A stretch of 35,330 nucleotides of DNA from a virus, in the IMG/VR virus record IMGVR_UViG_3300031951_000618, positions 1 through 35,330 of that record. One strand, written 5' to 3'. The number at the start of each line of letters is the position of its first letter. The first letter of the stretch is position 1. Shown here in pieces: positions 1-35,330 of this stretch. A program made the translations under genes and the position numbers. The notes under the pieces are model-generated. The model saw only the letters and a program-made list of their open reading frames with translations, ran no database searches and had not been told where the DNA came from.

Positions 1-639
1 GGTGTGTTCGGATATCTCACCCGTGCCTATGCTGAAGGCACAGAAGGATTGGATGCCAACTCGGAACAAATTGCTTTGTTGGATGCACAAATTGCCATTG
101 AACAAGACAACGTGAGTGTGTCACGCACCACGTTACAACAATTAGACAAAGCAGTTAGTAACTTAAATGATAGTAGTCGGGTTGAACGCGCTATTCAAGT
201 ACGTAATAGTCAACGCCGGGAACGCACAGATTTAAATTCTGTAATTGCCACAAGCAATCAAAAGATTGCTGAGTTGAAGAAGCAGAAAGCAGAATTGAAT
301 CTAGGACAAAGAAAATTGGAAACAGAAGTAGGGCCTATTAAGTATGTGGCACAGTTAGTGTATGGTGCAGATGATACCAGTACTATTGACAAAGCAGTTC
401 GGTTACTTGTATTGTTGTTAATCTTTGTGTTTGACCCACTGGCAATTCTCATGGTGATTGCTGCTAACATTTCTATGAAGAATAAACCATTAGAAATTAC
501 TAAAACTATTATTCCTCCTACAAAGAATTTTGCAGAAACCATCAAATCTGAATCTGCTATTAACCCCAACAATACCACTAAAATGGATACAGATTGGAAT
601 CCAGGTAGTTGGTTCCGTATAGTAAAGAAGCCTAAATGA
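1..639 (+). CDS. C-terminal part of a coiled-coil membrane or structural protein (5'-partial)
   Basis: The reading frame is open to the left edge, so only the C-terminal ~212 residues are visible. The first ~110 residues are rich in Q, E, K, R and L with heptad-like spacing, consistent with a long coiled coil. A hydrophobic segment follows at about residues 131-158 (AVRLLVLLLIFVFDPLAILM), then a polar tail. Large phage proteins with a coiled coil followed by an FDPLA-type membrane segment occur in T4-like phages, often near structural genes, but I cannot name a function. It ends 36 bp before a palindrome and promoter, so it closes an upstream transcription unit. Confidence 0.7.
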   Translation, partial: GVFGYLTRAYAEGTEGLDANSEQIALLDAQIAIEQDNVSVSRTTLQQLDKAVSNLNDSSRVERAIQVRNSQRRERTDLNSVIATSNQKIAELKKQKAELNLGQRKLETEVGPIKYVAQLVYGADDTSTIDKAVRLLVLLLIFVFDPLAILMVIAANISMKNKPLEITKTIIPPTKNFAETIKSESAINPNNTTKMDTDWNPGSWFRIVKKPK

Positions 640-642
640 CGG

Positions 643-667
643 TAAGTTGTTGATTTATAAGCACTTA
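643..667. repeat. 25-bp palindrome upstream of promoter (operator candidate)
   Basis: TAAGTTG, 11 bp, GCACTTA. It is one of six copies of a TAAGTGC-N11-GCACTTA element in the window, here with one imperfect arm. It ends 8 bp before a -35 box. The loop is identical to that of the copy at 22725-22749. Confidence 0.7.
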
Positions 668-675
668 CAAAGGAC

Positions 676-704
676 TTGACAAACTGCCCTCGGTGTGTTA
701 TATT
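676..704 (+). promoter_or_regulatory. Promoter TTGACA-17-TATATT
   Basis: Perfect -35 box at 676-681, 17-bp spacer and TATATT at 699-704. The leader carries GTATACTCTAAAAATGGAGG, that is, a Shine-Dalgarno sequence before the ATG at 732. It probably drives 732-3536. Confidence 0.85.
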
Positions 705-731
705 TAAGTATACTCTAAAAATGGAGGCAGT

Positions 732-995
732 ATGAATTATCTTGATCCAGTTGTTCGTGAAGGTGTGAAGAACATTCTTCGTGCTTCAGTGATTGACATT
801 ACCTTCACCAAGGCGGACGGTTCTGAACGGGTGATGAAGTGCACCTTGAATGAGGAGTTTATCCCTGCCCGCGAGGAATCTGAAACTCCAACCTCAGTTC
901 GAAAGGTTAATCCTGATGTATGTCCGGTATGGGACATGGAAAATCAGGCCTGGCGTTCGTTCCGTTGGGACTCACTTAAAAAGATTGCCATCTAA
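732..995 (+). CDS. WYL_2 / Sm-like SH3-fold small phage protein
   Basis: An 87-aa protein. The central stretch (ITFTKADGSERVMKCTL, about residues 22-38) and the C-terminal VWDMENQAWRSFRWDSLKKI fit the small SH3/Sm-like WYL_2 family (older name DUF2693), common near replication genes of T4-like phages. Its molecular role is unknown; nucleic-acid or ligand binding is suggested by the fold family only. The start ATG is chosen because GGAGG lies just upstream. It is the first gene after the promoter at 676 and is followed 2 bp later by the next gene. Confidence 0.75.
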   Translation: MNYLDPVVREGVKNILRASVIDITFTKADGSERVMKCTLNEEFIPAREESETPTSVRKVNPDVCPVWDMENQAWRSFRWDSLKKIAI

Positions 996-997
996 TT

Positions 998-2110
998 ATG
1001 TCGAAACTTCATTCTGTTCTTCCTCCAGCGTCAGAGGCAGCTTTTCTGGGCGATGAACCCACCTGGTCTGAACTTGTTTCGGAAGAGAAATATAATTCTG
1101 AGTTAAGTAAAGCTTTGAATTGGCACAACTATTGTGCTTCTGATAAAGATTATCAGAAATATATGGAGCAGTGGATCCGTGAGCATCGCTCAAGTTCAGC
1201 TAAGCGAGACATTGAAGCATTTAGGAAACTTTCTTTTGTGAATAAAACCATTTGTGCTCTTGCTCGAATTCACCTCCAGGGATTTCCGTTGAAGTCTAAA
1301 GATTCACAACATATCCGTAATTACATCATGGAGTTCACCGGCATTTCTGGAAAGAAGGTTACCACCCAAACATCTACTAAAGTTAGGAGTGTTCCTTCAA
1401 TCCAAGAACGAATCCGTGCGCAAGTAGCATCCATTCTATCTGACTTAGATGTCCGCGTGGATGATGCCTTTGAAGATAATTTGGCTACGCCCGAGGACAT
1501 TTCGGGAGATATTCTGTCACAAAATTTCAAGGGTCCGCAGCTCAAGCTCATTCAGGATTATTTGAATCGCAATTTGATTGAATGGATTCAGGCATATTCT
1601 GGTGACGATGAACAGCTTGCCCAGGGATACAAGTATATCGGAAGGCGTAATCTCAAAAAGATTATTGATACTTTCACTCAGGTCATGGATACCATTTCAC
1701 AGCAATCCACACGGATCAAGACGCAGCGTATTCGCAAGAAGAAGCCTGTGGACAAGAAGAAGATGGCAAGCAAGCTTCGCTTCATGAAGGATTTCCCAGA
1801 ACTGAACATTCAGAGTTTGAATCCGGTTGATATCATCGGCGCCAATATGATTTGGGTCTATGATACCAAGAAGCGCCGACTTGGATACTATGAGGCAGAA
1901 TTGAAGAACAGTTTGTTTGTGAAGGGTACAAAGATTGAGGGATTCAAGGTGACCTGCGAGAAAATTCTACGTAAGCCCGAGGAACAAATTCCCGAAATCA
2001 TGAAGCTCCGAAAGAATCAGACGGTCAATTGGTTTGATGGCATTCGTGCAAAGTGTAAGGACATGACTGGACGTACTAATACTAATCTCATTCTGTTGAG
2101 GATTGACTAA
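998..2110 (+). CDS. Conserved phage protein of unknown function (370 aa)
   Basis: Soluble, mostly helical, basic protein. A Lys/Arg cluster (about residues 243-257, TQRIRKKKPVDKKK) precedes a C-terminal domain of mixed strands with VDIIGANMIWVYDTKKRRLGY and VKGTKIEGF, which looks like a beta-rich module. I recall similar proteins in T4-like phages beside RNase H, but no enzymatic motif is visible. The stop TAA shares its last A with the ATG of the next gene, so translation is probably coupled. A structural or nucleic-acid-binding role is possible but unproven. Confidence 0.65.
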   Translation: MSKLHSVLPPASEAAFLGDEPTWSELVSEEKYNSELSKALNWHNYCASDKDYQKYMEQWIREHRSSSAKRDIEAFRKLSFVNKTICALARIHLQGFPLKSKDSQHIRNYIMEFTGISGKKVTTQTSTKVRSVPSIQERIRAQVASILSDLDVRVDDAFEDNLATPEDISGDILSQNFKGPQLKLIQDYLNRNLIEWIQAYSGDDEQLAQGYKYIGRRNLKKIIDTFTQVMDTISQQSTRIKTQRIRKKKPVDKKKMASKLRFMKDFPELNIQSLNPVDIIGANMIWVYDTKKRRLGYYEAELKNSLFVKGTKIEGFKVTCEKILRKPEEQIPEIMKLRKNQTVNWFDGIRAKCKDMTGRTNTNLILLRID

Positions 2111-2370
2111 TGAATACACAATTTGATTTGGAAGATATGTTGATGAAGTGCTGGCATGTGACTGACGATATTGACCTCGTGGCTACAATGGTAGGAAACA
2201 TGGATATCAACGCACGGGATAAGGATCGACTCTTGAACATTCTTATTGGATTGAAGGAGTTGTATAATGCTCGCCATAGTGCAACGTTCGCTGTATTTGA
2301 AGACCTTGTGGGTCGAGGTGTCTTTACAAAACCCCATTGGGACCAGTCCTCATTCAATCCTCCTGTTTGA
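2110..2370 (+). CDS. Small conserved phage protein (86 aa)
   Basis: Starts at the TAATG overlap with the upstream gene. The acidic N-terminal half (LEDMLMKCWHVTDDIDLV) is followed by a helix with LNILIGLKELYNARHSATFAVFEDLV. The pattern resembles a small helical protein of T4-like phages next to RNase H. No catalytic motif is visible and the function is unknown. The gene lies in the 732-3536 operon with replication-associated neighbours. Confidence 0.6.
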   Translation: MNTQFDLEDMLMKCWHVTDDIDLVATMVGNMDINARDKDRLLNILIGLKELYNARHSATFAVFEDLVGRGVFTKPHWDQSSFNPPV

Positions 2371-2373
2371 TTA

Positions 2374-2652
2374 ATGGATAATTTTCATTATCATTTTGGG
2401 ATACATAGTAACATCCCAATGTGTTGTGCACTTTTCTATCAGCGAAAAAAGGATGAGGGGGTTGAACAAATTGGTTTAACCTATCGTCCTGAATTCATGG
2501 ATCTTGACAAATATTTGCATATTCGTTATGTTTTATGTGATGACTGTGCTCATCAAGTGCTTTCAGGTAACCACACTGTAGTACGTACATTACATCTTTG
2601 CCATCGGGATCCCACTCCTGATTGTGAAATATATCTTACAGAGGTAACATGA
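2374..2652 (+). CDS. Hypothetical Cys/His-containing protein (92 aa)
   Basis: Not recognised. It contains CC at residues 17-18, CDDC at about 55-58 and CHRDPTPDC near the C-terminus, plus several His residues, so a zinc-binding fold is plausible. It overlaps the start of the RNase H gene by 4 bp (ATGA), which implies translational coupling. An internal promoter candidate at 2504-2532 lies inside it and would let RNase H be expressed separately. Confidence 0.55.
   Translation: MDNFHYHFGIHSNIPMCCALFYQRKKDEGVEQIGLTYRPEFMDLDKYLHIRYVLCDDCAHQVLSGNHTVVRTLHLCHRDPTPDCEIYLTEVT
2504..2532 (+). promoter_or_regulatory. Internal promoter candidate TTGACA-17-TATGTT
   Basis: A perfect TTGACAAAT -35 match, exactly 17 bp, then TATGTT at 2527-2532, inside the upstream coding sequence. 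The spacing matches the main phage promoter. It would supply the RNase H gene at 2649. Confidence 0.5.
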
Positions 2653-3536
2653 TTATTGTAGATTATAGCCAGACGGCAATTAGCACTCTCATGGCAGAGC
2701 TTCGTGGGCGGACTGACGCAGAAATCAGTACGCCACTTATTCGCCATATGATTATTAACGCACTACGCAGCTATAAGCTGAAGTATGGAAAAGAGTTTGG
2801 GGAAATTGTTATTGCCTGTGATAATAAACATTATTGGCGCAAGAAGATGTTCCCATATTACAAGGCAAATAGAAAGAAGGCGCGAGATGATTCTGGTTTC
2901 GACTGGCATGCCATTTTCGAGGCGTTGAATCAAATCAAGCAGGAACTTGCCGAGCATTTCCCTTATCCTGTTGTTGAGGCGGAAACGGCAGAAGCCGATG
3001 ACATTATTGCATCACTGGTAATTTGGTCACAGGACCATGACCTTGTTCAAGAAGGTCTTGATATGGTCCCGCAACCTGTGTTGATCCTATCAGGCGACCA
3101 TGACTTCACACAGCTTCAACGTTACAAGAACGTGAAGCAGTATAGCCCCATCCACAAGAAGTGGGTGAAGGCGGAAGAAAGCATTGATAAGATTGTCATG
3201 GAACATATTCTATTGGGTGACAAGGGTGACGGTGTACCTAACTTTCTTTCACCGGACGATGTGTTTGTAAGCGGTGGTCGGCAGAAGCCTATTCGTAAAA
3301 AGGATTTGGAAGAATGGAAGAAGCTACCCATCTCACATTGGGATGGTACACCCCATGAGGCAAACATTCGTCGTAATGCCAATTTGGTGGACTTGCGAAA
3401 TATCCCAGAGGAGATTGGCCAAACTATTATAAATAACTTCACATCTCAAAAGGATGTTCGGGATAAATCACAATTGCTAAATTATTTTATTGCTCACAAG
3501 ATGAAGAATCTCATGGAGCACATCACGGAGTTCTGA
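2649..3536 (+). CDS. rnh: RNase H / 5'-3' exonuclease (T4 Rnh, FEN-1 family)
   Basis: A 295-aa protein, the usual size of phage T4 RNase H, which removes RNA primers and acts as a 5'-3' flap exonuclease on lagging-strand DNA. Metal-binding acidic residues are all visible: D5 in IIVDYS, D58 in IACDNKHYWR, the E110-ETAEADD-118 cluster, D150 and D152 in LSGDHDF, and D191/D194 in LLGDKGDG. The basic helix FPYYKANRKKARDD (residues 68-81) fits the bridge region of the family. The C-terminal helix-rich part matches the DNA-binding end. It overlaps the upstream gene by 4 bp and is followed 1 bp later by the next one. Confidence 0.93.
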   Translation: MIIVDYSQTAISTLMAELRGRTDAEISTPLIRHMIINALRSYKLKYGKEFGEIVIACDNKHYWRKKMFPYYKANRKKARDDSGFDWHAIFEALNQIKQELAEHFPYPVVEAETAEADDIIASLVIWSQDHDLVQEGLDMVPQPVLILSGDHDFTQLQRYKNVKQYSPIHKKWVKAEESIDKIVMEHILLGDKGDGVPNFLSPDDVFVSGGRQKPIRKKDLEEWKKLPISHWDGTPHEANIRRNANLVDLRNIPEEIGQTIINNFTSQKDVRDKSQLLNYFIAHKMKNLMEHITEF

Positions 3537-3537
3537 T

Positions 3538-4035
3538 ATGAAAGCAACAGCGGTCATGTTGTTAAATGAAAAACTAGATTATATTGCTAAAGGTGAGACA
3601 CTTGAAATTCAAGTAAATCGTGCCAGAGAAATTGCACGTTTGGATGTTACATTTGCTCCCTTGATGCGTATGGCAGTTATTGCTGAAGAAAAACTATCAG
3701 GGTTACCTGACGGTATGCCTGATACGTATAAGCCTGAAACAGCCATTCCTGATGGTATTTCCCATACCACAGCACGTCAGGAATTTCGTAGAATAAAAAA
3801 CTTTCTACCTAAAGGTTCCATGCAACAAATACCTACACACAAAAGAGAGCTTAGTTGGTTACAAATGCTCGAAGGAATGCACTGGAAAGAAGCCAATGTC
3901 ATGGTCCACATTAAGGATCAAACATTACTTCAAGTGTATCCAAACATGCGTGAGGTCTTGACAACCTTAGGTGCAAAGATTAATATCAAAGAAGTAGCAC
4001 AAGAAACAAAAAAGAAAAAGCCCAAAAAGACGTAA
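3538..4035 (+). CDS. Conserved phage protein, DUF6433-like
   Basis: A 165-aa protein. The order of motifs (DVTFAPLMRMAVIAEE, GLPDGMPDTYKP, ARQEFRRIKNFLP, LSWLQMLEGMHWKEANVMVHIKDQTLLQVYP) resembles a family I recall as DUF6433 from T4-like phages; the match is from memory and the function is unknown. The C-terminus is Lys-rich (KKKKPKKT). It is the last gene before the tRNA region, and promoter candidates begin inside its 3' end. Confidence 0.55.
   Translation: MKATAVMLLNEKLDYIAKGETLEIQVNRAREIARLDVTFAPLMRMAVIAEEKLSGLPDGMPDTYKPETAIPDGISHTTARQEFRRIKNFLPKGSMQQIPTHKRELSWLQMLEGMHWKEANVMVHIKDQTLLQVYPNMREVLTTLGAKINIKEVAQETKKKKPKKT
3958..3986 (+). promoter_or_regulatory. Internal promoter candidate TTGACA-17-TAATAT
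   Basis: TTGACA at 3958-3963, 17 bp, TAATAT at 3981-3986, within the C-terminal coding region of the preceding gene. It would be the first of three tandem promoters feeding the tRNA array. The -10 is weaker than the consensus. Confidence 0.4.
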
Positions 4036-4065
4036 AGTGTAATCTACATCTACGTACCCTGGGGC

Positions 4066-4094
4066 TTGACAAATGAGTCCCAGGGTATTATATT
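4066..4094 (+). promoter_or_regulatory. Promoter TTGACA-17-TATATT for tRNA array
   Basis: GGGGCTTGACAAATG then TATATT at 4089-4094 followed by TAAGTATA. It is the standard phage promoter and lies intergenically upstream of the first tRNA. Confidence 0.85.
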
Positions 4095-4134
4095 TAAGTA
4101 TAGTGAAAAACAACAAAAAGTTTCAAAGTAGGGC

Positions 4135-4163
4135 TTGACAAACGAAGGACACTGTGTTAGATT
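4135..4163 (+). promoter_or_regulatory. Promoter TTGACA-17-TAGATT for tRNA array
   Basis: AGGGCTTGACAAACG, 17-bp spacer, TAGATT at 4158-4163 followed by ACATATG. It is the second intergenic promoter, 69 bp after the previous one. The predicted start is about 30 bp before tRNA-Glu. Confidence 0.85.
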
Positions 4164-4200
4164 ACATATGTGTTCGCTAGTTGACAACTACAGTACTTAC

Positions 4201-4272
4201 GCCGCGTTCGTCTATCGGTTAGGACGCTAGACTTTCACTCTGGTAAGATGGGTTCGATTCCCATACGCGGTA
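4201..4272 (+). tRNA. tRNA-Glu (TTC)
   Basis: Full cloverleaf: acceptor GCCGCGT/ACGCGGT (first pair G-T), anticodon loop CTTTCAC, T-arm ATGGG-TTCGATT-CCCAT. CCA is not encoded. It is the first gene of the array. Confidence 0.95.
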
Positions 4273-4290
4273 CTTCTCGTCAACTTTGTA

Positions 4291-4446
4291 GGGTGATTTG
4301 ACGTTAAATGCAGAACTCTACCGCTATTCATATTCGGCGCAGGAATATGGGCTTGGCAACGTCTCGGATGTTGCAAAAGGTTAAGGGGAGCGGGTCTAGA
4401 CCGCGCGACATCCTTGGGTATCTGGAACATACCTCAATTGTCACCC
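4291..4446 (+). ncRNA. Structured non-tRNA RNA candidate with cloverleaf-like helices
   Basis: A 156-nt stretch between tRNA-Glu and tRNA-Gln without a convincing ORF folds into nested, mostly perfect helices. Closing stem: GGGTGA (4291-4296) with TCACCC (4441-4446). Arm 1: GACGTT (4300-4305) with AACGTC (4358-4363), enclosing the hairpin CATATTC/GAATATG (4329-4349, 7-nt loop). Arm 2: GGATGTTGC (4366-4374) with GCGACATCC (4405-4413), enclosing GCGGGTCTAGACCGC. Arm 3: GGTAT/ATACC (4417-4433) with a 7-nt loop, T-arm geometry but loop CTGGAAC. The order mimics a tRNA four-way junction with an enlarged D-side arm. By position it recalls the stable RNAs C and D in the T4 tRNA cluster. It is probably co-transcribed with the tRNAs. 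Function unknown. Confidence 0.7.
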
Positions 4447-4452
4447 CTCTAC

Positions 4453-4523
4453 TGCCCTCTCGTATAATGGCAATACAGTTGACTTTGGATCAACGAATCG
4501 TGGTTCGATTCCATGGAGGGCAA
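4453..4523 (+). tRNA. tRNA-Gln (TTG)
   Basis: Acceptor TGCCCTC/GAGGGCA, anticodon stem GTTGA/TCAAC with loop CTTTGGA, T-loop TTCGATT. No encoded CCA. Confidence 0.94.
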
Positions 4524-4562
4524 TGTAGTACCCGTCAATAAAAAACAAACAAAGGAGATAAT

Positions 4563-4733
4563 ATGCGTAATATGATTTTTGCAGTAGCACTTGTTGGTCT
4601 TGCCGCTTGTGGTAGCAAGGAAGAAACCGCAGTTGATACCACAGTTGCCGCCCCTGCTGATACGGCAGCTGCTGTAACGGTTCCTGACAGTGCAGTAACC
4701 AGCACACCACTTGACACAGTGGTAGCCAAGTAA
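4563..4733 (+). CDS. Small lipoprotein (56 aa)
   Basis: Starts at ATG 4563 after AAAGGAGAT. The N-terminus MRNMIFAVALVGLAACG is a lipoprotein signal with lipobox LAAC (Cys16), so the mature protein would be a ~41-residue lipid-anchored peptide rich in A, T, V, D and P (repeated DTTVAAPADTAAAV pattern). It has no domain and resembles small envelope lipoproteins in general character. It sits between tRNA genes and is followed by a strong UUCG hairpin. It could act in envelope modification or lysis timing, but no function can be assigned. Confidence 0.7.
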   Translation: MRNMIFAVALVGLAACGSKEETAVDTTVAAPADTAAAVTVPDSAVTSTPLDTVVAK

Positions 4734-4736
4734 CAA

Positions 4737-4758
4737 AGTAGGTCCTTCGGGACCTACT
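4737..4758 (+). terminator. UUCG tetraloop hairpin after lipoprotein gene
   Basis: AGTAGGTCC-TTCG-GGACCTACT is a perfect 9-bp stem with a very stable UUCG loop, 3 bp after the lipoprotein stop codon. No T-run follows, so it is more likely an mRNA 3'-end stabiliser or a processing signal before tRNA-Ala than a classical terminator. Confidence 0.6.
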
Positions 4759-4761
4759 CAC

Positions 4762-4834
4762 GGGTCCATAGCTCAGCTGGGAGAGCGTCCGCTTTGCAAG
4801 CGAAAGGTCGTCGGTTCGATCCCGACTGGATCCA
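4762..4834 (+). tRNA. tRNA-Ala (TGC)
   Basis: Acceptor GGGTCCA/TGGATCC, anticodon loop TTTGCAA, T-arm GTCGG-TTCGATC-CCGAC. No CCA. Confidence 0.95.
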
Positions 4835-4838
4835 TATT

Positions 4839-4912
4839 GGGTGGTTAGCTCAGTTGGTTAGAGCATCTCGTTTACACCGAGAGGGTCGGGGGTTCGAGTC
4901 CCTCACTACCCA
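4839..4912 (+). tRNA. tRNA-Val (TAC)
   Basis: Acceptor GGGTGGT/ACTACCC, anticodon stem TCTCG/CGAGA, loop TTTACAC, T-loop TTCGAGT. No CCA. Confidence 0.95.
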
Positions 4913-4926
4913 TAACAAGGAGAAAC

Positions 4927-5142
4927 ATGAATACAGTTACCATACATGCTCATGTAAAGACACTTGACAATTGTATATGGATTGTGCATATTAATGATGT
5001 GCGACATGAGGCAACCGATGTCATCATCAATTGTAAATCATACACAACAAGAAAATCAGAAAAAGATAAAATAGGTATGTGGAGAATCATATGTCACCCT
5101 GAACGGGTGTCATGGCAAGACAAAACATGTATTCTTGATTAG
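4927..5142 (+). CDS. Hypothetical protein (71 aa)
   Basis: Not recognised. It starts at an ATG 6 bp after AAGGAG and ends with TAG immediately before tRNA-Leu(CAA). It is rich in V, I, H, K and C with alternating hydrophobic residues, suggesting a small beta-rich soluble protein; four Cys are spread along it without a clear CxxC pair. It may serve partly as a spacer carrying a promoter (4964-4992) for the following tRNAs. Confidence 0.5.
   Translation: MNTVTIHAHVKTLDNCIWIVHINDVRHEATDVIINCKSYTTRKSEKDKIGMWRIICHPERVSWQDKTCILD
4964..4992 (+). promoter_or_regulatory. Internal promoter candidate TTGACA-17-CATATT
   Basis: CACTTGACAA, 17 bp, CATATT at 4987-4992, within the 71-aa reading frame. It would start a transcript entering tRNA-Leu and tRNA-Ser. 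The -10 has one deviation from the phage TATATT. Confidence 0.4.
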
Positions 5143-5225
5143 GCTCTGGTGGCGGAATGGTATACGCGGCGGTCTCAAAAACCGCTTCCCACCCGGGATT
5201 GCGAGTTCGAGTCTCGCCCGGAGCA
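5143..5225 (+). tRNA. tRNA-Leu (CAA)
   Basis: Class II tRNA with long variable arm. Acceptor GCTCTGG/CCGGAGC, anticodon stem GCGGT/ACCGC, loop CTCAAAA. It begins directly after the stop codon of the preceding gene. Confidence 0.94.
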
Positions 5226-5228
5226 TAA

Positions 5229-5313
5229 GGACAGTTGGCAGAGTGGTCTATTGCAGCGGTCTTGAAAACCGCCGTACTGAAAGGTACCGAGAGTTCGAAT
5301 CCCTCACTGTCCG
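5229..5313 (+). tRNA. tRNA-Ser (TGA)
   Basis: Class II. Acceptor GGACAGT/ACTGTCC, anticodon stem GCGGT/ACCGC with loop CTTGAAA, long variable arm, discriminator G. Confidence 0.94.
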
Positions 5314-5334
5314 TGACTTTATCATGAGGTACTG

Positions 5335-5709
5335 ATGCCTTATAAAATTACAAATTCTGAAAAGAAGGATGTATCTGATAAAACCTATTGGATGAAAACG
5401 CTACACAATGGGAAAAAGATATATCTGGAAGATGAAGTATGGTATCGGTGGGGTGAGGTGATTGTTGAAGATGACCCCCGTGAGAATGGTTGGAAAGAAG
5501 GTGAACCATTAGTTGCAGGTGATTTTAACATCACAGACCATAACTTAAATGATGGATGTTGGTCAGATAGGTATGGGGTGGAAGAATTATCGAAAAAAGA
5601 ACAGAAACTTCTTGAAGAAGTAATGTTCTTGGATGAGGCAGGTTGGGAAGCATATGACTCAGAGATTACATTCTACGGTCCTGTAGAAATTGAAGAAGTA
5701 GATGAATGA
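5335..5709 (+). CDS. Hypothetical acidic protein (124 aa)
   Basis: Not recognised. It is strongly acidic, especially the C-terminus (EIEEVDE), with many W, Y and G residues (YWMKTLHNGKKIYLEDEVWYRWGEV), which suggests a small beta-sheet protein. No metal or catalytic motif is visible. Its TGA stop is immediately followed by the first base of tRNA-Trp, so gene and tRNA are fused without spacer. Acidic phage proteins are sometimes inhibitors of host DNA-binding proteins, but nothing specific supports that here. Confidence 0.55.
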   Translation: MPYKITNSEKKDVSDKTYWMKTLHNGKKIYLEDEVWYRWGEVIVEDDPRENGWKEGEPLVAGDFNITDHNLNDGCWSDRYGVEELSKKEQKLLEEVMFLDEAGWEAYDSEITFYGPVEIEEVDE

Positions 5710-5782
5710 GCGTCGGTAGCTCAATTGGTAGAGCACTGGTCTCCAAAACCAGGGGTTGGGGGTTCGATTCCCTCCCGGCGTG
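5710..5782 (+). tRNA. tRNA-Trp (CCA)
   Basis: Acceptor GCGTCGG/CCGGCGT, anticodon stem CTGGT/ACCAG, loop CTCCAAA, discriminator G. It abuts the upstream stop codon. Confidence 0.94.
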
Positions 5783-5785
5783 TGC

Positions 5786-5868
5786 GCGCTCATGGCGGAA
5801 CTGGCAGACGCACCAGACTTAGGATCTGGCGGTGAAGAACCGTGGGGGTTCAACTCCCTCTGGGCGCA
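5786..5868 (+). tRNA. tRNA-Leu (TAG)
   Basis: Class II. Acceptor GCGCTCA/TGGGCGC, anticodon stem CCAGA/TCTGG, loop CTTAGGA, long variable arm. Confidence 0.94.
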
Positions 5869-5876
5869 TGAAGGGC

Positions 5877-5905
5877 TTGACAAATGAAGTACACTGTAGT
5901 ATATT
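5877..5905 (+). promoter_or_regulatory. Promoter TTGACA-17-TATATT inside tRNA array
   Basis: AAGGGCTTGACAAATG, 17-bp spacer, TATATT at 5900-5905 followed by ACATATG. It lies between two tRNA-Leu genes and restarts transcription of the array. Confidence 0.85.
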
Positions 5906-5946
5906 ACATATGTTAATTGAAAATGAATGAATGGCAGTAATGAAAT

Positions 5947-6029
5947 GCTCCGATGGTGAAATCGGTAAACACAGGAGACTTAAAATCTCCCGCCCCAAAG
6001 GCTTGTCGGTTCGATTCCGACTCGGAGCA
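5947..6029 (+). tRNA. tRNA-Leu (TAA)
   Basis: Class II. Acceptor GCTCCGA/TCGGAGC, anticodon stem GGAGA/TCTCC, loop CTTAAAA. Confidence 0.94.
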
Positions 6030-6039
6030 CTGTAGTAAA

Positions 6040-6145
6040 ATAGTTGGCAGTGAAGCACACCCACTTCACGTTAGCTCCCTCAATGACGGTATGAACTGGT
6101 CGTAACACCGGTGCGTAGGGCTCCTACGGGTTCCGTCCCAACTAT
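6040..6145 (+). ncRNA. Second structured non-tRNA RNA candidate
   Basis: A 106-nt stretch between tRNA-Leu(TAA) and tRNA-Lys(TTT). An 8-bp perfect closing stem pairs ATAGTTGG (6040-6047) with CCAACTAT (6138-6145). Inside are hairpins GTGAAG/CTTCAC (6050-6069, 8-nt loop), CTGGT/ACCGG (6096-6111) and GTAGG/CCTAC (6115-6127). An unpaired stretch near 6070-6095 separates the arms. It lacks a T-loop and a usable anticodon arm, so it is not a standard tRNA. Its sequence is unlike the candidate at 4291. Function unknown. Confidence 0.6.
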
Positions 6146-6161
6146 GTATTAATGTAGTAAT

Positions 6162-6235
6162 GCACCCCTAGTGTCAGCGGTTAGCACAAGAGACTTTTAA
6201 TCTTTTAGGGCTGGGTTCGAATCCCAGGGGGTGCA
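6162..6235 (+). tRNA. tRNA-Lys (TTT)
   Basis: Acceptor GCACCCC/GGGGTGC, anticodon loop CTTTTAA, T-arm CTGGG-TTCGAAT-CCCAG. Confidence 0.94.
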
Positions 6236-6293
6236 CTTGTAGGACGATGAGCAACGGAAACCAATCAGACCTTAAGTCCACTGGTAATATATT

Positions 6294-6366
6294 CCGCCTG
6301 TAGCTCATCGGTTAGAGTGGCCGTCTTATAAACGGTTGGTAGATGGTTCAATTCCATCCAGGCGGA
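6294..6366 (+). tRNA. tRNA-Ile (TAT)
   Basis: Acceptor CCGCCTG/CAGGCGG (perfect), anticodon stem GCCGT/ACGGT, loop CTTATAA. It reads AUA directly. No feature was seen in the ~58 bp before it. Confidence 0.92.
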
Positions 6367-6390
6367 TTACATTATGGTACGGAGAGATAT

Positions 6391-6600
6391 ATGAAACAAA
6401 GAATTATCAATATGCTTCGCACACAGGCCGAAGCAGAACGTGAGAAGGCGCTACTTTCATTGGAGTTATTGATGAATCATCCGGTAGGTATCGGTGACCA
6501 CTCAACAGGTGATTTCTATAAGAACGCAGAAGAAGCATTACAGATGCTTGTTGATGCCGAAGATAAGTTGGAAACATTGGATAAGTATTTTTCTGAATAA
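6391..6600 (+). CDS. Small conserved phage protein (69 aa)
   Basis: Starts at ATG 6391 after GGAGAG. It is almost wholly helical and acidic, with the internal motif LLMNHPVGIGDHSTGDFYKNAEEALQ and a C-terminal coiled stretch (DAEDKLETLDKYF). I recall similar short proteins with an NPVGIGDH-type core as frequent orphans in T4-like phages of aquatic bacteria. Function unknown. It lies between tRNA-Ile and tRNA-Gly. Confidence 0.65.
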   Translation: MKQRIINMLRTQAEAEREKALLSLELLMNHPVGIGDHSTGDFYKNAEEALQMLVDAEDKLETLDKYFSE

Positions 6601-6607
6601 AGTAGTT

Positions 6608-6679
6608 GCACGTGTCATATAACGGCTATTATCCTAGCCTTCCAAGCTAGAGACATGGGTTCGACTCCCATCACGTGCT
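6608..6679 (+). tRNA. tRNA-Gly (TCC)
   Basis: Acceptor GCACGTG/CACGTGC, anticodon stem CTAGC/GCTAG, loop CTTCCAA. Confidence 0.94.
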
Positions 6680-6696
6680 TGTCTAAATAGATGTAC

Positions 6697-6769
6697 GCTA
6701 GCATAGCTCAGTTGGTAGAGCAGCTGATTTGTAATCAGCAGGTCGTCGGTTCAAACCCGTCTGCTAGCT
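6697..6769 (+). tRNA. tRNA-Thr (TGT)
   Basis: Acceptor GCTAGCA/TGCTAGC, anticodon stem GCTGA/TCAGC, loop TTTGTAA. Confidence 0.94.
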
Positions 6770-6774
6770 CTTTT

Positions 6775-6846
6775 GCCTCGATAGCTCAATGGTAGAGCAT
6801 GTGACTCTTAATCACCAGGTTCTAGGTTCGAGTCCTAGTCGGGGCA
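6775..6846 (+). tRNA. tRNA-Lys (CTT)
   Basis: Acceptor GCCTCGA/TCGGGGC, anticodon loop CTCTTAA, T-loop TTCGAGT. It is the second Lys tRNA, decoding AAG. Confidence 0.94.
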
Positions 6847-6861
6847 CATTGTTTTGCTGTT

Positions 6862-6934
6862 GCGGGTGTAGCTCAGTTGGTAGAGTACTTGCTTGCCAAG
6901 CAAGTTGTCGTGGGTTCGAGTCCCATCTCCCGCT
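6862..6934 (+). tRNA. tRNA-Gly (GCC)
   Basis: Acceptor GCGGGTG/CTCCCGC with one T-T mismatch at the sixth pair, anticodon stem CTTGC/GCAAG, loop TTGCCAA. Otherwise complete. Confidence 0.92.
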
Positions 6935-6943
6935 CTTTGAAAC

Positions 6944-7016
6944 GCCTCTGTAGCTCAGTTGGTAGAGCGCCAGCCTGAAGAGCTGGGCGTCGGCGGTTCG
7001 ACTCCGTCCGGAGGCA
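6944..7016 (+). tRNA. tRNA-Phe (GAA)
   Basis: Acceptor GCCTCTG/CGGAGGC, anticodon stem CCAGC/GCTGG, loop CTGAAGA. Confidence 0.94.
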
Positions 7017-7031
7017 TTGTAGTGCAACCAT

Positions 7032-7104
7032 TCCCAGATAGCTCAGTCGGTAGAGCAGGTGACTGTTAATCACCGGGTCGGGGGTTCAAGTCCCTCTCTG
7101 GGAG
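7032..7104 (+). tRNA. tRNA-Asn (GTT)
   Basis: Acceptor TCCCAGA/TCTGGGA, anticodon stem GGTGA/TCACC, loop CTGTTAA, discriminator G. It is the last of the first tRNA block. Confidence 0.94.
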
Positions 7105-7127
7105 CTAATTTAACTTAATGAGATATT

Positions 7128-7403
7128 ATGAAAGACATTTTATTTGCAAAACCCAGAACGTTAACAGAAACAGAAGAACACATTATTGTGAAACGCAAGT
7201 GGTGGGCGGTGGTACTGCTGATTATTGGCGGTGTTATTCTTGCGGGTAGATTACCTGTACCTCTGTTTATTCCCTATGTGTTTTTCTTTTTTGGTCATGG
7301 AGGCATGTTACATAGCTTCTATAAGAAGCATGATTATCCCATGGTTATTGTCAATGCCGTTTGGCTACTCATTGATATGATTGGTATGATTCGCTGGTTT
7401 TAA
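7128..7403 (+). CDS. Small membrane protein, three predicted helices (91 aa)
   Basis: Hydrophobic segments at about residues 26-41 (AVVLLIIGGVILAG), 45-58 (LFIPYVFFFFGHGG) and 72-88 (MVIVNAVWLLIDMIGMI) suggest three inner-membrane spans with a charged N-terminal tail. A short KRKWW motif precedes the first helix. Function unknown. It begins a tightly packed cluster continuing to 10906 with 1-3 bp gaps or overlaps. Confidence 0.65.
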   Translation: MKDILFAKPRTLTETEEHIIVKRKWWAVVLLIIGGVILAGRLPVPLFIPYVFFFFGHGGMLHSFYKKHDYPMVIVNAVWLLIDMIGMIRWF

Positions 7404-7404
7404 T

Positions 7405-7800
7405 ATGAAAGTTTCCATTGGTCGCTATCCAAAAGATCCAAACAAAGAACGGAAGATTTCTGTGAAAATTGATCCATGGGATACGTGGAGTATGGATGTG
7501 ACATTGGCGCATATCATTCTTCCTATGCTCAAGCAATTGAAGGAAACAAAACAGGGCGCGCCATATGTTGATGACGAAGATGTACCTGAACACCTCCGCA
7601 AATCAGCAGCTCCACCAACTGAAAATGAGTGGGATACGGATGACAATCATTTCAAGCGGTGGGATTATGTTCTTGATGAAATGATTTTTGCGTTTGAAAG
7701 TAAACAAAATTGTACTTGGGTGGAAAAATATGTAAACCAAGTACGTATCATTAATGGACTTCGATTGTTTGGAAAATATTACGAAAGTTTATGGGACTAA
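7405..7800 (+). CDS. Conserved T4-like phage protein (131 aa)
   Basis: The motifs DPWDTWSMDVTLAHIILPML (residues 23-42), KQGAPYVDDEDVPEHLR and DNHFKRWDYVLDEMIFAFES are the signature of a protein I recall as widely conserved among T4-like cyanophages and relatives. Its function has not been established to my knowledge. It is acidic, soluble and probably helical. It starts 2 bp after the previous stop. Confidence 0.7.
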   Translation: MKVSIGRYPKDPNKERKISVKIDPWDTWSMDVTLAHIILPMLKQLKETKQGAPYVDDEDVPEHLRKSAAPPTENEWDTDDNHFKRWDYVLDEMIFAFESKQNCTWVEKYVNQVRIINGLRLFGKYYESLWD

Positions 7801-7803
7801 ATC

Positions 7804-8073
7804 ATGTATAAAAAATATGAATATGAAAAGACCACACTCACCGCTCAGAGTTACAACAACAAGATTACAGTAGAACTTCCTGCTGACATCACGTTGAATG
7901 AATTTCTTGATGCATGCCGTGTACTGGCTATTGGATTAACCTTTTGTCCTGACTCTTGGAAAGAGACCATCATTAATTTGGCTGATGAATATCGTGAACT
8001 TGATGAATATCGTGAAAAAAAATTCACACTCGGCAGTTCTGTATCTAGCACTGATGATGAATTTTTTCTATGA
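7804..8073 (+). CDS. Hypothetical protein (89 aa)
   Basis: Not recognised. It is acidic and mainly helical (NEFLDACRVLAIGLTFCPDSWKETIINLADEYREL), with a Ser/Asp-rich tail ending DDEFFL. It overlaps the thioesterase gene by 4 bp, so translation is probably coupled to it. It may belong functionally to the downstream thioesterase-halogenase cassette or simply be an adjacent small gene. Confidence 0.55.
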   Translation: MYKKYEYEKTTLTAQSYNNKITVELPADITLNEFLDACRVLAIGLTFCPDSWKETIINLADEYRELDEYREKKFTLGSSVSSTDDEFFL

Positions 8074-8429
8074 GATTTCTCACACGAAAGCTCGTACAAC
8101 CCGGTGATTTAAATGCGGGCAGTACCTTGTTTGGAGGAAGATGTTTGGCGTGGATTGATGAAGAGGCCGCAATCTACGCCAGTATTGAATTACGTCATCG
8201 TAGAGTTGTTACCAAAAGCATCTCCGCCATCAACTTCATTGCTCCTGCCTTTCAAGGAGACATTGTTGAAATTGGCGTTGCACTAAAGAAAGTAGGCAAG
8301 ACGAGCATCACGCTTGAGGTTCAGGTACGGGACTTGACAACTCAGCGTGTTATTGTTAATATTGATGAAATGATTTTTGTTGCTGTTGATGAAAATGGGA
8401 GACCGGTGAAACATGGACTCTGTAAATAA
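8070..8429 (+). CDS. Acyl-CoA thioesterase, hotdog fold (YciA-like)
   Basis: The 119-aa length fits a single hotdog domain. The N-terminal signature QPGDLNAGSTLFGGRCLAWIDEEAA (residues 10-34) matches the YciA/acyl-CoA thioesterase family, with N15, G22-G23 and the catalytic Asp30. The VKSISAINFIAPAFQGDIVEI-type strand and TSITLEVQVRD follow as expected. The family hydrolyses acyl-CoA thioesters to free acid and CoA in the cytoplasm. It overlaps neighbours on both sides and heads an overlapping run with a membrane protein, a flavin halogenase and a 2OG oxygenase-like protein. The natural substrate cannot be read from sequence. Confidence 0.85.
   Translation: MRFLTRKLVQPGDLNAGSTLFGGRCLAWIDEEAAIYASIELRHRRVVTKSISAINFIAPAFQGDIVEIGVALKKVGKTSITLEVQVRDLTTQRVIVNIDEMIFVAVDENGRPVKHGLCK
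8334..8362 (+). promoter_or_regulatory. Internal promoter candidate TTGACA-17-TAATAT
   Basis: GGGACTTGACAA, 17 bp, TAATAT at 8357-8362, inside the thioesterase gene and 50 bp before the membrane-protein start. It could give extra transcription of the halogenase genes. Confidence 0.35.
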
Positions 8430-8766
8430 GTTTATCATTGCCACAGGTGTATGGATCATTCTCACTCTTGTTGTGTATAAACACATAGGATGGGAAAAGG
8501 TTCGTGAATGTTATTTGTTATGGACGAAACGAGAATATTGGACCAATTATAACATTGTTGAAGCCTTGAGCTGGTTTGCCAAGGCTATTATCATTGTCCC
8601 AGGATTAATCTTCAATGTTAGTATCTGGTGGTTATATTTCTTTACGCTGTTCACAAGTTTAACCTTAATTTGGGCAAGTAATAAAAAACTTCTCCCCACC
8701 CTGGTAGGATTCAATACATTATGGGCATGGATTAGTTGTATGGTACTTGCAAAACACATACTATGA
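8413..8766 (+). CDS. Inner-membrane protein (117 aa)
   Basis: Three to four hydrophobic stretches (about residues 7-22, 52-70, 72-87, 97-113) with aromatic-rich flanks (LLWTKREYWTNYNIVEALSWF) indicate a polytopic membrane protein. No family is recognised. It overlaps the thioesterase by 17 bp and the halogenase by 4 bp (ATGA). It could anchor the neighbouring enzymes at the membrane or export a product, but this is inferred from position only. Confidence 0.65.
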   Translation: MDSVNKFIIATGVWIILTLVVYKHIGWEKVRECYLLWTKREYWTNYNIVEALSWFAKAIIIVPGLIFNVSIWWLYFFTLFTSLTLIWASNKKLLPTLVGFNTLWAWISCMVLAKHIL

Positions 8767-10313
8767 TTCCTGATAATTATAAATTTGTTGTTGTGGGTGG
8801 CGGGACTGCTGGTTGGTTGTCAGCTCTATTTCTGAAAAAGAATATCCCCAAGGCACACATCACGGTGATTGAAAGTAGTGATATCGGTATTCTAGGTGCG
8901 GGCGAAGGCACTGTTTGGAATTTCATTGAATTCTTGCAGAGCATTGATATTTCTCCTGCTGATATTGTGTATCATGCCCAAGGCACATTTAAAAATGGGA
9001 TTAAGTTCACCAATTGGAACGGCGACGGTGAACATTATTTTCATGGTTTTTCCGATCCAGGTGAAGTTACCATTGAACATCCCAAGGTGCCATACTTTGA
9101 CTTTTCTTTACCACATTTAGAAGCTCTAGCGGCAGGAAAAAATTTAGATGGTGTGAATTTCAGTGCACAAGTTTCTTCTAACAATGATGTCAAGTATAAG
9201 ACAAACGGAAAGAAAACTAGTGATCCCTATGAACATTTCACACAGCTTGGGCATACAGGACTACACTTTGATGCTCGTTTATTGGCGCAATATTTAAAAA
9301 ATGTTGGTGTGTCCCGTGGCATTGAATTGATAGATGCAAAGGTGACATCGGTGACAGAAGATTTCACCCATAACATTTCTGATATCCGATTGGATAACGG
9401 CGCAGTACTACATCCTGATTTCGTGTTCGATTGTTCTGGATTCCATAGATTAATTCTTGGAAAACATTATCAGGAATATTGGGAATCATATGAAAATCAT
9501 CTTCCTGTAAATCGTGCACTTCCATTTTTCTTACCTCGCACGGAAGAAAAAATTCCTCCATACACCGAGGCAATTGCCATGAAGTATGGTTGGATGTGGA
9601 AAATCCCTGTGGGTGAACGTTATGGGTGTGGTTATGTGTTTGATGGCCGATTAATTACTGATGAACAAGCAAAACAGGAAATTGAAGAACTTGTTGGACA
9701 TGAAATCACTTCACCGAAAACATTCTCATTCACTCCTGGGTCATTCTATCGCCCTTGGAGACACAATGTTTTGGCAATGGGATTGGCAGCAAACTTCATT
9801 GAACCTCTGGAAGCTACAAGTATTTGGGTAACAACCATGTCACTTCGCATGTTCGTGAAATATTTTGAAGGATATCTGTTGAAGAATTTCTCGTATGTTG
9901 ATTCATACAACAACGAAGTCCGTGAAATGAATAAGGAAATTTGTGCATTCATTTATTTTCATTATCTAACGAAGCGAGATGATACAGATTTTTGGAGAAA
10001 CTTTCGTGTGAACAATGCTCCACCTGAAAAATATTATTTCATGTATGCTGAGTTAACATCAGGAAGATTCGAAAGAAAATATTTTGGTGTTGCTAGTTAT
10101 ATGCAGGTGGGAGCGGGTATTAACTATTTTGGATTGTTGGGTGCGCGTCAAATGTATGAATATCAGCTAGAGATTTTTGGCGCCGATAAATATAAAAATG
10201 ATAAGCTATTCAAGACTTTTGAGATGGAGAAACTCACCTCTGAATGTGTTGACCATGCTTTCATTATAGAGTATATTAAGAAGCGTCACCCTGAGGTGTT
10301 GAGAGAATCATGA
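8763..10313 (+). CDS. Tryptophan-halogenase-family flavoprotein
   Basis: A 516-aa protein starting at ATG 8763. FAD-binding GGGTAGW (residues 12-18) and the family-typical W277-x-W279-x-I-P282 motif (YGWMWKIPVGERYGCGY) are both present, along with FDCSGF and FIEPLEATSIW. FADH2-dependent halogenases of this family use FADH2, O2 and halide to form hypohalous acid, which reaches a substrate through an active-site Lys. The true substrate is unknown; related genes occur in T4-like cyanophages. It is coupled by 4-bp overlaps to a membrane protein upstream and a putative dioxygenase downstream. A host flavin reductase would have to supply FADH2, since none is seen here. Confidence 0.9.
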   Translation: MIPDNYKFVVVGGGTAGWLSALFLKKNIPKAHITVIESSDIGILGAGEGTVWNFIEFLQSIDISPADIVYHAQGTFKNGIKFTNWNGDGEHYFHGFSDPGEVTIEHPKVPYFDFSLPHLEALAAGKNLDGVNFSAQVSSNNDVKYKTNGKKTSDPYEHFTQLGHTGLHFDARLLAQYLKNVGVSRGIELIDAKVTSVTEDFTHNISDIRLDNGAVLHPDFVFDCSGFHRLILGKHYQEYWESYENHLPVNRALPFFLPRTEEKIPPYTEAIAMKYGWMWKIPVGERYGCGYVFDGRLITDEQAKQEIEELVGHEITSPKTFSFTPGSFYRPWRHNVLAMGLAANFIEPLEATSIWVTTMSLRMFVKYFEGYLLKNFSYVDSYNNEVREMNKEICAFIYFHYLTKRDDTDFWRNFRVNNAPPEKYYFMYAELTSGRFERKYFGVASYMQVGAGINYFGLLGARQMYEYQLEIFGADKYKNDKLFKTFEMEKLTSECVDHAFIIEYIKKRHPEVLRES

Positions 10314-10906
10314 AAGTAGAACATGTATTCAACAGAAAAATTATTCGGTTTCAATGTGATGAAGTGGAGTTTTACACCAATGAAAATTTTCTTCATAATT
10401 TAAATAGATTGTTCAATCACCCAGCAATGCGAGACACCGTTTCGAATGAACAGGTGGGTGATGCCCAAACAACAGTAGGAAAGAATTTTCTACTTCCTTT
10501 GAAGTTGCCCGGTGCGGAAAATCTAGAGCGTTGGATTCATGAACGATTAATGGAAGCAGCACCCCATTTCGTAGATTTCACACCCACCAGTATTCAATTT
10601 GTTCGCACATGGACAAATAAAATGTTTCGTGGGTGTGAAGGACAGACACACAATCACAGAGGTCCCAATCACGGCGTTGGTGTGTTTTATGTGAATATCC
10701 CAGAGAATGGAAGTGATTTAGTGTTTGTGCGCGACGGTGTGTACATGACAAAGATTTCAGATTATGCAATAGGTGATGTTGTATTTGCAGGAACGCGAAC
10801 AGGTGAATTAGTACTACATGATACAGAAATTTCTCATGCTGTATCTGAACATGATAATGATGAACCAAGAATTTGTATCGTTGTGGAGTTCACATATATT
10901 CCATAA
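10310..10906 (+). CDS. Putative 2OG-Fe(II) oxygenase / cupin-like enzyme
   Basis: A 198-aa protein. The region GCEGQTHNHRGPNHGVGVFYVNIPENGSDLVF (about residues 104-135) supplies clustered His residues, and GELVLHDTEISHAVSEHDNDEPRICIVVEF supplies a distal His and an Arg, as expected of a double-stranded beta-helix oxygenase in which two His and one acid bind Fe and Arg binds 2-oxoglutarate. The exact H-x-D triad is not obvious, so the call is tentative. Position 4 bp into the halogenase gene argues for a shared pathway. It ends 4 bp before tRNA-Asp. Confidence 0.6.
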   Translation: MKVEHVFNRKIIRFQCDEVEFYTNENFLHNLNRLFNHPAMRDTVSNEQVGDAQTTVGKNFLLPLKLPGAENLERWIHERLMEAAPHFVDFTPTSIQFVRTWTNKMFRGCEGQTHNHRGPNHGVGVFYVNIPENGSDLVFVRDGVYMTKISDYAIGDVVFAGTRTGELVLHDTEISHAVSEHDNDEPRICIVVEFTYIP

Positions 10907-10910
10907 CACT

Positions 10911-10984
10911 GGGGTGGTAGCTCAGTTGGTTAGAGCATCCGACTGTCACTCGGAAGGTCGCGGGTTCGACCCCCGTCCATCCCG
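10911..10984 (+). tRNA. tRNA-Asp (GTC)
   Basis: Acceptor GGGGTGG/CCATCCC, anticodon stem TCCGA/TCGGA, loop CTGTCAC, T-loop TTCGACC, discriminator G. Confidence 0.94.
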
Positions 10985-10985
10985 T

Positions 10986-11180
10986 ATGAAAAAAGTTAAA
11001 AGTCCTTGTGTCAAACAATGTAAACTCCAAGATGATTATTGTTTTGGTTGTTTCCGGCATATAGATGAAATTGTCAAATGGAGACACTTGACAAACGAAG
11101 AAAAAACTGTTATATTACAAGAGTTGGAACAAAGAAAAATGGCACGGTGGTCTGAACTGGCTGAGGCACCGCTCTCATAA
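10986..11180 (+). CDS. DUF1289-family Cys-rich small protein
   Basis: A 64-aa protein. The sequence SPCVKQCKLQDDYCFGCFRHIDEIVKW...LTNEEKTVILQELEQRK matches DUF1289, a short family with conserved Cys residues (C8, C12, C19, C22 here) and a helical tail; its role is unknown, with metal binding likely. It starts 1 bp after tRNA-Asp. Its last 13 codons and stop codon lie inside the next tRNA, with the TAA falling in that tRNA's anticodon loop. A promoter for the downstream tRNA is also embedded in the gene. Confidence 0.8.
   Translation: MKKVKSPCVKQCKLQDDYCFGCFRHIDEIVKWRHLTNEEKTVILQELEQRKMARWSELAEAPLS
11088..11116 (+). promoter_or_regulatory. Promoter TTGACA-17-TATATT inside the DUF1289 gene
   Basis: CACTTGACAAACG, 17 bp, TATATT at 11111-11116 followed by ACAAG. 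A perfect match to the phage promoter within coding sequence, ~25 bp before tRNA(CAT). Confidence 0.8.
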
Positions 11181-11216
11181 GGCGGGTTTATGTGGGTTCA
11201 AGTCCCACCCGTGCTA
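11141..11216 (+). tRNA. tRNA with CAT anticodon (Met, or Ile2)
   Basis: Acceptor GGCACGG/CCGTGCT, D-stem GTCT/AGGC, anticodon stem CCGCT/GGCGG with loop CTCATAA, T-arm GTGGG-TTCAAGT-CCCAC. It overlaps the DUF1289 gene by 40 bp. CAT could be elongator Met or lysidine-modified Ile2; the array already has Ile(TAT), which makes Met somewhat more likely. Confidence 0.88.
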
Positions 11217-11224
11217 CTAACTTT

Positions 11225-11308
11225 GGGGGTGCCGCAGAGTTGGAGGACTGCAACAGACTGTAAATCTGTCGCCATTAGGCCTAGTAGGTTCGAATCCTTC
11301 CACCCCCA
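11225..11308 (+). tRNA. tRNA-Tyr (GTA)
   Basis: Class II with long variable arm. Acceptor GGGGGTG/CACCCCC, anticodon loop CTGTAAA, T-loop TTCGAAT. Confidence 0.94.
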
Positions 11309-11323
11309 TGATTGGAGGATATT

Positions 11324-11728
11324 ATGAAAATAGGCGCGATAGCTGGTAATTTTGATGTGATACATCCTGGTTATATAAAAATGTTTCAGGAATGTAAAAA
11401 GAATTGCGATTATTTTATCATACTGTTACATGAAGATCCTAGTGTTGAACGTCCAAAAAAATTAAAACCTATTCTTTCAGTTGAAGAACGTATAGACATC
11501 CTAATGAGTATCCGTCATATTGATGATGTCATAGTATATAAAACTGAAGATGACCTCGTAAAAACATTACAATCATTAAAAATTAACGTTAGATTTTTAG
11601 GTGATGATTATATCAATAAAGAATTTACAGGAAAATATTTAGGAATACCTATTCATTATCTTGATAGAAGTCACGGGTGGTCAACCACAAAGTTTAAAAA
11701 TTTAATTGCACAATCCATCGTCCCTTAG
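11324..11728 (+). CDS. Cytidylyltransferase-like nucleotidyltransferase
   Basis: A 134-aa protein starting at ATG 11324 after GGAGGAT. GNFDVIHPGYIKMF (residues 8-21) corresponds to the HxGH nucleotide-binding motif, here HPGY, so the second His is replaced by Tyr. RFLGDDY and the C-terminal HGWSTTKFK correspond to the ISSTxIR-like motif. The size and layout match glycerol-3-phosphate cytidylyltransferase (TagD) type enzymes, which make CDP- or ADP-activated metabolites. The substrate is unknown, and the altered HxGH may change activity. Its final codons and TAG stop lie inside tRNA-Ile(GAT). Confidence 0.8.
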   Translation: MKIGAIAGNFDVIHPGYIKMFQECKKNCDYFIILLHEDPSVERPKKLKPILSVEERIDILMSIRHIDDVIVYKTEDDLVKTLQSLKINVRFLGDDYINKEFTGKYLGIPIHYLDRSHGWSTTKFKNLIAQSIVP

Positions 11729-11793
11729 CTCAGCTTGGTTAGAGCGTTCGTCTGATACACGAAAGGTCCGGGGTTCAACTCCCTGAGGGACGA
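11719..11793 (+). tRNA. tRNA-Ile (GAT)
   Basis: Acceptor CGTCCCT/AGGGACG, anticodon stem TTCGT/ACGAA, loop CTGATAC. Its first 10 nt overlap the upstream gene, and the conserved TAG of the tRNA (TTAGCTCA) provides that gene's stop codon. Confidence 0.93.
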
Positions 11794-11797
11794 CTTT

Positions 11798-11870
11798 GCC
11801 CTTGTAGCTCAATTGGAAGAGCAGGAGATTTCTACTCTCTTGGTTGTGGGTTCGAGTCCTGCCAGGGGCG
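11798..11870 (+). tRNA. tRNA-Arg (TCT)
   Basis: Acceptor GCCCTTG/CAGGGGC, anticodon loop TTTCTAC, T-loop TTCGAGT with a wobble-rich T-stem, discriminator G. Confidence 0.92.
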
Positions 11871-11875
11871 CTAAT

Positions 11876-11957
11876 GGAAGGTTCGCATAATGGTATTGCA
11901 GCTGTCTACTAAACAGCCGACCGAAAGGTTATGTGGGTTCGAATCCCTCACCTTCCG
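11876..11957 (+). tRNA. tRNA-Ser with unusual ACT anticodon
   Basis: Class II tRNA: perfect acceptor GGAAGGT/ACCTTCC, discriminator G, long variable arm (CGACCGAAAGGTTAT) typical of Ser. Anticodon stem GCTGT/ACAGC encloses CTACTAA, so positions 34-36 are ACT, not the usual GCT. The T-stem has one T-T mismatch. Confidence 0.88.
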
Positions 11958-11982
11958 CTTTTTTCAATAGTTAGGAGATGTT

Positions 11983-12654
11983 ATGATTCTACTTCTTGGC
12001 GATATTCATGGTAATACATCACGCCTTCGCTCTGCAATTCAGAAGGCAATGGAATGTGATGCAACAGCTCTCGTTCAAGTAGGCGATTTTGGGTTATTTC
12101 AAGGTAAACGAAATGAAGGAGAATTTTATGAAATGTGTAAAAATTCTTCAATACCTGTTTACTTCATTGAAGGAAATCATGATGATTGTAGCCGCTGGGT
12201 ACGTTATGAAACAGTAACACGGGTATGGCATGATGCCAATTTGTTTTATATACCACGTGGCACGGTTATGGAAATAGATGGGCGCACTATCGCCTTCATG
12301 GGTGGTGCTGCCAGTATTGATAAAGATATGCGTTTACGTGAAGGTTGGCATTGGGATAAAGAAGAAAATATTTCAGGGCATGAAGTATTACGGTTATTTG
12401 AAAATGCTGAAGGAAAACAGATTGATGTATTGATTACCCATGATGTTCCTACATCTGTGTGTAAGACACATTTTGATGATAGTGGTAAATTATATTTTGG
12501 TGTTGGCAAGGATTGGCATGATGTAAATATGGATGTGATTCAACGCATCTGGGACCGTCTGGGTAATCCCATGATTTACTCTGGGCATATGCATCGGTCA
12601 GTGATTGGTCCTAACTATCGTATTCTAAATATTGATGAACTATTGGCAATATGA
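11983..12654 (+). CDS. Calcineurin-like metallophosphoesterase
   Basis: A 223-aa protein. All motifs of the superfamily are present in order: GDIHGN (D7, H9), VGDFG (about residue 34), GNHDD (about 66), an ITHD motif in the second half and SGHMH near the C-terminus. These bind a di-metal centre that hydrolyses phosphomonoesters or phosphodiesters. The substrate could be nucleic acid, nucleotide or phosphoprotein and cannot be decided here. The start ATG follows TTAGGAG. The next gene begins 10 bp downstream. Confidence 0.88.
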   Translation: MILLLGDIHGNTSRLRSAIQKAMECDATALVQVGDFGLFQGKRNEGEFYEMCKNSSIPVYFIEGNHDDCSRWVRYETVTRVWHDANLFYIPRGTVMEIDGRTIAFMGGAASIDKDMRLREGWHWDKEENISGHEVLRLFENAEGKQIDVLITHDVPTSVCKTHFDDSGKLYFGVGKDWHDVNMDVIQRIWDRLGNPMIYSGHMHRSVIGPNYRILNIDELLAI

Positions 12655-12664
12655 TTATGATTAT

Positions 12665-12883
12665 ATGAAATTATCTGATGCCAATAATAATGAACAATTA
12701 GAAGTTATAGGATTGGAATCCAATGTGGAATATCTTGAACGATTACACTCATTGGGCATCATGGAGGGGTGTGCAATATGTCCTTTACGCAATCAAGATT
12801 CAACAATGATTGTGGATGTTCGAGGATGTAGATATGCATTGGGAAAAGAAATTACGGAATGTATTCTTGTTAGGCGCTTATAG
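12665..12883 (+). CDS. FeoA-like SH3-fold protein
   Basis: A 72-aa protein from ATG 12665 (MKLSDANNNEQLEVIGL). The layout matches FeoA domains: N-terminal strand, RLHSLGIMEGCAICPL (the LxxLGIxxGxxI signature), then MIVDVRGCRYALGKEITECILV. In bacteria FeoA is a small cytosolic partner of the FeoB Fe(II) transporter; the same domain also forms the C-terminus of iron-dependent repressors. A free phage copy may modulate host iron uptake, but this is inference. The stop TAG is formed within tRNA-Arg(ACG), which overlaps by 10 bp. Confidence 0.75.
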   Translation: MKLSDANNNEQLEVIGLESNVEYLERLHSLGIMEGCAICPLRNQDSTMIVDVRGCRYALGKEITECILVRRL

Positions 12884-12947
12884 CTCAACTGGATAGAGCA
12901 TCTGACTACGGATCAGAAGGTTATAGGTTCGAATCCTTTTAGGCGCA
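12874..12947 (+). tRNA. tRNA-Arg (ACG)
   Basis: Acceptor GCGCTTA/TAGGCGC, anticodon stem TCTGA/TCAGA, loop CTACGGA. ACG is the usual A34 (inosine) Arg anticodon. It overlaps the FeoA-like gene. Confidence 0.93.
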
Positions 12948-12948
12948 T

Positions 12949-13131
12949 ATGAAAAAAACAACTGACAAAGAAATAGAGGAAATGCGTTTATCTCTGTTTC
13001 TGTTAAAATTAGAATTAGAAGGATATATTCGTGGTGATTGGTACTACGAATATCACATGACTATTGGTTATAATAAAAAATTTACCGGAAAAAAGATTCT
13101 TAGACTTGACAAAAGTGAAGAAACCGAGTAG
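12949..13131 (+). CDS. Hypothetical protein (60 aa)
   Basis: Begins 1 bp after tRNA-Arg. It is charged and mainly helical (KEIEEMRLSLFLLKLELEGYIRG), with a basic aromatic middle (DWYYEYHMTIGYNKKF). Not recognised. Its 3' end carries a promoter whose TAGATT -10 box contains this gene's TAG stop codon. Confidence 0.5.
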   Translation: MKKTTDKEIEEMRLSLFLLKLELEGYIRGDWYYEYHMTIGYNKKFTGKKILRLDKSEETE

Positions 13132-13134
13132 ATT
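13106..13134 (+). promoter_or_regulatory. Promoter TTGACA-17-TAGATT overlapping a gene end
   Basis: GACTTGACAAAAG, 17 bp, TAGATT at 13129-13134, ACAATC. It drives tRNA-Pro ten bases later. The stop codon of the upstream gene is the TAG of the -10 box. Confidence 0.8.
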
Positions 13135-13143
13135 ACAATCATA

Positions 13144-13216
13144 CGGGATGTAGCTCAATTGGCAGAGCACTCGCTTTGGGAGCGAGGGGTTGCTGGTTCA
13201 AGTCCAGTCATCCCGA
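13144..13216 (+). tRNA. tRNA-Pro (TGG)
   Basis: Acceptor CGGGATG/CATCCCG, anticodon stem CTCGC/GCGAG, loop TTTGGGA, T-arm GCTGG-TTCAAGT-CCAGT. Confidence 0.94.
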
Positions 13217-13232
13217 CTTACAAGGAGAAAAC

Positions 13233-13394
13233 ATGAAAGAAAAAGACAGACTACCTGACATCATTGCAATAATAGCAACAATCATGTTCATTGTATTTGC
13301 ATTTGTCATTTCTGGATCCGTTGGCACCAGCAATGGTGTCAGCGAGTTACAAGGCGGAGACATTCAACACGCCATAGATACAAAACAATACTAA
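13233..13394 (+). CDS. Single-span membrane protein (53 aa)
   Basis: Starts at ATG 13233 after AAGGAG. A charged N-terminus (MKEKDRLPD) precedes one strong hydrophobic helix (IIAIIATIMFIVFAFVISG, residues 10-28) and a polar tail ending KQY. Topology would be N-in with an external tail. Function unknown; a holin-like or envelope role is possible. It sits between tRNA-Pro and tRNA-Cys. Confidence 0.6.
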   Translation: MKEKDRLPDIIAIIATIMFIVFAFVISGSVGTSNGVSELQGGDIQHAIDTKQY

Positions 13395-13397
13395 GTT

Positions 13398-13472
13398 GGA
13401 CGAGTGGCAGAGAGGCCCAATGCAAGAGTCTGCAAAACTCTAAAGCCGCCGGTTCGAATCCGGCCTCGTCCT
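13398..13472 (+). tRNA. tRNA-Cys (GCA)
   Basis: Acceptor GGACGAG/CTCGTCC, anticodon stem AGAGT/ACTCT, loop CTGCAAA, T-arm GCCGG-TTCGAAT-CCGGC. Last tRNA in the window. No tRNA-His was found. Confidence 0.94.
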
Positions 13473-13549
13473 TGCTGAACATGGTTCGGCGGTTACACAA
13501 GATATAACACTCTGTTGTATCGAGAACTCATATATTAAAGGAGTATATA

Positions 13550-14701
13550 ATGAAGCGTATTTTGTTTACAGCAGTTGCAGCACTTTCACTCATGGCGTGT
13601 CAGGATAATGTCACCGCCGTGCCCGCATTTGAACCTAAGGTCACAACCATTGTCGTGACGCCTACCGCTTCCCAAGTAGAGGCAGGACGTACTGTCACAT
13701 TGACAGCAGTTGTGAAGGATCAGCGTGATTCTGTCATGACCGGCAAGTCCGTGACCTGGGCATCAAACAACACCTCTGTTGCCACTGTTACTGCTAATGT
13801 AATCACGGCAGGAGCAACCACGGCAACTGTTACAGGTGTCACCAAGGGCACAGCAAGCATTGTCGCCTCTGTTGAAGGTAAGGTCACAACGGTTCCCGTA
13901 TTCGTAGTTGATCCTACAGTAGCCACGGTCAGTGTCACCGCAACTGTCCCACCCACGTTTTTCGTTGGGCAGACATTACAGGCAACTTCTGTTGCACGGG
14001 ACAGTGGAAACAATGCCCTCACATCATTCACCACGACCTGGACATCAAGCACGCCCACCGTTGCCTCTGTATCTGCAACTGGATTGATTACGGCATTGTC
14101 AGCGGGTACTACTACCATTACAGCCACTACAGGTGGAAAGACAGGTACATTGAACGTTACTGTATCCCTAGTCCCTGTTGCCCGTGTACTTCTCACGTTA
14201 CCTAAGCCTGCTCATGTGGGTCGCCCCGCTACACTTGTTGCTGAATTGCGTAACAGCTCAGGTACTGCACTAACTGCTGCGCAGCGTACATTTGGTTGGC
14301 ATAGTAGTGATGAGTCCATTGCCACGATTTCTTCAACAGGCGTACTTACAGGTCTCACCTATGGCACTACCATTGTTACTTGTGTTGTCGAGAACCGAGT
14401 CGGCACACTAGTAGTAAATGTCACGGAAGTGGGTATTGATTACATTGTTGTTTCACCTGATAGTTCAGACCTGAAGGTGGGCGCTACCCGTCAATACACA
14501 GCCACAGCATTTGATGCTGATAGTGTTCCTCTAAGTGTAGCAGCATTGAATGGTCGCCCGTTTGAGTGGACTACTACTAACAGTGCAACAGCACGAGTTT
14601 CTAACATTGGTCTTTTGTTGGGTATCGCCCCAGGAACGACATTCGTTTCAGCATCAATTGGAACAGTTTCCGATAATGCAAAAGTAGTTATTGTTCCATA
14701 A
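13550..14701 (+). CDS. Lipoprotein with four Big2-type Ig-like domains
   Basis: A 383-aa protein with signal peptide MKRILFTAVAALSLMAC (lipobox ending at Cys17), so exported and lipid-anchored. About four tandem ~85-residue Ig-like units follow (roughly 27-115, 124-205, 208-288, 292-383). They carry Big2 hallmarks such as VEAGRTVTLTAVVKDQ, VTWASNNTSVATV, GLITALSAGTTTITA and ISSTGVLTGLTYGTTIVT. Such domains mediate adhesion or carbohydrate contact and also occur on phage tails and capsids. The lipoprotein signal argues for display on the infected cell. Codon and amino-acid style (Ala, Thr, Val rich) hints at acquisition from a bacterium. Confidence 0.85.
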   Translation: MKRILFTAVAALSLMACQDNVTAVPAFEPKVTTIVVTPTASQVEAGRTVTLTAVVKDQRDSVMTGKSVTWASNNTSVATVTANVITAGATTATVTGVTKGTASIVASVEGKVTTVPVFVVDPTVATVSVTATVPPTFFVGQTLQATSVARDSGNNALTSFTTTWTSSTPTVASVSATGLITALSAGTTTITATTGGKTGTLNVTVSLVPVARVLLTLPKPAHVGRPATLVAELRNSSGTALTAAQRTFGWHSSDESIATISSTGVLTGLTYGTTIVTCVVENRVGTLVVNVTEVGIDYIVVSPDSSDLKVGATRQYTATAFDADSVPLSVAALNGRPFEWTTTNSATARVSNIGLLLGIAPGTTFVSASIGTVSDNAKVVIVP

Positions 14702-14728
14702 CATTTACAGCAGTTTTTAGGAGGAGTT

Positions 14729-15202
14729 ATGAGAAAGCCCATGGATATTGAACATATTATTGAATACATTAATAATCAACCCCCTGAAAGCTGCGTGTAT
14801 CTGGGAGCCGACTCAGAACGCTACAACAAAAACGGTCGTTGGATGGCCGACTACACATTGGCTGTGGTCGTCCATCACGGCGGGCGTCATGGATGTAAGA
14901 TTTTCGGTGAAGTACAGACTGAAAATGATTACGACCAAAGACAGGATCGTCCTGTTGTACGGCTCATGAATGAAGTATATAAAGTATCAGAATTATATCT
15001 GAAATTGGTTGATGCCCTAGTTGACAGACATGTTGAAATTCACTTGGATATCAATCCAGATGAAGAACATGCAAGTAATGTAGTCATTCAACAGGCCATT
15101 GGGTATATTCGTGGAGTATGTCAAATGACACCAAAAGTGAAGCCTGATGCTTTCGCGGCATCATTTGCCGCTGATAGATTGAAGGAATTACTGTATCCCT
15201 AA
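14729..15202 (+). CDS. YkuK-like RNase H-fold protein (DUF458)
   Basis: A 157-aa protein with GGAGG upstream. The motifs VYLGADSER (residues 23-31), ADYTLAVVVHH, LHLDINPDEEHASN and GYIRGVCQMTPKVKPDAFAASFAADRL match the YkuK/DUF458 family, whose fold is RNase H-like with conserved acidic residues (D28 in GADS, D and N in DINP). Nuclease activity is possible but not established. Homologues are frequent in T4-like phages. It is separated from the secreted-protein cluster by a promoter region. Confidence 0.75.
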   Translation: MRKPMDIEHIIEYINNQPPESCVYLGADSERYNKNGRWMADYTLAVVVHHGGRHGCKIFGEVQTENDYDQRQDRPVVRLMNEVYKVSELYLKLVDALVDRHVEIHLDINPDEEHASNVVIQQAIGYIRGVCQMTPKVKPDAFAASFAADRLKELLYP

Positions 15203-15213
15203 GAGTTTTTTGG

Positions 15214-15221
15214 TATAAATA
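15214..15221 (+). promoter_or_regulatory. Possible T4-type late promoter TATAAATA
   Basis: An exact TATAAATA, the T4 late-promoter core, lies in the intergenic region ~90 bp before the exported-protein cluster. No -35 is expected for this class. The octamer also occurs inside the RNase H gene (3428-3435), so chance is possible. Confidence 0.4.
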
Positions 15222-15235
15222 CTTCTGTAGTAAAA

Positions 15236-15282
15236 TTGAACCCTGTGAGTAGTTTTTTATATAATACTAAACTCACAGGGTT
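15236..15282 (+). promoter_or_regulatory. Promoter flanked by a perfect 12-bp inverted repeat
   Basis: TTGAAC (15236-15241), 18 bp, TATAAT (15260-15265). A perfect inverted repeat AACCCTGTGAGT (15239-15250) / ACTCACAGGGTT (15271-15282) brackets the -10 box, with its left arm overlapping the -35 and its right arm at the predicted start site. This is a typical repressor-operator layout. As RNA it would also form a 12-bp stem. It controls the cluster starting at 15309. Confidence 0.65.
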
Positions 15283-15308
15283 TCCCGTACCTATAGGAGA
15301 AGAACGTG

Positions 15309-15788
15309 ATGCCTACATTTTTGGGTGTCATTATGTCTGGTTTATTAGTAACATTACCTGTGAATCAACAAAAGGAAATCTTTGTTGAGAAAGTGGAAAA
15401 TAAAGTACAAATTGGCGCCATTGCAGGCAACAGAAATTTAGAGTTTGGCGTCAAAAACATTCTAGAAGAAGTATTGTTGGAAAAGGAGTATGGATTGAAT
15501 CCTAATGCTCCATTGAAAGTGAAAGTGGACATCATCTATTTGGATGTGTTGACCACAAAGAAAAACATCTCAGTATTTCATAAGAATAGTGAAGAAGTCG
15601 TTATACGAATGAAAGGTGTATTGACACAAAACGGAAAAAAGATAAAGGAAGTTGTCGTAGAAGAAGGTTCTGCGGAAATCTCCATGTCAACACTCATCAT
15701 TGATAATGGCGGTAAGTTCAATCAAACGAGCTTGAGTAATGCCTTGAAGAAGGCCAGCGTTGCTCTCATCACTAAACTTACGGAGTAA
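15309..15788 (+). CDS. Exported conserved protein, probable partner of the CsgG-like protein
   Basis: A 159-aa protein from ATG 15309 (a GTG at 15306 is an alternative). The N-terminus (PTFLGVIMSGLLVTLPV) looks like a signal segment. The body has NLEFGVKNILEEVLLEKEYGL, LKVKVDIIYLDVLTTKKNISVFHKN and VEEGSAEISMSTLIIDNGGKFNQTSLSNALKKA. This pattern resembles small periplasmic lipoprotein-assembly or CsgG-neighbourhood proteins seen in T4-like phages, recalled not searched. First gene after the operator-flanked promoter. Confidence 0.55.
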   Translation: MPTFLGVIMSGLLVTLPVNQQKEIFVEKVENKVQIGAIAGNRNLEFGVKNILEEVLLEKEYGLNPNAPLKVKVDIIYLDVLTTKKNISVFHKNSEEVVIRMKGVLTQNGKKIKEVVVEEGSAEISMSTLIIDNGGKFNQTSLSNALKKASVALITKLTE

Positions 15789-15789
15789 T

Positions 15790-17505
15790 ATGAGACACTT
15801 TTTAGCAGCAGTATTACTGCTTTCACCCATCTCACTCATGGCACAGCCTGCCTTATGGTGGGAACGTAACGTAATAACAACCGATGTAAATGGTGGTGCT
15901 ATCGCAAAAGATGACACCATTGCCATTGAAGTGAAGTTGAATCCCAATGGAACTACCATTCGTTCTGTATTCTTTGATTTTCAACATCAAATGAATGCCA
16001 TATCATTGATTGATGTGCAACGAGATGTAGGTATTCCTGCCGCGGCAACATTTAGTTACACAAACAATTATTATCCTAATTGTCGTTTCAATCGCACTGC
16101 GAATAACACCTCTAATAATGGGTGGAACAATTACATGAATGCCCAATATACATGTAATTCTACAACAGTTCCTCACCATGCCATTAATCGTATTCATGTA
16201 AGTGTGGCAAGTGCACAAAATCTTGCCCATGCCAGTTACATCAGAATGCGCTTCCGTGTCACCAATGTTGCTGCCGGTTTCCCCTACGATTCCATCTACA
16301 TGAACTTTGCCATTGGGTATGATGCTGGTGGCGGCACCATGACCAATACAGAAAACACAGGTGCCAAGGGTGTGTGGATACAACTTGCCCCAGGCGCCAA
16401 TAATCTATTAACAGGCACAGTACGTCACGGTACCAATGTATCAACAGGATTACAAGGCATGATGCGTTTGTCCGTCACAGACACCGCAACACAACCCACG
16501 GAAGCTGCCAATACAGCAGTAGGCGGTACGGGAAACTTTGGCTTTGGTCAGCAATTACAACCAACTACGTGGTATAGAATGCGCTTGATGGTACCCGCGG
16601 ATAGTATCGCGGCATTAAGTCGCGCCAGTGTCACGGTATCCGATTACACCGCTGCCGTGCAAGAATGGATTACACAAAATCTCGACAAGACATTTAAAAA
16701 TCAAAACATTGACCGTGGCATCAAGTATTTTGCCGCCGACGCCAACAACAACAGAGAATTTGATGGTGGCGATTTGCAACGCATCTTCAATGCAGTGGCA
16801 GGGTTGGATACATTATTGAAAGCACCAGCAGGATGTACAGGAACATGTATGGTATCTATTCCCACGATTCGTGATGAAACCTATGACTCACTAGGATTTG
16901 TTTCATGGCGAACATTTACCAATCCTTCCTTCACACAACTTCAAACGAGTACTGTGGATCAAAACGTGACATTGAAATATGTGTTACGTGGTGATGTGAA
17001 TTTGTCACATTCATCGCCCGCTGCGGCAGCACAACAGGCAGCCGCATTTAAAATGGGCAAGTTCATTGTCCCAGGCGCAAGTAGTATTGATGTCAACTTG
17101 AACAATGTTATTGTCACAGGCAATACACTCAGTATCCCATTCAATGTTGATACCAAGAATTTGAAATTGTCAGGATTACAATTTGAAGTAAAATATGATC
17201 CTACAAAAGTAAAATTTGAAAAGTTAGAAGTGAATACTCCAAGTTGGATTTCCTTCGTGAATGATGACAAGGGTGTGATTCGTTTTGGTGCACTTGACCG
17301 TGATTTTAAAAATTTCATGTCAGGCAATGCGTTGGTTCCCTTTAAATTGGAATTCAGTTCTGTGCAAGCAGGTGTGGATTTAAATTCAACTGTACAAATT
17401 CATCCCACGATGGATGCCGCAGACGATAAAGGTAAGCAAGTAGGAATCAATTTCAATACCACCACCATCAAGTTGATTGGTGCCAACTTCTTTAAAAAGC
17501 CATGA
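15790..17505 (+). CDS. Exported protein with dockerin-like and cohesin-like regions
   Basis: A 571-aa protein from ATG 15790 with signal peptide MRHFLAAVLLLSPISLMAQP. Residues ~315-340 (FAADANNNREFDGGDLQRIFNAVAGL) look like a dockerin/EF-hand calcium loop, and ADANNNREFDGGDL has the D-x-N-x-N-x-E-x-x-x-x-D spacing. A second loop-like RGDVNLSHSS occurs near residue 402. The C-terminal ~130 residues (LSGLQFEVKYDPTKVKFEKLEV...GVIRFGALDRD...ALVPFKLEF) match a cohesin-type beta sandwich. Cohesin and dockerin in one chain could allow intermolecular assembly outside the cell. It overlaps the next lipoprotein gene by 4 bp. Confidence 0.75.
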   Translation: MRHFLAAVLLLSPISLMAQPALWWERNVITTDVNGGAIAKDDTIAIEVKLNPNGTTIRSVFFDFQHQMNAISLIDVQRDVGIPAAATFSYTNNYYPNCRFNRTANNTSNNGWNNYMNAQYTCNSTTVPHHAINRIHVSVASAQNLAHASYIRMRFRVTNVAAGFPYDSIYMNFAIGYDAGGGTMTNTENTGAKGVWIQLAPGANNLLTGTVRHGTNVSTGLQGMMRLSVTDTATQPTEAANTAVGGTGNFGFGQQLQPTTWYRMRLMVPADSIAALSRASVTVSDYTAAVQEWITQNLDKTFKNQNIDRGIKYFAADANNNREFDGGDLQRIFNAVAGLDTLLKAPAGCTGTCMVSIPTIRDETYDSLGFVSWRTFTNPSFTQLQTSTVDQNVTLKYVLRGDVNLSHSSPAAAAQQAAAFKMGKFIVPGASSIDVNLNNVIVTGNTLSIPFNVDTKNLKLSGLQFEVKYDPTKVKFEKLEVNTPSWISFVNDDKGVIRFGALDRDFKNFMSGNALVPFKLEFSSVQAGVDLNSTVQIHPTMDAADDKGKQVGINFNTTTIKLIGANFFKKP

Positions 17506-17894
17506 AAAAAATTCTCACGTATTCATTACTCGTAGCAACTGTTGGATGTAATCATACTGATTTCCCAACAACCCCCGTCGTCGTTGGCGGCGGGGAAACA
17601 GGATCAGAGGTTTCGTTGGGGGTTGCCTCAACCTTACTAAGTATATCCTCAATATCCAGTCCTGTCACACCTGGTCCGTTTACTATTGGAGTAAATGTCA
17701 CCCCAGGCGCAACATATAGTTTTCAATTAACACACATCAATGGGGCAGTACTTCATAATCATGGCTTTACCGCAACACAAGCAAACATGAGTATTGCATT
17801 AGATTATTCTACAATTCCCGTAGGTGCCTATGATTTAATACTTATGGACAACACAGGTCGGTTATTGAAAGTAGCCGTTATTATTCAACGTTAA
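17502..17894 (+). CDS. Small lipoprotein (130 aa)
   Basis: Signal MKKILTYSLLVATVGC with Cys16 as the lipidation site (TVGC, a slightly atypical lipobox). The mature part begins with a Pro/Thr/Gly linker (DFPTTPVVVGGGETGS), followed by a beta-rich domain with two FTIGVNVTPGATYSFQL-like strands and IPVGAYDLILMDNTGRLLKVAVI. It resembles type 9 or Ig-like sorting folds in general shape but is not identified. It sits 4 bp inside the cohesin-like gene and is probably co-translated. Confidence 0.6.
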   Translation: MKKILTYSLLVATVGCNHTDFPTTPVVVGGGETGSEVSLGVASTLLSISSISSPVTPGPFTIGVNVTPGATYSFQLTHINGAVLHNHGFTATQANMSIALDYSTIPVGAYDLILMDNTGRLLKVAVIIQR

Positions 17895-17906
17895 CTAGGA
17901 GAACAC

Positions 17907-18194
17907 ATGTCAGAAGAATCAGGTGGAAGTGGATTAAAGAATGCCATCCTTGGTTTAGTTACTATCATTGTAACAGCCATTGCCGGCGTTATCGGTAAGA
18001 ACATTATGGGTGGAGATGAAGCAGCCGCTCCTGCGCCTGCCGCAGCAGCAGCCCCTGTCATCAATCTCAACCTCGAAAACAACAACACAGTAAAGGGTGG
18101 ATCAGCTGGTGGCGCATCAGCTCCTGCTGCAGCACCCGCACCAAAGCCAGCACCTAAGAAGGATGACTGGGCAAAAGCTGAACCTAAGTGGTAA
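17907..18194 (+). CDS. Single-span membrane protein with Ala/Pro-rich tail (95 aa)
   Basis: N-terminal SEESGGSGLKNAILGLVTIIVTAIAGVIGKNIMGG gives one helix (residues 10-31). A linker rich in A and P follows, then VINLNLENNNTVKGGSAGG and a charged end KKDDWAKAEPKW. This architecture, including the terminal EPKW, recurs in T4-like aquatic phages next to CsgG-like genes in my recollection. Function unknown; it could be a structural or secretion-associated membrane peptide. ATG follows TAGGAG. Confidence 0.6.
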   Translation: MSEESGGSGLKNAILGLVTIIVTAIAGVIGKNIMGGDEAAAPAPAAAAAPVINLNLENNNTVKGGSAGGASAPAAAPAPKPAPKKDDWAKAEPKW

Positions 18195-18200
18195 TTGATT

Positions 18201-18518
18201 ATGAATTCTGAGGAAATTAATCAAGAAAGTAAGTTTAGTCAATTACTCAATCAAACCATGTCCCGTCGTTGGGGCATCACAGCCATCGTATTAACAACAT
18301 TTCTATTCATTGCCATTGGTATTGCCATGGCCATTGAAAGTAAGTCTGTATTGGATCAAGAATGGAAGGAAATTCTTCTTCTTATGTTGGGTGCATTTAT
18401 CGGTAGTTACGGCAAGATTATTGACTACTGGTTCTCAGACACCGATAAGGACAAGATGTTAGTACAAAAGATGGATGAAGAAGATGGACAATCACTTTCA
18501 AATACATTAGGTGGATAA
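18201..18518 (+). CDS. Two-span membrane protein (105 aa)
   Basis: Start ATG 18201, preferred to the upstream TTG. Helices at about residues 27-46 (ITAIVLTTFLFIAIGIAMAI) and 58-75 (EILLLMLGAFIGSYGKIIDYWF) are followed by a charged tail (DTDKDKMLVQKMDEEDG). The size and topology are holin-like, but no sequence hallmark confirms it. It is followed 1 bp later by another two-span protein, so the pair may work together. Confidence 0.55.
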   Translation: MNSEEINQESKFSQLLNQTMSRRWGITAIVLTTFLFIAIGIAMAIESKSVLDQEWKEILLLMLGAFIGSYGKIIDYWFSDTDKDKMLVQKMDEEDGQSLSNTLGG

Positions 18519-18519
18519 C

Positions 18520-18807
18520 ATGGACGCCAAGAAAGTACAACAAACAATTTTCAGTAAGTTTGCTGAAATCTTTAAAGATAGTAATCATTTCAATGAAAAG
18601 ACCATCATTGGTTTCATGGCGTTTGCTGTCATGACATTGTATTCTGCCACTGATATCATCACAGGTATCTGGGGTATCAAGTTGGAAATTCATGAATTTG
18701 TGTATAACTCATTCATGTACATCACCTTAGGCTCATTTGGTATTGCTGGGTTAGAAAAGTTCTCTCCCTCAACCGTGAAGAAGGTAGAATCCGCCCATGA
18801 TGAATGA
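18520..18807 (+). CDS. Two-span membrane protein (95 aa)
   Basis: Start ATG 18520. The N-terminal ~30 residues are charged and helical, then a helix at about 31-50 (IIGFMAFAVMTLYSATDIITGIWG) and a second at 62-80 (FVYNSFMYITLGSFGIAGLEKF), with a charged end. This is holin-like in topology, as is its upstream neighbour. It overlaps the CsgG-like gene by 11 bp, so expression is coupled to that exported protein. Confidence 0.55.
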   Translation: MDAKKVQQTIFSKFAEIFKDSNHFNEKTIIGFMAFAVMTLYSATDIITGIWGIKLEIHEFVYNSFMYITLGSFGIAGLEKFSPSTVKKVESAHDE

Positions 18808-19564
18808 AATTAAAAGTTTTATAAAAAATTTTAGTTTGTTGATGTGGGCAGCGATTATCATTACAGCAATTGCAGTATTCCCTGTTATTGTATCAGCCCA
18901 AGTAGTTGGATCAACTAAAACAGAAGAATATCGTGCATCTTTCGAAAAAAAGACAGACATCAGTGCTTTAATGGACTATGATGGTCCAAAGATTCCTATT
19001 CAATTATTAAGTTTAGGTATCAGCGAAGAAGTGTATGCCATGTATCCTGAATTGAAAGACAAGCGTGTAGGACTTGGCGTTACTAATATCGTTGTAGAAT
19101 TCTTGGAAGAAACAAATCGTTTCACCTTCACGGAAGATAAGACAGAAATCAAGAATCGTATGGTGAAGCAGTTCCAAGCATCACAATCAGGTATCACTGA
19201 AAACAAGTTGGATGGTCGAGGCAAGATTAAGTTGGCACGTTATTTTGCCTATATCGAAGTATATGATTTCTCAGTCTCAGAAGATGAAACTGTGAATTTG
19301 AAGGATGGTATTAAAAACAAAGTTGTGACGCGCCTAGGTCTTCAAGTAAAGTTTGTGGACGCTGAAACAGGTGAATATTTCACAGGTTCAGGATTAGGAA
19401 CTGCCACAACGGTGCGTGAATTAACGCTGATGAATGATGATAACTTTAGCGATGTGAAGTTCAATCAAAGTACCATCGGTACATCAACCAAGAAGGCATT
19501 GGAAGATGCATCAGCGAAAATTCTAACTCGTATGATTAAGAAAGGCCTCTTTAAAGGTGAGTGA
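18797..19564 (+). CDS. CsgG-family curli-secretion-like protein
   Basis: 255 aa (a second ATG at 18800 is possible). An N-terminal hydrophobic helix ends in a VSAQ signal-peptidase-like site (about residue 35). The mature domain has RVGLGVTNIVVEFLEETNRFTFTEDK, an ARYFAYIEVYDFSVSEDE strand, LGLQVKFVDAETGEYFTGSG and the C-terminal STKKALEDASAKILTRMI, matching CsgG, the outer-membrane pore for curli export. Phages of T4-like marine groups carry such genes, of unknown role. It is likely to form an envelope channel or a virion-associated relative. Flanked by holin-like and tail-collar genes. Confidence 0.75.
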   Translation: MMNEIKSFIKNFSLLMWAAIIITAIAVFPVIVSAQVVGSTKTEEYRASFEKKTDISALMDYDGPKIPIQLLSLGISEEVYAMYPELKDKRVGLGVTNIVVEFLEETNRFTFTEDKTEIKNRMVKQFQASQSGITENKLDGRGKIKLARYFAYIEVYDFSVSEDETVNLKDGIKNKVVTRLGLQVKFVDAETGEYFTGSGLGTATTVRELTLMNDDNFSDVKFNQSTIGTSTKKALEDASAKILTRMIKKGLFKGE

Positions 19565-19567
19565 ACT

Positions 19568-19804
19568 ATGGACCCGTTTATAGGTGAAATTCGATTACTG
19601 CCATTTGCATATTGCCCAGCTGATTGGCATGTATGTGATGGCAGTAGATTGCCAGTACAACAGTATCAAGCATTATATTCCTTATTAGGTGACCGATTTG
19701 GTCCTTATGATGGGGTGAAAACATTTGCGTTGCCGAAAATGGATGCACCTGCAAATATGAAATACTGTATTGCCTTAGTCGGCATTTATCCACCAAGAGA
19801 TTGA
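19568..19804 (+). CDS. Phage tail collar domain protein (78 aa)
   Basis: FIGEIRLLPFAYCPADWHVCDGSRLPVQQYQALYSLLGDRFG and TFALPKM are the classic phage tail-collar motif (F-x-G-E-I, P-x-x-W, C-D-G, L-P-x-x-x-Y-x-x-L-x-x-x-I/L-G). It is unusually short, containing only this single domain. It could be a tail-fibre tip module or, given its secreted neighbours, a displayed adhesin. It is followed 1 bp later by the secreted nuclease gene. Confidence 0.85.
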   Translation: MDPFIGEIRLLPFAYCPADWHVCDGSRLPVQQYQALYSLLGDRFGPYDGVKTFALPKMDAPANMKYCIALVGIYPPRD

Positions 19805-19805
19805 T

Positions 19806-20423
19806 ATGAAAAAATTGTTATTGTTGCTGTGTGCCTGTACCTTCCCCGTACAGGCACAGGATACGGTTCGGGTGAAGCATAGCAATTATGACGCTGTGTT
19901 TTCCAAGAGCAAAAAGTATCCCGTATTAGTTGAATGGTGGGTGACCACAAAGAAAATTCAATGCACAAATCCTGTAAAACGAAACGATAAGTTTCTCCCT
20001 GATCCCGCACTCCCAGTAGATAGCGATATCAGTGACGATTACGTGGGGTCAGGATTTGATAGAGGACATTTATCTCCTGCCGCAGACAATGTATGTAATG
20101 GTCCTGTCATCATGGCAGAGAGCTTCTATTTCACAAATATGGCACCTCAATATCCCGGATTGAATCGTGGGCAATGGAAAGCCTTGGAAGAACATATCCG
20201 TAAATTAGCGTTAACACATGATAGTGTGTTTGTGCAAGCAGGATGTGTGGGTGTTCGTCAACAAATTAAACGTGTTGCTGTTCCCACACATTGCTGGAAA
20301 ATTGTGGAAGTTCGTGCCACAAAAGAAGTCACCGCCTATGTGTTTGAAAATATTCCTATAAAAACTCAATCCATTACATCACATATTGTTTCCAAAGATA
20401 GTGTGATGAAAATTAGAAAATGA
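19806..20423 (+). CDS. Secreted DNA/RNA non-specific endonuclease (NUC1/NucA family)
   Basis: A 205-aa protein with signal peptide MKKLLLLLCACTFPVQAQ (cleavage near residue 18). The catalytic motif is D85-R-G-H88 in GSGFDRGHLSPAAD, with Mg-ligand Asn111 in YFTNMAPQYPG and Asn120 in LNRGQW, as in Serratia nuclease and NucA. The family cuts RNA and DNA outside the cytoplasm. A signal-peptide nuclease in a phage could destroy DNA released from lysed cells or incoming competitor genomes in the periplasm. It overlaps the next exported gene by 4 bp. Confidence 0.9.
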   Translation: MKKLLLLLCACTFPVQAQDTVRVKHSNYDAVFSKSKKYPVLVEWWVTTKKIQCTNPVKRNDKFLPDPALPVDSDISDDYVGSGFDRGHLSPAADNVCNGPVIMAESFYFTNMAPQYPGLNRGQWKALEEHIRKLALTHDSVFVQAGCVGVRQQIKRVAVPTHCWKIVEVRATKEVTAYVFENIPIKTQSITSHIVSKDSVMKIRK

Positions 20424-21943
20424 AAAAATTTTTTTTAATAGCATTATTATGTCTATTACCCGTCAAGGTTGATGCCCAAGTTGTTGTACAAACTTGGTTG
20501 GATCCTTGTACGGGTGTAGCACAAACCGCAACGTTCCCATTAGGTAATGTTGGCGTAACAGTGGTATTTCGAAATCAGGCAAAAGTATTCACGGCACAGC
20601 AGGCAGCTGCTGGTGAATTAATGACATGGATTAATCAATTAATTATGAGTACTCCATGTCCTGTTACAAACAATCCTGTTGTGCAACAAGCCGCCACACA
20701 GGCAGCAACACAAGCCGCTGCGGCGGCTGCTACAGCAGCGGCAAGTGCCGCAGCATCAAGTGCGGCATCATCGGCGGCTTCGAGTGCCGCATCCAGCGCA
20801 GCGTCATCGGCGGCATCAAGTGCGGCATCAGGAGCGGCAAGTAGCTCTGCTAGCTCTGCTGCCTCAGGCGCCGCATCAAGTGCCGCAACTTCAGCAGCAC
20901 CTACAGCACCACCCCCAACTCCGGCGGCACCTAAGCCTGACGCTCCGGCACCTAGTAGCTCATCATCAGGTGGTTCTTCGTCAAGTAGTTCATCATCAAG
21001 CAGTTCCAGTAGTTCAAGTGGTGAAACCAAAACGGAAACTAAAGCAGAAGCTAAGTCAGAAAGTAGTTCGGAAAGTAAGTCGGAAAGTAAATCCGAAGAA
21101 AGCAAATCGGAAAGTAAATCAGAAGAAAAATCCGAAGAGAAAAAAGAAGAAAAGAAAGAAGATAAAAAGGATGAAAAGAAAAAGAATGAGGCACGGGTCA
21201 ATCCTCTTATGGTGGCATCCGACTTAACAACAGGACAGGATCCCGCGGGCGGTGTGTCACAAATCATTACTGTGGGTGTTTCACAATCCTCATTGGCAGG
21301 GGACAAGAGTTATGGTGCCACTACTATGTTGTGGTCTACATTAGACCAAGGTGCCTTGTCATTGTCATATACCAAGATGAGTTTCAAAAAAGGAAAACTC
21401 AGTACCATTCACTCATTTGGTAGTACCAGTGCCTATTTAAAAGGTACATTGATGCAAATGACGGGGTATACTTGGGTGAAACCCAATCCTAGATATGGTG
21501 TATATGGTGTCAGTTTAGGTGCCATTGGATTGTTCATGCCCAATGGACAACGTAATGTCGTTACAGACAGTGCAGAAATTCGTCGTATCTTCTTTGATAA
21601 ATATCAAGTACCATTAACATATATGCCTGATAGTTTAGTTGTAGAAACTCACGGGTACAATACAAGTTGGGCAACATCGGCAGTGGCATTCTGGATGCAC
21701 CCACCCATCATCATAAATCCTCGGGTAACAGTCACACCTCAAGTATTTTTAATGGGTAGTCCTGTGGCATATAATTCCATGACGGGACTCACAACAAACA
21801 CAGATGTTAGCATGATGTTGGGTAGTGGATGGGATTATAAATTGTCACGCCGCTTTGGTGTGACAGCGGCACATCGCGTCATGATTACACCTAAACAAAA
21901 ACCTCTAAACTTCTTACTGATTGGCTCACGGGTAACGTTATGA
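20420..21943 (+). CDS. Exported low-complexity protein with C-terminal barrel-like domain
   Basis: A 507-aa protein with signal peptide MKKFFLIALLCLLPVKVDAQ. Residues ~85-175 are almost pure Ala/Ser/Gln repeats, ~175-200 Ser/Gly runs, and ~200-255 Lys/Glu/Ser repeats, forming a long flexible charged stalk. The C-terminal ~230 residues have alternating amphipathic strands, ending in GWDYKLSRRFGVTAAHRVMITPK...FLLIGSRVTL, typical of an outer-membrane beta-barrel terminus. Short tandem codon repeats suggest slippage-prone growth. It could present a stalk at the outer membrane. A similar barrel-like end next to CsgG is recalled from T4-like phages. Confidence 0.65.
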   Translation: MKKFFLIALLCLLPVKVDAQVVVQTWLDPCTGVAQTATFPLGNVGVTVVFRNQAKVFTAQQAAAGELMTWINQLIMSTPCPVTNNPVVQQAATQAATQAAAAAATAAASAAASSAASSAASSAASSAASSAASSAASGAASSSASSAASGAASSAATSAAPTAPPPTPAAPKPDAPAPSSSSSGGSSSSSSSSSSSSSSSGETKTETKAEAKSESSSESKSESKSEESKSESKSEEKSEEKKEEKKEDKKDEKKKNEARVNPLMVASDLTTGQDPAGGVSQIITVGVSQSSLAGDKSYGATTMLWSTLDQGALSLSYTKMSFKKGKLSTIHSFGSTSAYLKGTLMQMTGYTWVKPNPRYGVYGVSLGAIGLFMPNGQRNVVTDSAEIRRIFFDKYQVPLTYMPDSLVVETHGYNTSWATSAVAFWMHPPIIINPRVTVTPQVFLMGSPVAYNSMTGLTTNTDVSMMLGSGWDYKLSRRFGVTAAHRVMITPKQKPLNFLLIGSRVTL

Positions 21944-22716
21944 TTTCTGAAAAAACATTAATAGAACAAAGCGCCTTTTTCGCAAACCTTAGTAGTTGTG
22001 TATATAAAGATTTAGCCTTCATGCGTGTGAACTATGAAGGGTTTAAAGTTGTGTATCATGGTCATAAAGGTGCCGATGCCTTCACAATGGAAGATGATAA
22101 CAATTTCATCGTTGCCTGTCGTGGCACAGAAGTAAAACAATTCTCTGATGTGAAAGCCGATTTAAGTATTTCCAAAACCACAGTGGCACATGGTAAATTA
22201 CATATTGGCTTCAACCATTATGTTGATAAAATTTGGCAACCCATCATGGCACTCGCCCAACACACACAGAAAAAAGTTTGGTTTACAGGACATAGCTTAG
22301 GTGCCGCAATGGCTACCATTATGGCATATCGGTTCGCCACAGATGACACACTCCCAAACCCAGCAGGATTATTCACATATGGAAGTCCTCGTGTGGGAAA
22401 TCGTACATTCATTAATCATTTCAACACACTACCCTTCCCACATCATCGGTGGGTGAATGATGGTGATATTGTCACGAAGATTCCCTTTGCGCCATGGTTC
22501 TATCACTGTGGTACAATGCATCATATTGACTCCGAAGGATATGTCACACCCTTTTATGAAAAAGCATCACTGGGATATCGGATTATGCGTGTGATTAAGA
22601 GTCGCGGTGTGTTCCGTATGTTATGGCAAGATACTCAGGATCATAGTTCCGAATTATATCGAAATTATCTTGCTCTCGCAGAAAAGTTCCCCATCATGGA
22701 GAATTCCACTCTGTAG
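21940..22716 (+). CDS. Class 3 lipase (alpha/beta hydrolase)
   Basis: A 258-aa protein. The nucleophile elbow FTGHSLGAAMA places catalytic Ser119; D176 in VNDGDIVTKIP and a C-terminal His (probably in QDHSSELY) complete the triad; FIVACRGTE is the oxyanion-strand motif of fungal-type class 3 lipases. No signal peptide is visible, so it would act in the cytoplasm or need another exit path, such as lysis or the CsgG-like pore. The family hydrolyses acylglycerols or phospholipids. Last gene of the exported-protein cluster, overlapping the previous one by 4 bp. Confidence 0.88.
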   Translation: MISEKTLIEQSAFFANLSSCVYKDLAFMRVNYEGFKVVYHGHKGADAFTMEDDNNFIVACRGTEVKQFSDVKADLSISKTTVAHGKLHIGFNHYVDKIWQPIMALAQHTQKKVWFTGHSLGAAMATIMAYRFATDDTLPNPAGLFTYGSPRVGNRTFINHFNTLPFPHHRWVNDGDIVTKIPFAPWFYHCGTMHHIDSEGYVTPFYEKASLGYRIMRVIKSRGVFRMLWQDTQDHSSELYRNYLALAEKFPIMENSTL

Positions 22717-22724
22717 AGATGCTG

Positions 22725-22749
22725 TAAGTTGTTGATTTATAAGCACTTA
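22725..22749. repeat. 25-bp palindrome upstream of promoter (operator candidate)
   Basis: TAAGTTG-N11-GCACTTA, the same arms and loop as at 643-667, ending 9 bp before the -35 box at 22759. Confidence 0.7.
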
Positions 22750-22758
22750 GACAGGGAC

Positions 22759-22787
22759 TTGACAAATGGTCCCTGTCGTGCTATATT
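22759..22787 (+). promoter_or_regulatory. Promoter TTGACA-17-TATATT
   Basis: GGGACTTGACAAATGGT, 17 bp, TATATT at 22782-22787. It opens the GC-richer small-gene block and is followed by an AGGAG leader before ATG 22814. Confidence 0.87.
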
Positions 22788-22813
22788 TCATATATAACTT
22801 CACAGGAGATGAT

Positions 22814-23128
22814 ATGAACACGGATTTGCTCATTCAGGAGTATCTTGACGTTCTCATTCAGGCGGTGAACACGTATTACGCCAAGTATTATCCCAATCTG
22901 GAGCCCGATAAGTATTACATCATGAAGGGACGTAAGTATCACCGTGTGGTGTCGGCAGGTAAGCATGGAAATCGGTCGGTTCATGCCTTTGTGGGTGAGG
23001 ATGGTATGCTCTACAAGGCGGCAGGATGGGCGGCGCCCGCCAAGGATGCGCGGTACAATCTTGCCACAGACATGGACGTTCTTCGGGAACGTATTGATCC
23101 CCACGGCGGCTATCTCTATAAGCGGTAA
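22814..23128 (+). CDS. Conserved phage protein (104 aa)
   Basis: Start ATG 22814 after AGGAG. The N-terminal helix (NTDLLIQEYLDVLIQAVNTYYAKYYP) precedes YYIMKGRKYHRVVSAGKHGNRSVHAFVGEDGMLYKAAGWAAPAKDARYNL. The latter pattern (xSVHAFV...G..YKAAGW.APAK.ARYNL) recurs in many unrelated tailed phages as an orphan family. Function unknown. First gene in the 22759 transcription unit. Confidence 0.65.
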   Translation: MNTDLLIQEYLDVLIQAVNTYYAKYYPNLEPDKYYIMKGRKYHRVVSAGKHGNRSVHAFVGEDGMLYKAAGWAAPAKDARYNLATDMDVLRERIDPHGGYLYKR

Positions 23129-23133
23129 TCATC

Positions 23134-23403
23134 ATGCCCATTGACATCATCAGCATCCATGCTCCTGCCATTACCACACTACGTGGAAAAACCTGGGTGG
23201 TGCCGAATTGGGTTGAAGTGCCTCAGGGTACCACATTACAGGACATTTGCTGGATTCGTCCCGCGGAACCAAAAAGTAACAAGACCACGAAGCATGTAGG
23301 TAAATATCTCATCACCATTTATGATTCAGGAAACGTGACATGCGATTGTCCAGGATTTACATTTCGGAAAAAGTGCAAGCATTCCGCCGAATATTTAACA
23401 TGA
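23134..23403 (+). CDS. SWIM-type zinc-finger protein (89 aa)
   Basis: The C-terminal half KYLITIYDSGNVTCDCPGFTFRKKCKHSAEYL has the SWIM signature C-x-C-x(n)-C-x-H (C73, C75, C84, H86). SWIM fingers bind nucleic acid or proteins and occur in recombination and transposition proteins. The N-terminal ~50 residues contain TWVVPNWVEVPQGTTLQD without a known fold. The stop overlaps the next start by 4 bp. Confidence 0.75.
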   Translation: MPIDIISIHAPAITTLRGKTWVVPNWVEVPQGTTLQDICWIRPAEPKSNKTTKHVGKYLITIYDSGNVTCDCPGFTFRKKCKHSAEYLT

Positions 23404-23588
23404 AGCGCACATTTCGCAAAGTGAGACATCGGGTGGATGGCATGTTCATTGCCCGACAAATCCGAAAAACGGAATTGTGTGTACAATGTCAGGTTGACAC
23501 AGGTGTTCCCGTGGGGCTTGACATTTCAGAGCGATTGTTTTATGTTACAGGTGTCGGGCAACTCTGCCATGATTGTTATCTACCATAG
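23400..23588 (+). CDS. Small zinc-ribbon-like protein (62 aa)
   Basis: Start ATG 23400, overlapping the SWIM-protein stop. The N-terminus is basic (MKRTFRKVRHRVDG). CVQCQVDTGVPVG...VGQLCHDCYLP gives two C-x2-C pairs, consistent with one zinc site. Function unknown; nucleic-acid binding is plausible from the basic N-terminus. The promoter candidate 23518-23546 lies inside it. Confidence 0.6.
   Translation: MKRTFRKVRHRVDGMFIARQIRKTELCVQCQVDTGVPVGLDISERLFYVTGVGQLCHDCYLP
23518..23546 (+). promoter_or_regulatory. Internal promoter TTGACA-17-TATGTT
   Basis: GGGGCTTGACAT, 17 bp, TATGTTACAG (23541-23550), matching the TATATTACAG core of the early promoters. It lies in coding sequence and is placed to express the gene at 23598. 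Confidence 0.6.
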
Positions 23589-23597
23589 GAGATGAAC

Positions 23598-23846
23598 ATG
23601 CTTGTTAAGACGAACGACCTCAAGAAGGGTGACCGTGTGTTGCTGCGAAATGGGTGGTATGCCACAATTCAGGATAATCGCAAGGGTGATGTCCGCGTGG
23701 CCACGGTGGAAGGAGTATATACGGAAACGGGTAGCGTCTATGCCCATGACATCATTGAGGCACACATTGCCGATGCCTGGGTCACCATTTCACACACGCC
23801 CAAGCAACAGCAGTTGCAGCAGCGCGTGACACATTGGGGGTTCTAA
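23598..23846 (+). CDS. Conserved phage protein, SH3-like (82 aa)
   Basis: ATG 23598 is chosen because AGGAG lies 6 bp upstream, while ATG 23592 would directly abut it. The sequence LKKGDRVLLRNGWYATIQDNRKGDVRVATVEGVYTETGSVYAHDII has the short strands and KGDRV..NG pattern of SH3-like barrels. It recalls small proteins found in several phages. Function unknown. The stop TAA shares a base with the next start. Confidence 0.6.
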   Translation: MLVKTNDLKKGDRVLLRNGWYATIQDNRKGDVRVATVEGVYTETGSVYAHDIIEAHIADAWVTISHTPKQQQLQQRVTHWGF

Positions 23847-23944
23847 TGCAAAACAAGGACAAGGGAGGGTGGTGGGGTCTCGCAGTATTTCTGGTGGGAT
23901 GCACCATTATGGCAATTCACGCTCTACTGGATGACGAGGACTAA
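23846..23944 (+). CDS. Tiny membrane peptide (32 aa)
   Basis: MQNKDKGGWWGLAVFLVGC followed by TIMAIHALLDDED: a single hydrophobic span (residues 9-26) with a basic N-terminus and acidic C-terminus. It starts at a TAATG overlap and lies 4 bp before the next gene. Too short for homology; tight packing with real genes supports it. Confidence 0.5.
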   Translation: MQNKDKGGWWGLAVFLVGCTIMAIHALLDDED

Positions 23945-23948
23945 CCAC

Positions 23949-24137
23949 ATGTCAAAGTGGGACTATTTGGACGAGGAATATGAACGTTATCAGCGCGTGG
24001 AGAAAATTCAGAAAAGCATGACGCCCACGGGGAGTGTCACGGAGCATCTGAAATTCGTGGAACCGCGTAGAAACAATGCCCAGAAGCGCCTCATGTATGC
24101 CCAGCAACGCGCTTTGAAACACCCAGTCTGGGATTAA
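23949..24137 (+). CDS. Hypothetical helical protein (62 aa)
   Basis: Start ATG 23949. It is highly charged (DEEYERYQRVEKIQKS, RRNNAQKRLMYAQQRAL) and probably a two-helix protein; no motif is recognised. Its end overlaps by 4 bp the end of the leftward NUMOD3-like gene, so the two convergent units meet here with no visible terminator. Confidence 0.5.
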   Translation: MSKWDYLDEEYERYQRVEKIQKSMTPTGSVTEHLKFVEPRRNNAQKRLMYAQQRALKHPVWD

Positions 24138-24613
24138 CGGCGCCTTCTTCGTCCCCAGCACCAGCCGTCAGGTAACGTGAAGGGGAGATACATGAAATGT
24201 TCCCGACCATCAGGACTGAGCGCCCAGCGTCTCGGTCCTCGATGCTTCATGCCCAGACTAATCTTCAATTTCGACCGAGGAGTATGGTGCATATTATAGA
24301 AATGATGATGTTCCCCGCGGCGTTGCTTCTTCATGGTGGCGGCGATTTTCCGTTTATGTACCTCAGATAATCCCGAAGCGTTGGGATTCTTGTTCCCGCG
24401 CTTGGCGTCACGCATCTTTTCACGCCCCGCCGGGGTGATGCCTGTCCACGTGGTGTTCACTAAGGATGTGACGGGATGCTGTTGTTTCTCGCAGTATCGT
24501 TGGGCATCTTGTATCTTCTTGAACACCCCGAGCAGTTCACTCCCAGGATGTGAGATGCGCGGATGCTGATCCGAGAGATACCAGATGTCATCACGCTGAA
24601 ACAGATAAATCAT
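24134..24613 (-). CDS. NUMOD3-repeat DNA-binding protein (homing-endonuclease relative)
   Basis: A 159-aa basic protein. Residues ~70-130 contain two or three NUMOD3-like units (GNKNPNASGLSEVHKRKIAATMKK, GEHHHFYNMHHTPRSKLKISLGMK), the small helical DNA-binding repeats of GIY-YIG and HNH homing endonucleases. No GIY-YIG or HNH catalytic motif is seen. The N-terminal ~50 residues (YLFQRDDIWYLSDQHPRISH) are unassigned, so it is either a degenerate free-standing endonuclease or a DNA-binding regulator. It overlaps the dCMP deaminase stop by 4 bp and is transcribed with it. One of only two leftward genes. Confidence 0.7.
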   Translation of the reverse strand: MIYLFQRDDIWYLSDQHPRISHPGSELLGVFKKIQDAQRYCEKQQHPVTSLVNTTWTGITPAGREKMRDAKRGNKNPNASGLSEVHKRKIAATMKKQRRGEHHHFYNMHHTPRSKLKISLGMKHRGPRRWALSPDGREHFMYLPFTLPDGWCWGRRRRR

Positions 24614-25062
24614 GTTTCCAAAATGCGCATGAAATGTCGATGTTGTTCACGAAATAACGTCTGAGTCATCATGGAACTCCCATAATTGTCCAAATAGAAC
24701 ACTTCAGAAATGTTCGTGGCGAGTATGGCCTGAGCACAGGTGACACAGGGTGTATGCGTGACAAACAATGTGCAGTCAGACAACATGAACCAGCGCTCCC
24801 ACCAAAACAGCTTTTGTAAGGCGTTCATTTCGGCATGAATCACAGTATCTAACGTTTTATTGTCACGTTCCATGGTGTTGTCAGCTCCTGCAGGGGTTCC
24901 ATTATATCCCACACTAATGATGCGCCGTGAGGGACGATGCCAAATGACACATCCCACACGGGCACGAACAGCCCGACTGCGTTGAGATAATGCTCGAATG
25001 GTTTGAATACAGAAGCGCATGTCCCCAGGATGCATCTGAGACTTATGATTGGAAAGTGTCAT
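24610..25062 (-). CDS. Deoxycytidylate (dCMP) deaminase
   Basis: Up to 150 aa; ATG codons for residues 10 and 15 are alternative starts, because no Shine-Dalgarno sequence is clear upstream of the first. Zinc ligands are visible as H76-A-E78 (catalytic Glu78) and C106-V-T-C109. SVGYNGTPAG (residues 50-59) is typical of dCMP deaminases and RSRAVRARVGCVI fits the start of the domain. It converts dCMP to dUMP for thymidylate supply; T4-like phages usually encode it as cd. No thymidylate synthase lies in the window. Divergent from the genes after 25469, across the iteron region. Confidence 0.9.
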   Translation of the reverse strand: MTLSNHKSQMHPGDMRFCIQTIRALSQRSRAVRARVGCVIWHRPSRRIISVGYNGTPAGADNTMERDNKTLDTVIHAEMNALQKLFWWERWFMLSDCTLFVTHTPCVTCAQAILATNISEVFYLDNYGSSMMTQTLFREQHRHFMRILET

Positions 25063-25285
25063 AGAGTATTGTATATATGAAAAACAGTATCATGAGACAT
25101 GATAATAAAAGAACACAGAGAATGCCAGAAACAAGAAAGATAGTCTGCGAGATGAAGGAAGTCAAGAGAGAACACCAGAAGAAATGAGATGTACTAAGAC
25201 TAGAGATTGTGGATAATAGACTATTTATAAGGGTTTGAAATGAAGTAATCCCCCGCCTGCTCCCCATGACCACTGTGACCAGAAC

Positions 25286-25362
25286 TGCGGGTGTTATTGC
25301 GGGATATATCACGGGAAAAAATGCGGGTTATTCTGCGGGAAAAAATGCGGGTGGTGTGCGGG
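25286..25362 (+). repeat. Array of 12-bp iterons, TGCGGG + variable, often A/T-rich hexamer
   Basis: TGCGGG begins at 25286, 25298, 25322, 25334, 25346 and 25357, with a degenerate CACGGG at 25310: seven units at 12-bp spacing (last 11). The intervening hexamers are tgttat, atatat, aaaaaa, ttattc, aaaaaa and a tggtg pentamer. Such iterons are typical of replication origins, partition sites or cooperative regulator arrays. The array lies in the 25063-25528 non-coding gap between divergent transcription units; 25063-25285 shows only purine-rich top-strand sequence. Confidence 0.75.
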
Positions 25363-25387
25363 TTGTGCACGTTCTCTTATACGCAAT

Positions 25388-25434
25388 GCGCACCCCGCAC
25401 CATGTAGCGCGCACCATCTAACACGCACCCCGCA
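25388..25434 (-). repeat. Inverted CCCGCA / GCGCACC repeats facing the iterons
   Basis: CCCGCA at 25394-25399 and 25429-25434 are inverted copies of the TGCGGG core, and GCGCACC-like words recur at 25388, 25409 and 25423. They could pair with or bind the same protein as the direct iterons on the left. Confidence 0.6.
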
Positions 25435-25468
25435 CATGATGATACGTAACCCCATGTACCCACGCATC

Positions 25469-25497
25469 TTGACATATCATGGAACATCATGTATATT
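25469..25497 (+). promoter_or_regulatory. Promoter TTGACA-17-TATATT
   Basis: CATCTTGACATAT, 17 bp, TATATT at 25492-25497, just right of the iteron/inverted-repeat region, with AGGAG at 25518 before the gene at 25529. Confidence 0.8.
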
Positions 25498-25528
25498 CAG
25501 AGATATACCCCACACACAGGAGATGGCT

Positions 25529-25759
25529 ATGGGAAATTCTGGAGCGCGTGCTGACCGTGAAATGCAGGCCCTGATGCGGAAAGTGCGCAAGTTGGCGGCT
25601 CGACAGCGCGGGACCCCCCAGGAGCAGCAGGACCGGGAGGACCAGGAGGCGGCGCCGGGCAAGAGGCGGTTCGTGGATGTGTCAGGCGAACATGATGTCC
25701 GCGTGGAGGATGCCACCGCCGACGAGATTTTCCGCGAAATGAAGCGCCGGGATTTTTAA
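25529..25759 (+). CDS. Hypothetical charged protein (76 aa)
   Basis: ATG 25529 is preferred over ATG 25523 because AGGAG (25518-25522) is at a proper 6-bp distance. It is strongly charged and predicted helical and disordered (ADREMQALMRKVRKLAARQRGTPQEQQDREDQEAAPGKRRF), with an acidic C-terminal part (VRVEDATADEIFREMKRRDF). It resembles a small nucleic-acid-binding or scaffold-like protein only in composition. It stands alone between a promoter and a strong terminator, next to the iterons, so an iteron-binding or replication role is worth testing. Confidence 0.55.
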   Translation: MGNSGARADREMQALMRKVRKLAARQRGTPQEQQDREDQEAAPGKRRFVDVSGEHDVRVEDATADEIFREMKRRDF

Positions 25760-25777
25760 AATTGGGAAATCCTCAGG

Positions 25778-25818
25778 TACCTCAGCATTGAACATCTTAG
25801 TGCTGAGGTATTTTTTTT
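25778..25818 (+). terminator. Intrinsic terminator
   Basis: Perfect 10-bp stem TACCTCAGCA (25778-25787) / TGCTGAGGTA (25801-25810), 13-nt loop, followed by eight T. It ends the monocistronic 25529 unit. Confidence 0.88.
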
Positions 25819-25858
25819 GGAATTTCGGAATTTCAGCACTGGGAATCTCAGCACTAAG
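25796..25858. repeat. Inverted repeat competing with the terminator stem
   Basis: CTTAGTGCTGAG (25796-25807) is perfectly complementary to CTCAGCACTAAG (25847-25858), and CAGCACT also occurs at 25834-25840. The first arm overlaps the 3' arm of the terminator, so the two stems exclude each other. This could be an attenuator-like switch or a bidirectional terminator pair. Confidence 0.5.
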
Positions 25859-25896
25859 ACACCTGGAAATTCGAAAAAAATATTTTCCAAAAGGAC

Positions 25897-25925
25897 TTGA
25901 CAAATGGTTCCTGGGGTGCTAGATT
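25897..25925 (+). promoter_or_regulatory. Promoter TTGACA-17-TAGATT (leaderless type)
   Basis: AGGACTTGACAAATGGT, 17 bp, TAGATT at 25920-25925. Tandem ATGATG starts 5 bp later, with no room for a Shine-Dalgarno sequence. Confidence 0.85.
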
Positions 25926-25930
25926 GCGGT

Positions 25931-26116
25931 ATGATGAAAAACGACACCGAACTCCGCCTCGAGCTGACGTTCCATCCCGAGGCGTCCGAGGCAGAAAAAA
26001 CGCAAATCACGCGCATGCTGGCAACGGCAATCGCCGACATCATGGATGATGAAATGCGTTTCACGGATCTAGGCGAGCTGTTGCAGGATTACACGGTGAA
26101 GATGCACAGGGCTTGA
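25931..26116 (+). CDS. Hypothetical early protein, predicted leaderless (61 aa)
   Basis: Starts ATGATGAAAAAC at 25931 (or 25934), 5-8 nt after a -10 box, so the mRNA would begin at or a few bases from the start codon. Sequence: MMKNDTELRLELTFHPEASE, then a helix (EKTQITRMLATAIADIMDDEM) and a C-terminal amphipathic part. Small alpha/beta protein, not recognised. Its TGA stop lies inside the TTGACA of the next promoter. Its first residues resemble those of the next leaderless gene (MMKND). Confidence 0.6.
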   Translation: MMKNDTELRLELTFHPEASEAEKTQITRMLATAIADIMDDEMRFTDLGELLQDYTVKMHRA

Positions 26117-26141
26117 CAAATGGTGCCCCCTAGTGTATACT
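26113..26141 (+). promoter_or_regulatory. Promoter TTGACA-17-TATACT containing a stop codon
   Basis: AGGGCTTGACAAATGGT, 17 bp, TATACT at 26136-26141, ACAGTATGATG. The TGA of the upstream gene is within TTGACA (26114-26116). It drives the gene at 26147. Confidence 0.87.
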
Positions 26142-26146
26142 ACAGT

Positions 26147-26329
26147 ATGATGAAAAACGACAACACAACCGAACAGACGCAGCAGGCGCAGCAGGCGCAG
26201 CAGGATCAGTCCCTCATGGGCGGCTACTATCATGGCCCCAGCAATGAGGCGGGGCTCACCGCCCGGGAATACTGGGACGCCCGGTGGGAATATGAGGATG
26301 AGCAGGAACGCCTCAGGAACGATTGGTAA
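26147..26329 (+). CDS. Hypothetical early protein, Gln-rich, predicted leaderless (60 aa)
   Basis: Begins ATGATG 5 nt after the -10 box. The protein opens MMKNDNTTEQTQQAQQAQQDQ, a Gln/Ala repeat from short tandem CAGCAGGCG units, followed by GGYYHGPSNEAGLTAREYWDARWEYEDEQERL. The second half may be a small aromatic/acidic module. Not recognised. It is followed 1 bp later by the zinc-ribbon gene, so the promoter at 26113 serves both. Confidence 0.55.
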   Translation: MMKNDNTTEQTQQAQQAQQDQSLMGGYYHGPSNEAGLTAREYWDARWEYEDEQERLRNDW

Positions 26330-26330
26330 C

Positions 26331-26636
26331 ATGATGCGTAGACGCATACAACCCAAGCCCCCCACGGGCACCCAGGCTCTACTCGCGGCAGAGCGCGAGG
26401 CGCGCAAGCAACGGTTACAATCCCGGGTCAGGCTCAGCCCAGGTGGGCGCCCCATGTGCCAATACTGCGGGGTGCATGAGGCCCAGCATACGGGGCATCG
26501 CAGAAAGGATGGGAGCGTGATTTTGCGAAAACATGAAAAGCTGTACACTTGCGCAGAATGCCATAATGCACGCTATGACATCACCCCCTATTGGGGACCG
26601 CGATATAAACGCGAGGATGTTGCTGAGGCCTACTAA
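26331..26636 (+). CDS. Zinc-ribbon / HNH-like Cys4 protein (101 aa)
   Basis: Tandem ATG ATG start at 26331. After a basic N-terminal tail (RRRIQPKPPTGTQALLAAEREARKQRLQSRVR), CQYCGVHEAQHTGHRRKDGSV...YTCAECHNARY supplies two C-x2-C pairs with intervening His residues. This resembles the zinc-binding frame of HNH nucleases or small zinc ribbons; the catalytic HH-N layout is not clear. The stop TAA is the first triplet of a TAAGTGC palindrome arm. Confidence 0.6.
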   Translation: MMRRRIQPKPPTGTQALLAAEREARKQRLQSRVRLSPGGRPMCQYCGVHEAQHTGHRRKDGSVILRKHEKLYTCAECHNARYDITPYWGPRYKREDVAEAY

Positions 26637-26658
26637 GTGCATGGAAATCAAGCACTTA
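26634..26658. repeat. 25-bp palindrome overlapping a stop codon (operator candidate)
   Basis: Perfect TAAGTGC-N11-GCACTTA. The first TAA is the stop codon of the upstream gene. It ends 9 bp before the -35 box at 26668. Confidence 0.75.
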
Positions 26659-26667
26659 CCCCAGGGC

Positions 26668-26696
26668 TTGACAAATGGTGGAAACCAGTGTAGCTT
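26668..26696 (+). promoter_or_regulatory. Promoter TTGACA-17-TAGCTT
   Basis: AGGGCTTGACAAATGGT, 17 bp, TAGCTT at 26691-26696, a weak -10. The leader GTATACACTCAAAAGGAG is shared with the 28597 promoter. A weak -10 with an upstream palindrome suggests dependence on an activator. Confidence 0.75.
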
Positions 26697-26723
26697 TAGG
26701 TATACACTCAAAAGGAGAACAGC

Positions 26724-27014
26724 TTGTCCCAGTACAACGGTTGGATGAACTACGAAACGTGGCGCGTGAACCTGGAGATGCTGGATGGGATGACCATCGA
26801 GGATTTCGGATACCGGATCTACAACACGGATGCTGACAGCATCGCCGATGTGGTGGGCGACCTGAGGATGAGCCTCGAGGAGTATGTTTGGGACATTGTC
26901 GGGCAGGACGCCAAGGGCTTCGCGCTCGACCTCGCGGAGAGTTTCCTCAGCAAGGTGGATTGGGAGGAAATCGCGGAGCACATGGTGGCAGACGCTGCCG
27001 CGGAGTGTGTCTAA
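26724..27014 (+). CDS. DUF7249-like phage protein (96 aa), TTG start
   Basis: TTG at 26724 lies 6 bp after AGGAG and is the only fitting start. The N-terminal SQYNGWMNYETWRVNLEM is the hallmark of a small family found in very diverse phages (YNGWTNYETW...), which I recall as DUF7249; function unknown. The rest is acidic and helical (MSLEEYVWDIVGQDAKGFALDLAESFL, WEEIAEHMVADAA). First gene of a five-gene unit with TAATG or near overlaps. Confidence 0.7.
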   Translation: MSQYNGWMNYETWRVNLEMLDGMTIEDFGYRIYNTDADSIADVVGDLRMSLEEYVWDIVGQDAKGFALDLAESFLSKVDWEEIAEHMVADAAAECV

Positions 27015-27172
27015 TGAAAACGTTCCAGGTTCCCGTGTGGTTCAACATTCAGGCCGAGACACAAGAGGAAGCGTGGCAGCAGGTGCAGACGCAGTTGACG
27101 CATTACACTCCCATGCCGTCGCACTGGGAGTATGTGGTCGAGGAACCCGTGGAAATCAGCGAGGATAACTAA
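27014..27172 (+). CDS. Hypothetical protein (52 aa)
   Basis: Starts at a TAATG overlap. MKTFQVPVWFNIQAETQEEAWQQVQTQLTHY has a beta-strand/helix layout (IQAETQEEAWQQVQ) seen in small phage proteins with a ferredoxin-like or DUF-type fold, then a short C-terminal strand. Not identified. Next start follows 1 bp after the stop. Confidence 0.55.
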   Translation: MKTFQVPVWFNIQAETQEEAWQQVQTQLTHYTPMPSHWEYVVEEPVEISEDN

Positions 27173-27173
27173 T

Positions 27174-27386
27174 ATGAAAAATGGTGAAAATCTCATCTAC
27201 CAAATTGCGCAGAACCGTGAAAGTCTCATCTACCAATTTGCCGAGTGCATGGTGCATGACATGGATGGCGACTCGCTTATGGTGTATGCACTGGAAAAGC
27301 TGCGGGAAGATTATGCGCAATATAGCAATGAGGTGCTGCTCGCAGAAATTTCGGAATACTATCCTGAACTCCTAGAGGAACAGTAA
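27174..27386 (+). CDS. Hypothetical acidic helical protein (70 aa)
   Basis: Start ATG 27174. It contains an internal near-repeat, ENLIYQIAQN then ESLIYQFAEC, encoded by repeated DNA (ctcatctaccaa), suggesting a small duplication. The rest is acidic and helical (LMVYALEKLREDYAQYSNEVLLAEISEYYPELLEEQ). Not recognised. It ends in a TAATG overlap with the next gene. Confidence 0.55.
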   Translation: MKNGENLIYQIAQNRESLIYQFAECMVHDMDGDSLMVYALEKLREDYAQYSNEVLLAEISEYYPELLEEQ

Positions 27387-27559
27387 TGCTTTGGCGATTT
27401 GAGGATGCCACGGGTGTGTGGCGGACGGGCAAGATGGAACGGTTTTCGGATTTCGGTGGCACCGATGTCACCTATTGGTTCAAGGATCAGGATGGACGCA
27501 TCCACCTGGTGTCAGGCGCGCGACTCAAGGCAGCATACCCCTTTCCAGAGGCAAACTAA
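27386..27559 (+). CDS. Hypothetical small beta protein (57 aa)
   Basis: Starts at the TAATG overlap. The sequence MLWRFEDATGVWRTGKMERF, then SDFGGTDVTYWFKDQDGRIHLVSGARLKAAYPF, predicts a compact beta barrel with several aromatic residues. Not recognised. Tight packing on both sides supports it as a real gene. Confidence 0.55.
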   Translation: MLWRFEDATGVWRTGKMERFSDFGGTDVTYWFKDQDGRIHLVSGARLKAAYPFPEAN

Positions 27560-27560
27560 C

Positions 27561-27740
27561 ATGGCGGAACGCATTCTCGGTGCACTGTACGAAGGCAAGG
27601 AATATCAGCAGGCCATGGCGGATGCCAAGGCAGAGTTCCAAGCCTGGGAGCGGGATAAAAAGCGCAACCGCGTGTCCACCAAGGAGAAATACAAGGCGCA
27701 GCGCCTCGCCAAGCTCCATATGATGGAGATGATGCGCTAA
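27561..27740 (+). CDS. Hypothetical basic helical protein (59 aa)
   Basis: Start ATG 27561, 1 bp after the previous stop. The N-terminal helix (AERILGALYEGKEYQQAMADAKAEFQAW) precedes a basic segment (KKRNRVSTKEKYKAQRLAKLHMMEMMR). Not recognised; the charge could suit nucleic-acid binding. The stop TAA forms the first bases of the next palindrome. Confidence 0.55.
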   Translation: MAERILGALYEGKEYQQAMADAKAEFQAWERDKKRNRVSTKEKYKAQRLAKLHMMEMMR

Positions 27741-27762
27741 GTCCATGTAAATCAAGCACTTA
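27738..27762. repeat. 25-bp palindrome overlapping a stop codon (operator candidate)
   Basis: TAAGTCC-N11-GCACTTA, one mismatch in the arms. It ends 9 bp before the -35 at 27772. The loop ends AAATCAA, as in two other copies. Confidence 0.7.
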
Positions 27763-27771
27763 CGCCAGGGC

Positions 27772-27800
27772 TTGACAAATGGGGGAAACGGTGCTATATT
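27772..27800 (+). promoter_or_regulatory. Promoter TTGACA-17-TATATT (leaderless type)
   Basis: AGGGCTTGACAAATGG, 17 bp, TATATT at 27795-27800, ACAGTAT, then ATGATG at 27808. Perfect -35. Confidence 0.9.
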
Positions 27801-27807
27801 ACAGTAT

Positions 27808-28152
27808 ATGATGAATAACACCTACTCCGATGATGTGCGCGTGATGACTGCCGCGCTCCTGGTGTCCACGCAGTGCTATGAAAACTACGCCTTCACGCCG
27901 GAAGGGGATGTGGATGGGGAGAACCCCTACTGGAAGGCGAAGGGGGGATCGGACTACCTGATCCTCAACGTGGACGCAGAGTCCACGGGGCTGGAGATCC
28001 AGTATGTACTGGATGCCGTGGCTCCGCAGGTGGAGACGGACAACGCCTTGTTCCGGGAGTACATCATTGGATCCCGGGTGGTGCCTGCCAACTTCACCTT
28101 CGGGGACTGGCGGGATGACTTCCTGGAAACCATTCCCAACCCCAGGGCTTGA
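27808..28152 (+). CDS. Conserved phage protein, predicted leaderless (114 aa)
   Basis: Starts ATGATGAATAAC exactly 7 nt after the -10 box. The sequence MTAALLVSTQCYENYAFTPEGDVDGENPYWKAKGGSDYLI resembles a small family in several phages (QCYENYG...YWK.KGGS); the C-terminal part has VETDNALFREYIIGSRVVPANFTFGDW. Function unknown. It ends RA-stop, with the TGA inside the TTGACA of the next promoter, as at 26114. Confidence 0.7.
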   Translation: MMNNTYSDDVRVMTAALLVSTQCYENYAFTPEGDVDGENPYWKAKGGSDYLILNVDAESTGLEIQYVLDAVAPQVETDNALFREYIIGSRVVPANFTFGDWRDDFLETIPNPRA

Positions 28153-28177
28153 CAAACCCGGAATCCGGTGCTATATT
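28149..28177 (+). promoter_or_regulatory. Promoter TTGACA-17-TATATT containing a stop codon
   Basis: AGGGCTTGACAAACC, 17 bp, TATATT at 28172-28177, ACAGTAT, ATG at 28185. TGA 28150-28152 of the upstream gene is within the -35 box. Confidence 0.9.
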
Positions 28178-28184
28178 ACAGTAT

Positions 28185-28376
28185 ATGAAAACATACACCA
28201 TTAATCGGTTCGCTGAGGTTGAGGGCTTCGCCTCCACGTGGTACGTCATTAACATGGTGACGGGTCTGGCGCAGGACACCGTGTACCGCACCTACACCGA
28301 GGCGCGCGCTGCCGCGGATTTCCTGAAAACCTATTATCAGGCAGTGGAGCGGGGGCACCCACCCCGATCCTGGTGA
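28185..28376 (+). CDS. Hypothetical early protein, predicted leaderless (63 aa)
   Basis: ATG 7 nt after the -10 box. MKTYTINRFAEVEGFASTWY, VINMVTGLAQDTVYRTYTEARAAADFL and a short tail ending PPRSW suggest a small beta-hairpin plus helix module; the strand-T-x-E-A-R-x-A-A-x-F-L helix resembles small phage proteins with an antirestriction-like or DUF fold, without clear family. Stop TGA lies 4 bp before the next -35 box. Confidence 0.6.
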   Translation: MKTYTINRFAEVEGFASTWYVINMVTGLAQDTVYRTYTEARAAADFLKTYYQAVERGHPPRSW

Positions 28377-28380
28377 GCAC

Positions 28381-28409
28381 TTGACAAATGGTTCCCCGGG
28401 TGCTATATT
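28381..28409 (+). promoter_or_regulatory. Promoter TTGACA-17-TATATT (leaderless type)
   Basis: GAGCACTTGACAAATGGT, 17 bp, TATATT at 28404-28409, then ATGATG at 28417. An earlier ATG at 28412 runs into TGA after two codons. Confidence 0.9.
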
Positions 28410-28416
28410 ACATGGT

Positions 28417-28593
28417 ATGATGAACATTTACCAAATCCGAGAATACCCCGACGGCATCGCCGTCGTGGACGTGCGCACCAACTCCACGATTAATACGTGG
28501 AACCCCGAACTCAAGCACATGGCGGTGCACTTCTGCCAGCTCCTGAATGAGCGCCTGGACCGGGAAATTTGGTCGAAACCCATTTACGCCTAG
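28417..28593 (+). CDS. Hypothetical early protein, predicted leaderless (58 aa)
   Basis: Tandem ATG ATG at 28417/28420, 7-10 nt after the -10. MMNIYQIREYPDGIAVVDVRTNSTINTWNPELKHMAVHFCQLLNERLDREIWSKPIYA predicts two strands followed by a helix. Not recognised. The stop TAG is directly followed by GGC-TTGACA of the next promoter. Confidence 0.6.
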   Translation: MMNIYQIREYPDGIAVVDVRTNSTINTWNPELKHMAVHFCQLLNERLDREIWSKPIYA

Positions 28594-28596
28594 GGC

Positions 28597-28625
28597 TTGA
28601 CAAATGGTTCCCCCGGTGCTATATT
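28597..28625 (+). promoter_or_regulatory. Promoter TTGACA-17-TATATT (leader with RBS type)
   Basis: TAGGGCTTGACAAATGGT, 17 bp, TATATT at 28620-28625, then ACAGTATACACTCAAAGGAG and ATG at 28653. Its leader matches that of the 26668 promoter. Confidence 0.9.
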
Positions 28626-28652
28626 ACAGTATACACTCAAAGGAGATTAAGC

Positions 28653-28835
28653 ATGTACCATGTCCCGATGTGCAAGGTGTGCGGCGAGCATGAGGTGGGC
28701 ACGTTCATCGGAAGCGCGGAGTTTTGCTCGGAGAAGTGCCAGACGGAGGCTTGCTACTCCTATGATGCCGTGGGCGACGGCTGGGGGTATGATGACTGCG
28801 AAGCCCTTTATGCAGGATCCTACTCTGAGGAGTAG
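28653..28835 (+). CDS. Small zinc-ribbon-like protein (60 aa)
   Basis: Start ATG 28653 after AGGAG. CKVCGEHEVGTFIGSAEFCSEKCQTEAC carries two C-x2/3-C pairs (C7, C10, C25, C29), consistent with one zinc ion, followed by an acidic aromatic tail (VGDGWGYDDCEALYAGSYSEE). It resembles treble-clef or MYND-like small phage proteins. Function unknown. Its TAG stop abuts the next promoter. Confidence 0.65.
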   Translation: MYHVPMCKVCGEHEVGTFIGSAEFCSEKCQTEACYSYDAVGDGWGYDDCEALYAGSYSEE

Positions 28836-28838
28836 GGC

Positions 28839-28867
28839 TTGACAAATGGTGGAAACGGTGCTAGATT
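28839..28867 (+). promoter_or_regulatory. Promoter TTGACA-17-TAGATT for the AAA+ ATPase
   Basis: AGGGCTTGACAAATGGT, 17 bp, TAGATT at 28862-28867, ACGCAGTATAG. A ~35-nt leader with AGGA precedes ATG 28909. Confidence 0.88.
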
Positions 28868-28908
28868 ACGCAGTATAGTCACTCAACACAACACACATCC
28901 CAGGAACT

Positions 28909-29748
28909 ATGTCTCTCCAGATTAAGCGTCGTGGTCGTCCCTCCAAGCAGATGCTCGCCGAGCGCGCCTCGAAGGCGACTGTCAAGGCTCGCACCGATAT
29001 CGAGGTTCTCACCGACCTCAAGGATCGTTTCGACATGTTGGGCAAGCTCACGCAGGGTAGCACCAAGGGTGACATTCGCAGCATGGTGGTGACGGGTGCC
29101 CCAGGCGTAGGCAAGACCTACACGGTGAGCAACATCCTTGAGAACACCCCGAACATTGTCACGGAGTCGGTGTCGGGCGCCATCAGCGCGGTCGAGCTCT
29201 ACAAGCTCGGGTATCGCAATCGCAAGCACGGCAACGTGATTGTCCTGGATGACGCCGACAGCATCTTCACCGATGAGGACGCGCTCAACATCCTCAAGGC
29301 GCTCTGCGACTCCAGCGCCAATCGCCGCGTGTCCTGGCTCAAGGACAGTCACACGCTCAAGCAGGATGATGTTCCGCAGAGCTATGAATTTCACGGCTCA
29401 TTCATTTTCATTTCCAACCTTGACTTCCAGAAGTATGTGGACATGGGCGGGAATAAGTATGTCACGCATTTCGAGGCGCTCATGTCACGTAGCCTCTACT
29501 TGGATCTGCGTCTCCATGACCGTCAGGCCATTAGTCTCTGGATCGAGCACATTGCCACGGGCGGCAAGCTCTTTGCGCGGGAAAATGTCAAGCCAGACGT
29601 TGGGAATAAGATTCTCGCCTTCATTAAGCAGCATCGGGACGACCTGCGTGAGCTGAGTCTGCGTACGGTCATGAAGCTCTGCGCGCTTGCCAAGAGTCAC
29701 CCCACGGACTGGGAGCGCATGGGACGGGTTCTCTTGACGCGAGGCTAA
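28909..29748 (+). CDS. AAA+ ATPase
   Basis: A 279-aa protein. Walker A GAPGVGKT at residues 63-70 and Walker B VIVLDDAD at 110-117 are clear, followed by a sensor-1-like FIFISNLD near residue 165 and an arginine-rich region (SRSLYLDLRLHDRQ). The N-terminal ~30 residues are basic (QIKRRGRPSKQ), with an AT-hook-like GRPSK, suggesting DNA binding. This type of phage ATPase is common in T4-like marine phages, with unknown substrate; loader, motor or remodelling roles are possible. It is the largest gene of the early block and has its own promoter. Confidence 0.85.
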   Translation: MSLQIKRRGRPSKQMLAERASKATVKARTDIEVLTDLKDRFDMLGKLTQGSTKGDIRSMVVTGAPGVGKTYTVSNILENTPNIVTESVSGAISAVELYKLGYRNRKHGNVIVLDDADSIFTDEDALNILKALCDSSANRRVSWLKDSHTLKQDDVPQSYEFHGSFIFISNLDFQKYVDMGGNKYVTHFEALMSRSLYLDLRLHDRQAISLWIEHIATGGKLFARENVKPDVGNKILAFIKQHRDDLRELSLRTVMKLCALAKSHPTDWERMGRVLLTRG

Positions 29749-29809
29749 GTGCATGGGACGTAAGCACTTATCCCCTCGCGCCCGTAAGTGCATATAAATC
29801 AAGCACTTA
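29746..29809. repeat. Two tandem 25-bp palindromes (double operator candidate)
   Basis: Perfect TAAGTGC-N11-GCACTTA at 29746-29770 and again at 29785-29809, centres 39 bp apart. The first TAA is the ATPase stop codon. The second copy ends 8 bp before the -35 at 29818. Confidence 0.8.
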
Positions 29810-29817
29810 GCCAGGGC

Positions 29818-29846
29818 TTGACAAATGGTTCCCAGGGTGCTATATT
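29818..29846 (+). promoter_or_regulatory. Promoter TTGACA-17-TATATT (leaderless type)
   Basis: AGGGCTTGACAAATGGT, 17 bp, TATATT at 29841-29846, ACGCTAT, ATG at 29854. Confidence 0.9.
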
Positions 29847-29853
29847 ACGCTAT

Positions 29854-30027
29854 ATGACTAAAACGACCAAGACCATCGACGCAACGCCCACGTGGGAATC
29901 ACTGGTTCCCGTTCTCCTCTACCTTGTCCGAAACTCGCGCACTGCGACCGCGGATATTGAGCAGGAGCTGGTTCGCATGGCTCAGGCAGCCGATAAGTGG
30001 AATGCTCACTGCAAGGAGACCCGCTAA
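29854..30027 (+). CDS. Hypothetical early protein, predicted leaderless (57 aa)
   Basis: ATG 7 nt after the -10 box. MTKTTKTIDATPTWESLVPV, LLYLVRNSRTATADIEQELVRMAQAADKWNAH: a Thr-rich start followed by helices. Similar short helical proteins occur upstream of unrelated phage genes, but I cannot name a family. Its TAA stop shares a base with the start of the next gene, so it may act as a coupling leader cistron for that gene, whose own start lacks a strong Shine-Dalgarno sequence. Confidence 0.55.
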   Translation: MTKTTKTIDATPTWESLVPVLLYLVRNSRTATADIEQELVRMAQAADKWNAHCKETR

Positions 30028-30740
30028 TGTTTACGGAAGTGAACCCCAAGCTGGTGAAGGGCGAAGTCCTCGGGTACAAGAGCTTCGGCATCCATTTTGC
30101 CCCGGCGCGGATCTCGGGGTATCAGGTGTGCAGTTCCGCGAGCGAAGGATGCACCACGGCGTGCCTCTACACCAGTGGGCATGGCAGGTTCACGCGCACG
30201 CAGGATGCCCGGATCGCCAAGACCCGGCGGTTTTTCGAGGAGCGTCCTGAGTTCCTCACGGAGCTGGTGAAGCACGTGGAAGCTGCCATCCGGAAGGCAA
30301 AGCGGTTGCAGCTCACCCCGGCATTCCGGTTCAACCTCACTTCCGACGTGCGCTGGGAACTGGTCCCCGTCATGGTGAAGGGTGTCCAGTATGAAAACAT
30401 CATGGCAGCATTTCCGCAGGTGCAATTTTACGATTACACCAAGCACACGAACCGCAGAAACATCCCCGCAAACTATCACCTCACGTTCTCACGCAGCGAA
30501 AGCAATGATGGTGACGTAGAGGAGATGTTTTTCCAGGGATACAACGTGGCGGTGGTGTTCGACACCAAGAAGGGCGAGCCGCTCCCTACTACATACAAGG
30601 GTCGCCCGGTTATCGACGGCGACGAACATGACCTGAGGTTCTTGGACCCCAAGGGTGTCTGGGTGGGACTCCGAGGCAAGGGGGAAGCCAAGAAGCACGA
30701 CCACAATGGGTTTGTCATCATCACACGCAACAGGAGCTAA
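30027..30740 (+). CDS. Conserved phage protein of unknown function with Cys cluster (237 aa)
   Basis: The N-terminal part YQVCSSASEGCTTACLYTSGHGRF (C35, C42, C46) precedes ARIAKTRRFFEERPEFLTELVKHVEAAIRKA, then LTPAFRFNLTSDVRWELV, VQFYDYTKHTNRRNIPANYHLTFSRSESN and PVIDGDEHDLRFLDPKGVWVGLRGKG. This motif set recurs in many unrelated tailed phages and plasmids as an uncharacterised family, recalled not searched. Three close Cys, a TSD and a YDYTK motif suggest a metal- or cluster-binding enzyme of TIM-barrel type, possibly radical-SAM-like, but the CxxxCxxC pattern is absent. Coupled by TAATG to 29854. Confidence 0.75.
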   Translation: MFTEVNPKLVKGEVLGYKSFGIHFAPARISGYQVCSSASEGCTTACLYTSGHGRFTRTQDARIAKTRRFFEERPEFLTELVKHVEAAIRKAKRLQLTPAFRFNLTSDVRWELVPVMVKGVQYENIMAAFPQVQFYDYTKHTNRRNIPANYHLTFSRSESNDGDVEEMFFQGYNVAVVFDTKKGEPLPTTYKGRPVIDGDEHDLRFLDPKGVWVGLRGKGEAKKHDHNGFVIITRNRS

Positions 30741-30742
30741 TT

Positions 30743-30865
30743 ATGGACAACGTGACCTATTTCTTTGCATTTCTCGGCGCCACTCTGACTGGATCCCTTG
30801 TAGGCATTCTGCTTGCGGAATTGGTGCTGCGCGCGAAGGATGTCATCCAAGGGGTGACATCATGA
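30743..30865 (+). CDS. Small membrane protein (40 aa)
   Basis: ATG 30743 follows AGGAG. MDNVTYFFAFLGATLTGSLV then GILLAELVLRAKDVIQGVTS: one hydrophobic helix (residues 6-29). It overlaps the next tiny membrane gene by 4 bp (ATGA). Such nested pairs of single-span proteins can be holin, pinholin or spanin-like, but no hallmark is present. Confidence 0.5.
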   Translation: MDNVTYFFAFLGATLTGSLVGILLAELVLRAKDVIQGVTS

Positions 30866-30948
30866 TGAATGTCCTCATCCTGATGATGATCCTAGCGATA
30901 GGAGTGCTGGCAGGCGGCGTTATGATATATGTTCTGGACAGGACATGA
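30862..30948 (+). CDS. Tiny membrane peptide (28 aa)
   Basis: MMNVLILMMILAIGVLAGGV followed by MIYVLDRT, nearly all hydrophobic with a short charged C-terminus. AAGGGG lies 6-7 bp upstream. It overlaps 30743-30865. The following 146 bp (30949-31094) hold no gene I can support. Confidence 0.45.
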   Translation: MMNVLILMMILAIGVLAGGVMIYVLDRT

Positions 30949-31094
30949 AAACCGAGGTAGGGAAATCTCTAGTCATCCATAGTGTGTAAGGCGACATAAA
31001 CCCCCTATTGACAGGTATCGTGTCTTTCCCCCTCACATGAAAAACTCCATACATTGTCAGAATTCCCTATAGAAAAAATTTTTCCCAGCAAAAC

Positions 31095-31304
31095 ATGACT
31101 CTTATACTGTTTTCCATCTTTCTGTTATGCATCACCCTGTTACCCTGGGTGTTGTATCGAAAATCTCAGGGACATGATGTTCCTCCCATTCTCGCCATTC
31201 TTTCCACAACATTGTTCTTTTTCTCACCCATTGTGTTGTTGTTGGGCATCATCTATTACATCATTCATCTCATCATTCTCATCATTGTTGGAGTGTTTTC
31301 ATGA
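31095..31304 (+). CDS. Small membrane protein, two to three spans (69 aa)
   Basis: Hydrophobic segments at residues 2-18 (TLILFSIFLLCITLLPWVL) and 32-68 (ILAILSTTLFFFSPIVLLL, GIIYYIIHLIILIIVGVFS) separated by a polar loop (YRKSQGHDVPP). The stop overlaps the lipoprotein start by 4 bp, so the two envelope proteins are probably produced together. Function unknown; a lysis-accessory pair is one possibility. Confidence 0.6.
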   Translation: MTLILFSIFLLCITLLPWVLYRKSQGHDVPPILAILSTTLFFFSPIVLLLGIIYYIIHLIILIIVGVFS

Positions 31305-31654
31305 AAAAATACATGATACTGTGTTGTGTGTTTCTCTCTGCCTGTTTCCCCATGTATGTTCTGGCACCCAACATGTCAGGATACATTGTGCGCATTGAAA
31401 GTGATGTTGCCTGGGAAGGGGTGGTGAATGACACCTGGGTGTCGGGTGTCAACACTTTGAGCATTCCCGTCACGCCTCAGGTGGGGCGCGTGGTGTGTTG
31501 GGACATTAGAAAATCTCCGCCCGCCCCGGGACTGCTGCGTGTATTCATGACATATCGTGATTATCACACCGGGAGCACCACACATCCGCGATGGGGTGAT
31601 GATGCCACCGTGTCCATCCTGGGAAGAATTCGGGGATGTAGTTCCGGGTGGTGA
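31301..31654 (+). CDS. Lipoprotein (117 aa)
   Basis: Signal MKKYMILCCVFLSAC with lipobox LSAC (Cys15). The mature part is beta-rich (GYIVRIESDVAWEGVVNDTWVSGVNTLSIPVTPQVGRVVCWDIRK) with two Cys that might pair, and an Arg/Gly tail. I do not recognise the domain. Its upstream overlap with a membrane protein suggests a spanin-like or exclusion function, which is untested. The gene ends within a stem-loop. Confidence 0.6.
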   Translation: MKKYMILCCVFLSACFPMYVLAPNMSGYIVRIESDVAWEGVVNDTWVSGVNTLSIPVTPQVGRVVCWDIRKSPPAPGLLRVFMTYRDYHTGSTTHPRWGDDATVSILGRIRGCSSGW

Positions 31655-31691
31655 AAAATCGTTTCACAACGAAATATCATGTTTCACCGCC
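31647..31691. repeat. Stem-loop across the lipoprotein gene end
   Basis: GGTGGTGAAA (31647-31656) pairs with TTTCACCGCC (31682-31691) with one G-T pair. A shorter alternative GTGAAA/TTTCAC hairpin lies inside. No T-run, so it is not a classical terminator. ATAAATA follows at 31695-31701, a possible late-promoter core. Confidence 0.4.
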
Positions 31692-31733
31692 TCAGATAAA
31701 TAACAATGTCCACTTTAACACGAACCCTCTCTT

Positions 31734-31970
31734 ATGAAAATACCTGACATTTCAGAAATCATTGTGTCATGGCATCGGGCACGGAAACCCACGCCTGAAC
31801 AAGAACATGTCGCCAATCAGCGAGCGAACATTTGCGATACCTGTGATGAACGTGAATTCATGCCCGTCATTAAAATGTGGAAGTGCGGTGCCTGTGGATG
31901 TCCCATCACCAAGAAGATTTACTCGCCCAAGGGCCCCGGTGCCTGTCCCCGAGACAAATGGCCTATTTAA
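31734..31970 (+). CDS. Zinc-ribbon protein typical of T4-like phages (78 aa)
   Basis: A helical N-terminus (DISEIIVSWHRARKPTPEQEHVANQRANI) is followed by CDTCDEREFMPVIKMWKCGACGCPITKKIYSPKGPGACPRDKW. The C-x2-C ... C-x2-C-x-C ... CP..KW layout is a recurrent small zinc-ribbon of aquatic T4-like phages. Likely structural or regulatory; function unknown. Its stop lies 13 bp inside the next gene. Confidence 0.7.
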   Translation: MKIPDISEIIVSWHRARKPTPEQEHVANQRANICDTCDEREFMPVIKMWKCGACGCPITKKIYSPKGPGACPRDKWPI

Positions 31971-32596
31971 ACGCCAACATTCCCGTGATGAGTTGTTTGG
32001 TGCGCGGGGAATATCTTCAAAATCATGAACGCGGGTGGGGTGAATATTATCCCTGCATTGCCTTCGCCATTATGAGCCGGCCGGGTGAAGCCACGTTGTT
32101 CAACATTCTCATGGAAGATGGGGGTGTCTGGTGGGGTGTGCCCATCAGTGCCTTGTGCTGGCAGGAATGTGAACATCGTCCTTTGGAACAATTGCAACTC
32201 TGGAATTCTTTCAGCTACAACGTGAGTGTAACCACATTTGCCGCCTTGAGCCATTTGTCATGCATCTATTATGATAGAGACAATGTGAAACATGCGGGTG
32301 AATATCTATTCACCATAGATTGGAGTCAGGGTGATTATTCAGAATTGCGCTATGGCTATGCCGAAACAGCAGACAATCATAAATGCGGGCATGTGATAAA
32401 GTTGGATTCCGGGCATTTCGCCATTCAACCCAATAATCGAATGCGCTTCTTTGATCCCAGCTTCACGGTGAAGAAAGACTTGGTGGTGCACCGCCTCATC
32501 TCCGATAAGAAATATCGTGTGGAGAACACACCGAAATATTCCACGGAAGATAGTAACAAATTCTATTACGACATTATCCGGGATGAAACTTTATGA
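31958..32596 (+). CDS. Conserved T4-like phage protein (212 aa)
   Basis: ATG 31958 is chosen (alternative ATG 31988, MSCLVRGEYL). The sequence VRGEYLQNHERGWGEYYPCIAFAIMSRPGEATLFNILMEDGGVWWGVPISALCW and the C-terminal CGHVIKLDSGHFAIQPNNRMRFFDPSFTVKKDL resemble a conserved protein of aquatic T4-like phages of unknown function, recalled not searched. It is rich in aromatic residues and beta strands. It overlaps the next gene by 4 bp. Confidence 0.65.
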   Translation: MAYLNANIPVMSCLVRGEYLQNHERGWGEYYPCIAFAIMSRPGEATLFNILMEDGGVWWGVPISALCWQECEHRPLEQLQLWNSFSYNVSVTTFAALSHLSCIYYDRDNVKHAGEYLFTIDWSQGDYSELRYGYAETADNHKCGHVIKLDSGHFAIQPNNRMRFFDPSFTVKKDLVVHRLISDKKYRVENTPKYSTEDSNKFYYDIIRDETL

Positions 32597-33696
32597 CTAT
32601 ACAGAAATTCAATCGAGGTGATGTGGCGGAAGCCATACTGGGTGCCACTCTAGTGGCAAAATTTCTTCAAGTGGAACGTGAACAAGGTGATGCTCCAAAA
32701 TTAATCCATGCTCAAGTGGATGATGTCTTGGATGATTTCTTTAGCAAAGCCACAATGGTGTCATATACATTAAATGATATTTCCGCTGTGAAGGGTAAGG
32801 TGGTGCTAGATAATGTTCGTTTCTATGTAAACATTCCCACTCCTGCCAAGATGTTATTGCAACAACGAAACAATAGAACTGTAGTGAATGATTTATATGA
32901 TTCCGCAATTCAGTATGTGGAGGATACATGGGAATCTGAAATCATTGAATTGTTGGGCAATCAAACACCTGATGATGTTGCCATTATTTCTGATGGTGTA
33001 GGGGATCAAAAGGGTACTAAGGCGGATATTAAAATCACGGTGAATAATAAACCGTATAAGCGACAAATTTCATTGAAGGTGGGTGGAGGCGAGCAGTTTG
33101 CACAAATCTCAGGTGATGAATTTCTAAAGCAAACAAAACTCTGGAAAGACATTCTAGGATTGAACATCGCACATCTAGAAAATGAATATAATGCCACACT
33201 TCGTTATGATAAAAAAGAATTGTTTTCAAGCCGCGAAGATGTACGTTTGGCAGCACTGAAAAATATGATTAAAACCGCTGTGGGCGCTGTGTATAAAGAA
33301 GCCGCAGTGCAAATGAAACAATTTGTTTCTAGTAACAATAAACCGTTCTATGAGAACATTGCCAAATTGGTATATCAAGGTGCCACGTTGGGTGATGCCA
33401 GTATTGAATTGGTGAAGTTGGAAAATAGAAAATATAAAAATTTAAAATTCTCTGATGCTGACTTCATTAACATTTACTCCACTCGTTTGAAAAATGCCAA
33501 ACTCATTGTGAAAGTCTCAGAATCAGGAGATCCCAAAGTTCAGCTCTATGCCGAATCTATGACACCCGCCAACTTAATCGTACAAATTCGTGCCAAGGTG
33601 GAAGCTGCCTCACGAACCACAAAGGCAGGCAAAACATATTCACCATATTTACGTAATCTAGTTGAGGCGGGCCCTAAAATGTTTTCGCTTATTTAG
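32593..33696 (+). CDS. Conserved phage protein, possible PD-(D/E)XK-fold nuclease (367 aa)
   Basis: An N-terminal helical part (GDVAEAILGATLVAKFLQVEREQG) precedes the region KADIKITVNNKPYKRQISLKVGGGEQF, where D145 and S160-L161-K162 show the D-x(n)-[SE]-x-K spacing of the PD-(D/E)XK superfamily, with a GDVAEAI-type helix placing an early acid. The remainder is helical and binds no obvious cofactor. I recall related proteins in T4-like phages without assigned activity, so the nuclease idea is an inference. The gene is followed by TAG directly before a promoter. Confidence 0.6.
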   Translation: MTIQKFNRGDVAEAILGATLVAKFLQVEREQGDAPKLIHAQVDDVLDDFFSKATMVSYTLNDISAVKGKVVLDNVRFYVNIPTPAKMLLQQRNNRTVVNDLYDSAIQYVEDTWESEIIELLGNQTPDDVAIISDGVGDQKGTKADIKITVNNKPYKRQISLKVGGGEQFAQISGDEFLKQTKLWKDILGLNIAHLENEYNATLRYDKKELFSSREDVRLAALKNMIKTAVGAVYKEAAVQMKQFVSSNNKPFYENIAKLVYQGATLGDASIELVKLENRKYKNLKFSDADFINIYSTRLKNAKLIVKVSESGDPKVQLYAESMTPANLIVQIRAKVEAASRTTKAGKTYSPYLRNLVEAGPKMFSLI

Positions 33697-33699
33697 GAC

Positions 33700-33728
33700 T
33701 TGACATTTTCACGTAACATAGATATATT
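33700..33728 (+). promoter_or_regulatory. Promoter TTGACA-17-TATATT
   Basis: TTAGGACTTGACATT, 17 bp, TATATT at 33723-33728. The upstream stop TAG is 3 bp before the -35 box. GGAGG precedes the ATG at 33758. It drives the zinc-finger, IscA-like and adenylosuccinate synthetase-like genes. Confidence 0.85.
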
Positions 33729-33757
33729 ATAGATATATTTTCATCATGGAGGTGTTT

Positions 33758-33970
33758 ATGCGCACTTGTGTTCGTTGCAAATGTTATATTCCTAATGCAC
33801 GTCTTGAAATACTCCCTGACACACAAACATGTGTGGGATGTTCGGGTGTTCAGAAATATGTAGGCGCCATGGTGTATGACCACAAGACGGCAGGACGATT
33901 GGAATTTGTCCGCCCAGAAAACACACAAGCAGTACAAACTTTAATTCGTTTTGTTAACCGAGGACGATAA
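33758..33970 (+). CDS. DksA/TraR-type zinc-finger protein (70 aa)
   Basis: ATG 33758 is chosen for the GGAGGT just upstream; ATG 33746 would overlap it. MRTCVRCKCYIPNARLEILPDTQTCVGCSGVQ has C4-x2-C7 and C25-x2-C28 with the IPxARLExxPxTxxCVxC pattern typical of DksA/TraR zinc fingers, but it lacks the long coiled coil that enters RNA polymerase in DksA. Short TraR-like proteins can still modulate host polymerase, so that role is possible. It is coupled by TAATG to the next gene. Confidence 0.75.
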   Translation: MRTCVRCKCYIPNARLEILPDTQTCVGCSGVQKYVGAMVYDHKTAGRLEFVRPENTQAVQTLIRFVNRGR

Positions 33971-34290
33971 TGAATATTCACGTAACTGATAACGCCATCA
34001 CAGAACTCCGTGCCAACAAGGAGCATGATGTTCAACATTATCGCATGGGTGTCATGCCCGGCGGATGTTCAGGATTTAAATATACACTCATGTTGGAAGA
34101 TGTTGCTGCCGATGATGATGTGCTCATTGATGCCGCCGCCGATGTGAAAATCATTGTTGATCCTTTCTCAGCGCAATATCTTGAAGGTGCTGAATTGGAT
34201 TATGTCAAGACATTGACGGAATCCGGATTTACATTTAAAAATCCCAACGCCACAGGCGGATGCGGATGTGGGTCAAGTTTCTCGGCATAA
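33970..34290 (+). CDS. A-type Fe-S cluster carrier (IscA/ErpA/HesB family)
   Basis: A 106-aa protein. MGVMPGGCSGFKYTLMLED places the first cluster Cys at residue 33; the C-terminal GGCGCGSSF supplies C98 and C100, the C-x64-C-x-C pattern of A-type carriers. These proteins receive Fe-S clusters from the assembly machinery and pass them to apo-proteins in the cytoplasm. T4-like marine phages often carry such a HesB-like gene. It is placed between a zinc-finger and a nucleotide-metabolism gene under promoter 33700; no Fe-S client enzyme is evident here. Confidence 0.9.
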   Translation: MNIHVTDNAITELRANKEHDVQHYRMGVMPGGCSGFKYTLMLEDVAADDDVLIDAAADVKIIVDPFSAQYLEGAELDYVKTLTESGFTFKNPNATGGCGCGSSFSA

Positions 34291-34309
34291 CTACACATAG
34301 GATTATATT

Positions 34310-35330
34310 ATGATTAAACATGCAGACATTGTAATTGATTTACAGGCAGGTGACACAGGAAAGGGTAAGGTGTCACATCATTTGGCAAAACAGCGTGACT
34401 ATGATGTAGTCTTACGTTTCAATGGCGGCGCCAATGCCGGACACACCATCTATCATGAAGGACAAAAGGTGGTGACACATCAAGTTCCTGTGGGGGTGTT
34501 CTACAACATTCCCTGCATTATTGGTCCTGGGTGTGTCGTAAATATTCCAGCCTTGGTTGAAGAAATTAACATGTTGAAGAAATTGGGATTTGAAACCAAC
34601 ATTTATGTTGATAAGCGTTGTCACATCACGGCACCCGCCCATATTGCCGAAGATGGTCAAGATAATAAAATTGGGACAACACGCCAAGGCATTGGTCCCA
34701 CCTATCGGGACAAGTATGCCCGTACAGGAAATCGTCTGGGTGATTTAGTTACATTCAATGATTTCACCCGGCCCTATGGCGTAATTGATGTTGCCCAATA
34801 TTTTTTTCAGATGCCGCGTGAATTAACTGTATTGTGTGAGGGAGCTCAAGGATTTCAAATTGACATTGATTGGGGAGATTATCCCTATGTCACAAGTTCA
34901 CATTGCACAACAGGCGCCGTGGCATTGAATGGTATTGCTCCGCGCACATGGCGCAATGTGTATGGTGTCATGAAGGCATATGAAACCTACTCAGGATTTA
35001 AAACACATTACACACAAGATGATGCTGTGTTTGCATCCATTCAAGAAGTGGGGCAAGAATTTGGCGCCACGACAGGCAGAAAGCGACAGGTGCGCTGGTT
35101 ACATCTTGATGATGTCATTCAAGCCATGCATGTGAATGACGTTACAGATTTAATTATCAACAAGGTGGATGTATTGGAAGTAGTGGGTGTGTTTGGTGTT
35201 GTGCATCAAGGAACAAATCATATGTTCCGTAATGTTGATGATTTTAGGCGATTTGTAGAAAGGACAATTCGTAATGAATATAAGTATAAACTGAATAGCA
35301 TTGTTTGGTCAACTTCACCGGAGACAGTAT
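34310..35330 (+). CDS. Adenylosuccinate synthetase-family protein (PurA/PurZ), 3'-partial
   Basis: ATG 34310 follows AGGA; the frame is open at the window end (at least 340 residues). The P-loop region reads DLQAGDTGKGK (residues 10-20), with D15 where PurA has its catalytic Asp and Thr16 replacing the usual Glu. H45 in NAGHT matches catalytic His41, and GTTRQGIGPTYRDK, CEGAQGFQIDIDWGDYPYVTSS, EFGATTGRKRQVRW and NKVDVLE are all family motifs. The helical insert before CEGAQG is ~20 residues against ~70 in bacterial PurA, as in short archaeal and viral members. It makes adenylosuccinate from IMP, or in PurZ an analogue from dGMP; retained Asp15 favours the first. Confidence 0.85.
   Translation, partial: MIKHADIVIDLQAGDTGKGKVSHHLAKQRDYDVVLRFNGGANAGHTIYHEGQKVVTHQVPVGVFYNIPCIIGPGCVVNIPALVEEINMLKKLGFETNIYVDKRCHITAPAHIAEDGQDNKIGTTRQGIGPTYRDKYARTGNRLGDLVTFNDFTRPYGVIDVAQYFFQMPRELTVLCEGAQGFQIDIDWGDYPYVTSSHCTTGAVALNGIAPRTWRNVYGVMKAYETYSGFKTHYTQDDAVFASIQEVGQEFGATTGRKRQVRWLHLDDVIQAMHVNDVTDLIINKVDVLEVVGVFGVVHQGTNHMFRNVDDFRRFVERTIRNEYKYKLNSIVWSTSPETV

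Follow-up and report, generated by a model that had tools for sequence, protein, structure and literature searches.

A block of small genes in an uncultured phage raises the question of how translation begins when the start codon lies so near the promoter that hardly any leader would fit between them. The block lies in a stretch of 35,330 nucleotides, a 35-kb fragment from IMG/VR that we refer to as the window. A sequence-only reading of the window had proposed that six genes, beginning at 25931, 26147, 27808, 28185, 28417 and 29854, are transcribed as leaderless mRNAs, which it thought unusual for T4-like phages, and that their presence beside SD-led mRNAs in one block suggests a sorting of translation, for example through phage-altered ribosomes or initiation factors. 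We examined the geometry of the six starts, their counterparts in related contigs and the occurrence of the same layout in other phages.

Promoters and start codons of the block

The six starts lie where that reading placed them, each with its ATG just past a -10 box and with no Shine-Dalgarno (SD) site, as none of GGAG, AGGA, GAGG or AAGG occurs within 16 nt upstream of the ATG in any of the six. All six promoters have TTGACA and a 17-nt spacer. The distance from box to ATG, originally given as 5-8 nt, is indeed short, though the actual values are only 5 nt (genes 25931 and 26147) or 7 nt (genes 27808, 28185, 28417 and 29854). The boxes had been called consensus, which describes the TATATT of the four offset-7 genes, while TAGATT (25931) and TATACT (26147) deviate from this majority. 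Four genes open with ATGATG (25931, 26147, 27808 and 28417), as had been noticed, and 28185 and 29854 with a single ATG. The features of the block are the following:

25897..25930, + strand: promoter copy, TTGACA-N17-TAGATT, 5 nt to ATG
25931..26116, + strand: predicted leaderless gene, 61 aa, ATGATG
26113..26146, + strand: promoter copy, TTGACA-N17-TATACT, 5 nt to ATG
26147..26329, + strand: predicted leaderless gene, 60 aa, ATGATG
26634..26658, + strand: inverted repeat TAAGTGC..GCACTTA ahead of a promoter, with more copies at 643, 22725, 27738, 29746 and 29785
26668..26723, + strand: SD-led promoter of the same family, leader ACACTCAAAAGGAG
27772..27807, + strand: promoter copy, TTGACA-N17-TATATT, 7 nt to ATG
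27808..28152, + strand: predicted leaderless gene, 114 aa, ATGATG
28149..28184, + strand: promoter copy, TTGACA-N17-TATATT, 7 nt to ATG; its -35 box holds the stop of gene 27808
28185..28376, + strand: predicted leaderless gene, 63 aa, single ATG
28381..28416, + strand: promoter copy, TTGACA-N17-TATATT, 7 nt to ATG
28417..28593, + strand: predicted leaderless gene, 58 aa, ATGATG
28597..28652, + strand: SD-led promoter; family sequence to the predicted +1, then ACACTCAAAGGAGATTAAGC, then ATG at 28653
28839..28908, + strand: SD-led promoter of the AAA ATPase gene (28909-29748)
29818..29853, + strand: promoter copy, TTGACA-N17-TATATT, 7 nt to ATG
29854..30027, + strand: predicted leaderless gene, 57 aa, single ATG; overlap with the start of GP88 (TAATG)

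An ATG falls at an offset of 4-8 in six of the nine block promoters scored, compared to a mean of 0.6 in shuffled sequences, none of which (0 of 5000) reaches six. Two related genomes (G003 and G004) together have the leaderless-type layout in 2 of 26 promoter-gene pairs (Fisher p = 0.0012 against the block), a p-value that overstates independence since the promoter copies of the block are paralogous and do not represent six independent events. Folding energies for the first 40 nt of these six genes range from -4.0 to 0 kcal/mol, compared to an average of -8.6 in stretches taken at random from the genes of the block, a background against which start regions generally may be less structured. 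An upstream in-frame start within the promoter (AAATGG) was considered and rejected, as it fits the offset-5 genes only, the offset-7 genes being in a different frame. Genes 25931 and 26147 share an MMKND N-terminus, and the TGA stop of the former falls inside the -35 box of the promoter of the latter; a Pfam search with the product of gene 25931 gave no match.

The block promoters have TTGACAAATGG-N8-GTGCTATATTACAGTATA in common, with variations, and leaderless and SD-led copies share their sequence up to the predicted +1, after which there is either an ATG or a leader with an SD site. The promoters at 676, 22759, 26668, 28597 and 28839, which had been set apart as SD-led, do have leaders with GGAG or AGGA, though the gene that follows 26668 has TTG as its start codon. 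Past the box, promoters 26668 and 28597 run on with ACACTCAAAAGGAG or ACACTCAAAGGAG, and the eighth base after the box, which is the A of the ATG in offset-7 genes, is the first A of ACACTCAAAGGAG in these two; with an offset of 5, the A's of the tandem ATG are the sixth and ninth base. The gene downstream of 26668 (window 26724-27014) encodes a DUF7249 protein (PF23907) with an apparent TTG start after AAAAGGAG. Inverted repeats of the form TAAGT..ACTTA lie upstream of promoters 676, 22759, 26668, 27772 and 29818. The G+C content is 47-55% at window 22501-31500, with a peak of 51-55% at 25501-31500, compared to 38-47% elsewhere in the window.

Relatives and other phages

Megablast found no match to the block among isolate phages, and a pattern search with its TTGACA-type cassette matched two sister contigs only. 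One sister contig (L008) is 99.7% identical over 8.6 kb; it and L009 hold the block or part of it, and relatives L010-L014 have AAA proteins 71-81% identical to that of the window. The Gp23 capsid protein in a 178-kb relative (G003) is most similar to that of Methylophilales phage Melnitz (69% identity) and 68% identical to that of Pelagibacter phage HTVC008M, which points to the T4 superfamily and an aquatic bacterial host and, through this relative, bears out the earlier label of T4-like. An actinobacteriophage origin, suggested by the tRNAs, was dropped on protein and Gp23 comparisons, and searching genome contigs for the AAA protein, intended to reveal the host, found no relative. The window also has 26 tRNA genes (4201-13472), a tryptophan halogenase gene (8736-10313; PF04820) and a protein that matches a PHROG annotated as ferredoxin (31877-32596; phrog_3704), and a permuted tmRNA was called in G002, G003 and G004.

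Aligning the starts among relatives, as the sequence-only reading had suggested, supports some of them and not others. Sister contig L009 keeps all four leaderless starts within its coverage. Gene 28417 differs from its sister at three sites, all synonymous third positions (0,0,3 by codon position), gene 29854 at 1,2,4 (third favoured) and gene 27808 at 2,0,2. The ortholog of 29854 (L011:5132-5302; 45% identity) aligns from its first Met onward and is preceded by an SD leader, CAACAGGAGATAAGATG, so the gene is known in both forms, and the leader was probably lost in the lineage of the window, where GP88, the AAA gene and 29854 also come in another order than in L010-L012. The orthologs of 26147 in L010 and L011 share its C-terminal part (80% and 63% identity), with a different N-terminus (MNGFDDFD). 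Distant homologs of 27808 start at about M13, which implies that 27808 is either extended by 12 residues or starts later than assumed, and genes 25931, 28185 and 28417 lack homologs in L010-L014, so that their starts are not anchored.

A clearer case is found in the gene for a PD-(D/E)XK exonuclease (PF12705), which is also present in sister contig G002 (L186). The -10 box and the ATG are exactly 6 nt apart in all 22 orthologs (13 distinct sequences), an offset that puts the A of the ATG at the canonical +1. Mean pairwise identity among these promoters drops from 0.95 for the -35 box (TTGACA in 11 and TTGACC in 2 of the 13 distinct sequences) to 0.41 for the spacer and 0.44 for the six discriminator bases; only one of the 13 has an SD-like tetramer near the ATG. 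More distant relatives (L242-L248) are without such promoter spacing, some having an SD-like leader. As the exonuclease keeps the same layout in related phages, the leaderless pattern looks real.

The layout is also found well beyond these relatives. A scan of viral contigs for TTGACA-N17-TATATT-N5-7-ATGATG gave at least 119 stretches, compared to 89 in a complete control scan with N12-14. Among the matches listed, 52 of 92 have an ATGATG that starts an ORF 50 aa or more in length and reaching little further upstream, compared to 11 of 57 in the control (repeats removed; Fisher p = 7e-6), and offset 6 prevails (63 of 95 among the matches listed). In about 1 Mb of phage loci, scored with one -10 mismatch allowed and selected for patterns other than leaderless starts, thus not a random sample, 14 of the 58 pairs of promoter and gene have an offset of 5-8, which in 10 of them is exactly 6, and 33 have one of 21-45. 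The distances are bimodal, with a peak at 6 nt, a near-empty gap and then the range from 21 to 45 nt.

Several contigs have arrays comparable to that of the window. Contigs L087, L044, L088 and L035, in which a search for Gp23 gave no match, each have several TTGACA-N17-TATATT promoters with the ATG mostly 5-8 nt past the box, as do L102 and L106, though all differ from the window in their promoter sequences. In the L102/L106 group the cassettes are TATATTAATAATATGATGAAAACAAAGGAA, and as a rule an SD-like site and a second ATG come next, unlike in the window; this ATG is in frame with the ATGATG in 16 of 17 cassettes, which are related to each other. L102 encodes a clamp loader of phrog_168. 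Repeated promoter-ATGATG cassettes are seen in L102, L106, L093, L085 and L039, with an MMKTKE-like N-terminus in frame with the SD-led second ATG. Such arrays, and the 14 of 58 pairs that are leaderless by the same rule, make the claim that the block is unusual doubtful. We consider it possible, though rather tentative, that leaderless early transcription, with +1 fixed on a start AUG that is often tandem, is a common strategy of uncultured phages, in which promoter and start codon move as one cassette and sometimes add an N-terminal tag (MMKND here, MMKTKE elsewhere).

Leaderless transcription and its alternatives

The six genes are probably expressed as leaderless mRNAs from shuffled copies of one strong sigma70-type promoter, with initiation on a 5'-terminal AUG. 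RNA polymerase would start at the start codon or within about 2 nt of it, leaving no leader or one of at most 1-2 nt, and ribosomes would initiate on the terminal AUG in place of an SD site. The promoter copies may act as cassettes shuffled among small early genes, which is plausible, and whether a gene became SD-led or leaderless would then depend on the sequence joined after +1. With a tandem ATGATG, some wobble in where transcription starts can probably be tolerated, because an in-frame AUG would come first in the RNA whichever of the two A's it began with. The direct evidence consists of the geometry, the missing SD sites, the exonuclease spacing, the one SD-led ortholog and the altered gene order; what we infer is where the 5' ends really lie, that ribosomes start on these AUGs, in which direction the starts changed and what purpose ATGATG serves. 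The original proposal that transcription begins at or near the AUG stands in this sense, as promoter geometry, the exonuclease, unstructured 5' ends and bimodal distances together suggest a +1 on the AUG or at most 2 nt from it, so that this terminal AUG would be all that signals initiation.

The block genes are packed on one strand, and a read-through mRNA could also carry all six. Translation might then come mainly from polycistronic mRNA, by coupling or reinitiation, with the nearby promoters only boosting genes further downstream; stop codons 30-40 nt before the ATGs of 26147, 28185 and 28417, two of them within a -35 box, would suit this. However, these ATGs have no SD site for reinitiation, a gap of about 105 nt precedes 29854, and the exact spacing conserved in the exonuclease orthologs would be needless, which makes this explanation unlikely. 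The promoter-proximal ATG could instead lie within a short 5' leader, with translation from a later codon, as the homologs of 27808 and the ATGATG layout followed by AAGGA and ATG in the other phage group might suggest. Yet no SD site is seen ahead of the internal ATG of 27808, the 29854 ortholog begins at the same codon, and the downstream ATG of the other group is nearly always in frame, albeit in related cassettes; we regard a later start as quite improbable.

Leaderless transcription could also serve the sorting of translation in time that the sequence-only reading envisaged, as both mRNA classes are present in one block and IF3, S1/S2 and initiator tRNA act differently on the two kinds of initiation (PMC9031893). 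No altering factor was found in the window, though this is a minor part of the phage genome, and the candidate for a phage initiator tRNA, the tRNA-Met at 11141, was rejected as its sequence does not look like that of an initiator. Additionally, both promoter classes have the same -35 and -10 boxes and are thus probably expressed together. We found no evidence for such sorting and consider it very unlikely.

If the 5' ends are as predicted for leaderless transcription, leaderless initiation serves a good part of some early blocks in T4-like phages of aquatic bacteria, and gene finders that expect an SD site can misannotate such genes. The block would also provide a natural matched set of SD-led and leaderless promoters, with which to ask when leaderless translation pays during infection.

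Comparison with known systems

Promoter/stem-loop cassettes of T4-type phages, termed PeSLs, were reportedly described by Arbiol (2010) and Comeau (2014). Our best reading is that the cassettes of the six promoters resemble PeSLs, in so far as these are outlined where PMC4503421 cites them: both have repeated sigma70-type promoters between small genes, inverted repeats before some promoters and a gene order changed among relatives. Unlike PeSLs as cited there, the inverted repeats of the block have no T run behind them, and terminator-like matches in the block number 5 compared to 3.8 expected, no more than chance would give. The fusion of promoter and leaderless start, predicted for the block, is absent from the description of PeSLs in PMC4503421.

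A literature search for leaderless genes of T4-like phages or for AUGAUG found nothing on point, though leaderless mRNAs are known from other sources. They can be initiated by 70S ribosomes, with reported effects of IF3, S1 and initiator tRNA (PMC9031893), and weak 5' structure has been linked to their translation (PMC9031893; PMC4117421). There are 375 such mRNAs in Caulobacter (PMC4117421) and 171 in S. meliloti (PMC3616915), and the bimodal leader lengths of Lactococcus cremoris (PMC10986495) are like those of the surveyed phage loci. Leaderless mRNAs of Caulobacter, Sinorhizobium, Mycobacterium and Lactococcus, and that of lambda cI, share with the block an AUG at or near the 5' end, the lack of an SD site and weak structure (PMC9031893, PMC4117421, PMC3616915, PMC10986495). 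The block, whose leaderless mRNAs are predicted only, differs from these in having multiple copies of one cassette within a short stretch of phage DNA, and a tandem ATG in four of its six genes.
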